IMG/VR virus record: IMGVR_UViG_3300036985_003389
Location: 1-60,218 of that record
Direction: 5' to 3' (one strand)
DNA: 60,218 nucleotides
DNA from: a virus
Under the pieces are notes generated by a model. That model made no database searches. It saw only the letters and a list, made by a program, of their open reading frames with translations, and was not told where the DNA came from. Positions 1 to 60,218 of this stretch are shown here, in pieces. The first letter of the stretch is position 1; each line of letters starts with the position of its first letter. Position numbers and translations under genes: made by a program.

Positions 1-2
1 CA

Positions 3-2051
3 TTCGGTCGAGTGGCGAGTTGGCTTGCATCGACGGAACACGATCCGAGTGCATGGGAGGCGGTGTTTTACGATGCCATCAACAACTTCGAGTTTTTGCC
101 GGCTGGTCGTATTCTTGCCGGCGCCGGAACTGGTCGAGACGTGACATGCGTCAACTGTTTCGTCATGGGGCGCATCGACGACTCGCTCGAGGGCATCATG
201 ACGGCCCTGCGAGACTCGGCGCTGACCCTGAAGCAGGGCGGCGGCATCGGCATGGATTTCTCGACACTGCGACCGCGCGGCGCAATTGTCCGTGGCGTCG
301 ATAGCGTGTCGTCCGGCGCCGTATCGTTCATGGGCCTCTGGGACTCCATGTGCAGCACGATCATGTCCGCAGGCGCAAGGCGCGGGGCCATGATGAGCTG
401 TTTGCGCTGCGATCACCCAGACATCGAGGAATTCATCGCGGCCAAGAGCGCTAAAGGCCGATTGACGAATTTCAACTTATCGGTCCTCGTGACCGATGCG
501 TTCATGCGTGCGGTCGCCGCCGATGATCCATGGCCACTCATCTTCGATGGCGTCACGTATCGAACCGTCGATGCCAAGAAATTGTGGGCGGAAATCACCG
601 AGCTGACATATGAGCACGCTGAGCCGGGCGTGATCTTCATCGACACGATCAACAGGGCAAATCCGCTCAGCCGCGCGGAGACGATCTACGCCACGAATCC
701 ATGCGGTGAGCAATGTCTGCCCCCATACGGGGCCTGCATTCTCGGGTCGATCAATCTCGCCCGTTTGGTGCGTCAGCCGTTTTCGGCCGGCGCCGTGATT
801 GACATGGATCGGCTCGAGCATCTCGCTGCGGTAGCCGTCCGCATGCTCGACAACGTCAATGATCTCTCGAACTACCCGCTACCGCAGCAGCAGGCCGAAG
901 CAGTCGCCAAGCGCCGCATCGGCATAGGCATCACAGGCCTTGGCAATGCCCTGATCATGCTCGGTCAGCGTTACGGCTCATCGAGCGCAGTCAAGACAGT
1001 TTCTCTGATCTGTTCCGCGATCGAAGGCAGCGCCGTGAGGGCATCGGAGGCGATCGGCCTGGAGAAGGGCAGTTTCCGGTTATTCGATGAGAGCGACTAT
1101 GGCAACGGGCTGAAGGCCCGCCGTAACAGTCACCTGACCAGCATCGCGCCGACGGGCACGATCTCGCTGCTGGCTGGTAACGTGTCGGGCGGCATCGAAC
1201 CAATCTTCGCGTTCACCGGCAGCCGTCGAGTGCTCAATGCCGACGGCTCCCATAGGATCGAGCGCACTGAAGATTACGCCTATCGGCTCGCACAGCACCT
1301 CGGAATGCCGACGACAGGCCCGGCATGGGTTACCGCCGATGATCTGACAGTCGATGACCATCTGGGCATGATGGCTGCGGCACAGGTCTACATCGACAGC
1401 GCGATTTCGAAGACGGTCAACTGCCCAACCGACATGACGCTACAGGCCTTCCAGGACGTGTACCGGCGCGCCCATGCCATGGGCCTGAAGGGGTGCGCCA
1501 CGTATCGGCCATCCGAAACCCGGGGCGCCGTGCTGATGCGCGATGAACCAGAACCAGCGCCGAGCAACGTGGTGCAGATCGGCGAGCCGCTGATCAGGCC
1601 GGAAGTGCTTCACGGCACGACGTACAAGGTCAAGGTAGGCGAACACGCGCTGTACGTGACCGTCAACGACGTCGACATCGGCGGCCGGTGCCGTCCCTTC
1701 GAGCTGTTCCTGTCGTCCAAGGAAGTGGATGGCTATCCCTGGCGAGTGGCTCTATCGCGCATGATCTCGGCGATATTCCGCAAGGGCGGTGACGTGTCGT
1801 TCGTGGCCGACGAGCTGAAAGCGGTCTTCGACCCACGTGGCGGCTGGTGGCATGACGGCCGGCTCATACCCAGTCAGCCCGCAGCGATCGGCGGCATGAT
1901 CGAGCGCCACATGGCAAGCCTTGGCCTATCCACCGCCAGCGACAACTCAGAACCGGTGAAACACCGCCATTGCCCGAGATGCCAAACTGGCGCGCTCGTC
2001 TTTCGCGAGGGCTGTCAGTCCTGCGATTCCTGCGACTACACGAAGTGCTGA
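3..2051 (+). CDS. nrdJ: Class II (adenosylcobalamin-dependent) ribonucleotide reductase, 5'-truncated
   Basis: It reduces ribonucleotides to deoxyribonucleotides with coenzyme B12, feeding phage DNA synthesis without needing oxygen or a second subunit. The window opens inside the gene: the frame is open back to base 3, and the GTG at 12 is only the first possible start in view, so the N-terminus is missing. Visible landmarks are FLPAGRILAGAGT early on, the NPCGEQCLPPYGACILGS substrate/active-site segment near nt 690-750, KGCATYRP near nt 1490, a TSCPD-type domain at about nt 1600-1900, and a C-terminal cysteine cluster (CPRC, CQSCDSC, YTKC) of the redox-active or zinc-binding kind. It is followed 13 bp later by a DnaA-like gene in the same orientation. 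The family assignment is firm. Confidence 0.93.
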   Translation, partial: FGRVASWLASTEHDPSAWEAVFYDAINNFEFLPAGRILAGAGTGRDVTCVNCFVMGRIDDSLEGIMTALRDSALTLKQGGGIGMDFSTLRPRGAIVRGVDSVSSGAVSFMGLWDSMCSTIMSAGARRGAMMSCLRCDHPDIEEFIAAKSAKGRLTNFNLSVLVTDAFMRAVAADDPWPLIFDGVTYRTVDAKKLWAEITELTYEHAEPGVIFIDTINRANPLSRAETIYATNPCGEQCLPPYGACILGSINLARLVRQPFSAGAVIDMDRLEHLAAVAVRMLDNVNDLSNYPLPQQQAEAVAKRRIGIGITGLGNALIMLGQRYGSSSAVKTVSLICSAIEGSAVRASEAIGLEKGSFRLFDESDYGNGLKARRNSHLTSIAPTGTISLLAGNVSGGIEPIFAFTGSRRVLNADGSHRIERTEDYAYRLAQHLGMPTTGPAWVTADDLTVDDHLGMMAAAQVYIDSAISKTVNCPTDMTLQAFQDVYRRAHAMGLKGCATYRPSETRGAVLMRDEPEPAPSNVVQIGEPLIRPEVLHGTTYKVKVGEHALYVTVNDVDIGGRCRPFELFLSSKEVDGYPWRVALSRMISAIFRKGGDVSFVADELKAVFDPRGGWWHDGRLIPSQPAAIGGMIERHMASLGLSTASDNSEPVKHRHCPRCQTGALVFREGCQSCDSCDYTKC

Positions 2052-2064
2052 GAGGAGATGTACC

Positions 2065-2490
2065 ATGTTCGATGACGATCACACAGATGACCATTCAGAC
2101 TTTGGCCAGTGCTTCGAGCATTGCTGTCCACGCAGTGCTACAGAAAAACTGATCGAGGCGCTTCGTGCAGAACACCCAGAGGCGGAAACGACAATTGTCA
2201 CTCGCCCATCGACGCGGCAACCACCGCCTGCACCCATTGTGCATAGTAGAATACCAACAGGGCCAAAAACAAAACTCATCAACGAGGTGTTGGACAGGTC
2301 CGGTGTCAGTCGTGATGAGCTGTTCGGACGGTCACGGCATCGCATTGTAACCGAGGTCCGGCAGTCGGCAATGTTTCAACTGCGAGAGCTTGGTTACAGT
2401 TATTCGTCGATTGGCCGGTTTCTAAATCGTGATCACACTACGATACTATCCGGCGTGCGCAGCTACATTATGCGGCACGGGACAGGCTGA
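2065..2490 (+). CDS. DnaA domain IV-like DNA-binding protein
   Basis: The C-terminal half (about residues 75-138) resembles the DnaA box-binding domain IV: LFGRSRHRIVTEVRQSAM, then YSSIGRFLNRDHTTILSGVR, which matches the DnaA signature around RDHTTVLHA. The N-terminal half is acidic and cysteine/histidine-containing (HTDDHSDFGQCFEHCC) and not recognised. At 141 residues it lacks the AAA+ ATPase of full DnaA. It probably binds DnaA-box-like sites, either to recruit host replication proteins to a phage origin or to compete with host DnaA. It sits just after nrdJ and the frame begins ATG TTC GAT after AGGAGATGTACC, a good ribosome-binding site. Confidence 0.75.
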   Translation: MFDDDHTDDHSDFGQCFEHCCPRSATEKLIEALRAEHPEAETTIVTRPSTRQPPPAPIVHSRIPTGPKTKLINEVLDRSGVSRDELFGRSRHRIVTEVRQSAMFQLRELGYSYSSIGRFLNRDHTTILSGVRSYIMRHGTG

Positions 2491-2494
2491 ATAA

Positions 2495-2635
2495 CTCTCG
2501 GAGCAGGTTGGTGGCTCTCTGAACCCGACGTGGGTCGAGTGGCTGATGGGGGTCCCTCTCGGGTGGACCGACTTAGATGTCTCGGAAACAGCGTCGTCCC
2601 ACAATGTGTCGAGTTTGTTGCCGGATCAGTCATGA
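2495..2635 (+). pseudogene. C-terminal remnant of a DNA cytosine methyltransferase
   Basis: Directly after an in-frame TAA at 2492, the frame reads LSEQVGGSLNPTWVEW followed by LMGVPLGWTDL and a short tail ending at TGA 2633-2635. GGSLNPxxVEWLMGxPxGWTDL is the characteristic C-terminal end of phage and bacterial C5-cytosine methyltransferases. There is no ATG or GTG start and nothing of the catalytic domain upstream, where the DnaA-like gene ends at 2490. I read it as the leftover of a methyltransferase gene that was deleted or replaced. It explains the otherwise empty 150 bp between the DnaA-like and HNH genes. Confidence 0.7.
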
Positions 2636-2656
2636 CTGTTGTTGCTGGAGAAAACC

Positions 2657-2995
2657 GTGTCCCACCGGCATGAATTTTCGAAGCTCGTGCGCATCGCCGC
2701 ATTCGATCGGTCTGGCGGCCGGTGTGAGTGTGGCTGCCGACTGATTATCATCGGAACGCCTCATTACGATCACCACCCTGTCCCGGCCGCGATCGGCGGG
2801 TCTGGAGCGCTCGACAACTGCCGCGTCCTGGACCCGAAACACCATCGCCAGATCACGGCAGAGAAAGACGTTCCGGCCATCGCCAAGAGCACGCGCGTCT
2901 ACGAGAAGCGCATCGGTGCTCGTGTGACGCGGGGCACCTTTTGCAAGGCACCGGCTGGCTATGATCCGTGGTCGCGGAAGATGAAGGGCACATGA
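2657..2995 (+). CDS. HNH endonuclease
   Basis: A small HNH nuclease, about 112 residues. Visible features are an N-terminal basic helix (HEFSKLVRIAAFDRSGG), a CECGC cysteine pair, then YDHHPVPAAIGG (the first HNH histidines), GALDNCRVLDPKHH (the N/H part) and a C-terminal KxTRVYEKR helix. I chose the GTG at 2657 because GGAGA lies six bases upstream and homologous proteins begin near this HEF segment; a TTG at 2639 would add six residues. It may act in packaging or as a nicking/homing nuclease. It overlaps the following excisionase gene by ATGA. Confidence 0.8.
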   Translation: MSHRHEFSKLVRIAAFDRSGGRCECGCRLIIIGTPHYDHHPVPAAIGGSGALDNCRVLDPKHHRQITAEKDVPAIAKSTRVYEKRIGARVTRGTFCKAPAGYDPWSRKMKGT

Positions 2996-3342
2996 CTACT
3001 ATGCCGCATCTCATGCGACTGTCCGAAGCCGCGGCGAAGCTTGGGGTGAAGGTCTCGAGCCTTCGCACCGAGATACGTCGTGGCCGGTTGCGGCCGGTCG
3101 AGATCGCGGGCAAGTTCTACCTCACGCACGACTCGCTGGGGGAGATGATCGAGGCATGCCGCGCAAAAGCAAGGGGCCACGACTCTACCTCCGGCAATCC
3201 AGAAGCAGCGGCAACTGGTGGGTCATCCTCGACGGCAAATCCGAGCGTGGCACAGGATGCCGCGAACCTGACCTTGGCCAAGCTGAAAGAGAGCTTGCGC
3301 GCTACATCGCCGAAAAGTACCAGCCGGCGCGACGTGCCGTAG
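2992..3342 (+). CDS. Excisionase-like MerR/helix-turn-helix protein
   Basis: A winged-helix DNA-binding protein of the excisionase type. The N-terminal part has LMRLSEAAAKLGVKVSSLR, EIRRGRLRPVEIAGKFYLT and a following helix; the C-terminal part is Ser/Ala-rich and low in structure. The start is the ATG at 2992, which overlaps the HNH stop (ATGA). Its last roughly 187 bases overlap the integrase gene in another frame, an arrangement common for these pairs in alphaproteobacterial elements. With integrase it would direct excision and bend DNA at the att site. The partner integrase is truncated here, so this gene may no longer have a function in recombination. Confidence 0.75.
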   Translation: MTTMPHLMRLSEAAAKLGVKVSSLRTEIRRGRLRPVEIAGKFYLTHDSLGEMIEACRAKARGHDSTSGNPEAAATGGSSSTANPSVAQDAANLTLAKLKESLRATSPKSTSRRDVP

Positions 3343-3474
3343 ATAGGCTCGATCAAATCCTGATCGCGGATGTGGTCAACATTTACCTGAAGGAGCGCGC
3401 ACCGCACACGGCCAATCCGAGCTTCATCGCGGCCACGGCCGAGCCCATCCTGACGTGGTGGGGCACGAAGGCCC
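3156..3474 (+). pseudogene. Tyrosine-type integrase, truncated by IS21 insertion
   Basis: The first 106 codons of a site-specific integrase: a basic start (MPRKSKGPRLYLR), a small beta domain containing GNWWVILDGKSERGTGC, and the beginning of the SAM-like core-binding domain (ILIADVVNIYLKERAP, then ILTWWGTKALSD). The reading frame then runs into the IS21 left end and stops at 3521 after unrelated residues. The whole catalytic domain, with its R-H-R-Y residues, is absent, and no continuation exists right of the IS: the attachment core begins only four bases after the IS end. At least about 250-300 codons have therefore been lost, not merely interrupted. Confidence 0.85.
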
Positions 3475-3600
3475 TGTCAGACTGCCCGCACCGGTGCATC
3501 CCGATCAGTCGTTCCGATTGATTCCGATCGCAGTTTCCGATCGATCCCGATCACCCATTCCGGGCGATCCCGATCAGGGTCACGAGCCTGTGGAATGAAG
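3475..3600. repeat. IS21 left terminal region with multiple subterminal repeats
   Basis: This non-coding end carries about five copies of a TTCCGATC / ATCCCGATC motif (near 3504, 3516, 3526, 3538 and 3565) before CACGAGCCTGTGG. These are probably transposase (IstA) binding sites, as is usual for IS21 ends. The same motifs appear in inverse orientation at the right end. Confidence 0.65.
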
Positions 3601-3667
3601 TGATTTCGTCGTTGGGTGATCTGCGAATCGGCATCGCCTCGCCTCCCTTTGCAACAGGGAGCGGGAC

Positions 3668-5203
3668 ATGCCCACAGCGAGATTACCCATGCGCAAACTT
3701 CGCGAGGTGCTGCGGCTGCAGGCGTCCGGGCTGCCGAGCCGGCAGATCGGCGCGAGCCTCGGCATCGGCCAGAGCACGATCATCGATTATCTGGGCCGTG
3801 CGCGGCGTGCCGGCCTCGCTTGGCCGCTGCCCGATGAGGTGAGCGACGAGGCACTGGAAGCCCGCCTGTTCCCGCCGCCGCTGGCGATCGGCAAGGAGCA
3901 GCGCCCGAAGCCCGATTGGGCAGCCATCCATCGCGAGCTGAAGCGGCCCGGCGTGACGCTGCAGCTGATCTGGGAGGAGCACCGTGCGGTCCATCCCAGC
4001 AGCTACGGCTACAGCCGCTTTTGCGAGCTGTATCAGGACTGGCGCAAGCGCCTGTCGCCAACGATGCGGCAGACGCACACGGCTGGCGACAAGCTGTTCG
4101 TCGACTACGCCGGCACCACGATCGACATCTTCGACGGCCTGACCGGCGAGGTGCGCAGCTGCCAGCTGTTCGTCGCGGCGCTCGGGGCCTCCAGCTACAC
4201 CTACGCCGAGGCCACCTGGACGCAGACGCTACCCGACTGGATCGGTGCCCACGTCCGGACCTTCGACTTCCTCGGTGGCGTCGCAGCGTTGACGGTGTCC
4301 GACAACCTGAAGTCCGGCATCACCAAGGCGTGCTTTTACGAGCCGGCCGTCAACCGCTCTTACGCCGAGATGGCCGCACATTACGAAACGGCGATCCTGC
4401 CGGCGCGCCCCTACAAACCGCGCGACAAGGCCAAGGTCGAGGTGGCCGTGCTGCTGGCGACGCGCTGGATCATCGCCAAGCTCAGGAACATGAAGTTCTT
4501 CTCGCTGGCCGAGCTGAACGCCGCGATCCGTGACTGCGTAACGGACCTGAACTCCCGCACGTCACGGCATCTGGGCGCCAGCCGTCTGGCCTTGTTCGAG
4601 CAGCTGGATCGCCCCGCCCTCAAAGCCCTGCCGGCGGAGGCCTACGTCTTCGCCGAATGGAAGGAGTGCCGCGTCGGGCTCGATTATCACGTCGAGGTCG
4701 GCAAGCATTACTACTCGGTGCCGTTCACGCTGCTGCGCGAGAAGTTGTGGGCCCGCAGCACGGCCCGGACCGTCGAGCTGTTCCATCGGGGCAAGCGGGT
4801 TGCGGCCCACGTGCGCTCGTCCTCGAACAGGAAGCCGACGACGGTTGGCGAGCACATGCCGTCCAGCCACCGGCGCTATGCGGAGTGGACACCCGAGCGC
4901 TTGAAGAGGCGAGCCGGCGAGATCGGACCCAGCACGGCCACCTTGGTCGAAGTCATCATCGCCGCGCGTACGCATCCCGAGCAGGGCTTCCGCTCGTCGA
5001 TCGGCATCATCGGGCTCGCCAAGCGCTATGGCCCGGAACGGCTGGAGGCCGCCTGCCTCCGCGCGCTCGAGATCGGCGCCCGCTCCTACACGAGCGTCGC
5101 CTCCATCCTGAAGAACAACCTGGATCGCACTCGGCCCGAACCCGCCACGGACGGGCCGGCGATAACGCACACCAACATCCGTGGCTCCACCTACTTCCAC
5201 TGA
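3668..5203 (+). CDS. istA: IS21 transposase
   Basis: The DDE transposase of the element, 511 residues, the usual IstA length. It has an N-terminal helix-turn-helix (about residues 8-42, containing ASGLPSRQIGASLGIGQSTI), then an RNase H-fold integrase core. The first Asp is in KLFVDYAGTTIDIF (about 140-153), the second in TVSDNLKSGI and the Glu in KPRDKAKVEVAVL. A C-terminal beta domain follows. It binds the terminal repeats and performs strand transfer together with IstB. The gene is intact; istB starts 14 bases after its stop with a GAGGAG ribosome-binding site between. Confidence 0.93.
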   Translation: MPTARLPMRKLREVLRLQASGLPSRQIGASLGIGQSTIIDYLGRARRAGLAWPLPDEVSDEALEARLFPPPLAIGKEQRPKPDWAAIHRELKRPGVTLQLIWEEHRAVHPSSYGYSRFCELYQDWRKRLSPTMRQTHTAGDKLFVDYAGTTIDIFDGLTGEVRSCQLFVAALGASSYTYAEATWTQTLPDWIGAHVRTFDFLGGVAALTVSDNLKSGITKACFYEPAVNRSYAEMAAHYETAILPARPYKPRDKAKVEVAVLLATRWIIAKLRNMKFFSLAELNAAIRDCVTDLNSRTSRHLGASRLALFEQLDRPALKALPAEAYVFAEWKECRVGLDYHVEVGKHYYSVPFTLLREKLWARSTARTVELFHRGKRVAAHVRSSSNRKPTTVGEHMPSSHRRYAEWTPERLKRRAGEIGPSTATLVEVIIAARTHPEQGFRSSIGIIGLAKRYGPERLEAACLRALEIGARSYTSVASILKNNLDRTRPEPATDGPAITHTNIRGSTYFH

Positions 5204-5216
5204 GGAGAAGACCAGC

Positions 5217-6044
5217 ATGCTCACCCACCCGACCATCGACCAGCTGCGCGAACTGAAGCTCGACGGCATGGCCGACGCCTTTGCCGAGCTGCAACAGCAG
5301 GACGCCGCGCGCGATCTCGGCCACGCCGAATGGCTGGCGCTCCTGCTCGACCGGGAGGCGGCCAGCCGCAACACCAAGCGCTTCCAGAGTCGGCTCAAGG
5401 CTGCCCATCTGCGTCACGGCCAGGCCTCGGTCGAAGACGTCGACTATCGAACGCCCCGCCGTCTCGACAAGGCGCTGTTCCAGCAGCTGGCCACCGGCCG
5501 CTGGATCGCCGAGCACCGCTCGCTGTTGCTCACCGGGCCGTGCGGCGTCGGCAAGTCATGGCTCAGCTGCGCGCTGGCGCAGAAAGCCTGCCGCGACGGC
5601 TACAGCGTGCATTACGCCCGCGTGCCGCGGCTCTTCGCCGATCTGGAGTTGGCGCACGGGGATGGCCGCTTCGCCAAGCTGTTCCGGACGCTGACCAAGG
5701 TCGATCTGCTGATCCTCGACGACTGGGGGCCGGACCGGCTGTCGGCGAACCAGCGGCGCGACCTCATGGAGATCGTCGAGGACCGCTACGGCCGAGGCTC
5801 GGTGCTGATCACCAGCCAGCTGCCGATCGAGACCTGGCACGAGGTGATCGGCGAGCCGACCTTCGCCGACGCCATCCTCGACCGCCTCGTGCACAACGCC
5901 TACCGCCTCGCCCTCGATGGCGCGTCGATGCGCAAGATCAAGGCCGGTGAGGCGGAGATCACGGGTGAACCGGCGGCGGCGCCAGAGCCGGACAGCGCCA
6001 CCACGACCGCCTCGTCGAAAGCAACGAAGGGGAGCAAGCGATGA
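5217..6044 (+). CDS. istB: IS21 helper ATPase
   Basis: The AAA+ ATPase (DnaC-like) that assembles with IstA and selects target DNA. Walker A is LLTGPCGVGKSWLS at about residues 102-115 and Walker B is VDLLILDDWG at about 162-171. I chose the ATG at 5217 (MLTHPTIDQL), which has AGGAGAAGACC just upstream, over an earlier in-frame ATG that would sit inside istA. The C-terminal tail is Ala/Ser/Thr-rich and low in complexity. Its stop overlaps the next ORF by ATGA, so the three IS genes are translationally coupled. Confidence 0.92.
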   Translation: MLTHPTIDQLRELKLDGMADAFAELQQQDAARDLGHAEWLALLLDREAASRNTKRFQSRLKAAHLRHGQASVEDVDYRTPRRLDKALFQQLATGRWIAEHRSLLLTGPCGVGKSWLSCALAQKACRDGYSVHYARVPRLFADLELAHGDGRFAKLFRTLTKVDLLILDDWGPDRLSANQRRDLMEIVEDRYGRGSVLITSQLPIETWHEVIGEPTFADAILDRLVHNAYRLALDGASMRKIKAGEAEITGEPAAAPEPDSATTTASSKATKGSKR

Positions 6045-6397
6045 GCGATCGCATCCCGCCCGCCCCCATGCGCCAACAGGGCCCTCCCACGCGCGTCGCT
6101 GCGTCAGACTCGCGGCGGTCACTCCGCGACGCGCGCGGGTCCCTCCCATTGACGCCCGGGGACGGCCTCCCGCAACGGCAGAGCCGCGACGACGTCAGGA
6201 TCCGTGTCGACGCCGCGAGCTGGCAGCAGGGCTACGACGCCGGCCTGTCGGGCGTGCCGTCCTGGCTGGGCCGAAGAAACCTCGCCGCCGAGATCGACGG
6301 TTGGTCGTGGATATCGGGCTACATCGAGGGCGAGGCTGCGCGACTCATGCGTGGCGCGCAGGGCACAAGCAAGCTTGACGCGAATCGCGAATACTGA
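6041..6397 (+). CDS. Third ORF of the IS21 element, ribosome modulation factor-like
   Basis: A 118-residue protein whose start codon overlaps the istB stop (ATGA). The first 55 residues are Arg/Pro-rich and probably disordered. The C-terminal part reads SWQQGYDAGLSG, then WSWISGYIEGEAARL, which follows the pattern of ribosome modulation factor (a GYxAG...G segment, spacer, then W...GGW/GYxEG). RMF dimerises 70S ribosomes in resting cells. Whether this protein contacts ribosomes is inference; the domain match is by eye and short. Most IS21 elements carry only istA and istB, so this looks like a passenger gene that moves with the element. Confidence 0.6.
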   Translation: MSDRIPPAPMRQQGPPTRVAASDSRRSLRDARGSLPLTPGDGLPQRQSRDDVRIRVDAASWQQGYDAGLSGVPSWLGRRNLAAEIDGWSWISGYIEGEAARLMRGAQGTSKLDANREY

Positions 6398-6505
6398 GAT
6401 CAGCCAACCCACCCGACGGCGCCGTCACAGACCGGCCCACACGCTCGCGACACCTGATCGCGATCCGTCGGAACACCCGATCGAGATCGCCGGAATGGGC
6501 AAACA
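6398..6505. repeat. IS21 right terminal region
   Basis: Non-coding end of the element containing CGCGATC, GATCGAGATC and CCGGAATGGGC repeats in inverse orientation to the left end, finishing GGGCAAACA at about 6505. It ends four bases before the tRNA-Gly core. Confidence 0.6.
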
Positions 6506-6508
6506 ACA

Positions 6509-6566
6509 GTAGAACGTCAGCTTCCCAAGCTGAATGTCGTCGGTTCAATCCCGATCGCCCGCTCCA
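6509..6566 (+). other. Phage attachment core: 3' part of tRNA-Gly(CCC)
   Basis: The sequence contains a complete anticodon arm (TCAGC, loop TTCCCAA with anticodon CCC, GCTGA), the variable loop, a T arm (GTCGG, loop TTCAATC, CCGAT) and the 3' acceptor strand CGCCCGC followed by discriminator T and CCA at 6564-6566. The 5' acceptor strand and most of the D arm are missing, so it is not a working tRNA gene. Such a 3' tRNA half is the usual att core copied by integrases that enter tRNA genes and restore them on insertion. It lies between the integrase remnant and the restriction-modification/lysis genes, with phage sequence on both sides, which fits attP. Confidence 0.8.
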
Positions 6567-6610
6567 ACGTTTTCAAAGACTTAGCTAAAACTGCTCTGTT
6601 TGAGCGGCAG

Positions 6611-6632
6611 AAAAAGGCTCAAAAAAGGCTCA
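6611..6632. repeat. Tandem 11-bp repeat beside the att core
   Basis: Two adjacent copies of AAAAAGGCTCA, 45 bases beyond the att core. Direct repeats in this position are typical of integrase arm-type or excisionase binding sites. This is inference from position only. Confidence 0.45.
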
Positions 6633-6649
6633 GACCAGGCCATCCACGC

Positions 6650-7285
6650 CTACTCAACGGCTACCGGAACCGACTGCGAGTGGTTGGAGTAGGTTTTCCA
6701 CTTTGGGTGGTAATCGGCTGCCGCCTCGTTCCCCCAGGTTGACCAATTCTTGCGGATGCCCCGAGCGAACAGTTCGATGTACGGGCCGGTCGAGCAAGCC
6801 TCGATGATGGGGTACTGCTCGTCGGGTTTGCGGCTGTGCTCGCGCTTCCTGGTCTGGATCATGTTGACCTGGCGGCGACCGGCTTCGCGGGTTCGTGCGT
6901 TTTTCCCACGCACACCGAATAATATAAGCTCGCTGACATTGCGAAAGTAGAAGCCAACGCCGCGACCGTCTGATCCGCCGTCTTTGCGGATTTTATGCCA
7001 AACAATGTTCGACTTGTACTCGAAGCCCCATGCCTGAAGTGTTTGAATTCCTTGGGGTAGTAGCGCGTTCGGGACCCATAGGTACAAGTGCGCTGTCGGC
7101 GCAGCGATTTGGTGCACGGGAATGCTGGAGATATCTTCGAAGGACAGGGTGTCGTACCGAGACAGTCGCTTGTGTTCTGGCGCCATCTTGCCGGTGCGGT
7201 TTTGGAACCGCCATGGTGGGTCAGCCAGGATGGTGCCGAAGCGGCGGTCTCCAACGAAAGAAATCAGTTCGTCAGTTGGATTCAT
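6650..7285 (-). CDS. MT-A70 family adenine-N6 DNA methyltransferase
   Basis: A 211-residue N6-adenine methyltransferase. The catalytic motif is TILADPPWRF (DPPW) near residue 20. It is followed by TAHLYLWVPN, GFEYKSNIVWHK and a C-terminal PYIELFARG segment that forms part of the AdoMet pocket in the MT-A70 family. I chose the ATG at 7285 (MNPTDELISF): it lies within the last codons of the upstream endonuclease gene, behind a GGAAG sequence, and the frame further upstream is only the shadow of that gene. Paired with a BglII/BstYI-like endonuclease it should provide the protective methylation of a type II restriction-modification system. Confidence 0.85.
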   Translation of the reverse strand: MNPTDELISFVGDRRFGTILADPPWRFQNRTGKMAPEHKRLSRYDTLSFEDISSIPVHQIAAPTAHLYLWVPNALLPQGIQTLQAWGFEYKSNIVWHKIRKDGGSDGRGVGFYFRNVSELILFGVRGKNARTREAGRRQVNMIQTRKREHSRKPDEQYPIIEACSTGPYIELFARGIRKNWSTWGNEAAADYHPKWKTYSNHSQSVPVAVE

Positions 7286-7922
7286 CGCCGTCTTCCTCCA
7301 CGTCAACATCAACAGGTGCTTCGTCAGGGATAGGGTCTTCAACGTAGAGAGCACGGGTGATGCCAAAGATGAGGATCGGACAACCTCCCCCGCCACCACC
7401 TTCTATGCGGGGAACAAGCTTGTCGAGGTGAGTTGTTGAAGGACCGTAGGATTTTCCCCTGCCCATTGAATCGAAGATCGCCTGCAGGTGACTTGCTCTG
7501 CCTACAATGATTCCCACGCTGATGGCACGCAGGTCGAATAGCAGCCGGAAGTTGTTGAGGTCGCGGTCGTAGAATTCCGTTTTATTGTTCCACTCTACTT
7601 CCAGCGCGACGCTGTTCTTGTAGCAGTCGACCTTGTGGGTAGGGGTCTGTAGTTCCCTATCGTCAATCCGTATAGCGGTCTTGAATTGTTTCTCTACCCA
7701 TCCACGTTGCGTGAGCAGACTATCGAAGCGTGAGGCTACGAGCGACTTTCGGCCGCCCTTGCGATTGACCTCGCTGCGCATGAGCCGGAACTCGCGCAAT
7801 GCGAACTGGATGTCAGTCCATTCACTGGGCTGAGCAGTCGCGAGGACACCGGCCGCATTGCGCCATTCGTGGACCTCGTAGAGGGCCTGAATGTCATCGG
7901 GGATGAGGTGCTTTGTGCTCAT
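7272..7922 (-). CDS. BglII/BstYI-family type II restriction endonuclease
   Basis: A 216-residue nuclease. The core is THKVDCYKNSVALEVEWN near residues 97-114: an Asp followed about ten residues later by ExE, a PD-(D/E)xK-type active site as in the BglII group. FYDRDLNNFRLL and GIIVGRASHL follow. The C-terminus has a Gly-rich GGGGGG run and an acidic tail (VDVDVEEDG). The start is ATG 7922 (MSTKHLIPDD) or ATG 7934. Its 3' end overlaps the methyltransferase gene by 14 bases, so the two are co-translated, with the endonuclease first. BglII and BstYI cut AGATCT/RGATCY; the specificity here cannot be read from the sequence. It probably excludes competing phages. Confidence 0.8.
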   Translation of the reverse strand: MSTKHLIPDDIQALYEVHEWRNAAGVLATAQPSEWTDIQFALREFRLMRSEVNRKGGRKSLVASRFDSLLTQRGWVEKQFKTAIRIDDRELQTPTHKVDCYKNSVALEVEWNNKTEFYDRDLNNFRLLFDLRAISVGIIVGRASHLQAIFDSMGRGKSYGPSTTHLDKLVPRIEGGGGGGCPILIFGITRALYVEDPIPDEAPVDVDVEEDGDESN

Positions 7923-8047
7923 GGACAGGACCATGAGTGCGAAAACGATTCGAGAGAAGGCGTGCTAGGCAGCTATTGCACAGGCAATTCGTGGATCGAG
8001 CCGCACGAAAATTGTGGATAAGCACACAGTCATGAGGGTCGGCAGCG

Positions 8048-8470
8048 TTATTCCCAGGTCGCCTTGGGTGGGGCCTTCGCTTTTGCCTTGGCGTCATGGC
8101 CAGACTTATCCTTGACTGGATCGACCGGACCAGCCGCAGCGGCCTGGCGTTCACGATACCACGCGAAGTGGGCGGCGGCGCATTTACGCTTAGCCTCGTC
8201 ACCCTTGGTCAGGATTGTCGCCGTCTCGTCAGCGGACTCGGTGGCTTTCAATGGCGTCGACAGGCACTTCACAACGGCCGGCGGAATATCAGGGAGCTTT
8301 GCCGGTGGGCTTGGCGGCGCTGCCACCACGACCGGTGCCGACGTCGCCTCTGGGGCCACCCCCGCCACTTCCCTGCCGGATAGCGTCGAGCACCCCGTCA
8401 GACAGACAACGAGGATCGCTGCCAGCCACGGGCCGCCGTTTCGATAGTTCGAATTCCAGATTGCGTACAT
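8048..8470 (-). CDS. Rz1-like outer-membrane spanin lipoprotein
   Basis: A 140-residue lipoprotein: signal peptide with GPWLAAILVVC and lipobox LTGC (cleaved before Cys), then a Pro/Ala-rich segment (SPPAKLPDIPP) typical of o-spanins, and a charged C-terminus rich in Lys/Ala. It overlaps the Rz-like gene by 182 bases in another frame, the classic embedded or overlapping spanin arrangement. Paired with Rz it would span the periplasm and fuse inner and outer membranes at lysis. It is longer than lambda Rz1 (60 residues). Confidence 0.75.
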   Translation of the reverse strand: MYAIWNSNYRNGGPWLAAILVVCLTGCSTLSGREVAGVAPEATSAPVVVAAPPSPPAKLPDIPPAVVKCLSTPLKATESADETATILTKGDEAKRKCAAAHFAWYRERQAAAAGPVDPVKDKSGHDAKAKAKAPPKATWE

Positions 8471-8765
8471 GCCCCTCGATCTCCTCTGTCACTCGTTGTG
8501 CGGCTGCTACTTCGTCCAGAGCCGTCCTGGCTCGTGCTCGTTCAGTGGCCAGCTCGTGCTCGACCTGGACGAGGCGGACCTCGCTCAGGCATTCCTTGCG
8601 CCCGCGCAGCACCTGCGCTGCTTCCTTGGCCGTTGATGCCTCGGCGCGGGCCTTCGTGTACTGGTGCCAGCCGGTGAGCAGCCCGATGACGAGCGCCGGC
8701 AACACCAGCGACTTCAGCCACGGGCCAGCCAGCTGCTCGGCGAGGTGTGCGAAGATCCTCATCAT
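8289..8765 (-). CDS. Rz-like inner-membrane spanin
   Basis: A 158-residue protein with one N-terminal membrane helix (about residues 16-31, SLVLPALVIGLLTG), then a long charged coiled coil (about 35-110, including VEHELATERARARTAL) and a Gly-rich C-terminus. The order of helix then coil is that of i-spanins, and the Rz1-like lipoprotein starts within it. The gene begins three bases after the endolysin stop, so it is part of the lysis cassette. Confidence 0.75.
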   Translation of the reverse strand: MMRIFAHLAEQLAGPWLKSLVLPALVIGLLTGWHQYTKARAEASTAKEAAQVLRGRKECLSEVRLVQVEHELATERARARTALDEVAAAQRVTEEIEGHVRNLEFELSKRRPVAGSDPRCLSDGVLDAIRQGSGGGGPRGDVGTGRGGSAAKPTGKAP

Positions 8766-8769
8766 GGGA

Positions 8770-10116
8770 TCACCGCCACAAGTTCAGGCCGCGGCGGGCC
8801 GCATCCAACCGCGCCTTGATGATGCCGTAGCCCTTCGCCCACATCCAAATCCCCAGGCAGATCATCGCGACCCACCACCAGTGCTGGACCGACCACTGCA
8901 TGGCCTCGATGACCGGGACCATGATGGATTTGGCCTGAGGAACCCAGCCGACCGCGTCCTTTATGAGCGGTGTCGGATCAACGGCCTCAGCCATGCGCAC
9001 GGGCTGATCCACCGGCTGACTGGCCCCGCCGATCGCGCCGATGCCGAGCATGGCTGGTCCGAGGCGCTGGATGTTGAGGCCTGCCTGGGCCTCGGTGGAG
9101 CCACTCGCGACCAAGTCTTTGATGGTCATCTTCTCGCGCTCGGGCCGCCGGATGGGCTCAGCCGTCGCCAGGGCGGCGCGCGTGGCCGAACTGACCACCT
9201 CGGCCGGATCCAGCTGCTGGCCCGTAGCGGCGGCCCAATCGGCTTTGAATGCGGCAACAGCGCGCCGACACTCCGGGCCAAAGATGCCATCTGGCGTGCC
9301 ACAGGCATAGCCCAGCTCGCGTAGACGGGTCTGGACGGCCTGCACCTCCGATCCTTGCGCACCGATGCCGATCTCGAGCGGAGACGGCAGGACAGCACCC
9401 TGGCCGAACACGGCCCATGCCCGGTCGAACCAGCGCTGCCGGCTCGGCCATCCATTCGGGTCTTTGCCGGAGTAGGGATTGCCGCGGTTGATCTGGTTCT
9501 GGATGGCTCTGAGGCAGTTGCGGTCGGCCAGCTCGCCGAGTTTGTAGCGCTGCCAGTACCAGATGCAGACCCTGAGCGAGATGCGCGGGTCCTCGATCTG
9601 CTCCGGCCGCCCTTCGAGGTCCACGCCAATGGCCTGCCCCGTCTCGCGATACCAAGCCCGGCCGGTGCCCTGGAACGGGCCGCCGCCGCGGTAGGTCCAG
9701 CCATCGCCCGGCTCGGTATTGCCGAGGCGTTGGCCAAGATCGCTCCAGCCGCCATAGGCCAGCTCGGCTATCTTTTCCTCGTCCTTGCCGCAGGCCATGT
9801 AGCGGGCGCGCGCCGGCACGCTCGATGACTGAAAGCGCTGCGGCCACAGCTCGCACATGCGCTCATAGCGCCACGTGCATTCCTCGCGCTCGATCGTCAG
9901 GCCGCCCGTCTCATGGCCGACGATGGTCATGAAATGGGCGATGCGCAGCGGCGTGTCGATGCCCTCTCGCATCATGTAGTCCCAGCTCGCCAACAGCGTC
10001 TCGACATAGGCCGCATGGATTTCCGGCCCATCATCGGCAACGCCGTTCGCGTCCGGTTTCTTGCGTGCCGGTGGTGGAGCGAACCGGTGCAGATCCTCGC
10101 GTGTCCATGGTTGCAT
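8770..10116 (-). CDS. GH19 endolysin with peptidoglycan-binding domain and C-terminal membrane helix
   Basis: A 448-residue muralytic enzyme. The N-terminal half (about 20-235) is glycoside hydrolase 19-like: HFMTIVGHETGGLTIE contains the likely catalytic Glu, then GDGWTYRGGGPFQGTGRAWY and INRGNPYSG. Residues about 245-315 are a PG_binding_1-like repeat (GSEVQAVQTRLRELGY, GIFGPECRRAVAAFK). The C-terminal part is unusual: a linker and a tryptophan-rich membrane helix at about 408-430 (HWWWVAMICLGIWMWAKGY). The helix could anchor the enzyme or supply a holin-like function, since no separate holin is evident in the cassette. Cleavage of the glycan strands is the expected role. Confidence 0.85.
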   Translation of the reverse strand: MQPWTREDLHRFAPPPARKKPDANGVADDGPEIHAAYVETLLASWDYMMREGIDTPLRIAHFMTIVGHETGGLTIEREECTWRYERMCELWPQRFQSSSVPARARYMACGKDEEKIAELAYGGWSDLGQRLGNTEPGDGWTYRGGGPFQGTGRAWYRETGQAIGVDLEGRPEQIEDPRISLRVCIWYWQRYKLGELADRNCLRAIQNQINRGNPYSGKDPNGWPSRQRWFDRAWAVFGQGAVLPSPLEIGIGAQGSEVQAVQTRLRELGYACGTPDGIFGPECRRAVAAFKADWAAATGQQLDPAEVVSSATRAALATAEPIRRPEREKMTIKDLVASGSTEAQAGLNIQRLGPAMLGIGAIGGASQPVDQPVRMAEAVDPTPLIKDAVGWVPQAKSIMVPVIEAMQWSVQHWWWVAMICLGIWMWAKGYGIIKARLDAARRGLNLWR

Positions 10117-10117
10117 G

Positions 10118-11008
10118 CTACTCGCCCCCTATTGCCTCGATTGCTGTGATTGCTCCGGCCACGATGTCGTCTACCGGCTCGCCCGCGACCAGTCGGACAT
10201 TGGCTTCGATCTCGATAGCGTAGGCCTCCGATGCGATATGCGCGGCCTTGTCGTGCCGGCGAATGATCGTCGTGGCTGCATCCTCCCAACCCACGCCCAT
10301 GGCCCGGCCAACACGCTCCATCAGAGCAAGCGGAAATTCTTGCTGGGAACGGGCGAGATGAGCCGCTTCGACCACCTGCAGGGGTGGGGCAACGCGGCAA
10401 ATGGCTTGTCGTGATGCAGCCTGAATACGTTCGATGGGCGTCAGCACATTCAGCTCGGCTGCTGGTGTTATCGTCGGCGCCGAGCGCTGTGCAACCAGGC
10501 GCCGTTCCAGCGCTGTCATCCGGTCCAGCACGGCATTCGCAGCCAGTTGCTGGACCGGGCTCGGCGGCTCCGGGGGGAGGGGCTTGGATAGCTCAGCCAG
10601 TCGCTGCTCGATAGCTGCCATGCGCTCGGCCGTGTCGCGCGCTGCGTGACTGTCACCGGCAGGACGCCGCTCGCCCGGCTGGCGCATGAACGCCGGCAAG
10701 TCGAGGTTCTCACCGTCATCGCCGTCGCGCATCGGCTCGGTCGCAATCTCGATAATGCCGCGCTCGAGCGCGGCGATGCGATCAGCAATGCCGTCATCAC
10801 GCACGACAGGCTCGGGTCGCGCGCGCTCCAGCGCATCGATCCTGGCGAACACATGCGAGAGATCGACTGGCGTGGATGGCTCCGGTGATTGCGCCAGGCC
10901 GCGGCTCATGATCGATCGGAGCGGTACCATTTCCTCGCTGCGCGAGCTCTCGCGCGTGATCGAGATCAGGTATCCGTCTGGATCGATGGCACCGTCCCGG
11001 ATTTTCAT
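10118..11008 (-). CDS. Coiled-coil phage protein of unknown function
   Basis: A 296-residue protein with several predicted coiled-coil stretches carrying repeated RI/MxALExR-type segments (ARIDALERA, DRIAALERG, ERMAAIEQR, DRMTALERR), which look like four related heptad repeats. The C-terminal part is helical (EAHLARSQQEFPLALMERVG). No enzyme motif is visible. The start is the ATG at 11008, overlapping the preceding stop as TGATG. Placed between fibre-associated genes and the endolysin, it may be a structural or adaptor protein; that is inference. Confidence 0.6.
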   Translation of the reverse strand: MKIRDGAIDPDGYLISITRESSRSEEMVPLRSIMSRGLAQSPEPSTPVDLSHVFARIDALERARPEPVVRDDGIADRIAALERGIIEIATEPMRDGDDGENLDLPAFMRQPGERRPAGDSHAARDTAERMAAIEQRLAELSKPLPPEPPSPVQQLAANAVLDRMTALERRLVAQRSAPTITPAAELNVLTPIERIQAASRQAICRVAPPLQVVEAAHLARSQQEFPLALMERVGRAMGVGWEDAATTIIRRHDKAAHIASEAYAIEIEANVRLVAGEPVDDIVAGAITAIEAIGGE

Positions 11009-11235
11009 CAATGCACCCGTGGCTCATCCAGGCCGTTCCCAGCCTTTTCAGGCTCCGCAAACACTGGCGGTGGATTGCCGTTGAGTAATGGGATGGCCGC
11101 TCCAACGACTTTCACACCCCACGCCTTGCCGACCAGCTCCTGCATCAGCTGACCGTTGATAATGACGGGCTCGCCGTTCTGGCGCAGCTCAGTTCCGTCG
11201 AAGGATCGCAAAACAGTCGAGAAATCGATTTTCAT
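11008..11235 (-). CDS. Small conserved-looking phage protein
   Basis: A 75-residue protein beginning MKIDFSTVLRSFDGTEL. It has a hydrophobic middle (AWGVKVVGAAIPLL) and a charged tail. I chose the ATG at 11235, behind GGAG, rather than the upstream codon, because the extra 20 residues look untranslated. Similar short proteins that begin MKIDFxxVLxxFDG occur before lysis genes in several phage groups, but I cannot assign a function. Confidence 0.6.
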   Translation of the reverse strand: MKIDFSTVLRSFDGTELRQNGEPVIINGQLMQELVGKAWGVKVVGAAIPLLNGNPPPVFAEPEKAGNGLDEPRVH

Positions 11236-11291
11236 GTGTCCGGCTCCGTTTGTTAAAGCTGTTTCGATCAATCTCAAAGAGCAGTCACACG

Positions 11292-12137
11292 TCACGACAC
11301 GGTAAAGGTTCCTGTCGCCGTAAAGGTGTGGATCGTGTAGCCGCCGCTGCTTGTGATCGTGCCGCCGGTCTGCTGCAAAAACGTGTCGAGATAGCGAATA
11401 ACCACAACACCTGAGCCGCCCGCCCCGCTCGTGGTTCGCGTGGTGTTGGAACCGCCGCCGCCGCCGCCCGTGTTCGCCGTTCCGCTCACCGCCGCGACGG
11501 AACCGGACGCTTGCGCGCCAGCGCCACCGCCACCGGAGCCACCTGCCCCCAGCGTGCCCGCCGCTTGCGCCGCGCCGCCACCGCCGCCAGCATAGGTCAC
11601 TGACGATCCGGATATCGAGGAGGCGGTGCCGGCGCCACCAGGGCCGGCAGCGCTCGCTCCGCCCGCAGTGCCGGCAGCCGTTGCGCCACCACCACCGCCG
11701 CCCGTGCCCTGGCTCAAACTACTACCAACCGCGCCGTTGTTGCCCTGCCCGGCTGTGCCCGTACCCGCCGTCGGCCCGCTGTAGCCGCAACCGCCACCCG
11801 AGCCGCCGTTGGCGCCGTTGCCAGACCCAGACGAGCCGCCACCACCGCCGCCCGTTGACGTGATCGTCGAAAACACCGAGTTGGCGCCACTACCTCCTAC
11901 ACCCGAGGTAACGGCCGTGCCGCCGGCGCCAACTGTGATCGAGTACGCCTGGGGTGTGACAGCGAACCCGGATGCTGTCCTGAAGCCGCCCGCGCCGCCG
12001 CCACCGCCTGGTGCGCCCGAGCCTGGCCCGCCGCCAGCGCCGCCGCCTGCGACGACGAGATATTCAACTGTCGTCGGCGCGCTGCCACCAGAGGCATGCG
12101 CTCCGAACCCGACAAGATGCGTCAAACTGAAACTCAT
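11292..12137 (-). CDS. Glycine-rich tail-associated protein
   Basis: A 281-residue protein dominated by Gly/Ala/Ser repeats (GGGGG runs, GGAGAGG patterns) between an N-terminal TVEYLVVAGGGAGG strand and a C-terminal SGVVVIRY...HTFTATGTFTVS. This matches the glycine-rich domain family found in phage tail and adhesin proteins, where polyglycine-II-type folds form receptor-binding tips. The ATG at 12137 overlaps the preceding stop (ATGA). Its location directly after the fibre and its small partner suggests a distal tail role. Confidence 0.7.
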   Translation of the reverse strand: MSFSLTHLVGFGAHASGGSAPTTVEYLVVAGGGAGGGPGSGAPGGGGGAGGFRTASGFAVTPQAYSITVGAGGTAVTSGVGGSGANSVFSTITSTGGGGGGSSGSGNGANGGSGGGCGYSGPTAGTGTAGQGNNGAVGSSLSQGTGGGGGGATAAGTAGGASAAGPGGAGTASSISGSSVTYAGGGGGAAQAAGTLGAGGSGGGGAGAQASGSVAAVSGTANTGGGGGGSNTTRTTSGAGGSGVVVIRYLDTFLQQTGGTITSSGGYTIHTFTATGTFTVS

Positions 12138-12649
12138 GCCCACCTCGCATCGGCATTATAATCCAGCGGGATTTCACCGAGCGCCTCGATGCCGTTGGAC
12201 CGAGCCCGCAGCGCTTTGATTCCCACCGCCAGATTGCGCAGCGCCACGGCTTCCTCGGCTTCGGCCTCGGTCAGCGTGCCTCCGTTAATGCGTTTGTCAT
12301 TCAGCTCGTTCGCCCTCATGTTAGCGTTGCTTTGCTTGATTATGCATTCGATGATGTCAACGGCGCCAGTCAACGCAACAATGCGGCGCTGACATTCAGC
12401 CTTGATCGCGGCAACCTGCTCATGGATCGGACGGCGCGTCACCGTCCAGCGCCGCACTACGTCGGCGCCATCGACGACGTAGGTAAATGCCACTGTCTCT
12501 AAGTCGCGCACATGCTGCGGAGGCTCGGTCTCGACATAGGGCAGCCAGCGATAGCTGGGCTTGGTTTGAGCCAAACTCAGGTCGAATTTGTGATATTCAT
12601 CGCTCGATTTGATAATGACGCCCTGAGCGTCAACAAGTGCGTAGCGCAT
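12134..12649 (-). CDS. Tail fibre-associated (assembly-type) protein
   Basis: A 171-residue protein with N-terminal MRYALVDAQGVIIKSS and a middle RRWTVTRRPIHEQVAAIKAECQ, followed by helical residues up to ADARWA. The N-terminal pattern (a start such as YALVDxxGxVIN and a later W-rich segment) resembles phage proteins encoded right after tail fibres that help fold or attach them. The start ATG 12649 has GGAGG four bases upstream; the earlier in-frame codon lies inside the fibre gene. It lies between the fibre and the glycine-rich protein and overlaps the latter by four bases. Confidence 0.6.
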   Translation of the reverse strand: MRYALVDAQGVIIKSSDEYHKFDLSLAQTKPSYRWLPYVETEPPQHVRDLETVAFTYVVDGADVVRRWTVTRRPIHEQVAAIKAECQRRIVALTGAVDIIECIIKQSNANMRANELNDKRINGGTLTEAEAEEAVALRNLAVGIKALRARSNGIEALGEIPLDYNADARWA

Positions 12650-12659
12650 TATGCCTCCG

Positions 12660-15600
12660 TTACGCGTCATTTGTGGCGTTGCTTGTAATCAGTATTTTGA
12701 TGCCGATTAGGCGCGCGTCTCCGGTCAGATTGTCAGACGCCACTACGCGCGTGATCTCAAAGATCACGCCGTCATTCTCGGCGGGTGTGCCGCCGATCGT
12801 GATGGCGGCCGTTGCGTCAGCGATATGCAAATCGTTTTGCGCCAGCCATGTGTCGTCCACCACGACCGCCGTGCCAAATGTCGTATTCAAGCTGTCGTCG
12901 TTGCTGACAGCAGCCCCCGCCACGGACCAGCGCACGGTTTCAGTCGTAAGTCCTGCCGTATTGGTCCAGTAGGCGACCGCCGTAACGGTCGATTCATTCC
13001 ACGACTTCGGCATGCCGATCATCGGCGTATGCGCATATTCCTGCGTCGTTGTGTCGAAATCGAATGTTTTGATGCTGACATCGTTCGATCCAGAATCGTA
13101 GGTGCTGGAGCCCGCGCCGTTCGTCGCCTTTGCCGTCATAGCCGCAGCAGGTATCCAGATCGTCTCAATGCCAGCGGTTTTGAGCACCGAGCCGGTGACA
13201 GCCGACGCGAGGTTGGTGTAGCTCGGCGTCGCCAAGAACGTCGCAACGCCGGTGCCGAGGCCGGAGACGCCGGTCGAGATGGGAAGACCGGTCAAGTTGG
13301 TGGCAACGCCCGACGCAGGCGTCCCGAGTGCGGGAGTGACTAGGGTCGGCGACGTTGCAAACACGAGCGCCCCGGTGCCCGTCTCATCCGTGACAGCCGT
13401 AATCAGATTGGCGCTCGACGGCGTCGCAAGGAATGTCGCCACACCAGTGCCTAGCCCAGACACGCCGGTGCTGATCGGCAATCCGGTCGCATTCGTGAGC
13501 GTGCCCGAGGTCGGCGTGCCCAGGATCGGCGTTACTAGCGTGGGTGACGTGGCGAATACGCTGGCGCCCGTGCCGGTTTCATCCGTCAGCAACGCTGCTA
13601 AGCTGGCGCTGGATGGCGTGCCAAGAAATGTCAGAGCGCCCGCCGCCGTGGTCGTCGTCGATGGCACGACACCGGCACCGCCGCCAATCACGATGGCATT
13701 CGCTGCCAGCGCGCCCGAGGAAGCCAGCACGCCCGCTGCCGTATAGGCGAGAACGCCGCCGCTGGTGCCTGCCGTGAGCGCCGTGCCGCCGTTGGCAACT
13801 GGCAACGCCCCCGTCACTTTCGTGGTGAGATCGATAGAGCCCGCCAGCATGGCGTTGGTGACCTTGGTGGCCCCGATAGCGACGACGCCCGCGTTGGTCA
13901 TCGTGATATCGCCAGACAGCGCCGCTACGGCTGGCGTCAGCCCCGTGCGTCCGATCAACAGTTGCCCGTCGGTAGCAGCCAGCGTCGAAGTGCCAGCCGT
14001 CGCGCCCGTCGCATACATGACGCCGTTGGCAGTCATGCCAGACAGCGAGCCAGAGCCCGCATCGCCCGTGCGCGTGAACAGCACCGAAATCGGGTCTGCC
14101 GCCGTGAACGAGCCCGACGACTGCACATGCGTGACGGCAAGCTCGGTCCAGCCGACGTTGTCGGTGCTCGCGCCCGTGATGTTAAAAATGGCGTAATTCT
14201 GCGGCGCTGAGCTTTTCTTGATGAGCAACGTGCCGCGCATCGTGGTTGTCGAGCTGTCGTCCCAGGCCAGCACGAACGTGGACACATCCGGGTTTCCGGT
14301 ATCGGCGGAGAGGTCCGACACGGCGACCGCCGTCACACTCGCCAGCGTGGCGTTGTTCAGGCGCAGATCACCCGTGCCGGGATCGGTCATGGACGTCGTC
14401 GAGTCGAACAACCAGCGAATCCCGGGGTCAGTGCCGTTCGTGCCGTTGGTGCCAGCCGCGCCAACATCACCGACACGCTCAAACAGCAGCGCCACGTTGA
14501 CTGCGGTCAAGGTCGAGACACCCGAGACATAGGAGACGTTGACCGTGTCATAGCTGCCGTTATCGGTGTTGCTGCCCGAAACCGAAAACCGTGTGCGGTT
14601 CGCCGGAGTCGCCACGTCAATCAGCGTGAGATAGCCGCGCACCGTCGTCGTGCTGTCGTCCCATTGCGCGATAGCCGTCGCCTGAGAAACACCCAGGCGG
14701 TCGGTTTCGTTGATATAGAGCGCGGTCGCGCTACTCAGCGTGGCGTTGTTGGCGCGCAGCTTGCCCGTGCCCGGATCGGCCGCCGTCGTGCCCGTGTCAA
14801 ATGTCCAGTCGAACGAATAGACACCAGCAGCACCCGTGGCACCAGCAGCGCCCGTTGCGCCGGTCGATCCCGCCGGACCTGTCGGCCCCGTTGCTCCCGT
14901 CGCGCCAGTTGCTCCCGTCGCGCCCGTTGCACCTGTCGCGCCCGCGTCGCCTCGTTCAATGACGAGCACCGCGCAGGCGTCGGCGTTGGCTATCGTGCCC
15001 GACGTGCTGACGTACGTAACCGGAATCGTCCAATAGGCGCCGGCGTCGGTGGCCGCCCCGGATATCGTAAAGGCGTGAAAATTTTGCGGCGCACTTTCCT
15101 TGGAGATTTTCACCCGCGCCCGCGCCGATGACGTGCTGTCATCCCACAGCGCGATGACGGCGGCCATGCCGCCGCCCGCGCTATCGGTCTCGCTAATGCT
15201 GAGCTGGGTAATAGATGCGATTGTCGCATTGTTGCCGAGCACTTTGCCCGAGCCAGGATCGCCGCTCGTCGATGTTGACCACCTATAGGGATAGGCAGCG
15301 TCTAAGCCGTCGGCACCCTGTGCGCCAACCGGGCCTTGCTCACTCTTCTGTGCCGCCAATTCCCAATAGCTATTGCTGGTCGTCGGGATTGTTGGCGGTG
15401 CATTGCCAGCGGCAGACGTGGCATTGACGTAAACCCACATACTGCCGTCGTCTTCGACCACATCGTTTTTCGCGTAGGTGGTCCCGACACCGTAAGCGCC
15501 ACGCCATGTCAGCGTAGACGGCGAGCGAATGCCGGTTGATCGCGTCGGTTGCAGGGTTGTGACGGAATGCAAATTGCCCGGCTGAACGCCGCCTTGGCCC

Positions 15601-17948
15601 TGATCGTTGCCGCCGACGTAGCGCAGCTCATTCTCTGTCGTCAGTATCTCGAGGCCCCACACCTGCCAGTCGCCGACAGTTTGCCAAAGAGAGATGTTGT
15701 CTCGCACGCCCTGCACGATACCGAAGGCCTCGCCGGCCGGCGTCACGTTGGCGCTGTTCTTGCCGCCCTGATACACGTTATTGTAGCCGGCCGAGGCTAG
15801 GTAATGCCGACCACCGTTCAACGCTTGAACATAAACGACGCAGTACGTGTTGCCGCCACCGATCCGGCCATCGATCGAAAATCCGGTCGCCGACCCATTC
15901 GCAAACTGACCAGGCAAGTTCGGCTTAAACATCGTCTCGCGGTTGACTGCCGTTCCGTCGCCGTGCTGGCCATAGGCGTTATACCCGCACTGCCACCAGT
16001 GGCCGGTACTATCTACCGCACCGAGCATTGGGTAATCACCACCGCCAGCATGGATGGACAGCAATGTTTCTGCAGCGATCGATCCGGCCCATGCTTGAAA
16101 CGTGGTCGTAGCAGCGCCCAAAAGAGCCGTGCCGTCACCGTTGCCGTAGTAACGACTGCCGGCCACTTTAGCCAAGCCATCAATCAACAACGCCGAGATC
16201 GCGCGGGAGCTATAGCCCGTAACCTCGATCTGATCGACCCCAGTCTGATTGACGCCAGATCCAACGCTGGTTTCCAGCATTGTCGGCCACGCGAGCGCGG
16301 CTGTGCTGCTGTTGCCGTGCGCGCCCTCAGTGCCCGCGCCCCACCGACACGCGGTGCCGTTCGTGAACAGCACCCAGACCGGCGTGTAGATGTTGCAGCA
16401 GGATACCTCGGCAACACCGGCAAGCGACACCAGCGTCGAAAATTTGACGGTCGTCGGGGTCGTTACGTTTGAAGTGCTGTTGTTTCCCTGGGTGTATGTG
16501 GCACCTGAGTATCCGCAGCCATAAAGCGTGCCGGTAGATGACCGCGCGAACCAGAACCCAGGCGATGCAGCCGAGCCGACGTTGGCCTCGGTCCACACCT
16601 TGTCGATCTTGATGCCGGCCAGCCCCGCGCAGCGCACGAAGTCTGTTCTGTCGGTCGTGCTCGCGTCGCCGATCTGGCCGTAGGTGCTTTTGCCAATGGC
16701 CCAGAGGTTGTTCGTTGCCGCATCAGTCTGCAACAGCAGGTAGTCGGTGCCCGCATAGAGCGCTTCGATCTCACCATTCGTCACGGCATCCCAGGGGATC
16801 TCGTAGGGCCCCCAGGAATCGCCAGCCCGGTCAAAGGTGAAAGTGGTGGCGTCACCCATAACGACAACGCGGTTGTCGGCCGTCCAGTGCGCGCGCCAGC
16901 GTGCGCCGCCGTGTCCATTGGTGATGGCCATGCCAACGATGCGACCATCGTCCGTGGAAGACCCGTCGCCCGATGAGGCGCCGTCCTCTACAGTCCAGAC
17001 CGTCCCGTCATAGTGCCACTCTGCGTCCGTATCGCGCGCGAATGCTCGCCACCCCCTGGCTGGAGTCTTGTATGTCCAGGCACCGGCAACGGCATACGCG
17101 ATCTTGCCAATCTGGGCAGACCATGCCCCCGATGCCCCATACGGGACCAGGTAGGCCTCACCATTGACGATCGTGGGCGGAGTCGTGGCAGTCGCACTCT
17201 CGACCACCCACTGGCCAATATCGCGCAACACCGCGGCGCCGTTGGCCTGGTTGTAGGCGGCAATGATCGTGTTGTGACTGAGTCCACCATGACCAGCCGT
17301 CATCTGTGAGCCGGTAACAGTGTCCTGCGTGGCGAGGTCGCCCAGCTCCAGCGCGGCGCGTGCCTCGCCGGCATCGTCAACCTGTACCAAGGCTGCGCCG
17401 AACGCTGACGTGGGAAGCGGTGTCCCACCCGGACCGCCCAAGCTTCCTGTCGTCGTCGAGCCTATCGAGACTTCACCGCTCGATACCTGCAGGACGGGCA
17501 CGGAATCGTCAGTCGCTGGTAACTCCAGGTCGCCATCAATCTCGAGATGGCGTGGAACCTTGATTGATCGGCGCACATCATCCCGGATTTCCTGCAAAAT
17601 CTCGGTGATGCGATCGAACGTACTCTCGTGATCGGCAGCCGCGAAGTCGCCGCCCGTGGCGAAATCGGTCTCTTGTGCAATGGGTTGCTCGCGCCAGATG
17701 GCGAGTGAGTAGCCGGACGGAAGCGCCCCGTCGATGCGGGTCAGTGTCCCCGACGATGGGCCACCGGCAATATTGTAGTTGGAGCCGAAAACAACAACAG
17801 TTTCAACGCCATCGTCATCGACCTCGATGGCGTGGATGTGGCTGGTGGAGCGATAGTAGATCGCATCGTCGCCGTTCGCGATCGGGAATACGGAAGTGGA
17901 GCCGTCTCCGGAGTAGATCACGCTCGGAGTCTGGGCGGCGATCGTCAT
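12660..17948 (-). CDS. Long tail fibre with T7-type N-terminus, RCC1-like and collagen-like regions
   Basis: A 1762-residue fibre, three times the length of T7 gp17. The N-terminal about 150 residues follow the T7 tail-fibre attachment domain ([41 protein letters not shown]). Residues about 400-815 contain RCC1-like repeats ([42 protein letters not shown]). Residues about 1000-1040 are collagen-like (GATGATG, GPTGPAG). Three copies of a 65-residue repeat follow at about 1436-1575, then a C-terminal beta domain. It should bind host receptors. The start is ATG 17948 ([10 protein letters not shown]) behind GGGGA. Gene position after the internal virion proteins matches T7 gene 17. Confidence 0.88.
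13225..13640 (-). repeat. Tandem 195-bp repeats inside the tail fibre gene
   Basis: Two full copies and a third partial copy (starts near 13225, 13419 and 13614) encode [20 protein letters not shown] and [16 protein letters not shown], joined by [19 protein letters not shown]. The copies differ at many third positions, so they are not a recent duplication. Such repeats lengthen fibre shafts. Confidence 0.75.
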
Positions 17949-18041
17949 GCTGATTCCCCAACGCAAAACACGTAGCCGCGCCGGGGGTCGCAGCCCCAGA
18001 CGACTAGCACGTGCCGATGATGATTTGAAGTGTCGTCTGAA

Positions 18042-21000
18042 CTACTTCACGCGGATGCGGCGGCTTCCCGAGACGCGCTCAGAGCCAGCGTCGCGCCAGC
18101 CCTCAAGCATCTCGTCGCGCAGCACCGGCCAGCCCTCGACCGTCTCTTTCCAGTCTGGGATGCGCACCTTCTGGAAGATTGTCGTACCGGAGGAGCCGCG
18201 GCTGACGCGCAGATCGAACTGGTTGGCCAGTTCCATCGATATGCTGGCCAGCAAGTCGATGGCCGGCTGAGGATCACGCAGCTTGCGAGTCGCGAACTGC
18301 TTATGCCTCAGCGCGATCAAGGCGTTTTCTGTTTCGATCGCGGCAAGCGTGTTCAGCACGTCGCGCGCCGAGTCGGCCTGCTTGGGCGTGAGCTTGATCG
18401 GCACCGGTTCCGTCCGGCTGCTGCTGTCGACCAGTCGCTCGGTCAGGATGTCGCCTTGCAGGCCCTTGACCACGCGCAGCATGTCACGGGCCCGGTTCAG
18501 CGGGTGCGCGTTCTTCTTTCGGTTGCTGGTTTGCTGCTCGATGACCGCATAGGCGCGAGCCTCGTCGCTCTCCAGCGTGGCCAGATAGGCGTTGGCCTGT
18601 GCCCGCCCGTTCTGATCGACGAGGCCGAGCTTCAGGTAGTGCTCGTAACCCTTGGCGGCTCGGATATAACCGTCGCCCTGCTTTCCCATCACCTCATAGT
18701 AGGCGCCGTGCGCGTCAGAGGCCCGGTCAGGATCGATCTGGAAGCGCTGCACCATCGTGCCGATCAGCGGGTACTCGATGATATTGCCGGTGCGCGGACC
18801 GTTCGGGCGCGAAACATTCGATGTCTTTTGGATGTCCTTGCCCCAATAGCCGAGCCCAGATTGCAAGGCGTAGTCGATAATAGCCGGCGTCAACTCGAAC
18901 TTGTTCTGGAAGATAGCCGATCCGACCTTTTCGACAGGCTTCTTGGCCGTGCTTTCGTTGACCATGCGCGACAATGATATCGCGAAATGCGATGCATAGG
19001 CACCGAACTGTTCCTGCGGCGGCAATGCCTGCATGTGCTCCGAGATGATCGACCGCTTGGACAGGCTGTTGTAGTTGGCACCGATGTCGCGCCACATGCG
19101 CACGGCTTGGGGAACGAGTGGCGGAGACAGCGAATCCCACAGCCCTTCGTTCACCCGCTCCCAGAAATTCGGATCGCCCTTCGTTTGCGCATCGATGGCG
19201 GCCTCGATGAAGATCGACGGGATGGCCAGCTCGAACGCCTTGGGGATCTGATACCACTCGCCGTTGATCTTGACCGGCTGGGCCTTGTTCTTGATGCGGG
19301 CGTTGATGCGCCGGTACTCGTCGTCATCGCGATAGAGCGCCATGAAGCTCAGCAGCACGCCCGTATAGAGCACGAGATTGGTCCAGGCCATGGCCGACGT
19401 GGCCAGCGCTTTCTCGGAATCGGCCGACAGAGGTAGGCCGTTCTGCTGCTTGTAGAACGGGGCCAACAGTTCGCGAACCGAATCGACCCGAGCAGCGGCG
19501 TGCGCCAGAATTGCCGCCGTGACCGTGCCAGCGATGGATCCGGCGATGGGCCCGCCGACGAGCGTACCGAGCGCACCGGCCACAACGATGGCGCCACCCA
19601 TCTTCGCGCTCGACAGTTCCTTGCCGCGATCGGACAAGGCGAGGAACGTCCGTTGGGCCTTGTCGAGGCCCTGGATCTGAGCATTGAGAAACGGCACCAG
19701 CTTAGCTGCAACCAGCATGCGTGATCCGTGTCGGCCGAAGTCGATCAAGTCGCGGGCAACGAATGCTGCCTCTTGTGCGGCTTGGTAGGGCGTGAGCGAG
19801 GGATTGTAGGCAAGCGCCGCCTTGTATGCCTGAGTGAACACACCAAGGCGCGTGGCCGTTTCCGACATATCCGAGAGGTAAGCCAGATTCGCGAACCACT
19901 TTGATGGACTGCCGCTCTGATGCGTGGCCGCGCCGACCATCGCGCCAGACATGGCACCAGCCGGGCCCATCATCATGCCGCCGGCAATGCCACCAGCCGC
20001 CATACTCAGCCCCATGCTCAGCGGCTTGATTTGAAGCCCCTTGGCCTTCAGTGCCATCACGTCGACCTTGTCGCGCGCAGCGGACAGCGCAGCCACGTTC
20101 TGGCCACCCATCAGGCCGGCTACCTCCTGGTAGAGGCGTGCCATGTCGGTCTGGGCCACCTCGTGGTAGAGGCCGCGAGCCTGCGTGATGATCGGCCACG
20201 TGCTCGGGTGCATGATGCTGCCCGTCAAGGTCCAGGCAGACACCATATCGCGAAGAATGTTGGTCGCGATGAATGCCGGATGGGTCGTGACGCCCATGCG
20301 CAGTAGTGTCGCTGGCTTCGCAATCATGTCGATCATCAGCGACGACATTTCACGGCCAATGCCGTTCAACGTCTCGACCACGCCGGCTGCAAATTCCGGA
20401 TCGTTGATCCGGATCATCTTGCGATCGCCATTCTCCCAGTACGGGATCAGCAATGGACGTTTGGCGCCAAAGCTGCCGGGTGCCCACTTGAGCAGTAGCT
20501 GCGTATCGGTAAAGTCGTGTTCGATGCGCTTGATCATCTCATCGGCATCGTGCGCGTCATAGCCGAGCGACACGAGATGCTCGCGAAGCCTATCGAACTC
20601 GGCCGCCGACGCCTCGACGATCTCGGACTGATCGACCACCTCGGCAATGGCCGATCCGCCAGGCCCGACACGCTCGGCCAGGGCCTTGAGTGACAGGATC
20701 ACCTCGTTGTAGTGCGTCGCCGCGGCACGGTGGAACGTCTGGTCCATGATCGTCTCGATCGGATGGATGACGTTGCGATCCGAGCCGAGGAACCGCTTGT
20801 CCTTCGAGAAGCGCTTGATGCCAGCCCCGCCCGGCCCGGCCGCGTCAGCATCCACGTCGGAAATGTCGCGGGCGAATGGCACATACCAATCCTTGCGCGT
20901 GCGGCGGTAGTCGACCTCCGCTTGCGTCAGGCGGCCGGCCTGCTGGTCGTGGAGCACCTGCTGCCACTGGAAGTCATAGACCATCTGAGCCGCGTCTTTG

Positions 21001-24000
21001 AATGTCGGGTTCTCGCTCTCCAGCCGCTCGATGCGCTGCTCGTGGATGTCCTGGCTGATGGCGTGGGGGTTGCGCTGCATGCCGTTCTTCTTCGTGTCGG
21101 CAAGCTCGGCGCTCAGTTCCCTGGCATAGGTGTCGATCCCCTTCAGGCGGTTGGCTGCATCCTCGGCCTGGGCCTGTAGCTGTTCGAGCATATTGCCCTG
21201 TGCCGACTCGCCGATCTCCCGCTCGTCTCGATCCGCAGTCACGCTTTCCATGCGGCGGACGGCATCGGCCTGCTTGCGCTCCCACATCGCAATCTGGCGC
21301 TGCTTGCGGCTGATCAGAGATTGCCGCTCATCCGAGTTCATGGCCGTTGCCATCTCGGCGCCGGCCAGCTCGTCCTTGAGTTGGTCCAGGCGCTGGCCGA
21401 TGTCGGCAAGCTCTTTCTCGGCTGCGGATGCCGAGCGCTGCCGGTCCTGGACCAGCGTCGCATCGCCGATCTGGCGCGAGATCAGGCGCTCGACCCGATC
21501 GGAAAGCTTTCGCGACAGGTCGGCAAGCGCCGGCCGAACCGCGTCGATGTTAGAAAGCTTTCCGGCAATATCGGCGATCTTGTACTGCTTGGCCGTCCAG
21601 ACCTTCCATTCCTCGGCCGCGCGCCGGCTTTCCAGATAGACACCGAACGACTGGTGCTTGCCAAGCGACCACGTCTTGCCCATGGCCAAGCTCAACGCAT
21701 CATGCAGCGATGGCGAGCGAAACGACGTGTCGCGATAGTTGGGCATGCCGTCCTGAATCCAGCGCAGCCCGGTCTTGAAGCTGTCGCCGATCGAACGCAT
21801 GAGCTTGTACGGGTTTTCGTGCACGGCAAGTGAGATGGCCCGGCCCTTGTCGTCAGCCTTCAGATTCTCGTCGGCGCGCGCCAGGAATTTACTGACGGCC
21901 AGATACCACTGGTGGTTCTGATCGACGCCAGCCTCATAGACCGCATGCGAGAATCCACTGATGGTCCGTGATTGCCCGATGCTCTCGTAGAAGTCGCTGA
22001 ACCGCTTCGTAAAGCTGTTGTCAGCCTCGCTCTTGAGGTTGGCATGTGCCCGTTCCAGATCGGTGGCGCGAATGTAGTCCTGCCATTCCTGACGCGATTG
22101 CAGCAGGTGCAACCGCTCGATGGCCTCCAGGATTTCAGGTCCGTGACCGTCCAGGAAGTCCTCGAACTCGGCCAGAAAGTTCGGTGCCATTTGCTGCACG
22201 TGATCTGGGCGCAGGATGTAGTCGCGGAAGAAATTAGCGAAGCCTTCCGATAGCTGGTTGCCCTGCTGTGTCGACAGCGCCTCGAGTTCGGCCCGGTGCC
22301 GCATTTTGATGTGCGCCAGATCGGTGCCGAACAGACGCTCGATGTGGTGGCCGCCCTCATGCGCCACGTTGTCGATGTCGGTGGACAGGCGATAGCGCTG
22401 AGTGCCCGTCAGACGGTCGTACTGGCCGGCAACGAACTGGGTTGGCCGGAACGTCCTCGACTTCTTGCCGGTTTGTACACCCTCGACAGTCAAGCCATAG
22501 AGGCCCTGTGTCGCATTCATGCCGAGCACGTCCTTCAGATTGGCGATGATCTCGGTGATGGGCTTGACCTTACGGTCGCGACCCTTGCCGAACATGAACT
22601 GCGGCGCGGCACCTCCACCACTGCCACCGTTATCATCGGCAATGGCCTGCTCCAACCCGATGAACTGCCAATTGCCACGGCCATCCCTGGCCCAGCCGGT
22701 GGACAGGAATATCTCGATCTCGGGAGAGCCATTGCTGGCCATGTCACGAGCTACGGCAAACGTGTCAGGATCGGCCGTGGGCTCATTTGGCATGGCTGTC
22801 TGACTGTCGTCGAACGCTCTGATGGAGAACAGAGGCATTCCGCCGAGCAGCTTCGTGACCGTGTTGGCGTAGTCGACGACGCTTGCCATGCTAGAGCCCA
22901 GGCTGACGCCGAGGCCATCTTGATCGGCCCGCGCCACCAGTTCGCTCGCGCGACGCGCAGCACCGCGAACGACGCCGAACAGCACATCCATGCGTGACTG
23001 AGCCAGCGCCTCCGGTGGAATACCGCGACGCAACTCGATCAGGTACTGTAGCCTGTCCGGCTCGTTCGCTGCTTCCATCGCAGCAATCATCCTGTCCAGT
23101 TGTGCCGGACCAATCCAGGCACCATCGAACATCGGCCCGCCATTGACGTGATGGGCAACACTCTCGCCATTGCGCTTCTGCCAGTAGCGATAGGCATCCT
23201 CGCTCAGCCAGCCATTGGACGAGACGACCGTGCTCAGATCACGCTCGACCGCATCAAACAGGGCCGAGCTGACACCGCGACCGAGCATCTCGTCTTTCAC
23301 ACGGATGCTGGCCACTTCATGCCGACCCATCGCGTCTCGACTGAGCACGAGCGAAGCCACACCATCGCCAATGCTGTAGGTGCGCAGTTCCGTGCCATCC
23401 TCGTTCGTGCGGATGCTCACACTGCCGGACATGCCTGCTGCCGAGAATGGCTGCTGCGTGGCTGGGCGTTGAACGGACGAGCCGAATGAAAATGAAGGTG
23501 TGCCACCCCACTGCTCCAGCACTGCCTGTCCAGCCGGCACATACAGGGCCAGAACCTGCGCTCGCTGCTCGAGTTGTTCCGGCGTGGTCAGGGACTTGAT
23601 TCGATCACGCAGCACGCCATCGGTCATGCGTGCGCGAATACCGGACACCTCGGCCCGCTCGAACAGGTCGGCAAGATCATTGAAGCCGTACTTGTTCAGC
23701 ACCGTCTTGATGGCCTGCATGATCTCGACCATGCGAGACAGCAAGGCATCGATCGCCGCGCCATAGCGGGTGCCGGACGACCAGTCCTGCGCCATCCGAG
23801 CAACGCGCTCCTGGTTCAGGCGCTCGACCACGAAGTCACGCACATCGCGCATGTCATTCATGCCCATGCGCCGAGCCTGCAGATAATAGGTCGTAGCATA
23901 TTCTGGCAATGCGGGATGGGATGTACCATCGGGGCGCAATGTTCGGATCTTCTCGTCGATCCCGATCTTGGCCGCCCGGTCAAGCAAGGACTTCCATTCA

Positions 24001-27000
24001 GCCGCTGTGAACGCGCCTGCCTCACGCAAGGCATGCACCGTCTCGTGCCATGCGCCACCGCGCGCCGTGTCTGGTCCGTACGCCAGCGTAACAGCCAGCA
24101 AGCGGCTGCCGTGCTCGTAGAAGCCGACCGGCTCGCCCTGGTCCTGCTGAGCCAGATGATCCGCCACACGGATTGCCACGTCGCGCGGGGCCATGCGCGC
24201 TATCTCAGCCTCGATGTCAGCGACGATCGCGGCCTTGCGCTCAGCGTAGCCAGGCCGGAATGAGCCGAGATTGCCGATCTGCGATTCCGCGGCTAGGCGA
24301 AAGAGGGGCTGGCCTTCCTCCATGACCGAACGCTTGACCGCCTCGGTCAGCGGGAATAGCGTGAAGCCCTTGCCAAGGCCAGTCTTGCCGCTTGGGCTGT
24401 CAAGAGTCTCGATCCTCTCGGGGGAAGGAGATGCCTTGTCGATCTTGGCGATCAAATTGCGAAGGTTCTTCGGGACAATGCCTTCGATCGCCGAGTTTTG
24501 AGCAACAAGCCGCTTAGCCGCCTTGAGGCCGGCTGCGTGCTCTTCCGCGGAAACACCGGAGGCGGCACCCTTCTCCAGTCTTTCAAGTTCACTCTTGTAA
24601 ACTTTCAGTTGTTTCGGCCTCTCGGCTCCGCCATAGAAGAACCGCATGCCAGCGTCGTCACCCGGATTATAGGACAGCACCGTATCGCCACTCGGGATGG
24701 CAATGTAGTCAGCCCCTGCCTCACTGGCCTGACGAATGGCACGGCGAAGGACAGTGTTAACCCACTGGTCAGTGGTGTTGACAAGGGGATTGCCGGGGGA
24801 ACCCGCTTCGGCAGTGGCAAGTTCAGCGCGAAGAAGACCTTGCTCAGAAATGGCGACATTCAAGTCAGTTGGCAGGCCGGTCGGATCGAGTTTTTTGATA
24901 CGGGCCAGGAAGCTCCGCACGTGGCCGGGAGGAATATCCTCGTATCGCGTTGCGCCAACGCTGTTTGTGAGGTTAGTCCAATCCATGCGCGACCTGTGGT
25001 CGGCGGGCAAGTCGGCAAGGTACTCGTCAATGTACGGCTTCGCCTGCGCCCGAAGATCGCCGACGCGATCATCTGCTGCTTTGGCCTTCGCCTTTAACTC
25101 AGCGATCTTCGCCTCGTCCCTGACGCCGCCATCGCGCAGATTCTGGCCCCAATCAGACTGAATCTGGTCAATCGTGAACACTGGCTTTCCACGATGCGTC
25201 GTCATAGACGTCATCATGTGGCCGATGATGTTGGGCTCGGGGAAATGACCAGATTGGAAGTTGCTGGCCTTGATCTCCTTCAATTCAGAAAGAAGTGCGG
25301 CATTCTCGCTTCTCGCTGCACGCAACGGTGCAAAGTCGGGGGTTGCCCGCAGATCCTTCGCCTGCTCGCTTATGTCATAAATGACGCGCTGATTTTCTTT
25401 CATACGCGCTTCAATTTCCTGCGCGCGTCGAGATTCCGGCAGATGCAGGACTGTCTCTCTGTATGTGGGGTTGGAAGAGTCGAGAGAGTGACGGGCCCAC
25501 TTGGTCGGGCCTGCTGCGCCAGACGGAACGGTGCTCGTTTCCGTGTAGGCTCCGCCACCGACAAGATCATTCATCATGTCGTCGTCGACTAAACCTCCGC
25601 CCAAGTCTTGCGTGTCGGTGGTTCCGTCGATCTGACCGCCATACTGCACTTCCTTCACCTGGACTCTATTCTCTTCCAGGAATTTGACGATTTCGGATTT
25701 AGTGACTTGTTTCAACGACGCCCGGCGGGGAGGAGACGCAGTGCGATCACCCTGGGGCTTCCATTCCCCAACAAAGGTGTCGCTCATGCGATCTTGCCCA
25801 GGGACAAGGGGGCGCATTTCGAGCGTCTCGATCACACCCTCTTTTGCGGGGGCCAGCAACTCACCAAGTTTTGTGGCTTCGATCTCTGCGTCCTTGACGC
25901 CAGCAGATTTGAGCTGTGCCAGCATTTGCTCTGGCGTGCCCTTGGCTTGCTTGAGCCCACGCGCTGCTTCCAGCGCCTTGCTGTAGTAGCCGAGTGCATC
26001 AAGATCGCGACGCATGGACTGGCCTGTGCCAGCATCCGGCGAGGATGGGCCACCGAACATGAACTGAGGTGTGCTGGTGTCGTCAGTGACTGGCGCCTGA
26101 GATGCGCCGGCAGTCAGCTGGCTAAGATCGGCCTCGGCTTTGGCGATCTCGGCCTGGGCTACTTCTTCTTGGGAGCCTTGTGCGGCTCCGCTTCGTTCAC
26201 CGCCGCGAGCAACCACTGGTCGTCGATCCACTCCATCCACTCGGGGGTTCCCCGAGGTGGCTCCGGCCCGAGGCCATAGTCCCTCGATTTCCAGTCCAGG
26301 AAGCCCGGCGACTTCCCACCGGTCGGCTCGCTCGTTGAAGGTGACTTTGGCGGTTTCATTGACCCTCCGATCCTCCTCTAGTATAGCAAGAAGCTTCGGA
26401 ATGTTCGAGTCTGTTAGGTCGAATTCCGTCGTCGGAACTGCACGGCCGGTCTTCCTCCAGCGCATGACTGCGCGTTCCATCGCCAGCGCCTTTGGCACAG
26501 ACACATGAACCACCGTGATCTGATAGCCATTGGCCGAGAACTGATCGACCAATTTATTGATACTGCTGCTGGAAGATCCAAGCTTTTCAACGATTATATT
26601 GCCGCCAGCGCTCACCATGCGCGCGACAGCATCCTTCATCATATTCGAGGCTTCTTCGTGCACGCCTCCGGAATTTTTGCCGTCGTCATATTCCGGGATA
26701 AGCAGCTTGGCATCGTCGCCGACCATGTGGGCCGCGCCGTGCCGTTCACCAACCTTCTTGGCAATGGTCGATTTGCCTGACCCTGGCATTCCCAGAAGAA
26801 TGAACAGCTTGCGCTCGTTCTTCTGCGCGCCTCCGGGAATCTTCTCGATCGCATCGTCAATCAGGAATTGAACGGCGTTGTCGTATCCAACGATTTCGCC
26901 CTGCGGCGTGTTGTAGGTACGCGCCGCCTTCCATTCTGGCGAGCCATAGCCTGGCTGTTTTTCCGTGTCCCGGCTCATGTCGGCAATGGTGGCCCGCGTC

Positions 27001-30000
27001 CATTCCTCGCTGTTCAGCGTCTGACGAATCGCGGCTTCGCGCTCGACATAGTCGGCCTCGGTGAACTTTTCCGGCGCCATCAATGTCCGATAGTAGGCAA
27101 GGAATTTCTGCCACTCCTGGCCGAGATAGGCTTGACCGCCGGCACTCGGATCGACAGGAGCCTTCTGCGAGAATGCGAAGTATTCCTTGTTGGCCCGATA
27201 GCGCGGCAACGACAGGCCGGCGCGCATCAGCGGAATCGCAGCCAAAGCCTTCGATGTCTTGCCGACACCATCCGCCCAGACATGATCGGTCATGTTGGTG
27301 CGCCACTCGATCCAGGCTGCGGTCTCCACCGGATCGGCATTCTCATCGTCGAGGCGCGCGGCAAGCTCCTCAGAGAATTGCTTGTAGGCAGCAGGCAAGT
27401 CTGCCACGCGCGTGTATGGGAACTTGTCGCTGTCGTCCTCGCGATAGAGAGCACCTTCCTTCAGAATGCCGCGATTGATCGCCAGTGCGATCTTGTCCAA
27501 TTCCTTGGCAAGTTCCGACGGCTTCAGAAGGGCCATCTGCTCGCGGCGCCGGTAGATGTCGGAGATCACACCCTGGAAATTCTCGACTGCGGAACGGGCG
27601 GCGAGATCCCCAGTCAGGCCTTCGGCCATCTGCCCGGCTTTGCCAACTGAGGCGCTGATGTCGACGATGCCGGCCGCCGTCCTGGACGTGGCCTTGAGAT
27701 TGGCCATGCCCTGTTCGACGTAAGCAGCCTCTGCCTTCGCATCATCGGGTGACTGCGTCTTGCCGAACTTGAGCACGCCCTCTAAGCGCTGCAGGCGCCT
27801 TGTTTTGCGGCGCAGTTCATCTGCACGCGGGAACGGTGTTGGCTGTGCTGCCTTGTCCAGGCCCGGCAGTTCCGTTTCCCAGCGCGCTATCCTGCCGCGT
27901 TGCATCTCGATGTGCTCGGGGATGGCGGCCACCATGCGCTCCCAGCGACGCACAAGCTGCACCGGATCGCTGGTCTCCGTGATCAGGAACGAGTCCATGG
28001 GGCTGTAGTCACGAACACCGACGATCTCGGGCTTGACCAGGATGCCATCGCTGGTGCGCTTGACGATCGCCTTCATCTGGAAGCCGGAGATGGTGCCGAT
28101 CTCGCTATCAGATCCGTAACCACCCCAGATTCTCGACCCAACGCCATGCAGATAGCCGCGGATCGCCTCGCCCGCCTTCTTGCGCTCCTTGAACCCGACG
28201 GGCCCGTCCGTGCCAACATCCAGTGTCACGCTGAACTTGTCGCCGGCCAGGTCCGTGACCTTCAGCGCATCTTCTTCATATGGGGCAAGATCAGCCTTGC
28301 TCTTTTCATTCATCGACCGGATCGTCGCGGCATTGGCTGCGGCGGCCTTGTGGCTCCGAACGTGGCCGCGTTCGGCCACCTGGAGCTGGCGCACCTCGCG
28401 CGACAACTCGGCATGCTCCATAATCAGCGGATTGCCGGTTGCTGCAGCTTTGAGCTCAGCCGCTTCTGGCAACGGCGGGTTGATATCCTCAGCATTTCGC
28501 ACGCCGAGCGCACCAGCGAACATTTGGCCAATAAAGATGGATTTGCGGTCAAGCAGCTGCCACCGGTAGGCATCGAACGAGCGCTTGGTGATGTAGCGCA
28601 GAATGCGAACTTCCGGGTTCTTGTTGCCCTGCCTGAGAATTCGGCCGTCGCGCTGCTCAACATCGGCTGGCTTCCACGGGGCATCGAGGTGGTGCATGGC
28701 GATCAACTGGCGCTGGACGTTGGTGCCAACGCCCATCTTGCCGGTCGATCCGAACAGCACACGCACCTCGCCGTTGCGCACCCTCTCGAACAGCTTGGCC
28801 TTCTTGTCATCGGTGTTCGCGTCGTGAATGAACGCGATCTGATCGGCGGGAATGCCCTTCTCGATCAGTCGGACCTTCATGTCCTCATAGAGATTGAACT
28901 TGCCGACCAGCATGGCCTTTGCTTCAACCTCGGCCTCGTCAACCTCGGCTTCAACCTCGGCATCCTCACTCGTCCCGCGCGCCTCATCGAGCAACTCGCG
29001 ACGGATTACATCGGCGATGTCAGTATCGACTGTGGCGCCAGATGTTCCAGTCGCTGGCGTGACCGTCGAACGCCTACCCCTTGAGCCAGGAACGCCCATG
29101 TCTAAAAAGACCAGCTGCGCCTTGTTGGGCGCGGCCGGATCGACGTTGCCGTCCTTCCAGATGTCGAAGATATTGCTGACCGCTCGACCGATCTTGCCAG
29201 TCGGATTGAACGGCGCGGTTGGATCTACCAAGCGCATGTCGGTTGCGAGCTGAATGCCCTTGGTGAACAGGGAAATGAACGGCGCACCCTCGCCCGGCTT
29301 CTTTCCCTTGGCCTCCTCCATCTCCTCGATCAGGCCTTGGATGGCCGATTCTTCGGTTTCGGATAGATCAACCTCGACAGCTTCGATTTTGCCCCCCTTC
29401 AGATTTGGGCGTGGCAGCTTCAGCATGTCAGCGGTCTGGGTATCCATGACCTCGCCGACGAGGCTCATCAGTTCTGGCATGTTGACGAACTGAGAGAACG
29501 ATTCCGTATCGACCCAATCGCGGGAATTCGATGACAGCTCGGATTTGGTGACGATCTTGCCGAACGTGCCGGCCCACGAATCGAATTGATGCAGGCCATA
29601 CTTGCGCAGCATTGGCCCCTGCAGATAGCGCTGCATCGTGTAAAGCTCGGCCATCGTGTTGGATACTAGCGTACCCGTCATGAACACAGCTGACCGGCCC
29701 GGCCGACTCTTTTCCAGATGCCCCATCTTCACATAGAGATCAGTGGCACGCTTAGACTCGCCCTTGTTCGAAATGCCCCTCACGCGACCATGACGAGTGG
29801 CGAAGTGCAGTGATTTGAACGTGTGGGCCTCGTCGACGAACATGAAATCGACACCCAGCTCCTCAAACGTTACGCCGTCGTCCTTCGACTCCTCGTCAGT
29901 CAATCTTTTCAGCCTGTTCTCAAGGCGTTTCTTGGCTTTTTCCAGATCCTTGACGGTCGGCGAATCTTCGCCCTCGTCTTTGGCTGCCTGATCTTTGGCG

Positions 30001-33000
30001 TCGAGCAAGTCCTGAATCTGCAGCTCGTAGTATTCGCGATACGTATCAGGCGACATGCCGACACGCGTGAACGCCGAGTGCGTGATGATGATGCCGTCCC
30101 ACGTGTCGGAAGCGACCTTGGCCGCAAACTCCCGGCGCCGATCACGGGACATCTGATCCTTGGTTGCAACCAGCAGCTTGGCATTCGGATAGGCTTGGTA
30201 GAACTCCGTCGAGAACTGCTCCAGCATGTGGTTCGGAACGACGAACATCGGGCGCTGCACCATGCCCAGACGCTTCATCTCCATGGATGCCATGATCGCC
30301 GTCCAGGTCTTGCCGGACCCGACAACGTGATTGAACAGCGTGTTGCCGCGCTGGATTACGCGCCAGATTGCATTGACGCGATGTGGCAGGAGATTGATCG
30401 TGCCTGTCGTGCCGTCGGGGAACGTGACGACACGGGCAAGCCCTGGAAATGTCAGATGCGAACCATCGTACTTCTGCGGCACGATGCGATTGAAGGTGTG
30501 ATTGTAAAGCTTTTCGAGTCGATCGGCCCGCTGCATGTCTTCCCATGCCCAGCCGTCAACGCCAAGATCCGAGTTGCCTGAAAACAAGTCTCGAATGGCA
30601 TCGATCTTAGCACGCGCCTCGGCTTCTGCCTCGGGGACGCGCACGCGGGTTTCGCCTTCCTCGCTCTGGACTGTATCTGTAATCACGACCGTATTGGAAT
30701 TGAGCGCATAATCCAGTATCTGGACAAGATTTTTTCGCGCTGTTCCGTAAGTATCGTTTGCCGCCAACGGGAAGTGACCAGACAGAACATTCCAGCGCGC
30801 ATTGGCCTCGTTGTAGACGAGCTCGACGCGGTGGCCTCCCAGCTTTTCCTCAAGGAATTTTTCATAGACCTCAGCTGGCACCCATGGGGCGCCAAACGGA
30901 ATCGTGATCTCAGACCTCGTGAGCTGTTCCGGCTGCACCTTTTCGAGAGATTCGACGTTGCGTCGATACCGCATAGGATCAAGCTCGGCTGCGATGCGCG
31001 CTTGGTCCAGTTTTTCGACGACATCGCCAGCCAGATACTCGGCATTGGTCTGCCAGATCTCGCCAGCCGGGTTCTCAAACACCTGATCGTCGAGGGACGC
31101 AATGGCCTCAGCTTGGTTGAGCCCGAGGCGCTTAGCGATCAACGGCATATCAACCTTGCCGGTCTCGTTCAGAGAAACGGCCAGGGCATCCGACGGCCCC
31201 GTGATGGCCGGTGTCTGGTAGGAGCCGACGATATCCTGATTGAAGATTGCCGCCTTCTTCGCGGTATCGGACTTCTCGTCGTAGACCTCGACCGCAGCCA
31301 CTTTGAAAGCGTCTGGATCTTCCTGGAACAGCGACAATGTCGGCTTGCGCCGGATGACAACCTCTTTGCCATCCTTGCGCGTCTGCTTGGTCACGATCGT
31401 GCGATTGATCGGCCCGTACCTCTCGACAAAATCATCATAGGCCTTGCCGAGCGCCTCCCGGTAGTCGTCCATACCAGCGCGATCGCCGCGCGCCTGCTTG
31501 GCCAGCATGTCATTGACGATGCTACGCAGGCCTATGAACCCGCGAACCTTGGCAGCAGCTTCCTTGCCGAAATTCTGTGGCTCGCCAACACCCTGCACCT
31601 TCCGATAGAGCGTGCCGTCCTTTTCGTAGAACGAGCCTTCCTTGATGCCGTCCGTCTCGGTATCAACATCCTGGCGCGGCTGATCGACGGCGGCAACGCC
31701 ACGCGGGATCATGGAGCCGGCCGGAATGTTGTCGGCGATGGCGTTGACGACCTTCATGCCGAGGCCGTCCGTAGAGCCGATCAGCACCGGCTCGCCCTTG
31801 CCGTACATCTTGCCAATCAGGCGCATCTTGCCGAGCATCATGTCGGGATGGGCCGCGAAGTAACCGTTGATGTCGGTCGCACCTTCCGGCGTCTTCACTT
31901 CAGACAGCGTGCGCCATTCCGGATTGCGATCTGGCTCGCCCTCCATCTTCTTGCGGAAGAAGATGATATCGGTGGTCACGTCCGTTCCGGCATTGGCCTT
32001 GAACGCGCCCTGGTTGCCGCCCGGCAAACGCACGGCGCCGAGGAACGTACCGCGCCTGTCCATCTCGCGCCGCGCCATCGTGCCGGCCTTGTCGAGCGTG
32101 CCGCTCGACGTGATGAAGGCAACGATGCCACCAGGCCGAACCTTGTCGAGCCCCTTGATGAAAAAATAATCGTGTAGCGTGAACTTGTTCTTGTAAGTCG
32201 GATCGTATGGACCTTCAGCGGCGAACGGCACATTCGAGATGGCCAGATCAAAATGATTGTCCGGCCACTTTTGCGTCTCGAAACCAGCAACGCGCACGTC
32301 GGCTGCCCCGTAGAGCGCCTTCGTGATCTCACCGGACAGGATATCGAGTTCGACCGCAGTCCACGCCGTATCGGCCCGCAGCTTGCCCGGCATGAGCCCA
32401 ATGAAGTGACCGATGCCAGCGGCCGGTTCGATCACGCGACCGCCCTTGAAACCCATGTGCTCCAAAGCGTCCCACATGGCCGTAATGACCTCAGGGGACG
32501 TGTAATGTGCGTTCGTGGTCGATGCTCGTGCTGCCGCATATTCGGCCGGCGTCAGCAAGTCTTTCAGCGCGTTGCGCTCGGCCTTCCATTCCGGCTTGTG
32601 ATCGGCGAACACGTCCTGGCTGAAAGCACCCCAACCCACATATTTGACGAGCTTGGCCTTTTCCTCGACCGTAGCCGGGCGCTTTTCTTCCTGCAGAACG
32701 CGAAGGATGCGAATCGCATCGATATTGCCGCGGACCTTGGCCTTGGGCCCGCCCTTGCCGATCTGGTCGGCCGGCGTGATCTGATAGTTTAGCGTCTCCC
32801 GGTCAGCACGAGCCAGCTCCTGCCGCTCGATCTCGGCGGCAACCTGATCGGCAACGGCTGCCTGTTGCTCGTCACTCAGGCTCGCGGAAGCGGGAGGTGG
32901 ATTAGCTCCGAGTTCACGATCTCCCGCACCTGTTCCGGTATTGCCTCCGTCACCTTCACCCTCTCCAGGTAGTCCGTCGGCAGGTCCGGATTGTCCATCA

Positions 33001-35678
33001 TCTGTGCGAACAGGTCGTCCCACATCTCCGTCGCTTCCTCCCCGATCTGCGAGAGGTGTTCCGCCAGCCGGCCCGATTTCTCCATTTCCTGATACTGCAT
33101 CGGATACGCCTTCTTCAGGAACTCTCTGCGCATCACCTCGAAGTGTTGTGCTGACGGCATTGGCGGCCCTCTCCGATCGCGTATCGAATAATGCTTTCAG
33201 CCTAACAAAAGCATCGCCCTTTGTCTTGGCCTTGAATCTCGTGCCCGTGTAGGCCGTGACGATCTCGTCCAGCACCTTCTTGGTGACAGCACGATCCTTG
33301 CGGATATCGGTCATGACAGCCGTGAACGCCGACTGATCGGTGCCGGCCGTTTCGAGCATGCCAGCGTAGTCCTTGGCAATCTCGGTCAGCTTGGTCCCGG
33401 TCTGGCGCTCGATGCTCTCGGCGCGCTTGAGCGCACGGAATGACGGATCGATCGTGATGGAAAACCCGCCATCGAACGTCTGCTTCGTGACTGGACCCGG
33501 CTCAGTGGCCGGCAGCTGCACAGTCTGTGCCGTCTTGGCCTTGGGCGTGCGCCTGATGGCCCCCTTCGCATCAACCCGGATCAGCCCTTGCTTGGCTGCC
33601 GCGTCGAGCATGGGCTTCATCTGAGCATCGGACACACCGAGCTGCTTGGCCCATGACTTGGCTGGCGTCTTGCCTGCGATGAGGCTGGCAAGCTGGGATT
33701 GTGGATTGGGTGGCGCGGCTGGGCCAGCAGGCTGGCCGCTGGTGGCCCCCCGGTCAGTCTTTAGATTGTTGGTCTCGTGATCGTATCGATCCAGAGATTG
33801 CCGGTAATAGGCCATCTCGGCCTTGCGCTCTGGCGTAGTCCCGTAGTCCCGCTCGTTCCCGAACGCAGACGTCTGGGCACGGCTTGCCCCGTTCTCACGC
33901 ACGGCCTTGTCGGCAATCGCATCGATCGCAGCCCGCCGTTCTACTGACAGGCCATCGCTGGAGGCCAGCGCGGGCTCCGGAGCGGCACTGCCGGCAAACA
34001 GGTCGGTCTGTCCCGCTTCAATCTCAGCCTGACGTGTCCGGCCGCGCTGCAATCCGTCCATGGTCTCGGACAGGTCGTCACGCTCGGCGACCAGATGCCG
34101 CCGCCTGGACGCGGCGGGGCCCTTGATGGCCGGACCGAGTGCTGCAATCTCCTGCTCGATCTCGGCCACCCGAGCCGTGCCACCGCGAATCGCCCGGTCA
34201 TACTCGACCGTGCTGTCCATCTCGACACTGGCCGTTGCCGTCGCGCCGTCCCATGCCTGGACTTCCTTGGCCCGCTCCAGTGCCTCGGCATCGGTGGCTT
34301 GTGCCACCTCCTGCTTGACCTGCTGCGCCATCAGCCCGTGCTTCTGGGCCGTCTCGGGATCGGCCGTGCGCACGAAATTGGCGACATCATCGAGATAGGG
34401 ATCGGGCGTGGCTGCCTTGGCCGGCGGTGCTTGCTCGTCCTTGCGCAATTGCGGTGATGAGCCGGGGCGCGCCTTGCCATCAGGTTCAGTCAGATAGGTT
34501 GCCGAGTCCGGGCCTTCCGTCGGCGTGGCTGGTCCGTCCGGCTTCTTTTCCGGTCGATTGCGCACCAGTGCACGGCTGCCGCCCTCTAATGGGCCGCCTG
34601 CGATGGCGCCCTGGATGAAGCTTTCCAGCATCTGGCTTTCGATCCCCTTCAGGAGATCGTCATGTGCCACGCCATAGGCATCGGCCAGCGAGCGCGTCTT
34701 GGCGTAGACCGGCGCCGTCAATTCAAGCGCGGTCTGGAGAAATTCGGTCGTTCCTTCCTTGACGCCACCGGCAGCGAAGCCCTTGACGAGGCTCTTGATC
34801 AGGTGATCCGAGACCTCCTTCTTGGCCTCGTGACTAAACGCCGTCATGATCTGCTTGAAACCCGGAATGTATTCCAGGGCACCGTGGGCAATACCGGCCG
34901 CATACAAAACGTCCTCGTGATCTTCCGGCTTCACGCCGTTGTCATCGAATGCCTTCCTGATCGCGCCAATACCCATTGTCGGCAGCAACACCGGCAGTAC
35001 CGCGCCACCGCTCGCAATGCCGGCCGCCACGATTGGCACGATCGAACCCATACCCTTGAAGAACGTGCTGTGCGCATATTCGCCAAGATCTGAAACGAAA
35101 TTCTCCTTACGGATATCGGCAGCGCTCTGCGGCGCTGATGGCTTCCAAAAAGGATTCTTGAGAAGCTCCTCGTTCTGATCAGCCATAGACTTGCCGTAGC
35201 CGGCAACGCCTTGGGAGATCGACTCGCCGAGCGAACCATCGTCAGTTCGCCTAGCTACGCTCTCGCCCATAGTTTGCATGCCGCGACCGAACTCACTTGC
35301 AACACCACGCGTCCCCTGAATGAAGCTCTTGCCTGTTTGGGTCGTAGCCGGGCCAATGACCGCATGCCCTGCAACCGTGCCGGCCACCGACGCCAAATCT
35401 CTAGACAGGTCATTCGCGAACGTATCGTTCTCCCAGCTTTGACGAGCCCAGTCGACCACTGCCGAGCCGATCGAATCGAAGAAACCACGCTCATGGCTCG
35501 ATCTCTGCTCAGCTTGACGCTGCTGCATCGTCTCGCTGATAATCTCGTCCGTGCCAGGAACCGCCGTCACTGGCGCCACCGGGGAACGAGGCATTTCAGT
35601 CATGCTGGGTGACGCACCGCCACTGTCCAGCGACCTCAATTCGTTGAGTAGATCGTCGTCGTTTCTATCGTCAGCCAT
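18042..35678 (-). CDS. Giant polyvalent virion protein (methyltransferase-helicase-kinase-peptidase, DarB-like)
   Basis: A 5878-residue protein (17.6 kb). In order it has: an N-terminal part with a hydrophobic stretch (about 205-235); an N6-adenine methyltransferase (VIEPAAGIGHF about 1083, DLAISNVPFA about 1146); an SNF2-type helicase (VVGSGKTWTAI about 1786, FVDEAHTF about 1947, QRDGRILRQGN about 2343); a zeta-like P-loop kinase (GMPGSGKSTIAKK about 2966); a domain with TIDQIQSDWGQ (about 3506); a zincin motif HETVH (about 3877); a GNAT-like segment (about 4130); a second zincin motif HEGGH (about 4443); coiled coil (about 4630-4830); and a C-terminal LPD38-like region with membrane helices (about 5236, 5376, 5437). 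It follows the M15 virion protein and precedes the fibre, the place of T7 gp16, so ejection into the host is likely. DarB of P1 protects DNA from restriction. Confidence 0.85.
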   Translation of the reverse strand: MADDRNDDDLLNELRSLDSGGASPSMTEMPRSPVAPVTAVPGTDEIISETMQQRQAEQRSSHERGFFDSIGSAVVDWARQSWENDTFANDLSRDLASVAGTVAGHAVIGPATTQTGKSFIQGTRGVASEFGRGMQTMGESVARRTDDGSLGESISQGVAGYGKSMADQNEELLKNPFWKPSAPQSAADIRKENFVSDLGEYAHSTFFKGMGSIVPIVAAGIASGGAVLPVLLPTMGIGAIRKAFDDNGVKPEDHEDVLYAAGIAHGALEYIPGFKQIMTAFSHEAKKEVSDHLIKSLVKGFAAGGVKEGTTEFLQTALELTAPVYAKTRSLADAYGVAHDDLLKGIESQMLESFIQGAIAGGPLEGGSRALVRNRPEKKPDGPATPTEGPDSATYLTEPDGKARPGSSPQLRKDEQAPPAKAATPDPYLDDVANFVRTADPETAQKHGLMAQQVKQEVAQATDAEALERAKEVQAWDGATATASVEMDSTVEYDRAIRGGTARVAEIEQEIAALGPAIKGPAASRRRHLVAERDDLSETMDGLQRGRTRQAEIEAGQTDLFAGSAAPEPALASSDGLSVERRAAIDAIADKAVRENGASRAQTSAFGNERDYGTTPERKAEMAYYRQSLDRYDHETNNLKTDRGATSGQPAGPAAPPNPQSQLASLIAGKTPAKSWAKQLGVSDAQMKPMLDAAAKQGLIRVDAKGAIRRTPKAKTAQTVQLPATEPGPVTKQTFDGGFSITIDPSFRALKRAESIERQTGTKLTEIAKDYAGMLETAGTDQSAFTAVMTDIRKDRAVTKKVLDEIVTAYTGTRFKAKTKGDAFVRLKALFDTRSERAANAVSTTLRGDAQRVPEEGVSDAVSGNGEIGPAGGTPLADRGGSDGDVGRPVRTDDGQSGPADGLPGEGEGDGGNTGTGAGDRELGANPPPASASLSDEQQAAVADQVAAEIERQELARADRETLNYQITPADQIGKGGPKAKVRGNIDAIRILRVLQEEKRPATVEEKAKLVKYVGWGAFSQDVFADHKPEWKAERNALKDLLTPAEYAAARASTTNAHYTSPEVITAMWDALEHMGFKGGRVIEPAAGIGHFIGLMPGKLRADTAWTAVELDILSGEITKALYGAADVRVAGFETQKWPDNHFDLAISNVPFAAEGPYDPTYKNKFTLHDYFFIKGLDKVRPGGIVAFITSSGTLDKAGTMARREMDRRGTFLGAVRLPGGNQGAFKANAGTDVTTDIIFFRKKMEGEPDRNPEWRTLSEVKTPEGATDINGYFAAHPDMMLGKMRLIGKMYGKGEPVLIGSTDGLGMKVVNAIADNIPAGSMIPRGVAAVDQPRQDVDTETDGIKEGSFYEKDGTLYRKVQGVGEPQNFGKEAAAKVRGFIGLRSIVNDMLAKQARGDRAGMDDYREALGKAYDDFVERYGPINRTIVTKQTRKDGKEVVIRRKPTLSLFQEDPDAFKVAAVEVYDEKSDTAKKAAIFNQDIVGSYQTPAITGPSDALAVSLNETGKVDMPLIAKRLGLNQAEAIASLDDQVFENPAGEIWQTNAEYLAGDVVEKLDQARIAAELDPMRYRRNVESLEKVQPEQLTRSEITIPFGAPWVPAEVYEKFLEEKLGGHRVELVYNEANARWNVLSGHFPLAANDTYGTARKNLVQILDYALNSNTVVITDTVQSEEGETRVRVPEAEAEARAKIDAIRDLFSGNSDLGVDGWAWEDMQRADRLEKLYNHTFNRIVPQKYDGSHLTFPGLARVVTFPDGTTGTINLLPHRVNAIWRVIQRGNTLFNHVVGSGKTWTAIMASMEMKRLGMVQRPMFVVPNHMLEQFSTEFYQAYPNAKLLVATKDQMSRDRRREFAAKVASDTWDGIIITHSAFTRVGMSPDTYREYYELQIQDLLDAKDQAAKDEGEDSPTVKDLEKAKKRLENRLKRLTDEESKDDGVTFEELGVDFMFVDEAHTFKSLHFATRHGRVRGISNKGESKRATDLYVKMGHLEKSRPGRSAVFMTGTLVSNTMAELYTMQRYLQGPMLRKYGLHQFDSWAGTFGKIVTKSELSSNSRDWVDTESFSQFVNMPELMSLVGEVMDTQTADMLKLPRPNLKGGKIEAVEVDLSETEESAIQGLIEEMEEAKGKKPGEGAPFISLFTKGIQLATDMRLVDPTAPFNPTGKIGRAVSNIFDIWKDGNVDPAAPNKAQLVFLDMGVPGSRGRRSTVTPATGTSGATVDTDIADVIRRELLDEARGTSEDAEVEAEVDEAEVEAKAMLVGKFNLYEDMKVRLIEKGIPADQIAFIHDANTDDKKAKLFERVRNGEVRVLFGSTGKMGVGTNVQRQLIAMHHLDAPWKPADVEQRDGRILRQGNKNPEVRILRYITKRSFDAYRWQLLDRKSIFIGQMFAGALGVRNAEDINPPLPEAAELKAAATGNPLIMEHAELSREVRQLQVAERGHVRSHKAAAANAATIRSMNEKSKADLAPYEEDALKVTDLAGDKFSVTLDVGTDGPVGFKERKKAGEAIRGYLHGVGSRIWGGYGSDSEIGTISGFQMKAIVKRTSDGILVKPEIVGVRDYSPMDSFLITETSDPVQLVRRWERMVAAIPEHIEMQRGRIARWETELPGLDKAAQPTPFPRADELRRKTRRLQRLEGVLKFGKTQSPDDAKAEAAYVEQGMANLKATSRTAAGIVDISASVGKAGQMAEGLTGDLAARSAVENFQGVISDIYRRREQMALLKPSELAKELDKIALAINRGILKEGALYREDDSDKFPYTRVADLPAAYKQFSEELAARLDDENADPVETAAWIEWRTNMTDHVWADGVGKTSKALAAIPLMRAGLSLPRYRANKEYFAFSQKAPVDPSAGGQAYLGQEWQKFLAYYRTLMAPEKFTEADYVEREAAIRQTLNSEEWTRATIADMSRDTEKQPGYGSPEWKAARTYNTPQGEIVGYDNAVQFLIDDAIEKIPGGAQKNERKLFILLGMPGSGKSTIAKKVGERHGAAHMVGDDAKLLIPEYDDGKNSGGVHEEASNMMKDAVARMVSAGGNIIVEKLGSSSSSINKLVDQFSANGYQITVVHVSVPKALAMERAVMRWRKTGRAVPTTEFDLTDSNIPKLLAILEEDRRVNETAKVTFNERADRWEVAGLPGLEIEGLWPRAGATSGNPRVDGVDRRPVVARGGERSGAAQGSQEEVAQAEIAKAEADLSQLTAGASQAPVTDDTSTPQFMFGGPSSPDAGTGQSMRRDLDALGYYSKALEAARGLKQAKGTPEQMLAQLKSAGVKDAEIEATKLGELLAPAKEGVIETLEMRPLVPGQDRMSDTFVGEWKPQGDRTASPPRRASLKQVTKSEIVKFLEENRVQVKEVQYGGQIDGTTDTQDLGGGLVDDDMMNDLVGGGAYTETSTVPSGAAGPTKWARHSLDSSNPTYRETVLHLPESRRAQEIEARMKENQRVIYDISEQAKDLRATPDFAPLRAARSENAALLSELKEIKASNFQSGHFPEPNIIGHMMTSMTTHRGKPVFTIDQIQSDWGQNLRDGGVRDEAKIAELKAKAKAADDRVGDLRAQAKPYIDEYLADLPADHRSRMDWTNLTNSVGATRYEDIPPGHVRSFLARIKKLDPTGLPTDLNVAISEQGLLRAELATAEAGSPGNPLVNTTDQWVNTVLRRAIRQASEAGADYIAIPSGDTVLSYNPGDDAGMRFFYGGAERPKQLKVYKSELERLEKGAASGVSAEEHAAGLKAAKRLVAQNSAIEGIVPKNLRNLIAKIDKASPSPERIETLDSPSGKTGLGKGFTLFPLTEAVKRSVMEEGQPLFRLAAESQIGNLGSFRPGYAERKAAIVADIEAEIARMAPRDVAIRVADHLAQQDQGEPVGFYEHGSRLLAVTLAYGPDTARGGAWHETVHALREAGAFTAAEWKSLLDRAAKIGIDEKIRTLRPDGTSHPALPEYATTYYLQARRMGMNDMRDVRDFVVERLNQERVARMAQDWSSGTRYGAAIDALLSRMVEIMQAIKTVLNKYGFNDLADLFERAEVSGIRARMTDGVLRDRIKSLTTPEQLEQRAQVLALYVPAGQAVLEQWGGTPSFSFGSSVQRPATQQPFSAAGMSGSVSIRTNEDGTELRTYSIGDGVASLVLSRDAMGRHEVASIRVKDEMLGRGVSSALFDAVERDLSTVVSSNGWLSEDAYRYWQKRNGESVAHHVNGGPMFDGAWIGPAQLDRMIAAMEAANEPDRLQYLIELRRGIPPEALAQSRMDVLFGVVRGAARRASELVARADQDGLGVSLGSSMASVVDYANTVTKLLGGMPLFSIRAFDDSQTAMPNEPTADPDTFAVARDMASNGSPEIEIFLSTGWARDGRGNWQFIGLEQAIADDNGGSGGGAAPQFMFGKGRDRKVKPITEIIANLKDVLGMNATQGLYGLTVEGVQTGKKSRTFRPTQFVAGQYDRLTGTQRYRLSTDIDNVAHEGGHHIERLFGTDLAHIKMRHRAELEALSTQQGNQLSEGFANFFRDYILRPDHVQQMAPNFLAEFEDFLDGHGPEILEAIERLHLLQSRQEWQDYIRATDLERAHANLKSEADNSFTKRFSDFYESIGQSRTISGFSHAVYEAGVDQNHQWYLAVSKFLARADENLKADDKGRAISLAVHENPYKLMRSIGDSFKTGLRWIQDGMPNYRDTSFRSPSLHDALSLAMGKTWSLGKHQSFGVYLESRRAAEEWKVWTAKQYKIADIAGKLSNIDAVRPALADLSRKLSDRVERLISRQIGDATLVQDRQRSASAAEKELADIGQRLDQLKDELAGAEMATAMNSDERQSLISRKQRQIAMWERKQADAVRRMESVTADRDEREIGESAQGNMLEQLQAQAEDAANRLKGIDTYARELSAELADTKKNGMQRNPHAISQDIHEQRIERLESENPTFKDAAQMVYDFQWQQVLHDQQAGRLTQAEVDYRRTRKDWYVPFARDISDVDADAAGPGGAGIKRFSKDKRFLGSDRNVIHPIETIMDQTFHRAAATHYNEVILSLKALAERVGPGGSAIAEVVDQSEIVEASAAEFDRLREHLVSLGYDAHDADEMIKRIEHDFTDTQLLLKWAPGSFGAKRPLLIPYWENGDRKMIRINDPEFAAGVVETLNGIGREMSSLMIDMIAKPATLLRMGVTTHPAFIATNILRDMVSAWTLTGSIMHPSTWPIITQARGLYHEVAQTDMARLYQEVAGLMGGQNVAALSAARDKVDVMALKAKGLQIKPLSMGLSMAAGGIAGGMMMGPAGAMSGAMVGAATHQSGSPSKWFANLAYLSDMSETATRLGVFTQAYKAALAYNPSLTPYQAAQEAAFVARDLIDFGRHGSRMLVAAKLVPFLNAQIQGLDKAQRTFLALSDRGKELSSAKMGGAIVVAGALGTLVGGPIAGSIAGTVTAAILAHAAARVDSVRELLAPFYKQQNGLPLSADSEKALATSAMAWTNLVLYTGVLLSFMALYRDDDEYRRINARIKNKAQPVKINGEWYQIPKAFELAIPSIFIEAAIDAQTKGDPNFWERVNEGLWDSLSPPLVPQAVRMWRDIGANYNSLSKRSIISEHMQALPPQEQFGAYASHFAISLSRMVNESTAKKPVEKVGSAIFQNKFELTPAIIDYALQSGLGYWGKDIQKTSNVSRPNGPRTGNIIEYPLIGTMVQRFQIDPDRASDAHGAYYEVMGKQGDGYIRAAKGYEHYLKLGLVDQNGRAQANAYLATLESDEARAYAVIEQQTSNRKKNAHPLNRARDMLRVVKGLQGDILTERLVDSSSRTEPVPIKLTPKQADSARDVLNTLAAIETENALIALRHKQFATRKLRDPQPAIDLLASISMELANQFDLRVSRGSSGTTIFQKVRIPDWKETVEGWPVLRDEMLEGWRDAGSERVSGSRRIRVK
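26159..26359 (-). CDS. Tryptophan-rich small ORF nested in the giant gene (other frame)
   Basis: A 66-residue ORF out of frame with the giant gene, over its linker after the P-loop kinase (giant residues about 3106-3173, reading GATSGNPRVDGVDRRPVVAR). The nested product has a protein-like composition: FLDWKSRDYGLGPEPPRGTP, then EWMEWIDDQWLLAAV and a Lys-rich end. Upstream of its ATG lies AGAGGAGGATCGGAGGGTCA, an unusually rich Shine-Dalgarno region. I do not recognise the family. As with the ORF at 32.9-33.2 kb, a good start signal and sensible sequence coincide with a low-complexity stretch of the host frame. Confidence 0.45.
   Translation of the reverse strand: MKPPKSPSTSEPTGGKSPGFLDWKSRDYGLGPEPPRGTPEWMEWIDDQWLLAAVNEAEPHKAPKKK
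32876..33160 (-). CDS. TnpV-like small ORF nested in the giant gene (other frame)
   Basis: A 94-residue ORF in a different frame from the giant gene, over its low-complexity linker (giant residues about 840-934, Gly/Asp/Pro-rich) just before the methyltransferase. It reads like a real helical protein: RREFLKKAYPMQYQEMEKSG, RLAEHLSQIGEEATEMWDDL, then PEQVREIVNSELIH. That order resembles the TnpV family (a RREYLK start, SGKLxxHL and an EIVxNELIY end). The ATG has GGAGAGG seven bases upstream. The giant frame here is compositionally poor, so the nested frame may carry the information. It is either a true overprinted gene or the relic of a separate gene before the giant gene was fused. Confidence 0.5.
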   Translation of the reverse strand: MPSAQHFEVMRREFLKKAYPMQYQEMEKSGRLAEHLSQIGEEATEMWDDLFAQMMDNPDLPTDYLERVKVTEAIPEQVREIVNSELIHLPLPRA

Positions 35679-35687
35679 GAGGTTCCG

Positions 35688-35978
35688 ATGCTGGATTACA
35701 TGATCAACACAACGGCACTAACGCTCGGTGCGACCGTCATTGCATTGCCGGTCATTTTATTGATTCGTGGACCGCTATGGGTGCGGATAGTAGTTGGTGC
35801 CGTGCTCGGCGCTGCCCCTTCGGCATTCATCGCGTGGACAGGAAGCCTCGATGCTGGCACCGACGATCATCTGTTGCGCATGGCACTTGGCGCGATGATC
35901 GGAGCGTCCACTGCCTGGCTCGTCTGGGGTGCGCAAAGGAACGCCAGAACCGAGCCACCAGCGCGCCCGTGGCGATAG
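35688..35978 (+). CDS. Predicted small membrane protein on the opposite strand
   Basis: A 96-residue ORF on the plus strand filling the 303-bp gap between the M15 virion gene and the giant gene, both of which are on minus. It has three likely membrane helices: about 9-26 (LTLGATVIALPVILLI), 31-50 (WVRIVVGAVLGAAPSAFI) and 66-84 (MALGAMIGASTAWLVW), with a basic C-terminus. ATG 35688 is ten bases from the giant gene's start codon, head to head. GAGG lies five bases upstream. A holin or antiholin would have this size and topology, but the location is not the lysis cassette. It would need its own promoter. Confidence 0.5.
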   Translation: MLDYMINTTALTLGATVIALPVILLIRGPLWVRIVVGAVLGAAPSAFIAWTGSLDAGTDDHLLRMALGAMIGASTAWLVWGAQRNARTEPPARPWR

Positions 35979-35981
35979 CCC

Positions 35982-38351
35982 CTACTTCCCGACAGCCTGC
36001 TTGAGCACACGTGCGGTACTGCCAGCGCCGAACTCGCGGTCGAAGACGGCACGCCGCTTCTCGGGATCGGCCATCAACCACTTCATGTGGGCATCGTTCG
36101 GCTGCCGGCCAGCTGGCATGGCCCGGCCCTTCACCGCGTCATCGCGCGACATCGACGGCGTGGCGAAAAGAGCGAGGCGCGATGCGTCGACCGCTGCTGT
36201 TCCTGGCGCTTGCTCGCCGAACCAGATCCGGTCCGTGATCTCGGATTGCTTGAGCCGTCGCACATCATCCGCCGTGACTGGCTGGCCCTTGACGGCCTTG
36301 AGAATCGTATCGCTGGCCACGTCCTTATACTTGTCGCCAGTCAGCTTGTAGCCGATGGCCTCGCGAAACGCAGTTGGGCCATGCACCGGGCCATAAATTT
36401 TCAGTGCCCGGTCGGCACCGGCCCGCAAGTGCTTCTCGATCTGGGCATCATCGAGCCCCTTCGCATCCGGCATTTGAAGGATGCCGCTAGCTTCCGCCCG
36501 CGTGATGATCTTTCGCTCATACGAGGGAATGCCGATCTTCTCCTGCAGGGCCAGCCGTGCCTCAACCAAGCGCTGATGCGCGGCTTCCGGCGTGATCCGA
36601 CCCTTATCCTTGGCGATCTCGTTGCGTGCCGCGATCATCTCGGGCTCGCGCTCCAAGGTCAGCGCCAGATCGCGCTTGCGGGCCTCCTCCGTTCGCTTCC
36701 AGGCTCGTTCGGCCTTTTCCATCACGCGCGTATTGCGCCTGAAGGTTTCCGAGCCCTCGTCGGCATCCGGCAGGTTCTTCGTGATGTGCTCGATCGCCTG
36801 ATCCTGATTCATGCGGCGCAACGGCAGCACCACGCGGGCCTCGAGCCGAGCTTCCTCAACCTGTTCCTGGAGCTTCGTGTGCTGGTTCTTGGTAATCACC
36901 TGACCGGCCCGGTCAAGCGAAGTGCGACCGTCGGTGCCCGCTACCGGCTCCTTGCCCTGGCGGATCAGTTCGAGATCGTTCGCCGTCTCGGATTGCAGCT
37001 TGTTGCGCAACGCCACCCGCGCCACGTTCAGCAGCTTCTGGCGCTCGACGAACGGCAAGTGCCGGAACGGGGCCTGATCGGTGAACTGGTAGAGCTCGAC
37101 CGCCGCTTGCCCTTCCTCGCCAGTTGTGCCGGGCCCTGCCTCGCCAACGGCCAGCAACTCGCCGCGCTTGACCTCGCCCATACCAGCGAAGGACGTGATA
37201 CCTCGCCGCTCTATCGGCGTTTCCTTTGACGGTTTGATCGACGGATCGACCTCGAAGTGCATGGGGTCTGGCTTCGAGAAATCACCACCCCATTTCAAGC
37301 CGTGCTTTGCTGCGATCTCGCGCAACTTGTCCGCACCGATCTGTCCTGCAATCGCGCCCATCCCGCCATCTCGCGGGTTGTCCGTCCAGTTCACATCGAT
37401 GGCACGTCCAAACGAGTGCTCGCTCGGCTTGTTCGTGCCGGCGATGTTGCGCTTGGCGAAGCCGCCCGATTGATCACCTTTGACATCCAGGCCCTCGGCT
37501 TCCAAATCCGCCAGCAGCCCCGCGAAGCGATCGGAATGCTCGCCATTGACACGAAAGCGGGCGCCAGATGCCGTCGACAAAACGGTCATGTCGCCAGATT
37601 CTTCGCGCTTGATTTCCGACGTAACCGGCGCGTCCTGATCGCCCTTGGGCCGCATCTGTAAGCGCTGAATGGCGCGTTCCGGGTCTTTCTCGACCTCGAC
37701 CCGAGCCGCGATCTGCTCGAGCTGGGCCGGCAACTTGCGCATGATCGAATCGCGCTTGCCGATGGGAATACGTGACGAGCCAATCAGCTGCCGGGCCGCG
37801 GCGATGTGTTCCTGCACGCGATCTGGGGCTTCCTGAACCCTCCCCTCGAAGTCCAGCAGGCTCTTTTGAACGTCCTCGATGTGGAAACGATCACGCTCGT
37901 CAAGCTCGGCGTGCCACGCCTTAGTGTGAAACCGCTCGCCCCACTCCAGCATCTTGCTGTCGAGCTTCTTCAGCGTGCCAGGGCCGTAGTTCCGCTCCTT
38001 GGCAGCTGCGAAGGTATCGCGCGCCAGCGCATCATAGCCGCCCTTGAACTGATCGGCGAAGCCATCTCCGCCCGGCGTCATGTTGCGCTTTTCTTCGTCC
38101 AGCTTGCGCTCGGTATCGCGCTGGAAGCTGATCAGAGTCTTGGTGACCTCGTAGTCGTCAGCCTCGTTCTGGGCTGCCAACATGCCGCCGAAGATCTGCT
38201 CGCCAGCCTTGGCTATCACCGGTCCAGAACGGGCGATATCCCGCCCCGGCTCCTCGATGTTGATCCGGTCCTGCTTGTCGAACGCAATGACGTTCCGGCC
38301 AGGACTCGGCAGCTGCGTTTCGAGCGCGAAGGACGTCGGGATCTTGGCCAT
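35982..38351 (-). CDS. Internal virion protein with M15-type peptidase domain
   Basis: A 789-residue protein. The N-terminal about 270 residues are charged and helical (MLAAQNEADDYEVTKTLISF). Residues about 265-375 form a D-Ala-D-Ala-type M15 metallopeptidase: SEHSFGRAIDVNW gives the first zinc His and Asp, and PDPMHFEVD the second His. The remaining C-terminal part is long helical or coiled-coil sequence. Late position after the gp14-like gene and before the giant protein matches T7 gp15/gp16, where a cell-wall enzyme in the virion opens peptidoglycan during DNA entry; here it would cut cross-links. The start is ATG 38351 (MAKIPTSF), which overlaps the preceding stop as TGATG. Confidence 0.8.
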   Translation of the reverse strand: MAKIPTSFALETQLPSPGRNVIAFDKQDRINIEEPGRDIARSGPVIAKAGEQIFGGMLAAQNEADDYEVTKTLISFQRDTERKLDEEKRNMTPGGDGFADQFKGGYDALARDTFAAAKERNYGPGTLKKLDSKMLEWGERFHTKAWHAELDERDRFHIEDVQKSLLDFEGRVQEAPDRVQEHIAAARQLIGSSRIPIGKRDSIMRKLPAQLEQIAARVEVEKDPERAIQRLQMRPKGDQDAPVTSEIKREESGDMTVLSTASGARFRVNGEHSDRFAGLLADLEAEGLDVKGDQSGGFAKRNIAGTNKPSEHSFGRAIDVNWTDNPRDGGMGAIAGQIGADKLREIAAKHGLKWGGDFSKPDPMHFEVDPSIKPSKETPIERRGITSFAGMGEVKRGELLAVGEAGPGTTGEEGQAAVELYQFTDQAPFRHLPFVERQKLLNVARVALRNKLQSETANDLELIRQGKEPVAGTDGRTSLDRAGQVITKNQHTKLQEQVEEARLEARVVLPLRRMNQDQAIEHITKNLPDADEGSETFRRNTRVMEKAERAWKRTEEARKRDLALTLEREPEMIAARNEIAKDKGRITPEAAHQRLVEARLALQEKIGIPSYERKIITRAEASGILQMPDAKGLDDAQIEKHLRAGADRALKIYGPVHGPTAFREAIGYKLTGDKYKDVASDTILKAVKGQPVTADDVRRLKQSEITDRIWFGEQAPGTAAVDASRLALFATPSMSRDDAVKGRAMPAGRQPNDAHMKWLMADPEKRRAVFDREFGAGSTARVLKQAVGK

Positions 38352-38905
38352 CAGCCGTATTTCACCGTTGTTCCAGACTTCCACGAGGCAGCCGTCGGCA
38401 TGTCATAAGCATACTTCGGTGTTGTCCCGACCCCGCCCTTGTAGGCTGATCCCGCCATCGATCCAACGCCGGACAGGATTGTCGAAGACATGGCAATGCC
38501 TTGCCCGCTCGCACCCACTTTCGACGCATAGCGCTTGTTCACGGCCTGAGCGTCGAGGCTGCCTGCTGCTTCCTCACCCTCCCAGAGCTTCAGGTTGGAA
38601 TTGTACTCGCCGCGCGCCGCGGTATTTCCGAGAATCTCCGAAACAGACCCTTCCAAGCCGCCACCGGATGCCGCCGCCCGTGCGCGCTGATCACCCATCA
38701 GGCGCTCAGCCCGCTCGCGCTCAGCCTCCGCACGTCGCTGCGCCGACGCTCTCTGCTGTCCCGCCTGTGTTTCCAGCGCCGCCGCATCATGCTCGGCAAT
38801 CGTCTGGCTGGCATCGTTCTTCTTCGATTCACCCAGCACACTCATGGCGGTACCGGCCGCCGTCGTAGCCAGCTGCATGAGAATCAGCGGCTCAACGCCC
38901 GACAT
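38351..38905 (-). CDS. Internal virion protein, T7 gp14-like
   Basis: A 184-residue protein: a hydrophobic N-terminus (PLILMQLATTAAGTAMSVLG), an Ala/Gln/Arg/Glu-rich coiled coil (QRASAQRRAEAERERAERLM), GGGLEGSVSEILGNTA, and a C-terminal hydrophobic Gly/Ser segment (ILSGVGSMAGSAYKGG). This layout is usual for the T7 gp14-type ejected core protein, which forms an outer-membrane pore during infection. Its neighbours are the GNAT protein and the M15 virion protein. Confidence 0.65.
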   Translation of the reverse strand: MSGVEPLILMQLATTAAGTAMSVLGESKKNDASQTIAEHDAAALETQAGQQRASAQRRAEAERERAERLMGDQRARAAASGGGLEGSVSEILGNTAARGEYNSNLKLWEGEEAAGSLDAQAVNKRYASKVGASGQGIAMSSTILSGVGSMAGSAYKGGVGTTPKYAYDMPTAASWKSGTTVKYG

Positions 38906-39302
38906 GCAACCACGCCTTCTGACTGATCGATGCCTCTACCGTAACGATCGCCGTGTCCTTCTCGTCGTCGCTCGCCGGTCTAAACCCCAGCGCGTCTAGC
39001 CACGTCTCGGCGCGCGGCATGTCCGTATCACACATGGCCCAGATGTTCGTGACACCCAAGGCCATGGCAGCGGCCAGCCAGCGCCGGGTTGTCCGGTGCA
39101 GAAACATGCCATTCCTGACTGACGGATCATTCGAGCGAAAAAACACCCAAGCTCGGCCGCCGAAGAAATGCAGACCGGCATAGCCGATTGGTTGGCCATC
39201 GCGCACCGCGGTCAAACCAAATGCTGGATTGGTACTGATCACGCGTTCGAGCTTCTCGAAGTCGCTGGGATGAAACGGCCGGATCTTGAAGTCAGCGCTC
39301 AT
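38892..39302 (-). CDS. GNAT-like acetyltransferase in the gp13 position
   Basis: A 136-residue GNAT-fold protein: FKIRPFHPSDFEKLERV at the start, AVRDGQPIGYAGLHFFGG in the central beta strands, LHRTTRRWLAAAMALGVTNI as the acetyl-CoA-binding helix region and AETWLDALGFRP at the end. The canonical Q/RxxGxG/A loop is weak. Length and position (between tail tube B and the gp14-like gene) match T7 gp13, so it may be a structural virion or assembly protein using a GNAT fold rather than an active enzyme. It overlaps both neighbours. Confidence 0.65.
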   Translation of the reverse strand: MSADFKIRPFHPSDFEKLERVISTNPAFGLTAVRDGQPIGYAGLHFFGGRAWVFFRSNDPSVRNGMFLHRTTRRWLAAAMALGVTNIWAMCDTDMPRAETWLDALGFRPASDDEKDTAIVTVEASISQKAWLHVGR

Positions 39303-41937
39303 TCTTGAACTCCGAGAGTACGAAACCGTGCAACTGAACCCAGTACGGGCTTTCCATCTCGAGACAGATGCGCGGGTCTTTGCTCAGCCCTTCCGGGATT
39401 GGTAGATCGTCGGTGGTTGCTGTCGTCAGGCCGGGACCGGAATCGTACTGGCTTTCCAGAGAGCGCTCTTTCAGTTCGTCCATGGCCGTAAACGACTGGC
39501 CATAGCGCAGCACCGGCATGCTCTCGTACAGCATGAACGAGATCCGCGTCGGCCGGCCTCGCATCGTCAAAGCCGTACCGCCCTGAGCGCCATAGGCCAG
39601 CTTCGAGCTCTTGTACCGCCCGCGATAGTAGAGCCCATAGCAGACTGGCGTCTTGGCCGACAACAGCTCAAAGGTGCCGTTGCTGGCCACCACGCGATCA
39701 GGATGGCGGGCTCCATCAGCCCATATCCGCACCGTCTTGCCTGCAAGGTGCTCGGCGCCCGTGATCGTCGCTGTAGCTGCGCCCGTGTAGAGTACGTTAC
39801 TGTCGAGCTGACGCGCATCCTGTGCATCGTCGAGATAGAGCGAGACCATGCGTTCCAGGTAGCGCCGGGTCAGGCTATTGATGGTCCGCTTGACCATCAC
39901 ATAGACCTCATCCTCATCCGCCGCCGGCAATACAGCCACGCTCTCGATCTCGCCATCTGTGACAATGCGCGACCATGCCGAGACATTCTCGTCCGGCTCC
40001 TGCAAGAGAACCAGCAATTGCCCGTCGCTACGCACGAACCAGTAGCGCGTGTCGGGATGGCGAGAGACGGCTATTTGCTTGAGCCCTGGCCGCCCGATCT
40101 TCTTGTGCATGCGATGCAGTGAGCGCGCCCGATAGCCCTGCCCCTCCACGTCATAGACCAGCTGCATGGCCCGAGTACCGGACCGGGCAATGAAGGCGGC
40201 GCGATTATCAACCACGATCGGATGCACCGGCGCCGCCCCGTAGGTGCTCACATTGCGCACCGTCAGATTGCTCGGCGTGATCGGCTCATCGAATGACGAG
40301 GCCCGCAACTCGACTTCGGAGCCGCTGGTCAACGCCACCAATCTCGAAAGCGGCACGATCGCGACAATCGGCTCTACACGACCCGTTGCCACCGTTCGCA
40401 ACACCGCGTCGTCGGCATCCTCGCCGAGCCCGAAGCTCTCGTAGGCGTCCGATGCCGACCCTGCGAAGCGGTCGCCGTAGCCCTCATAGAGGCGGCCATC
40501 ATAAAGACCGGTCCCCTTCGGCCAACCCTGCACCTCGCTCCAGGCACCTTCGCTCCATTCGCTCGTGGCCGTCGTACCGGCTAGCGTATCGACCACCTCG
40601 ACGCTGACGACCGTGGCCGACGTGAACCCAGTCACGCGGGCAACGCCCGTGCTCGACCCGCCCTGATACGTCAGGGTCACCACCGCCGTGCCGCTCGTGT
40701 AGGCGCTGCCAATGCCGATCCGGTAGTAGACGGTCTGATTGTCCAGACCATCACTAAATGACGTGTCGGCATTGCTCGCCGTTGATAGGTAGTCGGACCA
40801 GCCAGACGTATTGCCGATCGAACGCTGAATGACGACCGTTGCCGCCCATGTGCCGGTAACCCTGTAGGCCACGGTTCTGGCCGTTGTGCCGGCTCCCTGC
40901 ACCTTGATCGGCTCGGACCACTGGCTGACGCCGCTACTCGAGCGCGTGACCAGCTGGCCGTTGTGGGTGATCTCGAACAGGGCCCCGACATGGCCGGCCT
41001 TGAACAGCGACTTGTTGGCCGTCAGCGTGCCATTGCCCTGGATCACGCTGGGCGTGACCGTGATCGACTCGTCGGTGTTTGGCGACAGGAATGGCCCGTT
41101 GATCTCGTCTGTCGATACCAGAGACCACGATGCAGGCCCGCGGCGCTCGATCCGCTTCTTAGGCCCGACACCGCTCGAAATGAACATCACGTCGATGGAC
41201 TGCTCGCGTTCGAGCGTCGGAATGACAGCCTCGGTCCATGGCGTGGTCAGCACCAGATCGCCAGCCGCCGCAATGCCAACGCTCGTCACGTGGCGCGTGG
41301 CATAGGCCGTCGATGTGATGTCGAGATAGTAGGTCGCAGCCGTCGGCGTGAAGGCCAGCGAGTGCGAGCCCGTGCGCAGCGTCTGCTCAATCAGGATGTC
41401 ATCGGCCCCCGCCGTGCTGCCGATCCTGACTTTGACCGGACCGCGCGCGATCTCGACATTCAGGCCGTGCACCGTCCCGACATTGGCGGTCGTAATGGCC
41501 TGCCGCACGCCGGCAACGCTAGTCCCGTCCGATGACAGCACCAGGCCAGGTGCCGCCGATGTTGCAGTGCCGCCCCCCGACGATATGTTGGTCCAGACCG
41601 CCAAGTGCGGGAATGTGCCATCCGTGATCGCCGACGTGACAGCCTCGCGGATGACAACGCCGTCATCGTCGAAGATCCGCAATTCCAGATCGGACAGCAG
41701 CAGCAGATACTTGACCGTCGTCGAGTAGAAGAAGGGGATCAGGGTCGTGCGATCATCGGCCAGATTGGGCCGGACCAGGAATTCAAAGCCAGGCCGGAGC
41801 ATCATGGTCCCGGCCGTATCCGGCATGGTGTTCTCCATGATCTCGGCCGTCGCCGAATAGCCCTCCAGTGACACACGCGCCATGGCCTCCTTGCCAAGCT
41901 CGCCGCCGGCAAAGTTGACGAATGGTGCGTTGGCCAT
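39292..41937 (-). CDS. Tail tubular protein B (T7 gp12-like nozzle)
   Basis: An 881-residue tail nozzle protein. The N-terminus reads FVNFAGGELGKEAMARVSLEGY then AEIMENTMPDTAGTMMLRPG, the usual beginning of podoviral gp12-type proteins. The body contains beta-rich repeats (GVSQWSEPIKVQGAGT), DGRLYEGYGDRFAGSASD and a C-terminal YWVQLHGFVLSEF. It should form the hexameric nozzle beneath the gp11-like adaptor and bind fibres. It starts one base after the tail tube A stop. Confidence 0.88.
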   Translation of the reverse strand: MANAPFVNFAGGELGKEAMARVSLEGYSATAEIMENTMPDTAGTMMLRPGFEFLVRPNLADDRTTLIPFFYSTTVKYLLLLSDLELRIFDDDGVVIREAVTSAITDGTFPHLAVWTNISSGGGTATSAAPGLVLSSDGTSVAGVRQAITTANVGTVHGLNVEIARGPVKVRIGSTAGADDILIEQTLRTGSHSLAFTPTAATYYLDITSTAYATRHVTSVGIAAAGDLVLTTPWTEAVIPTLEREQSIDVMFISSGVGPKKRIERRGPASWSLVSTDEINGPFLSPNTDESITVTPSVIQGNGTLTANKSLFKAGHVGALFEITHNGQLVTRSSSGVSQWSEPIKVQGAGTTARTVAYRVTGTWAATVVIQRSIGNTSGWSDYLSTASNADTSFSDGLDNQTVYYRIGIGSAYTSGTAVVTLTYQGGSSTGVARVTGFTSATVVSVEVVDTLAGTTATSEWSEGAWSEVQGWPKGTGLYDGRLYEGYGDRFAGSASDAYESFGLGEDADDAVLRTVATGRVEPIVAIVPLSRLVALTSGSEVELRASSFDEPITPSNLTVRNVSTYGAAPVHPIVVDNRAAFIARSGTRAMQLVYDVEGQGYRARSLHRMHKKIGRPGLKQIAVSRHPDTRYWFVRSDGQLLVLLQEPDENVSAWSRIVTDGEIESVAVLPAADEDEVYVMVKRTINSLTRRYLERMVSLYLDDAQDARQLDSNVLYTGAATATITGAEHLAGKTVRIWADGARHPDRVVASNGTFELLSAKTPVCYGLYYRGRYKSSKLAYGAQGGTALTMRGRPTRISFMLYESMPVLRYGQSFTAMDELKERSLESQYDSGPGLTTATTDDLPIPEGLSKDPRICLEMESPYWVQLHGFVLSEFKNER

Positions 41938-42540
41938 CTACCGCCCTTGCTCGCGATTGCCACGGCTCATCGGGGCCCGCGCCCACGATGACATGCGATG
42001 TAGCTTGGCCGGCTGCTGCAAAGCATCGAGATTGCGAGCCTCGGATTTGCGCTTCTTGGCCTGCCCCATCGCGAACTCGACCGATTTCGGATTGAGCTTC
42101 GGCGCCACACGGCTGGCCAGTTCAGCAGCCACCCAATCGGCAAAGGTTTGCGACCACTGGCCGGGCCGGTCGAACTTGTCGTGACTGAGATAGCGCACGT
42201 AGATCGTGTCGGCATCCGATGCGATGCGACCGCCTTCCAGCTTGTAGCGGATTGTCACGTCATTCTCGACGCCCGATTCCAACACGGCCAATAAACGGAT
42301 GCAGTCGGCCGGTAACTGGTAGAAATAGGCGTAGCCGAACTCAGGTGCCGCCACGAGCCGCGATAGCTGTGCTCGCTTTTCGGCCATCTGCCAGCCGGAC
42401 TGCTCGAAGCAGTAGGCCACACAGCCATCCCAGGCATTGCGCAACTGCAGCCCCGTCTCGCCCGTCTCATCGACGGTTTGCAAGGCCGATGTCGAACAGA
42501 TCCTGGCCGCCTCGTTGAAAATGTAGAGCTTATCCGCCAT
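41938..42540 (-). CDS. Tail tubular protein A (T7 gp11-like adaptor)
   Basis: A 200-residue tail adaptor: LYIFNEAARICSTSALQTVD, AWDGCVAYCFEQSGW, YFYQLPADCIRLLAVLE, then ADTIYVRYLSHD and WVAAELASRVAPKL. These are the landmarks of gp11/TTPA proteins, which dock the nozzle to the portal. It is immediately followed by the nozzle gene, as in T7-like genomes. Confidence 0.85.
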   Translation of the reverse strand: MADKLYIFNEAARICSTSALQTVDETGETGLQLRNAWDGCVAYCFEQSGWQMAEKRAQLSRLVAAPEFGYAYFYQLPADCIRLLAVLESGVENDVTIRYKLEGGRIASDADTIYVRYLSHDKFDRPGQWSQTFADWVAAELASRVAPKLNPKSVEFAMGQAKKRKSEARNLDALQQPAKLHRMSSWARAPMSRGNREQGR

Positions 42541-43016
42541 CAGGCCGGCTCGGGCACGCGCTGCGTCGGGCTCGTGCGGCGATCATCCAGCCATTCCTCG
42601 GCGTCGGCCTTCTCCTTGTGGCCGATACTGAGCTTGACCACGCCCAGGATCACGCACCACTTCTCCGCCTTGCCCTTGAATTCGATGCGCGCCGCGTTCA
42701 GATCGGCAACCGGCAGCGATTCACCGGACCAGTCGTACTGCTCCATGACGCGGGAGAAAATGGATTGCGTCTCGGGGTCGACCTTAATGACGTACATCCG
42801 GGCGTAGAACTTGTGGTTCTCGTGCCCGATCTCGATCATATCGCCGGCCTTGATCCGGGCGTGACCGTGCCAGGCGAAGCCGGGGTCCATGGCCTCCTCG
42901 ATCCTCGTGCCGTGCTCGCACATGACGCAATGGCTGTTGCGGGCGTCGGCGGAATACTTGATGTCGCGAATGTGGGCCCGCTTCTTCTGCGATGGCCGGA
43001 ATTTGACGTTTGACAT
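42540..43016 (-). CDS. Phage structural-region protein of unknown function
   Basis: A 158-residue protein, start ATG 43016 (MSNVKFRPSQKKR) behind GGAG; the extra upstream codons are probably not used. It has a basic N-terminus, a CVMC pair, a beta-rich middle (AGDMIEIGHENHKFYARMYV) and a C-terminal helical part. It sits between the small capsid-proximal protein and tail tube A, and its stop overlaps the tail tube A start region. A head-completion role is possible; I do not recognise the family. Confidence 0.55.
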   Translation of the reverse strand: MSNVKFRPSQKKRAHIRDIKYSADARNSHCVMCEHGTRIEEAMDPGFAWHGHARIKAGDMIEIGHENHKFYARMYVIKVDPETQSIFSRVMEQYDWSGESLPVADLNAARIEFKGKAEKWCVILGVVKLSIGHKEKADAEEWLDDRRTSPTQRVPEPA

Positions 43017-43075
43017 GTGGTGCTCCAGTTGGGGAGCGAGGGACACGATTGCCCCCCGCCGCTAAGCGTCCGTAC

Positions 43076-43372
43076 TCAGTCGGTATCGGTGCCACTCAAA
43101 GCTACCGCATCGGCCACGTCGATGGCCGTTGCCGACTTGGCATTGACGACATGCAGCCCTTGCGTGCCGTAAGCCTCGTTCGATGCGTTGAGGTTCGAGA
43201 CCGTCGTGCGCAAGATGAGATCGTAGATCTTAAGCCCCATGGGAATGGCGTCGACGAAGTAGTCAGCCGTGTCCAAGGTGGCCGCAGCATCAGCCGTCTT
43301 GTATGACCACATATTCGGATGGTCCGGGCCGCCCGACACGAGCAGCTTGAGATAAGCGCCGTTGAAAGCCAT
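43076..43372 (-). CDS. Small head-associated protein
   Basis: A 98-residue protein (MAFNGAYLKLLVSGGP, WSYKTADAAATLDTADYF, then VVNAKSATAIDVADAVALSG). The WSYxTxDxxAxVxxxGYF pattern is common in short phage proteins encoded right after capsid genes, often suggested to decorate heads. AGGAGA lies eight bases before the ATG. It lies between the capsid and the unknown gene at 42.5-43.0 kb. Confidence 0.6.
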   Translation of the reverse strand: MAFNGAYLKLLVSGGPDHPNMWSYKTADAAATLDTADYFVDAIPMGLKIYDLILRTTVSNLNASNEAYGTQGLHVVNAKSATAIDVADAVALSGTDTD

Positions 43373-43399
43373 TGTTGTGTTCTCCTGTTGTGTTGGCGC

Positions 43400-44227
43400 T
43401 TAGGTCAGGGCTGCGGTGTCGTCGTGGACCAGCTCGAAGATGCCGGAGAGCTGCAAGGCCTTGCTGCCCTGATAGCTCGTCACGCGAGCCCAGCTATAAT
43501 CGTGCTCCTCGTTCTGGCCGATCTTGGTTTGCATCTCGTCCATGTTCATGGCGTGCCCGACCGATGCCTTGTGGAACACGAAGCAACTGGCCGAGTTGGT
43601 CGTGACGCCGGGCAGATTGGGGTGCTTGGTCCACTTCACGCCCATCCACTGGCGCCACTGGACGTACTTCATGAACGGCTTGTCCGGCACCCAGTCACCC
43701 GAGGCGAACTGGTTGACGCGCATGGCCTGTGCCCACGCCATCGGCGTCAGCAGGCCGTACCGTTCGCCGTCATCCGGCACGTGGTTCTCGTCCAGCGTGG
43801 CCGTGGCCTCCAGCATCTTGGCCAAGCTGTTGGCCGCGGCAGCGCCCGACGTGAGCGTGGCCGTTTCGAGCTGATCGAGCACCAGCTGGTCGGTCTTGTA
43901 GTTGATGGACACCACGCCGCGGCTCTGCATCGACATGCGCTGCGGCACGCTCGACGAAAAGATGCGAAAGTTGTTCTTGCGCGCGAGGTGATGGTACTCC
44001 TTGAGCGTGCAAGTCAGGCTGGTCTGATCGTCGGTGGCGTAGGGGATGTTGCCGTTCGCGGCACGTTCCTTGGCCTCGTCGGCGACGCCCTCGATGATGA
44101 ACACGAAGTTGTCGCCCTTGACCTCGCCCTCGACCGACACGCAGCCGCGGAGATAGGACTCCTTCTGCTCATGCGCCTTGATCCACTCTTTCGAGTAGAG
44201 AGTCTGCATTACGGTATTGTCCGCCAT
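43400..44227 (-). CDS. Major capsid protein
   Basis: A 275-residue capsid protein following the scaffold gene. Features are WIKAHEQKESYLRGCV at the N-terminus, DFVFIIEGVADEA-like beta segments, NNFRIFSSSVPQRMSMQSRG and a C-terminal FHKASVGHAMNMDEMQTKIG. The SVGHAM...D segment is characteristic of the capsid family used by many non-enteric podoviruses (HK97-fold by family). AGGA lies upstream of ATG 44227. It is preceded by about 200 bp that hold one small ORF. Confidence 0.85.
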   Translation of the reverse strand: MADNTVMQTLYSKEWIKAHEQKESYLRGCVSVEGEVKGDNFVFIIEGVADEAKERAANGNIPYATDDQTSLTCTLKEYHHLARKNNFRIFSSSVPQRMSMQSRGVVSINYKTDQLVLDQLETATLTSGAAAANSLAKMLEATATLDENHVPDDGERYGLLTPMAWAQAMRVNQFASGDWVPDKPFMKYVQWRQWMGVKWTKHPNLPGVTTNSASCFVFHKASVGHAMNMDEMQTKIGQNEEHDYSWARVTSYQGSKALQLSGIFELVHDDTAALT

Positions 44228-44256
44228 TTTGGTTATTCCTGTGTGTTGTCAGATGG

Positions 44257-44427
44257 TTAATCGCTGATAACAACAGGCATCGCGTACCCATACATTCGGC
44301 AGCCGGTGTGCCCTTGCGGGGCCAGCTCGCGAATACTCGGGACAATGCTGCTGTGGGTCGGCAAGTGCTCGTAATGTGACGGGGCCGCCTGCAATGGCGG
44401 TGTGCCCGTCGGGTCGTGATCGTGCAA
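44257..44427 (-). CDS. Small ORF after the 44.4-kb gene, in the same frame behind an amber codon
   Basis: 56 residues if begun at TTG 44427 (LHDHDPTGTPPLQAAPSHYE, ending MYGYAMPVVISD). It is in the same frame as the preceding gene, separated only by that gene's TAG and five codons. No good ribosome-binding site is visible. It could be a separate small gene, a readthrough extension of the preceding protein, or chance. The sequence reads sensibly, with a TGCRMYGY pattern, and fills the gap before the capsid. Confidence 0.35.
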   Translation of the reverse strand: MHDHDPTGTPPLQAAPSHYEHLPTHSSIVPSIRELAPQGHTGCRMYGYAMPVVISD

Positions 44428-44442
44428 AGTGCCTAATGAATG

Positions 44443-44760
44443 CTAGCCGCCGACGATGCCGAAGTAGCGCTTGCGAGGCTCGGGCCTCGGACGCACCACC
44501 TTCGGAAAGTCCTCGACATTGTGCGCCTCGGCTGCTTGCGCCTCGGCATGAGCGGCAGCAGCCCGGTCAGCCATTTCCCGCTCGACCTCGCCTGGCAATC
44601 GCTCCAGGCGCTGCTCAAGCCACAAGCCAAGCTCCTGGCGGGTCGTGAGTGCTGCGACCGCAACATCACCTTCCCAGGCAATGAAGCCGCGATCGGCCGG
44701 ACCGGTCACGCGAAAGCTCGTCGCCGACCGTGTTGGGAGTTCTGGCGGTGCGTCACCCAA
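44443..44760 (-). CDS. Small late-operon protein
   Basis: A 105-residue protein with N-terminal beta-like residues (FRVTGPADRGFIAWEGDVAV) and a long helix (LEQRLERLPGEVEREMADRAAAAH), ending in basic RKRYFGIVGG and a TAG stop. Its start overlaps the stop of the previous gene by eight bases. Unknown function; head morphogenesis neighbourhood. Confidence 0.55.
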   Translation of the reverse strand: MGDAPPELPTRSATSFRVTGPADRGFIAWEGDVAVAALTTRQELGLWLEQRLERLPGEVEREMADRAAAAHAEAQAAEAHNVEDFPKVVRPRPEPRKRYFGIVGG

Positions 44761-45094
44761 AGGCTTTGGCCTTGTCCTGCATGGCAGCGGCTACCGGGTC
44801 CATTGCAATGTCGATCTCCCGACCATTCAGGATCTCGGATGCGGACTCGTAGTCGATACCCTGCTCCATCATGGCGGCCTTGTAGGCGCCGATCCATTGG
44901 GACCGCGTCTCGATCTTGATGGGCACTGGCGCCCGCCGCTTGCTGGCTTGGGATGGCGCGGCGCTGGCCGGCTCATCATCGGTGATGTCGGCAATCTTGG
45001 CCTTGATGCGCTCCCATTGACTGGCAGTCGGAGAATTCTCGACGTTCTCGGCAAAGCCCTCGAACCAGGACAGGAAATGAGCGAGCGTCGTCAT
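44753..45094 (-). CDS. Small late-operon protein, terminase- or scaffold-adjacent type
   Basis: A 113-residue protein: LAHFLSWFEGFAENVENSPT then QWERIKAKI and a C-terminal IGAYKAAMMEQGIDYESA. The pattern 'FLxWFEGFxENIxxxPTxxQWxRIKxKI' is frequent in short phage proteins of alphaproteobacterial head modules. The function is not known to me. It overlaps its neighbours on both sides, so it is coupled within the operon. Confidence 0.6.
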   Translation of the reverse strand: MTTLAHFLSWFEGFAENVENSPTASQWERIKAKIADITDDEPASAAPSQASKRRAPVPIKIETRSQWIGAYKAAMMEQGIDYESASEILNGREIDIAMDPVAAAMQDKAKAFG

Positions 45095-45381
45095 CAGCTT
45101 TTCAGCATCCTCGTGACTTCGATAGCGTCATGGATCGTCTTCACCCCGCGAATCAGCCGGGTCACCTTGTCGGGGTTCGTTCGTGGCTGCCATGGACCAA
45201 CATCGACATAGTGCGGGCAGTCGATGATGGCTTGGCGAACCTGCTGCGGCGCCGCGTCGAAGCGCTCCATGAGCTTGCGCGATGCTTCTTCCTGACTGGC
45301 AATGTGGCGCTGCTCAGCCTCGGTCGGCGCCGGGCGCGGGCCAAGCTGCCGATACCTGTTCCTGTGCAGCAACCGTTTCAT
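45094..45381 (-). CDS. Small late-operon protein
   Basis: A 95-residue mostly helical protein (AEQRHIASQEEASRKLMERF, VRQAIIDCPHYVDVGPW, LIRGVKTIHDAIEVTRML). Start and stop overlap the neighbouring genes by a few bases. Not recognised; the strict coupling suggests a head-assembly accessory. Confidence 0.5.
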   Translation of the reverse strand: MKRLLHRNRYRQLGPRPAPTEAEQRHIASQEEASRKLMERFDAAPQQVRQAIIDCPHYVDVGPWQPRTNPDKVTRLIRGVKTIHDAIEVTRMLKS

Positions 45382-46448
45382 GCCGCCCGTCCATTGCCCT
45401 GCCGACGCATCTGCACCGCGGTCAGACGCTGGACTTCCTGTTGCACAGCCGGGCTCGCATACTTGGCCCGGTCGGTACTCATCAGCCCCATCAGCTCGTT
45501 CAGGCGCTTGTCCACGTCGATGCCCTCCGTGCTCTCGCCGATCACGATCGCACCGTCGTCAGCCGCTTCCTTGGCGAGCTTGATGATGCCCTTGACGAAG
45601 CCGGTATGCTCGCCGAGCGCCGTCCCGTCGGCAAAGCGCTTGTCCAGGATGTTGCCGCCATTGGCATCGCGCAATTCCGGAAAGGTCTCCGACAGGAAGC
45701 GATTGGCCAGCTCGACATTCGGATTATAGTCCCGGCCGTACTCGACGCGAAGATCTTCCTGTGACTTCTCAGCAGCTGCCTTGGCCCGGTTGATGATCTC
45801 GCGCTGTGCCGTCTCCTGCACGCGATAATGAGCCTTGGCAAACAAATCGACCTGTTTTTGGCCGACATTGTTGGCGTGAGCGTCTTTCAGTACCTCGCCC
45901 CACATTTCCTTGTCTGTATCCGACATATCTCCGGCACCGTCCGGCCGCCAGATGGCGTACTTGTCGGCAGCTTCCGGCACACCGAAAGCTTTCCGGAAAG
46001 CTTGCACGTCCTCGGGCTTGTCATCCTTGCCCGTCGGCACCTTGACCCGGCCCTGTGCCAGTTCCTGGATCTTGGCATCGGCGTTGTAGGCGCCCTTGAA
46101 CAGATCAGAGATGCTCGACCGCGTACCCAGCCACTTCTCGGCCTTGGCCTTGGCATCCGTGCCTAACCCACCCAGCAGGAACTGGCGCATCTCGGCCGTG
46201 AGACTGTAGTCGGGCATGTTGCCCTTGGCCTCGATAGGCTTGCCATCGGCGCCAATCTTGGCCGCTTGGCCCTTGTCACCGCCGCCGGCATCGCCAGCCA
46301 CGCCAGCCTTGGCCGGATCGATCGCACCAGTAGCCGGTATCGTCTCAGTCGTGGCCGGCTTATCCAGCACAGCTACGCCGCCATCGCCAGTCCCTTGCTC
46401 ACCCTCAGGCGCACGAACCGGATTATTCAACCACGCAGTACGAAACAT
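45378..46448 (-). CDS. Capsid scaffolding-type protein
   Basis: A 356-residue acidic, helical protein between the portal/Bbp19 genes and the capsid. Residues about 40-90 are Ala/Gly/Lys-rich and flexible; then DYSLTAEMRQFLLGGLGTDA, VPTGKDDKPEDVQAFRKAFG, and a long helical C-terminus with DLRVEYGRDYNPNVELANRF. This layout matches podoviral scaffolding proteins, which template the procapsid and then leave. AGGAGACG precedes ATG 46448. Confidence 0.75.
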   Translation of the reverse strand: MFRTAWLNNPVRAPEGEQGTGDGGVAVLDKPATTETIPATGAIDPAKAGVAGDAGGGDKGQAAKIGADGKPIEAKGNMPDYSLTAEMRQFLLGGLGTDAKAKAEKWLGTRSSISDLFKGAYNADAKIQELAQGRVKVPTGKDDKPEDVQAFRKAFGVPEAADKYAIWRPDGAGDMSDTDKEMWGEVLKDAHANNVGQKQVDLFAKAHYRVQETAQREIINRAKAAAEKSQEDLRVEYGRDYNPNVELANRFLSETFPELRDANGGNILDKRFADGTALGEHTGFVKGIIKLAKEAADDGAIVIGESTEGIDVDKRLNELMGLMSTDRAKYASPAVQQEVQRLTAVQMRRQGNGRAA

Positions 46449-46550
46449 TCACGTCTCCTGATATTAATGCCGAGCATTTACCACGGCATGATCGCATTCA
46501 GCAGCAAATCGGCCACCACCATGTTGCCAACCACATCACAACCAACCACT

Positions 46551-46877
46551 TCATCGGCTTTCTTTCCGCGGCTGCGTCTGCAACACCAGCCGAATGGCCA
46601 GCGCAATCGAGTATCGGCCGAGCGCGAATGCCACGTCATCCGACTTGCCAGCACGGTACGGCGGATCACTGTCGCCACATGCAAAGAGCAACCAGCCCAA
46701 CGCACGCTGCTGCTGAATGGTATCCGCACGCCCGTCTCGCAGCGCCACGATCGCGCTTCTGTCGCTGTCGTCGAATGGGGGTGGTAGCTCGACATTGCGC
46801 GGCAGGGCTGTAGACCGGTCACGCTCGTCGATGTAGCCGTGCGCTTGGCCAACTTTGGCCCGCACCGGCCTACGCAT
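46551..46877 (-). CDS. Bbp19-like small phage protein
   Basis: A 108-residue protein starting inside the last codons of the portal gene. The C-terminal half has DSDRSAIVALRDGRADTIQQ, QRALGWLLFACG and AFALGRYSIALAIRLVLQ, resembling the Bbp19 phage domain (a helix with a VLxxxxGR/LxxLL motif, then AFxxGxRxxAxxL). The alternative frame 46478-46852 is Arg/Ser-rich and looks like a shadow. In other podoviruses this gene also lies between portal and scaffold; its exact job is unknown. Confidence 0.6.
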   Translation of the reverse strand: MRRPVRAKVGQAHGYIDERDRSTALPRNVELPPPFDDSDRSAIVALRDGRADTIQQQRALGWLLFACGDSDPPYRAGKSDDVAFALGRYSIALAIRLVLQTQPRKESR

Positions 46878-48654
46878 CGATCAGTTCCTCGTCAGTCGGC
46901 GCGTCCGGCCAGCCGACCGCCTCGGGATAGCCCTGCCCGGTAACGTCCTGATAGGGCACGCCATCGACCATCGGGCCAACACCTTCGGGCGCCGGGAGCA
47001 TGCCAACCTTCTGAGCCGCGTCAATGCCGGTGTTGGCCACGTCAGCCATGCCCTGCATGTTGTCGACCGTCTCGGTTGCGGCCTGGCGCTGTGCGGCTTG
47101 CTCGACAAGCTGAGCCGCCTGCGCGCGCTTGGCCATGACCTGATCCATCGGCACGATCCAATCGGCATCGCCATCAATTGCCCGGCCAGCCGAGCGGGCG
47201 ATCTTGTCCAGATCGTAGTTGTCGAGGATGTCCTGGCGTCCGGTGGCCTGCACCGTCTCGCCCAACATGGTAACCGTCTCACGGGCGCGCATGAACTTCT
47301 GGCGCTCGTAGGCGATCTGGATCGGTGTGTCGAAGTCGTAGCCGAGATCGGCATCGACAAGTTCTGGCGGCAGTTCCTGTGGCGTGCCAAACCGGCCAAG
47401 CCGGAGACCCATCTGAAATGTCGCATCGAGCAGCCCGGTGTTGTCCTGCTCGAACGGCTCGACGACTGGTCCAATAGAGCGGATATACTCGCTGATGCGC
47501 TCACCAACCTCGTAGGCCGTCATGTCCTTGTCACTGGGTAGCGTGAGCTTGTTCAGGAAAAACGCCGCAGACAGCAATTGCCGCGTGTCCTGCTTCATCT
47601 CGAGGCCAATGCTGAGGTTCTGCCCCATCTCGATTGGGCGAATGGCATCGCCGAGCCGCTCGTCGTACTCGCTCGAGATGTAGTTGACGGCGCCAGCATA
47701 GATCTGCGCCTCGCCGATCACCTCGTCACGGGCCAGCATCGGCGGGCGGGCGCTGAACTCTCCTGCGTCCAGGATCACGCGTGACTGTGCTTGCAGCACA
47801 CGAGCATCAATCAGCCCGATCATGCTGGCCGGCGAGTAACCGTAGGGCGATCCATGCCGGAGGTTCCAGCGGCGCACGAGATACGGGAATTCCATGTACC
47901 CGCCCTCACGCACGATCTTGCGCGACTCGGGGCAGATGTAGACCGACATAAACGGCTTGTTCGGCTTCTTGAGCTTGGGCGATATCGGATTGTACTTGTC
48001 CGATTCCATGGCCACATGGATGATATCGACCTCGTGGAACGGATCTTTCTCGCAAATGCGGGAGTGCTTTTCGTCCATGGGAACGCCTGGGAAGGTGGCC
48101 TCCCAATTGCGCAGCGCCAGCTTGAACTTGCGAGCCAGCCAGTTGACCGTGCGCGTCCGGTCCTCCTGCCAGGCGCAGTCACGCAGATGATGGGTCTCGT
48201 AGATGATCGACCGATCGCGGGCCGGCCCCTCGGTCATGCTGTGCACGGCATTGCCGAACGCGATTACGTCGTTGTCGCCCTCTTGCAGCGAGGCCTGCCA
48301 ACGCGACTTGCCGGAGTAGATCAGCGACCGCATATCGTCGTTGGCATTGCCCAGCCACATCATGGCATGATCGGTAGCCCGCCGACGATCGCGCGGCTTT
48401 AACTTGAACCACTTCTTGGCCGGCGGGCGCATCAGTGATCCCATGGCATAGGCCAGCTCACGACGGTTCTGCGCCGGCGTGCTCTCGAACATGTTCTCGG
48501 CGAATTCCTCGCCCTCGCTGCGTACGCGCGTGAAATCGGCGCGTTCTGGATAGAACTCCTCGGCCAAACGCTGCCATAGACTGTCCAGGCCGAGCTTCTT
48601 CGAGAAGACCCGATCAGTCAGGCGAATGAGTTCGTCGGCGTTGGAGTCGGCCAT
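46870..48654 (-). CDS. Portal (head-tail connector) protein
   Basis: A 594-residue podoviral head-to-tail connector. Landmarks are LWQRLAEEFYPERADF at the N-terminus, ESTPAQNRRELAYAMGSLM, KKWFKLKPRDR, VRRWNLRHGSPYGYSPASMI in the central domain and DMTAYEVGERISEYIRSIGP near the C-terminal part. It forms the twelve-part ring through which DNA is packed and ejected. Its position between terminase and scaffold is canonical for the group. Confidence 0.9.
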   Translation of the reverse strand: MADSNADELIRLTDRVFSKKLGLDSLWQRLAEEFYPERADFTRVRSEGEEFAENMFESTPAQNRRELAYAMGSLMRPPAKKWFKLKPRDRRRATDHAMMWLGNANDDMRSLIYSGKSRWQASLQEGDNDVIAFGNAVHSMTEGPARDRSIIYETHHLRDCAWQEDRTRTVNWLARKFKLALRNWEATFPGVPMDEKHSRICEKDPFHEVDIIHVAMESDKYNPISPKLKKPNKPFMSVYICPESRKIVREGGYMEFPYLVRRWNLRHGSPYGYSPASMIGLIDARVLQAQSRVILDAGEFSARPPMLARDEVIGEAQIYAGAVNYISSEYDERLGDAIRPIEMGQNLSIGLEMKQDTRQLLSAAFFLNKLTLPSDKDMTAYEVGERISEYIRSIGPVVEPFEQDNTGLLDATFQMGLRLGRFGTPQELPPELVDADLGYDFDTPIQIAYERQKFMRARETVTMLGETVQATGRQDILDNYDLDKIARSAGRAIDGDADWIVPMDQVMAKRAQAAQLVEQAAQRQAATETVDNMQGMADVANTGIDAAQKVGMLPAPEGVGPMVDGVPYQDVTGQGYPEAVGWPDAPTDEELIDA

Positions 48655-48869
48655 CAGTACGCGGAAGCCTTGTCCTGGCGGTTTTCTTCCATGCTCAGAA
48701 TGGACGAATTGGGCGGGGTCACGGCCCGCCGACGACGGCGCTCGTCCTCGTCGTCTGGCTTCATCATGTCGATTGCACCCATACCGCCGCCCTTGCCCTT
48801 CATGCTGCTCATGAGCATCGGGGCAAAGCCCATCATGCCGCTAGTAGCCAGCTTCTCTGCACTCGCCAT
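48654..48869 (-). CDS. Small Met/Arg-rich protein upstream of the portal
   Basis: A 71-residue protein with a hydrophobic Met-rich front (LATSGMMGFAPMLMSSMKGKG), a DEDERRRRRA charged block and a short acidic tail. It overlaps the portal start by one base. Unknown function; similar short Gly/Met-rich ORFs often sit before portals in this phage type. Confidence 0.5.
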   Translation of the reverse strand: MASAEKLATSGMMGFAPMLMSSMKGKGGGMGAIDMMKPDDEDERRRRRAVTPPNSSILSMEENRQDKASAY

Positions 48870-48872
48870 TGA

Positions 48873-49097
48873 TCACCCCGTCAAAACTTGCGAGCCGTAG
48901 CCCGATCTGGTTTCAGCCGATCCCATGTCGCCCATGCGGGACGATGTGAGCATTGTCGATTGCCGGCCACCGCTCTGGCCCGTCTTGGCAATGGTGCGCA
49001 GCCTCGTACGCCGTCCTGCCTCGCTGTCCTCGAACGGCATGGGCGTGACTGGCTTGGCTGCCGGCGCAGCGGGTGTGTCACCAAACATGCTGCTCAT
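48873..49097 (-). CDS. Small Ser/Ala-rich phage protein
   Basis: A 74-residue protein, MSSMFGDTPAAPAAKP then RRTRLRTIAKTGQSGG and SRMGDMGSAETRSGYG. Short, hydrophilic and probably unstructured. The SMFGxPK/AP start is seen in small ORFs between terminase and portal in several phages, but no role is known to me. Confidence 0.5.
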   Translation of the reverse strand: MSSMFGDTPAAPAAKPVTPMPFEDSEAGRRTRLRTIAKTGQSGGRQSTMLTSSRMGDMGSAETRSGYGSQVLTG

Positions 49098-49159
49098 GAA
49101 ATTATATTCCCGGCCGAAAGTGTCATGTGGTTTATCCTGGCACTTGTTGGAATGGTTTT

Positions 49160-50752
49160 CTAACGTCTACTGCCCCAACGACCACCGGGCGGTGTCGTGT
49201 TGTACGTTCCCGGCCGCGTGTGCCGGCCATGCGCGATCTTGGCGGCGCGAATAACTGACGATGATGCCCATGCCATAACAACCACGTCGGCCTTGCCGGG
49301 CGAGCGCCCCAGCCGCTTTCGCAGGTTCTCCTTGGGCTCGACCAGGATCAGGCTGCGCTGCTCGAGCGCGCGCGGATCATAGGTCGGTGCCGTCAGGTCC
49401 GCCCGCAGCTCGGCATCGGGCGGTAATGCGATCTCTGACCCGCCAGACTGGCTCGGGTCCAGTGCCTCCCGGAAACGCCAGAACGCCTCAGCCCGCTTGT
49501 TCGCGAACTGGAGGTTGGAGTCCTTGGTCCGCCCATGCCCGGCCGCGGCGCCATTGAAGCGCTCGAAAGGCACCTCGTTGTCGCCAAGCCGTGTCAAGAT
49601 CGCACCGGCATAGCCGCCACCGGCATCGACGATGACCGGCGCATTGTCCCGACGGTTCAGGAAGATCGCCGCGGCCGCACCTTGCGCGCCGCTTGTCTTC
49701 TCGCCCTGCGCGCTGATGATCTCGCTGAACCACCAGCCATGCCGCCAGATCAGTTCCTCACTGTCCTTGCCGCCACCGGCCGGGTCCAGTGACATAACCG
49801 TCATGTCGTGCGCCTTGTGGCCGTCCGGCTTCCAGCGCGACTGGGCAGCAACAACCCACTCGGTCGGGATGACCTGCCACTCGGCATCCTGGCGCATGGC
49901 CATGAAATTGCCGTCACGGATGGCACTGCGCAGCGGCTCGGGCAGGCCGTCCAGCTTGGCCTCGTAGTCGGTGTTGGCCAGGAACGGGTTGTCTGCCGTC
50001 TTGGCGGGAATGAACGACCGCGACATCGGCTTGACCGGACGATCGGCGCCGGGCAGCTGAATCGGCTTGGGCCCGTCGACTTCGAGATCGGTTCCGTCCG
50101 GTGCCGTCACGAACCAGCGCAGATCGCCCGGTTTGGCCGGCTTCGGATGCGTCAGATCCAGCCATGGCCGGAACATCTTGATGATAAAATCACCGTCGGC
50201 ACTGATCGGCGGATTGGAACCTATGACCGCCCGGCATCTGATATTCTCACCATCAGCCGGACGAAGCCAACCTAAATGAAATCGAATTTGGCTTTCAAGA
50301 AACTGTGTTCCCTCGTCGAAATACTTGAAATCAAATGCATGCCCCTGCCAGTCTTCCTCGTCGCCAGGATGTTGGTTGGCACCGAATTGAATATACCGGC
50401 CGTCCTTCGTGCGAAGCAATGGGGGTGGACTGCCGTTGAAACCATCCCGATTGCCATTTATTTTCACGGCTCGCTCGGTTAATGCTGACAGATTGGCGTA
50501 TCGCCTACGCAGTATCAGAGAGCGTTTATGGGCTGTGAATGCAAGGCCAAGACCAAGATCACTCTTACCGCCCCCTCCCGCGCCGCCATACAAGAGAATA
50601 TCGGCCTTGCTGAAATACGCATCCGTCTGCGCGCCTGGATTTGGTATCCACTGCATGTCGGCAGTGGCATCCATGGCCATTTTCTCGATGGCCTTCCGCT
50701 CATCTGCCGGCATGGCCGTCAGCTTGGCGGTGATCTCCTCAAGCAGCCCCAT
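49160..50752 (-). CDS. Terminase large subunit
   Basis: A 530-residue packaging motor. The ATPase part has a Walker A-like LYGGAGGGGKSDLGLGLA at about residues 53-70, AFDFKYFDEGTQF as Walker B (Asp-Glu), and CRAVIGSNPP as the coupling motif. The nuclease part has MSLDPAGGGKDSEELIW and VIVDAGGGYAGAILTRL, the metal-binding Asp residues of the RNase H-like domain. It cuts phage concatemers and translocates DNA through the portal. It overlaps the small subunit gene by 14 bases. Confidence 0.92.
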   Translation of the reverse strand: MGLLEEITAKLTAMPADERKAIEKMAMDATADMQWIPNPGAQTDAYFSKADILLYGGAGGGGKSDLGLGLAFTAHKRSLILRRRYANLSALTERAVKINGNRDGFNGSPPPLLRTKDGRYIQFGANQHPGDEEDWQGHAFDFKYFDEGTQFLESQIRFHLGWLRPADGENIRCRAVIGSNPPISADGDFIIKMFRPWLDLTHPKPAKPGDLRWFVTAPDGTDLEVDGPKPIQLPGADRPVKPMSRSFIPAKTADNPFLANTDYEAKLDGLPEPLRSAIRDGNFMAMRQDAEWQVIPTEWVVAAQSRWKPDGHKAHDMTVMSLDPAGGGKDSEELIWRHGWWFSEIISAQGEKTSGAQGAAAAIFLNRRDNAPVIVDAGGGYAGAILTRLGDNEVPFERFNGAAAGHGRTKDSNLQFANKRAEAFWRFREALDPSQSGGSEIALPPDAELRADLTAPTYDPRALEQRSLILVEPKENLRKRLGRSPGKADVVVMAWASSSVIRAAKIAHGRHTRPGTYNTTPPGGRWGSRR

Positions 50753-51287
50753 CAGCCTCGATCACTTCGGCCGGATCAGCATTGGCCCGTATGAGCGCAA
50801 AAGCCATGCGCCGGGCGAGCTCGGTCGGATTGGTAACGCTCTCGGTTTGGATGGGCCCGCCATCCTTGCCGACGAGCTCGTTCACGACACGATCGCCGTA
50901 GTCGTCACGAAACATGGACTTCATGTTGCCGAGCCAAAGCGAGGTATTGAAATTGCGATCCTGCAAACCGTCATGGCCGCGCCGCTCCCAATAAGCTTGG
51001 CTAAGAGTGCGGGCGCGCGTGAGAGCGTCAGAAAAGTTTTTGTGTTGCTTGGACCAATCGGTGATTGTTTGCTTGGAGACGCCAATCTCGGCAGCCATTC
51101 TCGCTTGGCTGTAGCCCTGGCATCCCAGCCCTATGATGTCCTCGCAGAAATGGGCTCGATATGTCGGCGGTCGGCCCATGGGGCGCTTGATGGCAACTGA
51201 CGGCAACGGCTCATACGGCAATGTGCCCTCAACCTCGAACTTGATGGGCTCGTCTTCCTCTTGCTCTGGCTCGCGGGGGCTTGCCAT
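50739..51287 (-). CDS. Terminase small subunit
   Basis: A 182-residue protein with an N-terminal acidic stretch (EPEQEEDEP), then MGRPPTYRAHFCEDIIGLGC and QARMAAEIGVSKQTITDWSK, a helix-turn-helix, followed by FNTSLWLGNMKSMFRDDYG. This is the form of small terminase subunits that recognise the packaging site. I chose the ATG at 51287 (MASPREPEQE): the longer version overlaps the upstream gene and begins with Pro/Ser-rich shadow sequence. Confidence 0.82.
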   Translation of the reverse strand: MASPREPEQEEDEPIKFEVEGTLPYEPLPSVAIKRPMGRPPTYRAHFCEDIIGLGCQGYSQARMAAEIGVSKQTITDWSKQHKNFSDALTRARTLSQAYWERRGHDGLQDRNFNTSLWLGNMKSMFRDDYGDRVVNELVGKDGGPIQTESVTNPTELARRMAFALIRANADPAEVIEADGAA

Positions 51288-51291
51288 GGGT

Positions 51292-51540
51292 TTACTCCGG
51301 GAACTGCTGTCGATACTTGGCCAACAGCTTGTTGGCCTCGTCTGGGCCGAACGCCCACTTGGCGATGATGGCGTTGATCGTCTCGTCACAGGGACGGCAC
51401 ACGGCGGTATAGGCATTGGTGCAGCAGATGCGCCACTGGTGGTGGGATGGGGAGCCGCACTTGACGCATGGAATGCGGGATATGCCCCGCTCGGTATAGG
51501 GGGTTCGTCGCTTGTGAGATCGTGGCGTGTGTTTGATCAT
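51292..51540 (-). CDS. Small zinc-ribbon-like protein
   Basis: An 82-residue protein, start ATG 51540 (MIKHTPRSHKRR). IPCVKCGSPSHHQWRICC followed by CRPCDETIN gives CxxC...C...CxxC, a likely zinc site. The C-terminal part is helical (WAFGPDEANKLLAKYRQQ). The start overlaps the stop of the preceding gene. It is encoded right before the terminase small subunit; role unknown. Confidence 0.6.
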   Translation of the reverse strand: MIKHTPRSHKRRTPYTERGISRIPCVKCGSPSHHQWRICCTNAYTAVCRPCDETINAIIAKWAFGPDEANKLLAKYRQQFPE

Positions 51541-51920
51541 CAATGGCGCGTCGGTGACTTCCAGCGGCCTGTCAGGACGAGATGGGCTTTGAGGGGTGGG
51601 GTGAGCTTGACGACGCAGGGATAGAACAGCCAGTTGGGTGTGCGCTGGAAGGCTTTGCGACCGAAGTGAGCGAAGACAAAGGCGATGCGACCTTGTGCGT
51701 GGTACTCTTGGACGAGAACGGTCTGCTCGGTGAATGATGGGGCTGAGATACTGGCCTTGCGAAAGACCTGATCGGCTCGACGGCAGGCCTCGGCCCAGAT
51801 CGGCGTGTCCGCCCACTTGGAGAGGGGCACGATCACGTAATCCTGGCCGAGCGCATCGAGTGTCTCGCCGGCTTGATGGTCGAGAGGCGGCTTGTTGCGG
51901 TTAACGGTGGCCTCGATCAT
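51540..51920 (-). CDS. Phage protein of unknown function
   Basis: A 126-residue protein from ATG 51920 (MIEATVNRNKPPLDHQ). Its middle has GQDYVIVPLSKWADTPIWAE and AHFGRKAFQRTPNWLFYPC, suggesting a small alpha/beta domain. I see no recognised motif. The ribosome-binding site is AGGCGGTCACCCC, weak. It is coupled to the following zinc-ribbon gene. Confidence 0.5.
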   Translation of the reverse strand: MIEATVNRNKPPLDHQAGETLDALGQDYVIVPLSKWADTPIWAEACRRADQVFRKASISAPSFTEQTVLVQEYHAQGRIAFVFAHFGRKAFQRTPNWLFYPCVVKLTPPLKAHLVLTGRWKSPTRH

Positions 51921-51963
51921 GGGGTGACCGCCTTCGTGTAGTTGGTCATGTGGCTTGCTGGGC

Positions 51964-52311
51964 TCATGGCTGCAACGGCAAGTGCACGAATACCTCGGCA
52001 CAGGCCCTGCGATTTGGACCTTCCTGCTCGGCAGTAATGGCTTCGATGCGGCCGAGGTGGTTGACCACGGCCATGACGTGGCACGTACCGAGACCGAACC
52101 CTACATCCCAATGGATACGCCGGTAGCCGGCACCGCTCGGCTCAGCCTGGCCCTTACCCCACTTGCGCTGCACGTCGGAGACGTGCTGACCGATGTACCA
52201 CTGCGCCGCTTCGTTCGGCTCGTCCGTGGGTGGCGTGGTGCAGGACGTCATGACCAGCGTGGCCATAACAGCATAGAGCGATACGAGGCACTGAGGGGCG
52301 ATCTCGATCAC
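51964..52311 (-). CDS. Predicted small lipoprotein
   Basis: A 115-residue protein beginning with GTG at 52311. LVSLYAVMATLVMTSC is a signal peptide with lipobox and Cys at about residue 24; the mature part (WYIGQHVSDVQRKWGKG, HVMAVVNHLGRIEAIT) resembles small SmpA/BamE-like beta-alpha lipoproteins in outline. Its GTG overlaps the stop of the tiny ORF upstream (GTGA). A phage-encoded surface lipoprotein could alter superinfection or lysis; that is inference. Confidence 0.65.
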   Translation of the reverse strand: MIEIAPQCLVSLYAVMATLVMTSCTTPPTDEPNEAAQWYIGQHVSDVQRKWGKGQAEPSGAGYRRIHWDVGFGLGTCHVMAVVNHLGRIEAITAEQEGPNRRACAEVFVHLPLQP

Positions 52312-52391
52312 ACGTGCCTCGCAGCAGCAGCGCCGATCAGGATGGCAGCGGCATCGAGAGCCATCTGCTTGGCCTTGGGATCGATTGCCAT
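52308..52391 (-). CDS. Tiny ORF coupled to the lipoprotein gene
   Basis: 27 residues (MAIDPKAKQMALDAAAILIG then AAAARHV). AGGAG lies five bases before the ATG and the stop overlaps the lipoprotein start as GTGA, so it may be a real micro-gene or a translational leader. The Ala/Ile-rich stretch is mildly hydrophobic. An overlapping frame from 52466 is also open for 40 codons. Confidence 0.35.
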   Translation of the reverse strand: MAIDPKAKQMALDAAAILIGAAAARHV

Positions 52392-52498
52392 TCGTGCTCC
52401 TGAATGTTCCGGACGGCGCCGCGGTCCAACATGTTGCAGCCAGAGCGCAGCGCCGTCATACAGATCCCCCCGGACCTGTATCTATGGATTGGGTTGGC

Positions 52499-52588
52499 CT
52501 ACCTGATGAGGTGGCTGATGAGATTGGCGACCTGATAGCCGCATGCAATGACGAGGATGGCGAGCAGCAGCCAGATCCCGGCAATCAA
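52499..52588 (-). CDS. Tiny predicted single-helix membrane peptide
   Basis: 29 residues starting at TTG 52588, which overlaps the preceding gene's TGA as TTGA. The sequence is almost wholly a membrane helix (IAGIWLLLAILVIACGY, then QVANLISHLIR). Membrane micro-proteins of this kind can be lysis or signalling peptides; no function can be assigned. The same TTGA coupling occurs at 53643-53646. Confidence 0.35.
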   Translation of the reverse strand: MIAGIWLLLAILVIACGYQVANLISHLIR

Positions 52589-52815
52589 TTCTTGCCGTCT
52601 ATGGATGCTCGGCGCCGACGATCGCGCGGCACAATCGTGTCGACGTAATCGGGATGGTGCAGCCATGTGCGGCCCGGGACATCCGTGACGCGCTCGATAC
52701 GCAAGTCGGCCAGCAATCGCGCCACGTCCTGCTCGCGCCGTTCAGGCGTCACCTTGGCGCTGGCCGCGGCAATGATCGCCTGTAAAATTGTGGTTGGCTC
52801 AGCCGCTGCTGGCAT
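52585..52815 (-). CDS. Small phage protein
   Basis: A 76-residue protein (MPAAAEPTTILQAIIAAASA, TPERREQDVARLLADLRIER, then WLHHPDYVDTIVPRDRRRR). It has a helical front and a basic C-terminus; not recognised. Its stop is overlapped by the possible start of the membrane peptide. Confidence 0.5.
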   Translation of the reverse strand: MPAAAEPTTILQAIIAAASAKVTPERREQDVARLLADLRIERVTDVPGRTWLHHPDYVDTIVPRDRRRRASIDGKN

Positions 52816-52878
52816 CGATCCGCCCCAGATTGCCGCCAGTAATATCGGCGCCGGCTGCTCAGGCGCCTCTCCCCCGAG

Positions 52879-53550
52879 CTAGTTGAGCTTGAAGCTGATG
52901 CCGGCACGAATGACGGTATCGGCCTGGCCGATGGTCGCCGTCTCGCCGGCCAGCGTGAACTTCTCGTCCGACCATGCGTAATGCAGCCCTTCCAGGCGCA
53001 GCGTGACCGTGTTGGTCAGTGCCGCCTCGATACCGGCGCCGACCACGAGGCCGACAACGTAGGCCTTGTCGCTGGCGTTGATGCCCTGGTCGTCGACCTT
53101 GAGCACGGACTCCTGCATAGCCAGGCCGCCGGTGCCATAGATCAGCGCCAGACCAATCGGAACGCCGAGCCGGGCGCGGGCACTGGCCATCCAGCGATTG
53201 GACATCGTGACCGTCGTAGAGCCGTCCGTGATGGACGGCTTCACATCGCGCAACATGCCGTCCAGCTCGAGGCCGTAGTAGAGGCCGCCGGCCACGACAC
53301 CCCAGCCGATGTAGAGGCCACCGAACGCACCATCATCGGCAATGCTCGGCATCTCCGACGTCTTGAGCGACGACGCATTGAGACCACCAGTCACGCCGAT
53401 ATAGCCACCGTCATGCATGCTGCCGATCGACTCGGCCGTCGGTGCGGCGCCGGTCGCCAGCATGGGCTGCTGCTGAGCAATGGCCGGCGTGTTGAACAGC
53501 AGGCATAGGCCGGCACCCGCCAGGATGGCGGCGGTAACGCGCTTGATCAT
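52879..53550 (-). CDS. Outer-membrane beta-barrel protein (Omp25/Lom-like)
   Basis: A 223-residue secreted protein. It has an N-terminal signal peptide (AAILAGAGLCLLFNTPAIA, cleavage after about residue 25). The rest shows alternating amphipathic strands typical of eight-stranded barrels: GGYIGVTGGLNASSL, GLYIGWGVVAGGLYYGLELD, ARARLGVPIGLALIYGTGGL, TVTLRLEGLHYAW. It ends in AGISFKLN, a final strand close to the usual aromatic C-terminal signal. Many alphaproteobacterial OmpA/Omp25 proteins have this plan. In a phage it may block or modify receptors, as lambda Lom and other lysogenic conversion genes are thought to do. Confidence 0.75.
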   Translation of the reverse strand: MIKRVTAAILAGAGLCLLFNTPAIAQQQPMLATGAAPTAESIGSMHDGGYIGVTGGLNASSLKTSEMPSIADDGAFGGLYIGWGVVAGGLYYGLELDGMLRDVKPSITDGSTTVTMSNRWMASARARLGVPIGLALIYGTGGLAMQESVLKVDDQGINASDKAYVVGLVVGAGIEAALTNTVTLRLEGLHYAWSDEKFTLAGETATIGQADTVIRAGISFKLN

Positions 53551-53574
53551 GGTACCCCCCTCGAGATGAACCGA

Positions 53575-53646
53575 TCAGAGAAACAGCGAGACGCCCAAGG
53601 CGACCGCGCCACCGTAAAGGGCGGCATCTGGCCCCCTCGTCTTCAA
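53575..53646 (-). CDS. Tiny hydrophobic ORF with TTG start
   Basis: 23 residues from TTG 53646, overlapping the previous stop as TTGA: a basic front (MKTRGPDAALYGG) and a hydrophobic end (AVALGVSLFL). Mentioned because the same coupling appears at 52588; on its own the evidence is slight. Confidence 0.25.
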   Translation of the reverse strand: MKTRGPDAALYGGAVALGVSLFL

Positions 53647-53954
53647 GATCCGCCAAGCATGGCTCCACCCGCCTTCTCGAGCAGCTGAGCCCCCTTGCCG
53701 CTGACGAGCCCGGATTGCGCGACGACGAGCATGAGCATCCCCCCAGCTGCCTTCAGGAGGCTGACCGCCATCTCCACCCGCCGGAGGCGATCCTGATGCT
53801 CCCGCAGGCCATGCAGCAGGGTCGAATGATCCCGCATTTGGCGCTCGATCGCCGTCAGCCGGCCAGCCTGTGTCTGACTGTCCCGGCGCAGGTAGGAAAC
53901 GTGCACCTCCTGCCGGGCCAGCGAGGCCGTGGTCTGGTGATCGTCCCGGCTCAT
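53643..53954 (-). CDS. Small coiled-coil membrane protein
   Basis: A 103-residue protein: residues about 20-60 are a charged coiled coil (RLTAIERQMRDHSTLLHGLR, EHQDRLRRVE), followed by a membrane helix (LLKAAGGMLMLVVAQSGL) and a short Gly-rich tail. A cytoplasmic coil plus one helix is seen in phage XhlA-type haemolysin/holin-accessory proteins, so a lysis role is possible. It lies upstream of the outer-membrane barrel gene, far from the endolysin. Confidence 0.55.
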   Translation of the reverse strand: MSRDDHQTTASLARQEVHVSYLRRDSQTQAGRLTAIERQMRDHSTLLHGLREHQDRLRRVEMAVSLLKAAGGMLMLVVAQSGLVSGKGAQLLEKAGGAMLGGS

Positions 53955-53966
53955 CGTCAGTGACCG

Positions 53967-54041
53967 TTACAAGCCGGCAATGCGCAGCAGACTGACGAGA
54001 CATGGATTGACAACTCCAGCGATGAGGATCTTGGCCGTCAT
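53967..54041 (-). CDS. Tiny hydrophobic ORF
   Basis: 24 residues (MTAKILIAGVVNPCLVSLLR then IAGL) beginning 12 bases after a GGGGGTGGGG tract that could serve as a ribosome-binding site. It precedes the coiled-coil membrane protein. Low support. Confidence 0.3.
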   Translation of the reverse strand: MTAKILIAGVVNPCLVSLLRIAGL

Positions 54042-54060
54042 TCCCCACCCCCAACGCAAA

Positions 54061-54086
54061 ATGGCCCGCGATTCACATCGGGGCCA
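54061..54086 (-). terminator. Possible weak intrinsic terminator (minus strand)
   Basis: On the minus strand TGGCCC and GGGCCA form a six-base stem around a 13-base loop, followed by TTTTGCG. The same TTTTGCGTTGGGG sequence lies upstream of the tail fibre start at 17948, also behind a GC-rich inverted repeat. It would end transcripts from the repressor region. Confidence 0.35.
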
Positions 54087-54323
54087 CCTACTATTTCTCG
54101 ATCCTGCCGAATCTTGAACATAATCTATCGATGCGGTCAATACCTTAATCGCGCACGGGCCAGTCTGGGGGCCTGTAGCCTGCCAGATACGCCTCTATGA
54201 AACGCCGCTGCGCCCCGCGAATTTCCCTGGACGACGCTTATCGGGTTACATGACGCGGGCGCGAGCTATCGTCTCCCCGTCACACGCGAATACAGTGATT
54301 TGGTGAATCGTGTCTAGACGCAT
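54087..54323. other. Intergenic stretch without a supported gene
   Basis: Between the weak terminator and the repressor gene I see no ORF with a convincing start on either strand, and no repeat or hairpin worth naming. It probably holds the repressor gene's 3' untranslated region and spacer. Confidence 0.5.
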
Positions 54324-54599
54324 TTACGCCTCAGTTGAGGACAATCGCGCTTTCTTGCTTTCGAAATAGCCGAAGCCCTCGCACGCGTCGCAGAACTCGG
54401 GGTGGCCCTCCGAGTCGATGCGATCCACCTGATGCCCATCGCAGACGGGGCAGACCGAGAGCCCGTGCTGCTCCACCACGTCGCAAAGCTTGGAATCCAC
54501 GAAGTTGCTCAGGCTCCGTCGGTCCATGACCGCGAGCTTTTTCAGTGCGTCCCTGAGTCCGGGACGCAGCCGCATTGAGAAGGGTGTTGTCTGTTTCAT
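54324..54599 (-). CDS. Ribbon-helix-helix repressor with DnaJ-like zinc module
   Basis: A 91-residue protein from ATG 54599. Residues 1-48 form an Arc/CopG-type ribbon-helix-helix: TPFSMRLRPGLRDALKKLA as strand and first helix, then RRSLSNFVDSKLCDVVE. Residues 52-80 have CPVCDGHQVD and FCDACEGFGYF, two CxxCxG motifs like the zinc-binding repeats of DnaJ. Longer starts at 54617 and 54638 would place the first operator repeat inside the gene. Four GTAGCGC repeats directly upstream are its likely binding sites, so it should repress itself and the divergent membrane-protein gene. Confidence 0.75.
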   Translation of the reverse strand: MKQTTPFSMRLRPGLRDALKKLAVMDRRSLSNFVDSKLCDVVEQHGLSVCPVCDGHQVDRIDSEGHPEFCDACEGFGYFESKKARLSSTEA

Positions 54600-54608
54600 G
54601 TACTCATT

Positions 54609-54684
54609 GTAGCGCATTTGATTGCGTTTGCCATGCACGAATATGTGAACGTAGCGCCGTTGATACGTAGCGCAATGTAGCGCA
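54609..54684. promoter_or_regulatory. Four GTAGCGC operator repeats
   Basis: GTAGCGCA occurs at 54609-54616, 54667-54674 and 54677-54684, and GTAGCGCC at 54651-54658, all in the same direction. The last two start exactly 10 bp apart, one DNA turn, the spacing ribbon-helix-helix repressors use for side-by-side dimers. They lie in the spacer of the rightward promoter. Confidence 0.7.
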
Positions 54685-54688
54685 TATT
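54660..54688 (+). promoter_or_regulatory. Rightward sigma70-type promoter
   Basis: TTGATA at 54660-54665 (five of six consensus bases), 17 bp spacer, CATATT at 54683-54688 (four of six). Two operator repeats fall within or at the edge of the spacer, so repressor binding would exclude polymerase. Transcription should start near 54695 and read the leader of the membrane-protein gene. Confidence 0.6.
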
Positions 54689-54704
54689 GGTTACGTCAAC
54701 TGAC

Positions 54705-54745
54705 GGGCTGCATCGGTTTTGATCGCACCAATGCAGCCCTTTTTT
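54705..54745 (+). terminator. Attenuator-like intrinsic terminator in the leader
   Basis: GGGCTGCAT (54705-54713) pairs perfectly with ATGCAGCCC (54731-54739), followed by six T residues. It lies between the promoter and the start codon at 54781, so most transcripts would stop before the gene unless termination is prevented. No upstream plus-strand gene needs it. Confidence 0.7.
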
Positions 54746-54780
54746 AAACCCCACCACCTGAGGCAACAGGAGATAGAGCT

Positions 54781-55698
54781 ATGTCTACCGAATACCGCTG
54801 GACGCATGCCGTTGCAACCGGGCTCGCATGCGGAGCCATTGCTTATCAAACCGCCGTCATCTGGGAACAGCTAATCGGCGTCTCGACGACAACCAAGATG
54901 GGCGTGCCACTGGCTACCGTCTCGGCCGCCCTACTGCCGGTGCTGGCCGAGGCCGCATGGCGCGGTGGCGAGCGCACCAAGGCGCTGTTGCTGGGCCTGC
55001 CGGTGCTGGTCCTGCTGGCCTTCGTGCTGCCGTCTGGCATCAGTCGGCTGGGTGAAGTCCAGGAGGCCCGCGTCTCGGCAGCCGTCGTCGGACAGGCCGA
55101 TCAGGCTAAGGCCCGCTCCGATCTAACCAAGGCCGACAAACTGGTTACCCAGGCTGAAGGATGGGTGGCGAGCGAATGCGGATCGGGTGCCGGTCCGAAG
55201 TGCAAGGGCGTCACCTACACGCTGAACCAGCGACAGGCCTACCAGCGCGAACTCGCGGCAAAGGTCGAGGGCAGCAGCCCCGTCACGACGCCCTGGCTGC
55301 CGGCGTGGCACCCGGCGCTGCTGCCGATCGGCCTCGAGATCGCAATCCTGGCCAGCCTGTTCTACGGCATGGGCCCGCTCACACGAGTTCAGGCTGCCGC
55401 GGCGATTGCCTTCCCGACTCCGGTCGAAAGTTCTTCGGCCTTGGCCAATCCAGTGCCCGGAACTTTTTTCGCCATTACTGAACGGGACTTCGCGGTCGAG
55501 CCGATCACCGAGAAGGAGATCGACGAGATCAAGCGCGTGGTCGGCGCCGAAGGTCTCATGAACAAGGAACTGGCCGCGAAGCTCCAGGTCAGCCAAGGCC
55601 AGTGCAGCAAGCTCGTCACTGCCGCAATCGCCGATGGGAAACTTTCCAAGATCGTCAATCCGGCCAATCGTCGGGCAGTTTTGATCCGCGCTGCCTGA
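54781..55698 (+). CDS. Membrane protein with C-terminal winged-helix-like domain
   Basis: A 305-residue protein, the only plus-strand gene with good support right of the IS region besides the small one at 35.7 kb. It has three N-terminal membrane helices (about 8-27, 38-58, 65-86), a long coiled segment (about 90-165, ARSDLTKADKLVTQAEGWVA), a fourth helix (about 178-198, LLPIGLEIAILASLFYG), and a C-terminal domain (about 235-305) with EKEIDEIKRVVGAEGLMNKE and LAAKLQVSQGQCSKLVTAAI, a helix-turn-helix pattern. A membrane-held DNA-binding protein suggests sensing of membrane state or tethering of DNA. GGAGATAGAGCT precedes the ATG. It is controlled by the operator/attenuator upstream. Confidence 0.7.
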   Translation: MSTEYRWTHAVATGLACGAIAYQTAVIWEQLIGVSTTTKMGVPLATVSAALLPVLAEAAWRGGERTKALLLGLPVLVLLAFVLPSGISRLGEVQEARVSAAVVGQADQAKARSDLTKADKLVTQAEGWVASECGSGAGPKCKGVTYTLNQRQAYQRELAAKVEGSSPVTTPWLPAWHPALLPIGLEIAILASLFYGMGPLTRVQAAAAIAFPTPVESSSALANPVPGTFFAITERDFAVEPITEKEIDEIKRVVGAEGLMNKELAAKLQVSQGQCSKLVTAAIADGKLSKIVNPANRRAVLIRAA

Positions 55699-55729
55699 TC
55701 CACGAAAGCTTTCCGGCCGGAATGTTCGG

Positions 55730-55760
55730 GCCCGATAGGATCATCCTGCCGGGCTCTTTA
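55730..55760 (+). terminator. Intrinsic terminator after the membrane-protein gene
   Basis: GCCCG-AT-AGGAT pairs with ATCCT-GC-CGGGC (55730-55754), followed by TCTTTAT. It ends the rightward transcript 32 bases after its stop, facing the leftward replication genes. Confidence 0.6.
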
Positions 55761-55766
55761 TCCCGT

Positions 55767-55862
55767 TCATACCTCCGTAACGGTAATCACGACATCATCA
55801 AAGAGTTCCGCATCGTCTGGTTGAGCAAGCCCTAAGGTCGCCGCCAAACAGCCACGCGTCAT
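55767..55862 (-). CDS. Small ORF coupled to the H-NS-like gene
   Basis: 31 residues (MTRGCLAATLGLAQPDDAEL then FDDVVITVTEV). Its ATG overlaps the H-NS-like stop as ATGA, and the acidic, beta-prone end reads like real protein. Unknown function; it may tune or accompany the H-NS-like protein. Confidence 0.45.
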   Translation of the reverse strand: MTRGCLAATLGLAQPDDAELFDDVVITVTEV

Positions 55863-56170
55863 TCCCGGACGATCCGTGACCACACCACCGGCTTAGCCGT
55901 CGCGTCGCGATAGTCTTTCGGCTTCCGGCCACGACCCGCGTAGACCGCGCCAGTCCTGGTATTCACCATCTTGACGGGCTTGGCCTTGCGCTTCGTCGGC
56001 ACCGACGTGGACTTGCCGGGCTTGTTCGACTTCGCGACCTTCGCAGCTTTGGCCGTCGCCGATTTCACAGCCTTGACCTCCTTCGTCTTGGCGATCGGCA
56101 TGGCGACGATCAGGCGCGATTTGAGGTCGCGCATTTCCGCGTAGGAAAGCGTTCGGATATCGATTTTCAT
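55859..56170 (-). CDS. H-NS-like DNA-binding protein
   Basis: A 103-residue basic protein: N-terminal helix IDIRTLSYAEMRDLKSRL, a Lys/Ala-rich flexible linker (VKSATAKAAKVAKSNKPGKS), and a C-terminal NTRTGAVYAGRGRKPKDYRD. The last segment matches the H-NS family DNA-binding loop (TGxxYxGRGRxPKW), which inserts Arg into the minor groove of AT-rich DNA. The N-terminal oligomerisation part is much shorter than in H-NS. It may silence phage genes, or act as a decoy that mixes with host H-NS-type proteins. The start is ATG 56170 with GGAG six bases upstream; the longer frame is unlikely. Confidence 0.7.
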   Translation of the reverse strand: MKIDIRTLSYAEMRDLKSRLIVAMPIAKTKEVKAVKSATAKAAKVAKSNKPGKSTSVPTKRKAKPVKMVNTRTGAVYAGRGRKPKDYRDATAKPVVWSRIVRE

Positions 56171-56226
56171 GGATACTCCAGTTTCAAAGAAATGCAGCAT
56201 TACCAAAAATTTTTCGACTTGACAAT

Positions 56227-56254
56227 ATGTCCGATGTTGACATCCACCGGACAT
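56227..56254. promoter_or_regulatory. Inverted repeat upstream of the H-NS-like gene
   Basis: ATGTCCG (56227-56233) and CGGACAT (56248-56254) are inverted with centres 21 bp apart, two helical turns, and enclose ATGTTGACAT, itself palindromic. On the minus strand it precedes TTGTCA and an A5T5 tract before the H-NS-like gene. It is a likely operator; the binding protein is unknown. Confidence 0.5.
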
Positions 56255-56290
56255 TGATTTTCTGGACCGATATTTCAGGCCGCTATCCGG

Positions 56291-56917
56291 TCATCCTTCG
56301 TCGTAGTGCTGGTGCAGCTGGTAGAGCGCGTCACGCAATGTCGCCATGCCCGCTGCCACGGCCTGAGCACGATTGGCGCACGTCGAACACGCCCGGCCGA
56401 TGTCTTCGAGCGTGTGCGGCAGCGACGTCTCGTGCTTGCTCGTCACGGCCATGACCAGCGCCTTGCGGCCATGTGGGGAACCGATCGATTGCTGAGCTGT
56501 TTCGATGCGCCGGTGTGCGGCTGCCTTGCGCAATTCGCCGATGCCGTCGCCATCCCGCGTGGAGTTGATGCGCTCGCCATAGCTGCCGATGCCGGACGAT
56601 GTCCGATTAGCCACGGCCCAGTCGTGCTCGAATCGGGCGTAGGCCTTCAGGCAATCATCGCTGATCTTGTTGTCGCGGTGCATGGCCTCGACCAATGGCA
56701 CCAGCCGCCACGCCCGGCGTGACCGTGCCTGATTGACCTCGGGCGCGTCGATCAATCCTGCCGCATGTGCGATGCGCTCCCGCATCGGCGACATATCATC
56801 GGGGTCCCGCTCGCGCCGGCCGCGACTGCGAATGCCCAGCTGGTCGCCCTGGATGGCCAGACGCGCCCGGCTTTCACGAACTCGATCAAGCGCGACCTTA
56901 TCAATCGTATTGGTCAT
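56291..56917 (-). CDS. Phage protein of unknown function in the replication cluster
   Basis: A 208-residue, mostly helical, Arg/His-rich protein (VALDRVRESRARLAIQGDQL, RRAWRLVPLVEAMHRDNKIS, CLKAYARFEHDWAVANRT, a CSTC pair). No clear domain; the helical HxW pattern and place before the H-NS-like gene suggest a regulator such as an antiterminator, but this is a guess. GGGGGA lies before ATG 56917. Confidence 0.5.
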   Translation of the reverse strand: MTNTIDKVALDRVRESRARLAIQGDQLGIRSRGRRERDPDDMSPMRERIAHAAGLIDAPEVNQARSRRAWRLVPLVEAMHRDNKISDDCLKAYARFEHDWAVANRTSSGIGSYGERINSTRDGDGIGELRKAAAHRRIETAQQSIGSPHGRKALVMAVTSKHETSLPHTLEDIGRACSTCANRAQAVAAGMATLRDALYQLHQHYDEG

Positions 56918-56969
56918 TCGATCCCCCAGTTTTCCGCAGTTTCCCGCTGTGCGTGATCCCCCGTGACGG

Positions 56970-57647
56970 CTATTTCATTGGATGGCCTCCTTCTTCCCAG
57001 GCCGACATGGCGACTGGCACGATTAACGTGGCCAGCTCGCGCATCGCGTTCGCGTAGACCCTGATCTCGTACTGAGCGTGCTCGTCACACCGCAGCGTCA
57101 GGAACTTCATCAGGTTGAGCAGATCAACCGTCGCGAACATATGACTGTAGGTGGCAACGGGCAGCACCGACCGGGCCAACTCGCGTGGAACACCCAGAGC
57201 GAACAACTCCTTGTACTTCCTGAATGCGTTGCGGCAAGCAGCATCAATGACCGCCGCAGCCTCGACGTTGTTACCGACGAACACGCGGCCCTGCTTGTTG
57301 TCCTTGGCCTGCTTTCCGATCACGGACCCATCTGGGACGTAGTATTCCTCCGGCAGTTCCCGGTATCTGGCACTCAGTTCGTTGAAGCTCCACGTCCGAT
57401 GACGATGCCATTGCCGGAAAACGAAGATCGGCGCCTTTACTTCAAACGTGAACGTCACCGCCTCGAACGGCGTGGTGTGGTGGTTCTTCCACAGATACCG
57501 GATCAGCTTTTCATCACTGCCTTGATCCTCGCCGGCACGCCACGCGGCATCATAGGACACGCGCGCCGCACGGGAAATGGACAGATCAGAGCCCATGTGA
57601 TCCACGAGGCGCACGAAGCCATGATCCAGAACGTCGATTTTCTTCAT
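56970..57647 (-). CDS. thyX: Flavin-dependent thymidylate synthase
   Basis: A 225-residue ThyX, making dTMP from dUMP with FAD, NADPH and methylene-tetrahydrofolate. The signature is HRHRTWSFNELSARYREL near residues 80-97 (RHRxxSxNExSxRY). Other landmarks are WKNHHTTPFEAVTFTFEVKA and VPRELARSVLPVATYSHMF. It is complete. It overlaps the DUF3310 gene by four bases. With NrdJ it makes the phage self-sufficient for deoxynucleotides. Confidence 0.95.
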   Translation of the reverse strand: MKKIDVLDHGFVRLVDHMGSDLSISRAARVSYDAAWRAGEDQGSDEKLIRYLWKNHHTTPFEAVTFTFEVKAPIFVFRQWHRHRTWSFNELSARYRELPEEYYVPDGSVIGKQAKDNKQGRVFVGNNVEAAAVIDAACRNAFRKYKELFALGVPRELARSVLPVATYSHMFATVDLLNLMKFLTLRCDEHAQYEIRVYANAMRELATLIVPVAMSAWEEGGHPMK

Positions 57648-57865
57648 TTCGCCTCTCCGGCCAAGTTGGCAATCTCGCGGTCCAGATACCAGCGCGCCTT
57701 GCGGAGGTCCTCTAGGTGATTGCCCTTCTTCCCGGCCCGGCTCACGTACTTGACCGTATTGCCGAGATTAAAGCCAAGCCCCCACGCCTCAATGACTTTG
57801 ATGGCTTCGTAGGGATTATCGGCTCCGCCATAATGGGGCGGATGGTCTACTGTTTCTTTATTCAC
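57644..57865 (-). CDS. DUF3310 (SaV-like) protein
   Basis: A 73-residue protein with the family pattern DHPPHYGG...YEAIKVIEAW, then FNLGNTVKYVSRAGKKGNHL and EDLRKARWYLDRE. Such nucleotide kinase-like or pyrophosphohydrolase-like small proteins lie in phage nucleotide/replication clusters; the biochemical role is not established. ATGA overlap with thyX. Confidence 0.85.
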   Translation of the reverse strand: MNKETVDHPPHYGGADNPYEAIKVIEAWGLGFNLGNTVKYVSRAGKKGNHLEDLRKARWYLDREIANLAGEAK

Positions 57866-57868
57866 GAC

Positions 57869-59377
57869 TCAAACCCTCCCCAGGAATTTATATGTCCCCT
57901 GTTGCTGCACGTATTCCATGCGCACACTGCCTGGAATGCCCATGATGTCGTAGTCTTTCGACTTGTCGATTTTGATGATCGTTTCAGCCGAGGCCAGATC
58001 CGCCCGGTACACCACGATGCCGTGATCCGCCTTGTTTTTCCATGCCGCTGAGCCGCTGATGTCGTACAGCGACAGATCGTCGATGCTCTTTCCCGCGGCG
58101 CCCTTGGTCGGATGCGCAACGACAATCAGAATGATCTGCAGCTGCCGCGTCAGGCGCTTCAGCACCCGCAGCGCCTGGTTGGTATATGCCGTCTCGTTCT
58201 CGTTGCGGCTCCAGACGTGCTCGATCTCATTCCAGGGATCGATAATCACCCATTTGCAGCCGTGGCGCCGGGCAGCCTCGGTGATCGTGTCCTGAAGCCA
58301 CGACAGGCTCATGCAATCGTCGGCGTCCTCCCGCTCCGGCGGCGGGATGACCTTGAACATCCGGTCGATCCACTCGACGGCGTTTTCGTCAATGCCGTTT
58401 TTCTGGCCGGACCATGCCGCAACATAGGCCATCAGGCTGAGACGGTTGCGGTCCGGGTGGTCCTCGAGTTGCAGAATCGCGCCTCGAAGGCCACGCAGCC
58501 GGGCGAGATTGGCCGCCAGCGCCAGCGTCCACTGCGACTTGCCAGCGCCGGGTGTCCCAGTCACGACCACCAGCTCGGGCGGGCAGAAACGTAGGTGTGG
58601 ATCCAGGTCCGGCCAGCCTGACGAATAGGATTCGCCTTTTGGACGCGGCGGGATCGCACTGTACGACGCCAGCCGGTCGGGCACGATCGGGAGCAGGTTG
58701 CGCATGATGCGTCCGAGCCCCTCGAGGCCATGCTGCATCAGCACGTCGTTGGCATCCTTCGAGCCGGCCGGGTACTGGAACCAAAAGCACTTCGACCGAC
58801 CAATTCGAACGGCCAGCTCCTCACGCAGCGCGACACCCGGCTCGTCGCCATCGGTCGACAGCACGACACGATCGAACTTCGCGATGTCGGGATGCAACCG
58901 GCCGGCCTGCCACAGATAGGCAAATCCGGTGTCGGTCTCCGGCAGAATGTCCCCCTCGCCCGGCTTGCTAGAATTCGATCCGTTCGGAACTGAGATGACG
59001 TACGGCGCGCCCGCTGCTGCCCACGCTACCGTATCGAACTCGCCTTCCGTGATGATCAGCGTGTCCCCGCGTCCCGACGCTTCGATCAGGCTGTCGAGGT
59101 TCCAGACGTACGGCGCGATCCCGCTGGGCTGCTGCCACATCCGCGACTTGTCGAGCGCCCGCCACTTGACGTGTGTCGGCTGACCGTTGCGCTGGTACAG
59201 AAACCCGATCGTACCGGTGTCCTGCCGGTGACTGACCAGCCCCATTTCCGAGGCCACCTCGCTCGGCAGGCCGCGCTTGTCCTCCAGCCAGGCGGCGTGC
59301 TCGTGCGAGAGCTGCAGCCGTGGCCTTGCCGGCTGGATCGTTGGACTGATCGTAGAACGCATGGTCTTTATACCCAC
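57869..59377 (-). CDS. Primase-helicase (TOPRIM plus DnaB-like ATPase)
   Basis: A 502-residue T7 gp4-like protein without its zinc domain. TOPRIM motifs are LIITEGEFDTVAW at about 105-117 and VVLSTDGDEPGVAL at about 168. The RecA-like helicase has VVVTGTPGAGKSQWTLALAA (Walker A) near 270-289, WVIIDPWNEIEH (Walker B) and IILIVVAHPTKG. It should prime and unwind at the fork. The only starts are GTG 59377 or ATG 59362, neither with a ribosome-binding site, and both lie inside the zinc-domain ORF in another frame. A +1 frame change near 59340-59500 would join the two into a full-length primase. Confidence 0.88.
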   Translation of the reverse strand: MGIKTMRSTISPTIQPARPRLQLSHEHAAWLEDKRGLPSEVASEMGLVSHRQDTGTIGFLYQRNGQPTHVKWRALDKSRMWQQPSGIAPYVWNLDSLIEASGRGDTLIITEGEFDTVAWAAAGAPYVISVPNGSNSSKPGEGDILPETDTGFAYLWQAGRLHPDIAKFDRVVLSTDGDEPGVALREELAVRIGRSKCFWFQYPAGSKDANDVLMQHGLEGLGRIMRNLLPIVPDRLASYSAIPPRPKGESYSSGWPDLDPHLRFCPPELVVVTGTPGAGKSQWTLALAANLARLRGLRGAILQLEDHPDRNRLSLMAYVAAWSGQKNGIDENAVEWIDRMFKVIPPPEREDADDCMSLSWLQDTITEAARRHGCKWVIIDPWNEIEHVWSRNENETAYTNQALRVLKRLTRQLQIILIVVAHPTKGAAGKSIDDLSLYDISGSAAWKNKADHGIVVYRADLASAETIIKIDKSKDYDIMGIPGSVRMEYVQQQGTYKFLGRV

Positions 59378-59561
59378 AATGGATGCAATAGAGCCGGATT
59401 CCGCGATCGTCGATCCAGACGGCCAGGCACGGCTTGCGGCGGTTGGCGGGCTTGCGGTCGTGGGAACACTGCGGGCACGTCGTGACGTGCTTGCCGGGCG
59501 CGTAGCTGTCGCCGTTGCGAAGCGTGACCCGGAATTGCTGGCACAGATCAGAAGGCGACAT
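58968..59561 (-). CDS. Primase zinc-binding domain ORF, out of frame with the primase
   Basis: Starts at ATG 59561 with a perfect AGGAGG six bases upstream. Residues about 20-66 form the primase zinc ribbon: TTCPQCSHDRKP then GIRLYCIHCGYKDHAF (CxxC...CxxC), with KPCLAVWIDD between. Beyond about residue 75 the frame reads Arg/Ala/Gly-rich nonsense that overlaps the primase-helicase gene, to a stop at 58968. Either a short zinc protein with a junk tail is made, or ribosomes shift into the primase frame. A sequencing indel would look the same. Confidence 0.6.
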   Translation of the reverse strand: MSPSDLCQQFRVTLRNGDSYAPGKHVTTCPQCSHDRKPANRRKPCLAVWIDDRGIRLYCIHCGYKDHAFYDQSNDPAGKATAAALARARRLAGGQARPAERGGLGNGAGQSPAGHRYDRVSVPAQRSADTRQVAGARQVADVAAAQRDRAVRLEPRQPDRSVGTRGHADHHGRRVRYGSVGSSGRAVRHLSSERIEF

Positions 59562-60218
59562 CGGCGACCTCCTGGCGAGCTGCTCTCGACGCCATCCAGG
59601 CCTTGTGGCTCTCGGATGCCTTCCTGTCGTACTCGGCCGCCTTTTCAGCGCTTTGGCGTTTTTCCTCAGCGACGCGTTTGACGTGAGCGGCCAACATCGC
59701 ATCGGCGTCGATTTTCTTCGGCGGAGGCCGCTTGGCTGCGGCGTCAGTGATCGGCTGTGCCTTTCGCGTGCCGTCCAGACGCCGGTCGCGCGCTTCGTAG
59801 ACAGCGTCAGTGAAGTAATCCCAGGCTCTGACCTTGCCGCCCCGCTTCCGGCTGGCAACCGCTGCCAGCGTCGGCAAAACGTCGAATTCGAGATCGCAAC
59901 CGCCTCCGATCCACGACAGCGGAATTGCACAGGTTGCCAGCCCATGTCGGTTAACCGGATCGTCCAGTGATCGCTCGGCAGCAGCGATCAGGCGCCGGGA
60001 CAACTCGACAAGATCGACGCCAGAAACAGGAGGTCCACTCCAATTTTTATGAACATCGTTCTCGATGGCGGCAGCATCTACTGCTACTGCTCTTCTTTGG
60101 CTATTGGCTAGTGGCTCACTAAGAGGCCCATTGATTTCATTGACTGATTTCGAAAAGACTAGGGGGGTATCTAGGGGGGTATCTAGGGGGGTATCTAGGG
60201 GGGTATCTAGGGGGGTAT
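59548..60218 (-). CDS. Replication-region protein with TPLD repeats, 5'-truncated
   Basis: The frame is open to the right edge, so the N-terminus is missing. It begins in the window with repeated TPLD (five 12-bp units), then VFSKSVNEINGPLSEP, a middle domain NRHGLATCAIPLSWIGGGCD and VRAWDYFTDAVYEARDRR, and a Lys/Ala/Glu-rich coiled C-terminus. Proteins with such ends next to phage primases are often replication initiators with an N-terminal winged helix, but that part is not visible. The TTG at 60003 is only an internal codon. The stop overlaps the zinc-domain ORF start. Confidence 0.6.
   Translation of the reverse strand, partial: TPLDTPLDTPLDTPLDTPLVFSKSVNEINGPLSEPLANSQRRAVAVDAAAIENDVHKNWSGPPVSGVDLVELSRRLIAAAERSLDDPVNRHGLATCAIPLSWIGGGCDLEFDVLPTLAAVASRKRGGKVRAWDYFTDAVYEARDRRLDGTRKAQPITDAAAKRPPPKKIDADAMLAAHVKRVAEEKRQSAEKAAEYDRKASESHKAWMASRAARQEVADVAF
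60159..60218. repeat. Five tandem copies of a 12-bp G-rich repeat at the window edge
   Basis: CTAGGGGGGTAT is repeated five times without a change, ending exactly at the last base. On the coding (minus) strand it encodes TPLD in frame. Each unit carries six consecutive G on the plus strand with six-base spacers, so four-stranded G structures are possible. Confidence 0.95.

What the first reader, a model, noticed from the sequence alone, without database searches (positions are those of the whole stretch)
18042..35678. 5878-residue polyvalent protein in the T7 gp16 position
A single gene fills 29 percent of the window and combines a DarB-like methyltransferase-helicase, a zeta-like kinase, two zinc-peptidase motifs, a GNAT-like segment and an LPD38-like membrane region. 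Its place between the M15 virion protein and the fibre implies it is packaged and injected, giving a multi-function anti-defence payload.
Basis: partly seen in the sequence, partly recalled or inferred. Interest (0 to 1): 0.7.

Follow-up and report, generated by a model that had tools for sequence, protein, structure and literature searches.

The report
Giant DarB-type podophage ejection protein
A short-tailed phage carries a 5878-residue protein in the slot of the T7 DNA-ejection protein gp16, joining a conserved ejection tail to a long payload headed by an anti-restriction enzyme; such giant phage proteins are known, but this combination is a new variant that suggests ejection proteins act as interchangeable delivery vehicles.

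Summary
ORF 18042-35678(-), 5878 aa, is one open frame in a 60,218-bp virus record. Profile searches confirm a DarB-type LPD36-methyltransferase-helicase (aa 958-2660; 34-57% identity to relatives, direct BLAST match to P1 DarB), a zeta/PNK-type kinase (aa 2952-3110), two zincin motifs conserved in relatives (HETVH 3878; HEGGHH 4440 with E4478), a GNAT (aa 4071-4176) and LPD38 (aa 5452-5624). The position claim is supported: tail tubes A and B, a GNAT, internal virion protein B and an M15 protein lie upstream, a T7-type fibre downstream. The C-terminal ~1000 aa is a widespread module (at least 439 IMG/VR stretches) of gp16-position proteins, without sequence homology to T7 gp16. GC3 breaks at aa 4400, where payload meets zincin plus core. 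In another phage the aa 3215-3999 cassette sits inside a true T7 gp16 homologue. Packaging and injection are inferred: JC1's 4515-aa DarB homologue was found in virions. The kind is known (Bcep22-type giants, polyvalent proteins); this is a new variant. Function is untested.

The parts
18042..35678 (-). Giant polyvalent gene, 5878 aa, in the internal-virion-protein-D (T7 gp16) slot
32829..35678 (-). aa 1-950: N-terminal, largely low-complexity region with one hydrophobic stretch (aa 209-240); aa 663-728 matches L033; otherwise no match
27699..32807 (-). aa 958-2660: DarB-type LPD36 + N6-adenine methyltransferase + SF2/SNF2 helicase
32223..32234 (-). aa 1149-1152 NVPF, methyltransferase motif IV; the same four residues occur in P1 DarB
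28287..30530 (-). aa 1717-2464 helicase (GSGKT, DEAH aa 1949, QRDGRILRQG aa 2342)
26349..26825 (-). aa 2952-3110 zeta-toxin / polynucleotide-kinase-type P-loop kinase
24279..26036 (-). aa 3215-3800 'IQSDW' domain: no Pfam family, at least 384 IMG/VR stretches, model resembles GNAT acetyltransferases with a helical insertion
23628..24221 (-). aa 3820-4017 zincin 1 (HETVH at aa 3878)
23151..23468 (-). aa 4071-4176 GNAT
22662..22787 (-). aa 4298-4339 LPD23, below Pfam's cut-off (E 9e-5)
   Evidence: strong LPD23 in L004
22179..22421 (-). aa 4420-4500 zincin 2 (HEGGHH aa 4440, LSEGFANF with E4478), at the payload/core junction
   Evidence: GC3 break at aa 4400
18045..21131 (-). aa 4850-5878 C-terminal ejection-core module shared by gp16-position proteins
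18807..19325 (-). aa 5452-5624 LPD38, just after hydrophobic helices aa 5358-5448
35982..38384 (-). 800-aa protein with M15 peptidase, in the IVP-C (gp15) slot
38351..38905 (-). internal virion protein B (phrog_418)
38892..39302 (-). 136-aa acetyltransferase-like protein in the gp13 slot
39292..41937 (-). tail tube B (phrog_376)
41938..42540 (-). tail tube A (phrog_394)
12660..17966 (-). tail fibre with T7-type N-terminus

Best explanation
The gene encodes the innermost ejection protein (internal virion protein D, T7 gp16 slot) of a short-tailed phage, enlarged by a payload of about 4400 residues. Proposed mechanism: several copies are packed in the head with internal virion protein B and the M15 murein peptidase. 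On infection the C-terminal helical module (aa ~4850-5878, with LPD38 and membrane helices) enters the inner membrane and helps pass the DNA, and the rest is carried into the cytoplasm. There the DarB-type methyltransferase-translocase acts on the incoming DNA and shields it from restriction, most likely type I, as P1 DarB does. The zincin at the junction (aa 4440) and a second one (aa 3878) may cut payload from core. The kinase and GNAT domains modify unidentified host or phage targets. Shown here: domain content, synteny, conservation of the zincins, the module boundary, and homology to P1 DarB. Inferred: packaging, injection, enzymatic activity, cleavage.
For: DarB core: phrog_10089 E 8.7e-190 and 0; 34-57% identity to DarB-like giants of PEp14, POI1126, Atu_ph08, VvAW1, JC1, L004; BLAST to P1 DarB E 1e-21; motif I, NVPF, GSGKT, DEAH and motif VI present, and P1 DarB also has NVPF. 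Slot: tail tube A-tail tube B-GNAT-IVP B-M15-giant-fibre, the order seen in pelagiphage Lederberg and podovirus ct8d5349. Core module at the C-terminus of 985-3756-aa ORFs in IMG/VR; of 22 loci with more than 4.5 kb upstream, 17 have tail tube B and 13 IVP B; a T7-type fibre follows in 10. Zincin 2 and its third ligand EGFAE[FW] conserved in 8 relatives directly before the core. GC3 splits best at aa 4400; core 0.80 is like structural genes 0.76 (p 0.12), payload 0.70 differs (p 2e-5). Same aa 3215-3999 cassette inside a phrog_342 (T7 gp16) homologue with tail tube B and IVP B upstream. Published: JC1 gp69 in purified virions, 51 peptides (PMC9144972); P1 DarB in virions (PMC9024508).
Against: No proteomics or phenotype exists for this phage. 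The C-terminal module has no detectable sequence homology to T7 gp16 (hhalign E 0.26-0.36) and PDB fold matches are only coiled coils. JC1-type giants end in a different way: of the DarB-bearing cultured-phage giants compared, only VvAW1 shares this C-terminal module, so their proteomics transfers by DarB homology and position, not by the core. In L004 the junction zincin has lost HExxH and the methyltransferase half lies 4.5 kb upstream of the rest, so neither is indispensable. A chain of about 640 kDa (my estimate) must pass a short-tail channel.
Confidence: 0.7

Rival explanations
1. The chain is a polyprotein: the zincins cut it during assembly, so that only the C-terminal core (and perhaps some pieces) enters the virion, as DdrB of P1 is thought to be processed.
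For: Two zincins with conserved motifs, one exactly at the payload/core junction; Iyer et al. propose MPTase processing of polyvalent proteins and of DdrB (PMC5512222).
Against: In JC1 the DarB-like giant is among the best-covered virion proteins (51 peptides, 15.6% coverage, PMC9144972), though peptides do not show that the chain is uncut. L004 lost the junction motif.
Confidence: 0.3
2. The methyltransferase-helicase is packaged but does not protect against restriction; it acts in DNA entry (translocation) or host takeover.
For: An ATP-driven translocase on an ejection protein could pull DNA in; the kinase and GNAT domains have no anti-restriction precedent; the L004 methyltransferase half is split off.
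Against: All methyltransferase motifs are kept, and the archetype P1 DarB protects DNA in cis from EcoB/EcoK (PMC5512222, PMC9024508).
Confidence: 0.2
3. The protein is not packaged; it is made in the infected cell as a late enzyme that happens to lie in the structural operon.
For: No virion data for this phage (inference only; no tool result supports it).
Against: It takes the IVP-D slot itself: no other candidate lies between the M15 protein and the fibre; short relatives in this slot consist of the same module alone; JC1 homologue in virions (PMC9144972).
Confidence: 0.06
4. The long frame is a metagenomic assembly chimera joining a Bcep22-type DarB gene to another phage's gene.
For: GC3 changes at aa 4400; the record is a single contig without read data.
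Against: L004 carries DarB (56-57%) and the same core (26%) in one 4922-aa frame, VvAW1 carries both, and the joins lie in frame over 5878 codons.
Confidence: 0.04

Closest known systems
Giant DarB-like virion proteins of Bcep22-type podophages (JC1 gp69 4515 aa, POI1126 gp30 4841 aa, Atu_ph08 gp21 4877 aa, PEp14 4914 aa, 8P 5145 aa)
   Same: DarB-type methyltransferase-helicase of 34-39% identity in a 4500-5200-aa chain among virion genes; JC1 gp69 found in virions
   Different: The one Pfam-scanned here (POI1126) has its own murein hydrolases (Hydrolase_2, M15), InPase, LPD3 and LPD39; all compared except VvAW1 lack the LPD38-type C-terminal module. Here the M15 is a separate gene and the chain carries kinase, GNATs and zincins
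L004 (IMGVR_UViG_2623620426_000002), 4922 aa
   Same: Closest relative: DarB core 56-57%, same C-terminal module, GNAT, zincin 1, LPD23
   Different: Has ART-PolyVal, no kinase match, junction zincin lost HExxH, intein-like insertion in helicase Walker A, methyltransferase half 4.5 kb upstream
Polyvalent proteins (Iyer et al. 2017, PMC5512222)
   Same: Unrelated enzyme domains in one chain; methylase-helicase dyad, zincins, LPDs and zeta kinase are all described there
   Different: In the passages read the paper does not place them on the gp16-slot ejection core, and does not describe the IQSDW domain as a GNAT-type fold
P1 DarB (2255 aa)
   Same: Homologous methyltransferase and helicase, same NVPF motif IV
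   Different: No ejection core; packed in a myovirus head by an N-terminal signal together with other Dar proteins (PMC9024508)
T7 gp16
   Same: Gene slot between gp15-type protein and fibre; membrane segments; large innermost ejection protein
   Different: 1318 aa; transglycosylase at the N-terminus; no detectable sequence homology

Membership tests
DarB-type methylase-helicase dyad | LPD36 with GxG[GAS], gamma-class adenine methyltransferase, SNF2-type SF2 helicase in this order | tested here: met
   GWGA, YTSPE, EPAAGIGHF, NVPF, GSGKT, DEAH, QRDGRILRQG; BLAST and HMM match to P1 DarB
DarB-type methylase-helicase dyad | Motif IV NPP(Y/F) as stated by Iyer et al. | tested here: inconclusive
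   NVPF here; P1 DarB itself has NVPF, so the variant does not argue against activity
DarB-type methylase-helicase dyad | Protects DNA in cis from type I restriction; present in virions | not testable with these tools
   needs virions and restriction assays
Polyvalent proteins | Several biochemically unrelated domains in one chain of an invasive element, in a late-gene context | tested here: met
   methyltransferase, helicase, kinase, two zincins, GNATs, LPD38; late operon
Polyvalent proteins | Transferred to the host with the DNA | not testable with these tools
   inferred from synteny and from the JC1 virion proteome
Internal virion protein D / T7 gp16 | Gene slot after gp14/gp15-type genes and before the fibre | tested here: met
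Internal virion protein D / T7 gp16 | Sequence homology to T7 gp16 / phrog_342 | tested here: not met
   no phrog_342 match; hhalign E 0.26 with T7 gp16 and 0.36 with L196 gp16. It works like, but is not shown to be, a gp16 homologue
LPD38 gp16-slot family (phrog_9854 / PF18857) | Conserved C-terminal module with N..RD, F.NA..QG, IPKPFE motifs | tested here: met
Zincin-like MPTase | HExxH plus downstream Glu | tested here: met
   zincin 2: HEGGH...E4478 conserved in 8 relatives; zincin 1: HETVH conserved in L004, L080, L049, L076, L090, L094
Zeta toxin (UNAG kinase) | Zeta fold with Walker A; phosphorylates UDP-GlcNAc | tested here: inconclusive
   PF06414 E 9.5e-23 but Pnkp1 fits almost as well in the PDB search; substrate not testable
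GNAT (aa 3215-3800) | GNAT fold with acetyl-CoA binding | tested here: inconclusive
   model pLDDT 66, pTM 0.51; many independent GNATs at Z 6.6-9.6 (ICL2 9.6, rmsd 3.1, 133 residues; FemA 8.9, rmsd 12.8, 168; AtaT 8.3, rmsd 3.9, 132); no sequence match

The most novel reading that the evidence does not exclude
Podophage gp16-slot ejection proteins are a general delivery chassis: swappable enzyme cassettes are attached to, or inserted into, unrelated ejection cores, and a conserved zincin at the cassette/core junction releases the cargo after injection.
Probability: 0.3. Interest if true: 0.75.

Novelty: new variant of a known kind. Interest (0 to 1): 0.5.

Why it matters
If right, it ties two literatures that are usually kept apart: podophage ejection proteins (structural biology of DNA entry) and polyvalent counter-defence proteins. 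It predicts that the cargo of a short-tailed phage can be read off the gene between IVP-C and the fibre, and it shows natural fusion points on ejection cores. It also points to a widespread unnamed phage domain (at least 384 IMG/VR stretches) that looks like an acetyltransferase.

Tried and rejected
Homology of the C-terminal module to T7 gp16: not found by hhalign with T7 gp16 or with the L196 gp16 half, nor by profile against the PDB. Fold search of the C-terminal model gave only coiled coils in the PDB; BFVD gave other LPD38 phage proteins. Nucleotide search of the giant gene against phages: none; C-terminus against plasmids: none. Single-sequence pattern scans for the C-terminus and the middle found no relatives; the alignment-based scans did. 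The idea that NVPF marks a dead methyltransferase was dropped because P1 DarB has the same residues. AcrF2 (E 0.49), DinB, MccV and RuvA matches are noise. Gill et al. 2011 (Bcep22) and Hardies et al. 2016 (phiRIO-1) are not held in the library. The zincin 2 stretch alone finds nothing in the PDB by sequence.

Full report
Observation. The frame at 18042-35678 (-) is open over 5878 codons, with a chance probability of about 10^-73 at this base composition. The window is a whole 60,218-bp IMG/VR record, so the gene takes 29% of it.

Domains. PHROGs put aa 889-2660 in phrog_10089 'DarB-like antirestriction' (E 8.7e-190 and 0). Pfam finds ResIII and Helicase_C, Zeta_toxin (E 9.5e-23) and LPD38 (E 3.9e-20), and LPD23 below its cut-off. 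tblastn against cultured phages finds the DarB part in 116 records, at 34-39% identity for those listed, and the C-terminal 1378 aa in only four records at 1e-5. A ten-sequence alignment shows the methyltransferase and helicase motifs conserved. Motif IV reads NVPF where most relatives have NPPF. P1 DarB, the experimentally established anti-restriction protein, also reads NVPF, and BLAST aligns it to the window protein directly (E 1e-21 for the methyltransferase, 5e-15 and 2e-14 for the helicase).

Zincins. HEGGHH at aa 4440 is followed by LSEGFANF with E4478. Eight relatives keep HExxH and EGFAE[FW], directly before the core module; L004 lost the HExxH, and the short pelagiphage-type proteins lack the domain. 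HETVH at aa 3878 is conserved as HExxHA in L004, L080, L049, L076, L090 and L094.

An unannotated domain. Aa 3215-3800, with the motif [DE]xIQSDWxQ, has no Pfam or PDB sequence match but occurs in at least 384 IMG/VR stretches, also in proteins of about 730-840 aa. The AlphaFold2 model (pLDDT 66, pTM 0.51) aligns with many independent GNAT acetyltransferases: ICL2 GNAT domain Z 9.6, FemA 8.9, FemX 8.6, AtaT 8.3, TacT 7.9, GCN5 7.8. I read it as a GNAT-type fold with a helical insertion. Foldseek alone gave no significant PDB match, so this is a lead. A second, ordinary GNAT lies at aa 4071-4176.

Position. The genes are tail tube A (phrog_394), tail tube B (phrog_376), an acetyltransferase-like 136-aa protein, internal virion protein B (phrog_418), an 800-aa protein with an M15 peptidase, the giant, and a fibre with T7-type N-terminus. 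Pelagiphage Lederberg and podovirus ct8d5349 have the same order, with 1254- and 1280-aa proteins in the giant's place, and these match the giant's C-terminal module. An alignment-based scan found at least 439 IMG/VR stretches that encode the module. In the fetched loci it sits at the C-terminus of closed ORFs of 985-3756 aa. Of 22 loci with more than 4.5 kb upstream, 17 have tail tube B and 13 IVP B upstream; of 65 with more than 1 kb downstream, 10 have the T7-type fibre directly downstream.

Core and cargo. Third-position GC along the giant splits best at aa 4400. The part after aa 4420 (0.80) is like the structural genes (0.76, p 0.12); the part before (0.70) is lower than both (p about 2e-5). 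The domain boundary was set at 4420 before this test, but amino-acid make-up can also affect GC3. Payloads differ among relatives: L033 has ART, LPD37, ROS_MUCR and LPD38; L004 has DarB, GNAT, LPD23, ART and LPD38; L050 has the kinase. In a different 54.9-kb record, G003, the window's aa 3215-3999 cassette (39% identity) lies inside a 2672-aa protein that matches the T7 gp16 family phrog_342 on both sides (E 5.6e-99), and tail tube B and IVP B precede it. This links the cassette to the gp16 slot independently. The window's own C-terminal module is not detectably homologous to gp16, so 'gp16-like' means slot and role only.

Packaging and injection. Not shown here. The best precedent is JC1 gp69 (4515 aa), found with 51 unique peptides in CsCl-purified virions (PMC9144972), and P1 DarB in the P1 head (PMC9024508). 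T7 gp16 enters the cell envelope and is thought to project into the cytoplasm (PMC8954989).

Known or new. Giant DarB-like virion proteins and polyvalent proteins have been described (PMC9144972, PMC6630229, PMC5512222; Gill et al. 2011 known only by citation). This case differs in joining DarB to the LPD38-type gp16-slot core with a junction zincin; DarB with this core was seen here otherwise only in L004/L035 and, more weakly, in VvAW1. I file it as a new variant of a known kind.

Noticed in passing
L196 7155-15173 (G003, 54.9-kb virus record): A T7-gp16-family protein (phrog_342) of 2672 aa is interrupted between profile positions of about 730 and 742 by an insert of some 1500 aa with ART, zincin and IQSDW domains; this is close to the gp16-C region where T7 mutations affect genome entry (PMC8954989).
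   Followed up: partly
L004 7294-22062, aa about 606-925: An intein-like insertion with a LAGLIDADG domain sits exactly in the Walker A motif (GSGK/T) of the DarB-type helicase.
   Followed up: no
L004 1900-7471: The methyltransferase half of DarB (63% identity) lies 4.5 kb upstream of the rest, separated by three ORFs without Pfam matches; split gene, insertion or intron not resolved.
   Followed up: partly
window 24279-26036 and loci L113-L192: The 'IQSDW' domain has no Pfam family, is found in at least 384 virus-contig stretches and is predicted to have a GNAT-type fold.
   Followed up: partly
window 35688-35978 (+): A 96-aa ORF with hydrophobic segments runs on the opposite strand in the 300-bp gap before the giant gene; POI1126 and JC1 also have small opposite-strand genes next to their giants.
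   Followed up: no
window 3668-6044 (+): Transposase plus ATPase pair that matches IS5376 (IS21 family; ATPase E 1.9e-27): an insertion sequence within the phage record.
   Followed up: partly
window 38892-39302 (-): Acetyltransferase-like 136-aa gene in the T7 gp13 slot; GNAT-annotated genes occupy this slot in Lederberg and ct8d5349, and lie in the virion modules of JC1 and POI1126.
   Followed up: partly

What the first reader, a model, noticed from the sequence alone, without database searches (positions are those of the whole stretch)
54609..54745. Compact switch: repressor operators inside a promoter spacer followed by an attenuator
TTGATA-N17-CATATT has GTAGCGCA repeats 10 bp apart in its spacer, two more repeats toward the divergent repressor gene, and a perfect nine-base terminator hairpin with six T ten bases after the predicted start. 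The single gene it drives encodes a membrane protein with a DNA-binding-like end. Two layers of control on one lone gene suggests a decision point, perhaps of lysogeny or plasmid maintenance.
Basis: partly seen in the sequence, partly recalled or inferred. Interest (0 to 1): 0.65.

Follow-up and report, generated by a model that had tools for sequence, protein, structure and literature searches.

The report
Phage divergent repressor–membrane-regulator switch
In an uncultured phage, a small repressor gene and a gene for a membrane protein with a DNA-binding-like tail are fired in opposite directions from one short control region studded with repressor-type repeats; relatives keep the layout but swap the repressor and repeats, so it looks like a compact genetic switch, although no experiment has tested it.

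Summary
TTGATA-N17-CATATT, four GTAGCGC repeats and a 9-bp GC-rich hairpin followed by T6 are at the stated coordinates; the repeat cluster and hairpin exceed chance, the promoter match alone does not. Five further IMG/VR phage lineages carry the membrane/HTH gene. In the three where a divergent repressor was identified, a sigma70-like promoter with a 17-bp spacer drives the rightward unit. The repressor (RHH plus zinc-finger-like; CopG-type RHH; or Cro-like HTH) has a divergent promoter whose -10 box ends 6-7 nt before its ATG, with little or no Shine-Dalgarno: probably leaderless mRNA. In two of those, repeats sit at similar promoter positions with different letters. Best reading: an autoregulated divergent repressor/operator switch, working like P22 immI, controlling a 4-TM protein with a C-terminal HTH. 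The hairpin is conserved in position, but its T-run (terminator potential) only occurs here; no alternative fold or leader peptide was seen, so "attenuator" is unproven. Lysogeny is plausible only indirectly (integrase in one relative, IS21-like element and OMP gene here). Plasmid maintenance has no positive support. New variant of a known kind.

The parts
54324..54599 (-). 91-aa divergent repressor candidate: ribbon-helix-helix (Arc/CopG type) N-terminus plus CxxC...CxxC zinc-finger-like C-terminus
   Evidence: PHROG Arc-like repressor E 0.0029; Foldseek PDB matches mostly RHH proteins (Arc, AmrZ, PutA, CopG) but all weak, best E 0.41; weak DnaJ zinc-finger matches; relative in L005 at 35% identity
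54606..54634 (-). promoter candidate of the repressor: ATGGCA (54634-54629), N17, TACAAT (54611-54606); -10 ends 6 nt before the ATG at 54599, no usable SD, so probably leaderless mRNA
   Evidence: like arrangement in L005 and L002 (6 nt) and L004 (7 nt, coordinates)
54608..54617 (+). operator-like repeat TGTAGCGCAT overlapping the -10 of the repressor promoter
54636..54647 (.). central palindrome-like element CACGAATATGTG between the two promoters; related elements in L005, L004 and L001 (weaker in L007)
   Evidence: better than all of 60 shuffle sets
54650..54657 (+). repeat copy CGTAGCGC just upstream of the rightward -35
54660..54688 (+). rightward promoter candidate TTGATA-N17-CATATT; predicted start near 54695
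   Evidence: counterparts with N17 in L005, L004 and L002
54666..54675 (+). repeat CGTAGCGCAA in the promoter spacer
54676..54685 (+). repeat TGTAGCGCAT running into the rightward -10
54705..54745 (+). GC-rich hairpin (9-bp stem plus 3-bp extension) followed by T6; predicted intrinsic terminator
54757..54772 (+). Shine-Dalgarno AGGAG (54768-54772) with a possible short CCTG/CAGG stem over it; L005 reads CCTA/TAGG
54781..55698 (+). 305-aa protein: four hydrophobic segments, coiled-coil-like loop between the third and fourth with Cys133 and Cys141, C-terminal helix-turn-helix-like domain
   Evidence: HTH-type hits in this protein and homologues, weak for this protein itself
55728..55754 (+). weak terminator-like hairpin after the membrane gene; in L001, L002, L004 and L007 a strong terminator lies here
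54058..54086 (-). terminator-like hairpin with T4 downstream of the repressor gene, suggesting a single-gene unit

Best explanation
This is a divergent repressor/operator switch of a probably temperate phage. The small RHH protein is made from a leftward promoter whose transcript begins at or next to the AUG, and it binds the TGTAGCGC repeats. One site overlaps its own -10 and three flank or fill the spacer of the rightward promoter, so it should repress itself mildly and the rightward promoter strongly. When repression is lifted, the rightward promoter transcribes the membrane protein, whose HTH tail would lie in the cytoplasm and could bind DNA. A terminator-like hairpin in the short leader probably lowers leaky expression of this protein. 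Shown by sequence: the repeats, hairpin, gene families and the layout in relatives. Inferred: promoter use, binding, leaderless start, termination, topology and the function of the membrane protein.
For: Repeat cluster beyond chance. Rightward promoters with 17-bp spacers at the corresponding place in L005, L004 and L002. Leftward promoters ending 6-7 nt before the repressor ATG in all four; best score reached at 0.1% of random window positions, 0.8-1.4% of shuffles per phage (where L004 was measured from a slightly wrong start; corrected). Repressor genes have weak SDs (+0.3 to -4.1 kcal/mol) against -5.3 to -7.4 for the rightward genes. Different repeats at similar places in L005 and L004. 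Divergent DNA-binding gene in each: RHH, CopG-type RHH or Cro-like HTH. Hairpin d-score highest in the window.
Against: No binding, transcript or termination data. No operator pair was identified in L002, and no divergent repressor in L001 or L007. The window promoter matches only 9 of 12. Window and L005 share ancestry in the control region, so the comparisons are not fully independent. Some window genes also lack a good SD. The structure models are poor (pLDDT 55-56). The terminator is not conserved. No integrase was found in this record.
Confidence: 0.6

Rival explanations
1. Regulated attenuator: the T6 hairpin ends most rightward transcripts at about 50 nt, and a phage or host antitermination factor lets them through when the membrane protein is needed.
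For: Strong hairpin plus T6 directly after the promoter; NusG-family genes lie just past the membrane gene in five relative records.
Against: No T-run in the leader hairpin of any relative; no NusG paralogue found in this record; no alternative fold or leader ORF.
Confidence: 0.2
2. The hairpin is mainly a 5' mRNA or intercistronic stability/processing element conserved before this gene, and its T-run is incidental in this phage.
For: A stable hairpin precedes the start in every relative although arm letters differ; L004 and L005 have small genes and further hairpins upstream.
Against: Highest terminator score of the window by the formula used; stable hairpins are common in these GC-rich intergenic regions, so conservation of position is weak evidence.
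Confidence: 0.25
3. The rightward promoter mainly makes a roughly 50-nt terminated small RNA that acts in trans; the membrane gene is expressed only by read-through.
For: Promoter, short leader and strong terminator spacing fit a small RNA gene.
Against: No Rfam match at gathering cut-off; no T-run in relatives; a good SD and a conserved protein follow. Target pairing was not tested.
Confidence: 0.08
4. The membrane protein anchors or organises phage DNA at the membrane rather than regulating transcription, with the repressor only timing its synthesis.
For: 4-TM plus coiled-coil-like loop plus DNA-binding-like tail; phage phi29 p16.7 is a membrane DNA-binding protein (own knowledge; review PMC4974454 found but not read).
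Against: No sequence relation was tested. The HTH part differs between relatives while the membrane part is conserved, which fits changing DNA specificity better than general anchoring.
Confidence: 0.15

Closest known systems
P22 immI region (mnt / arc-ant) of P22-like phages
   Same: [quoted passage not shown] Here too an RHH gene lies divergent from the controlled gene.
   Different: The controlled gene is a 4-TM HTH-like protein, not the antirepressor Ant. One RHH with a zinc-finger-like tail, no second one found. No relative in phages of INPHARED.
Lambda/PY54-type cI-cro switch with leaderless repressor mRNA
   Same: Divergent promoters, operators in promoters, repressor mRNA predicted to start at the AUG; PY54 cI and cro mRNAs are leaderless and lambda cI likewise (PMC4488713). 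L002 has a Cro-like HTH in this place.
   Different: The window repressor is RHH, not HTH; no Cro counterpart on the right; leaderless start only predicted.
ToxR/CadC-type one-component membrane regulators
   Same: A transmembrane protein that combines a sensing part and a DNA-binding part (CadC: PMC5430869 abstract).
   Different: Four predicted TM segments and a C-terminal DNA-binding-like part; CadC-type proteins have one TM and an N-terminal one (own knowledge). No sequence relation found; DNA binding not shown.
Intrinsic-terminator attenuators
   Same: Terminator-like hairpin plus T6 between promoter and gene.
   Different: No alternative antiterminator fold or leader peptide; not conserved as a terminator.

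Membership tests
RHH repressor (Arc/CopG superfamily) | beta strand then two helices (RHH fold) | tested here: inconclusive
   Two helices at 15-25 and 30-45 (pLDDT 74-85) but the strand is not resolved in the monomer model; PDB matches mostly RHH folds, all with E above 0.4; PHROG Arc-like E 0.0029. Pfam RHH/Arc models did not hit below E 1. Supportive, not strong.
RHH repressor (Arc/CopG superfamily) | binds repeated operator at its own promoter | not testable with these tools
   Repeats lie at both promoters; needs a binding assay
P22 immI-type cassette | divergent RHH repressor gene beside the regulated promoter | tested here: met
   Window, L005 and L004, as far as the RHH assignment holds
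P22 immI-type cassette | controls an antirepressor (ant) | tested here: not met
   Controlled gene is a membrane HTH-like protein with no antirepressor hit; so it is not filed as immI, only as working like it
Transcription attenuator | intrinsic terminator between promoter and gene | tested here: met
   Sequence prediction only: d-score +11.6
Transcription attenuator | a switch between terminated and read-through states (alternative RNA fold, leader peptide or antiterminator) | tested here: inconclusive
   No leader ORF; terminator stem pairing probability 0.96-0.997; no NusG paralogue in the record; other antiterminators not tested
Temperate phage immunity region | integrase or partition genes in the same genome | tested here: inconclusive
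   Tyrosine integrase in G004 (L004) only; none in this possibly incomplete record. Partition and serine recombinase families were not searched.
Leaderless repressor mRNA | transcription starts at the AUG | not testable with these tools
   Predicted from -10 spacing and weak SD

The most novel reading that the evidence does not exclude
The 305-aa protein founds a phage family of membrane-spanning one-component regulators: an extracytoplasmic coiled-coil part with two conserved cysteines senses the envelope (for example a superinfecting phage or host state) and a C-terminal HTH, exchangeable between relatives, acts back on the phage switch, with the repressor and operators swapped in step.
Probability: 0.15. 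Interest if true: 0.7.

Novelty: new variant of a known kind. Interest (0 to 1): 0.42.

Why it matters
If right, it gives a phage switch in which one gene layout is kept while the repressor and its operators are replaced, and whose output is a membrane protein with a DNA-binding-like tail rather than an antirepressor or Cro. It would be a small, testable model of how immunity specificities change, and a possible case of a phage sensing the cell envelope directly. If only the switch part is right, it is a useful annotation of an uncultured phage group without close relatives in the phage, plasmid or bacterial genome collections searched here.

Tried and rejected
No relatives of the two proteins were found in INPHARED phages, and none of the membrane protein in PLSDB plasmids (one search gave only weak Arc-like hits for the L005 repressor); the pattern-based scans of GTDB genomes found none of either, which does not exclude distant ones. 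A DNA pattern of the central element found only the L005 phage again in viral contigs. No Rfam family and no tRNA. A further operator field elsewhere in the window: other GTAGCGCA hits are single. Relation of the membrane protein to Tetrasphaera phage TJE1 orf6: Foldseek E 2.7e-5 but TM 0.2 on a poor model and no profile match, so rejected as proof. Relation to the terminase-side membrane family A6: hhalign E 5.7e-4 but probability 30%, left open. In one search the L004 start was set 2-3 nt off; the distance given here (7 nt) is recomputed.

Full report
Setting. The window is a 60,218-base IMG/VR virus record. Terminase, portal-like, tail and internal virion hits and a 5,878-aa open frame suggest a podovirus-like phage. 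Neither protein of interest has a relative in INPHARED; the membrane protein has none in PLSDB; pattern scans of GTDB genomes found none.

Observation. All elements exist at the stated places; one of the four repeats is GTAGCGCC rather than GTAGCGCA. The repeat cluster is beyond chance: 4 of 5000 shuffles. The promoter match alone is not (6 found, 5.5 expected). The hairpin is the only perfect 9-bp stem followed by a T-run and has the highest terminator score in the window (+11.6).

Proteins. The divergent 91-aa protein is best read as an RHH repressor with a CxxC...CxxC zinc-finger-like tail: PHROG Arc-like E 0.0029, model helices matching Arc, AmrZ, PutA and CopG, all weakly, and weak DnaJ-finger hits. 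The 305-aa protein has four hydrophobic segments, a long helical loop with two cysteines kept in all five sequences that reach that region, and a C-terminal HTH-like region. HTH-type support is weak in the window protein (E 0.01-0.09) and better in L001 (E 3.8e-5). The membrane part is about 60% identical in the relatives while the C-terminal part differs between the L001/L007 and window/L002/L004 types.

Relatives. Six other records carry the membrane gene, in five distinct lineages since L002 and L003 match in this region. L005 has the same RHH-zinc type beside it (35%), L004 a CopG-type RHH, L002 a Cro-like HTH next to the intergenic region; in L001 and L007 no divergent repressor was recognised. 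Rightward promoters TTGACT-TATATT, TTGACG-TATATT and TTGACA-TATTGT, each with 17 bp, lie at the corresponding place; in L004 and L005 they first serve small genes. Repeats in L005 (TGTATYACACCCGA) and L004 (GACGAMAAATCAC) occur once at each promoter: same layout, different letters. A shared CGAAWAWGTG element lies between the promoters in the window, L005 and L004, and in inverse in L001; it beat all of 60 shuffle sets, but was picked after the fact.

Leaderless repressor. The -10 box ends 6 nt before the ATG in the window, L005 and L002. For L004 one search used a start 2-3 nt off; from the coordinates the distance is 7 nt. Such a score occurs at about 0.1% of random positions. SD pairing of the four repressor starts is +0.3 to -4.1 kcal/mol, against -5.3 to -7.4 for the rightward genes. 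PY54 and lambda repressor mRNAs are leaderless (PMC4488713).

Hairpin. Every relative has a stable hairpin before the membrane gene, but without the T-run, and with d-scores of -18 to -54; in L001, L002, L004 and L007 a strong terminator instead follows the gene. In the window the downstream hairpin is weaker. Hence terminator potential in front of the gene is a feature of this phage, not of the family. No leader peptide or competing structure is seen. NusG-family genes lie beyond the membrane gene in five relative records but not in this one.

Interpretation. An autoregulated divergent switch is the best-supported reading, most like P22 immI in working (PMC8022706, PMC2629481, PMC11016777), though without an antirepressor it is not filed as that region. 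Lysogeny is plausible only by indirect signs: integrase in one relative, IS21-like genes and an OMP barrel gene here. Nothing was found for plasmid maintenance, but partition families were not searched. The attenuator claim needs an in-vitro test.

Noticed in passing
window 3668-6044: Adjacent genes resembling an IS21-type transposase and its ATPase helper (istA/istB order inferred) inside a phage record; short repeat arrays at 3498-3576 and 6450-6495 could be element ends. No target duplication was established.
   Followed up: partly
window 60159-60218: Exact 12-bp tandem array CTAGGGGGGTAT x5 at the very end of the record; may be an assembly artefact.
   Followed up: no
window 52879-53550: Outer-membrane beta-barrel gene (PF13505, E 3.6e-9) near the terminase side; L001 and L007 seem to carry a similar gene at the same side. 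Possibly a lysogenic conversion gene.
   Followed up: partly
window 35514-35978: The only 10-of-12 sigma70-like match of the window (TTGACG-N18-GATAAT) points at a lone rightward 96-aa hydrophobic ORF just outside the start of the giant leftward gene.
   Followed up: no
L002 2729-3847, L004 2725-3807, L005 2056-3087, L007 2424-3443: A second family of membrane proteins with a coiled-coil-like loop and a CxxxC motif on the terminase side; possibly a distant paralogue of the finding's membrane protein (hhalign E 5.7e-4, probability 30%).
   Followed up: partly
window 18042-35678: Single open frame of 5,878 aa in the structural region.
   Followed up: no
L002 4929-4964, L004 4930-4965, L007 4797-4830: Leader hairpins of L002/L004 and L007 share the core GGTGTTAGCGCACC, but in opposite orientation.
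   Followed up: no
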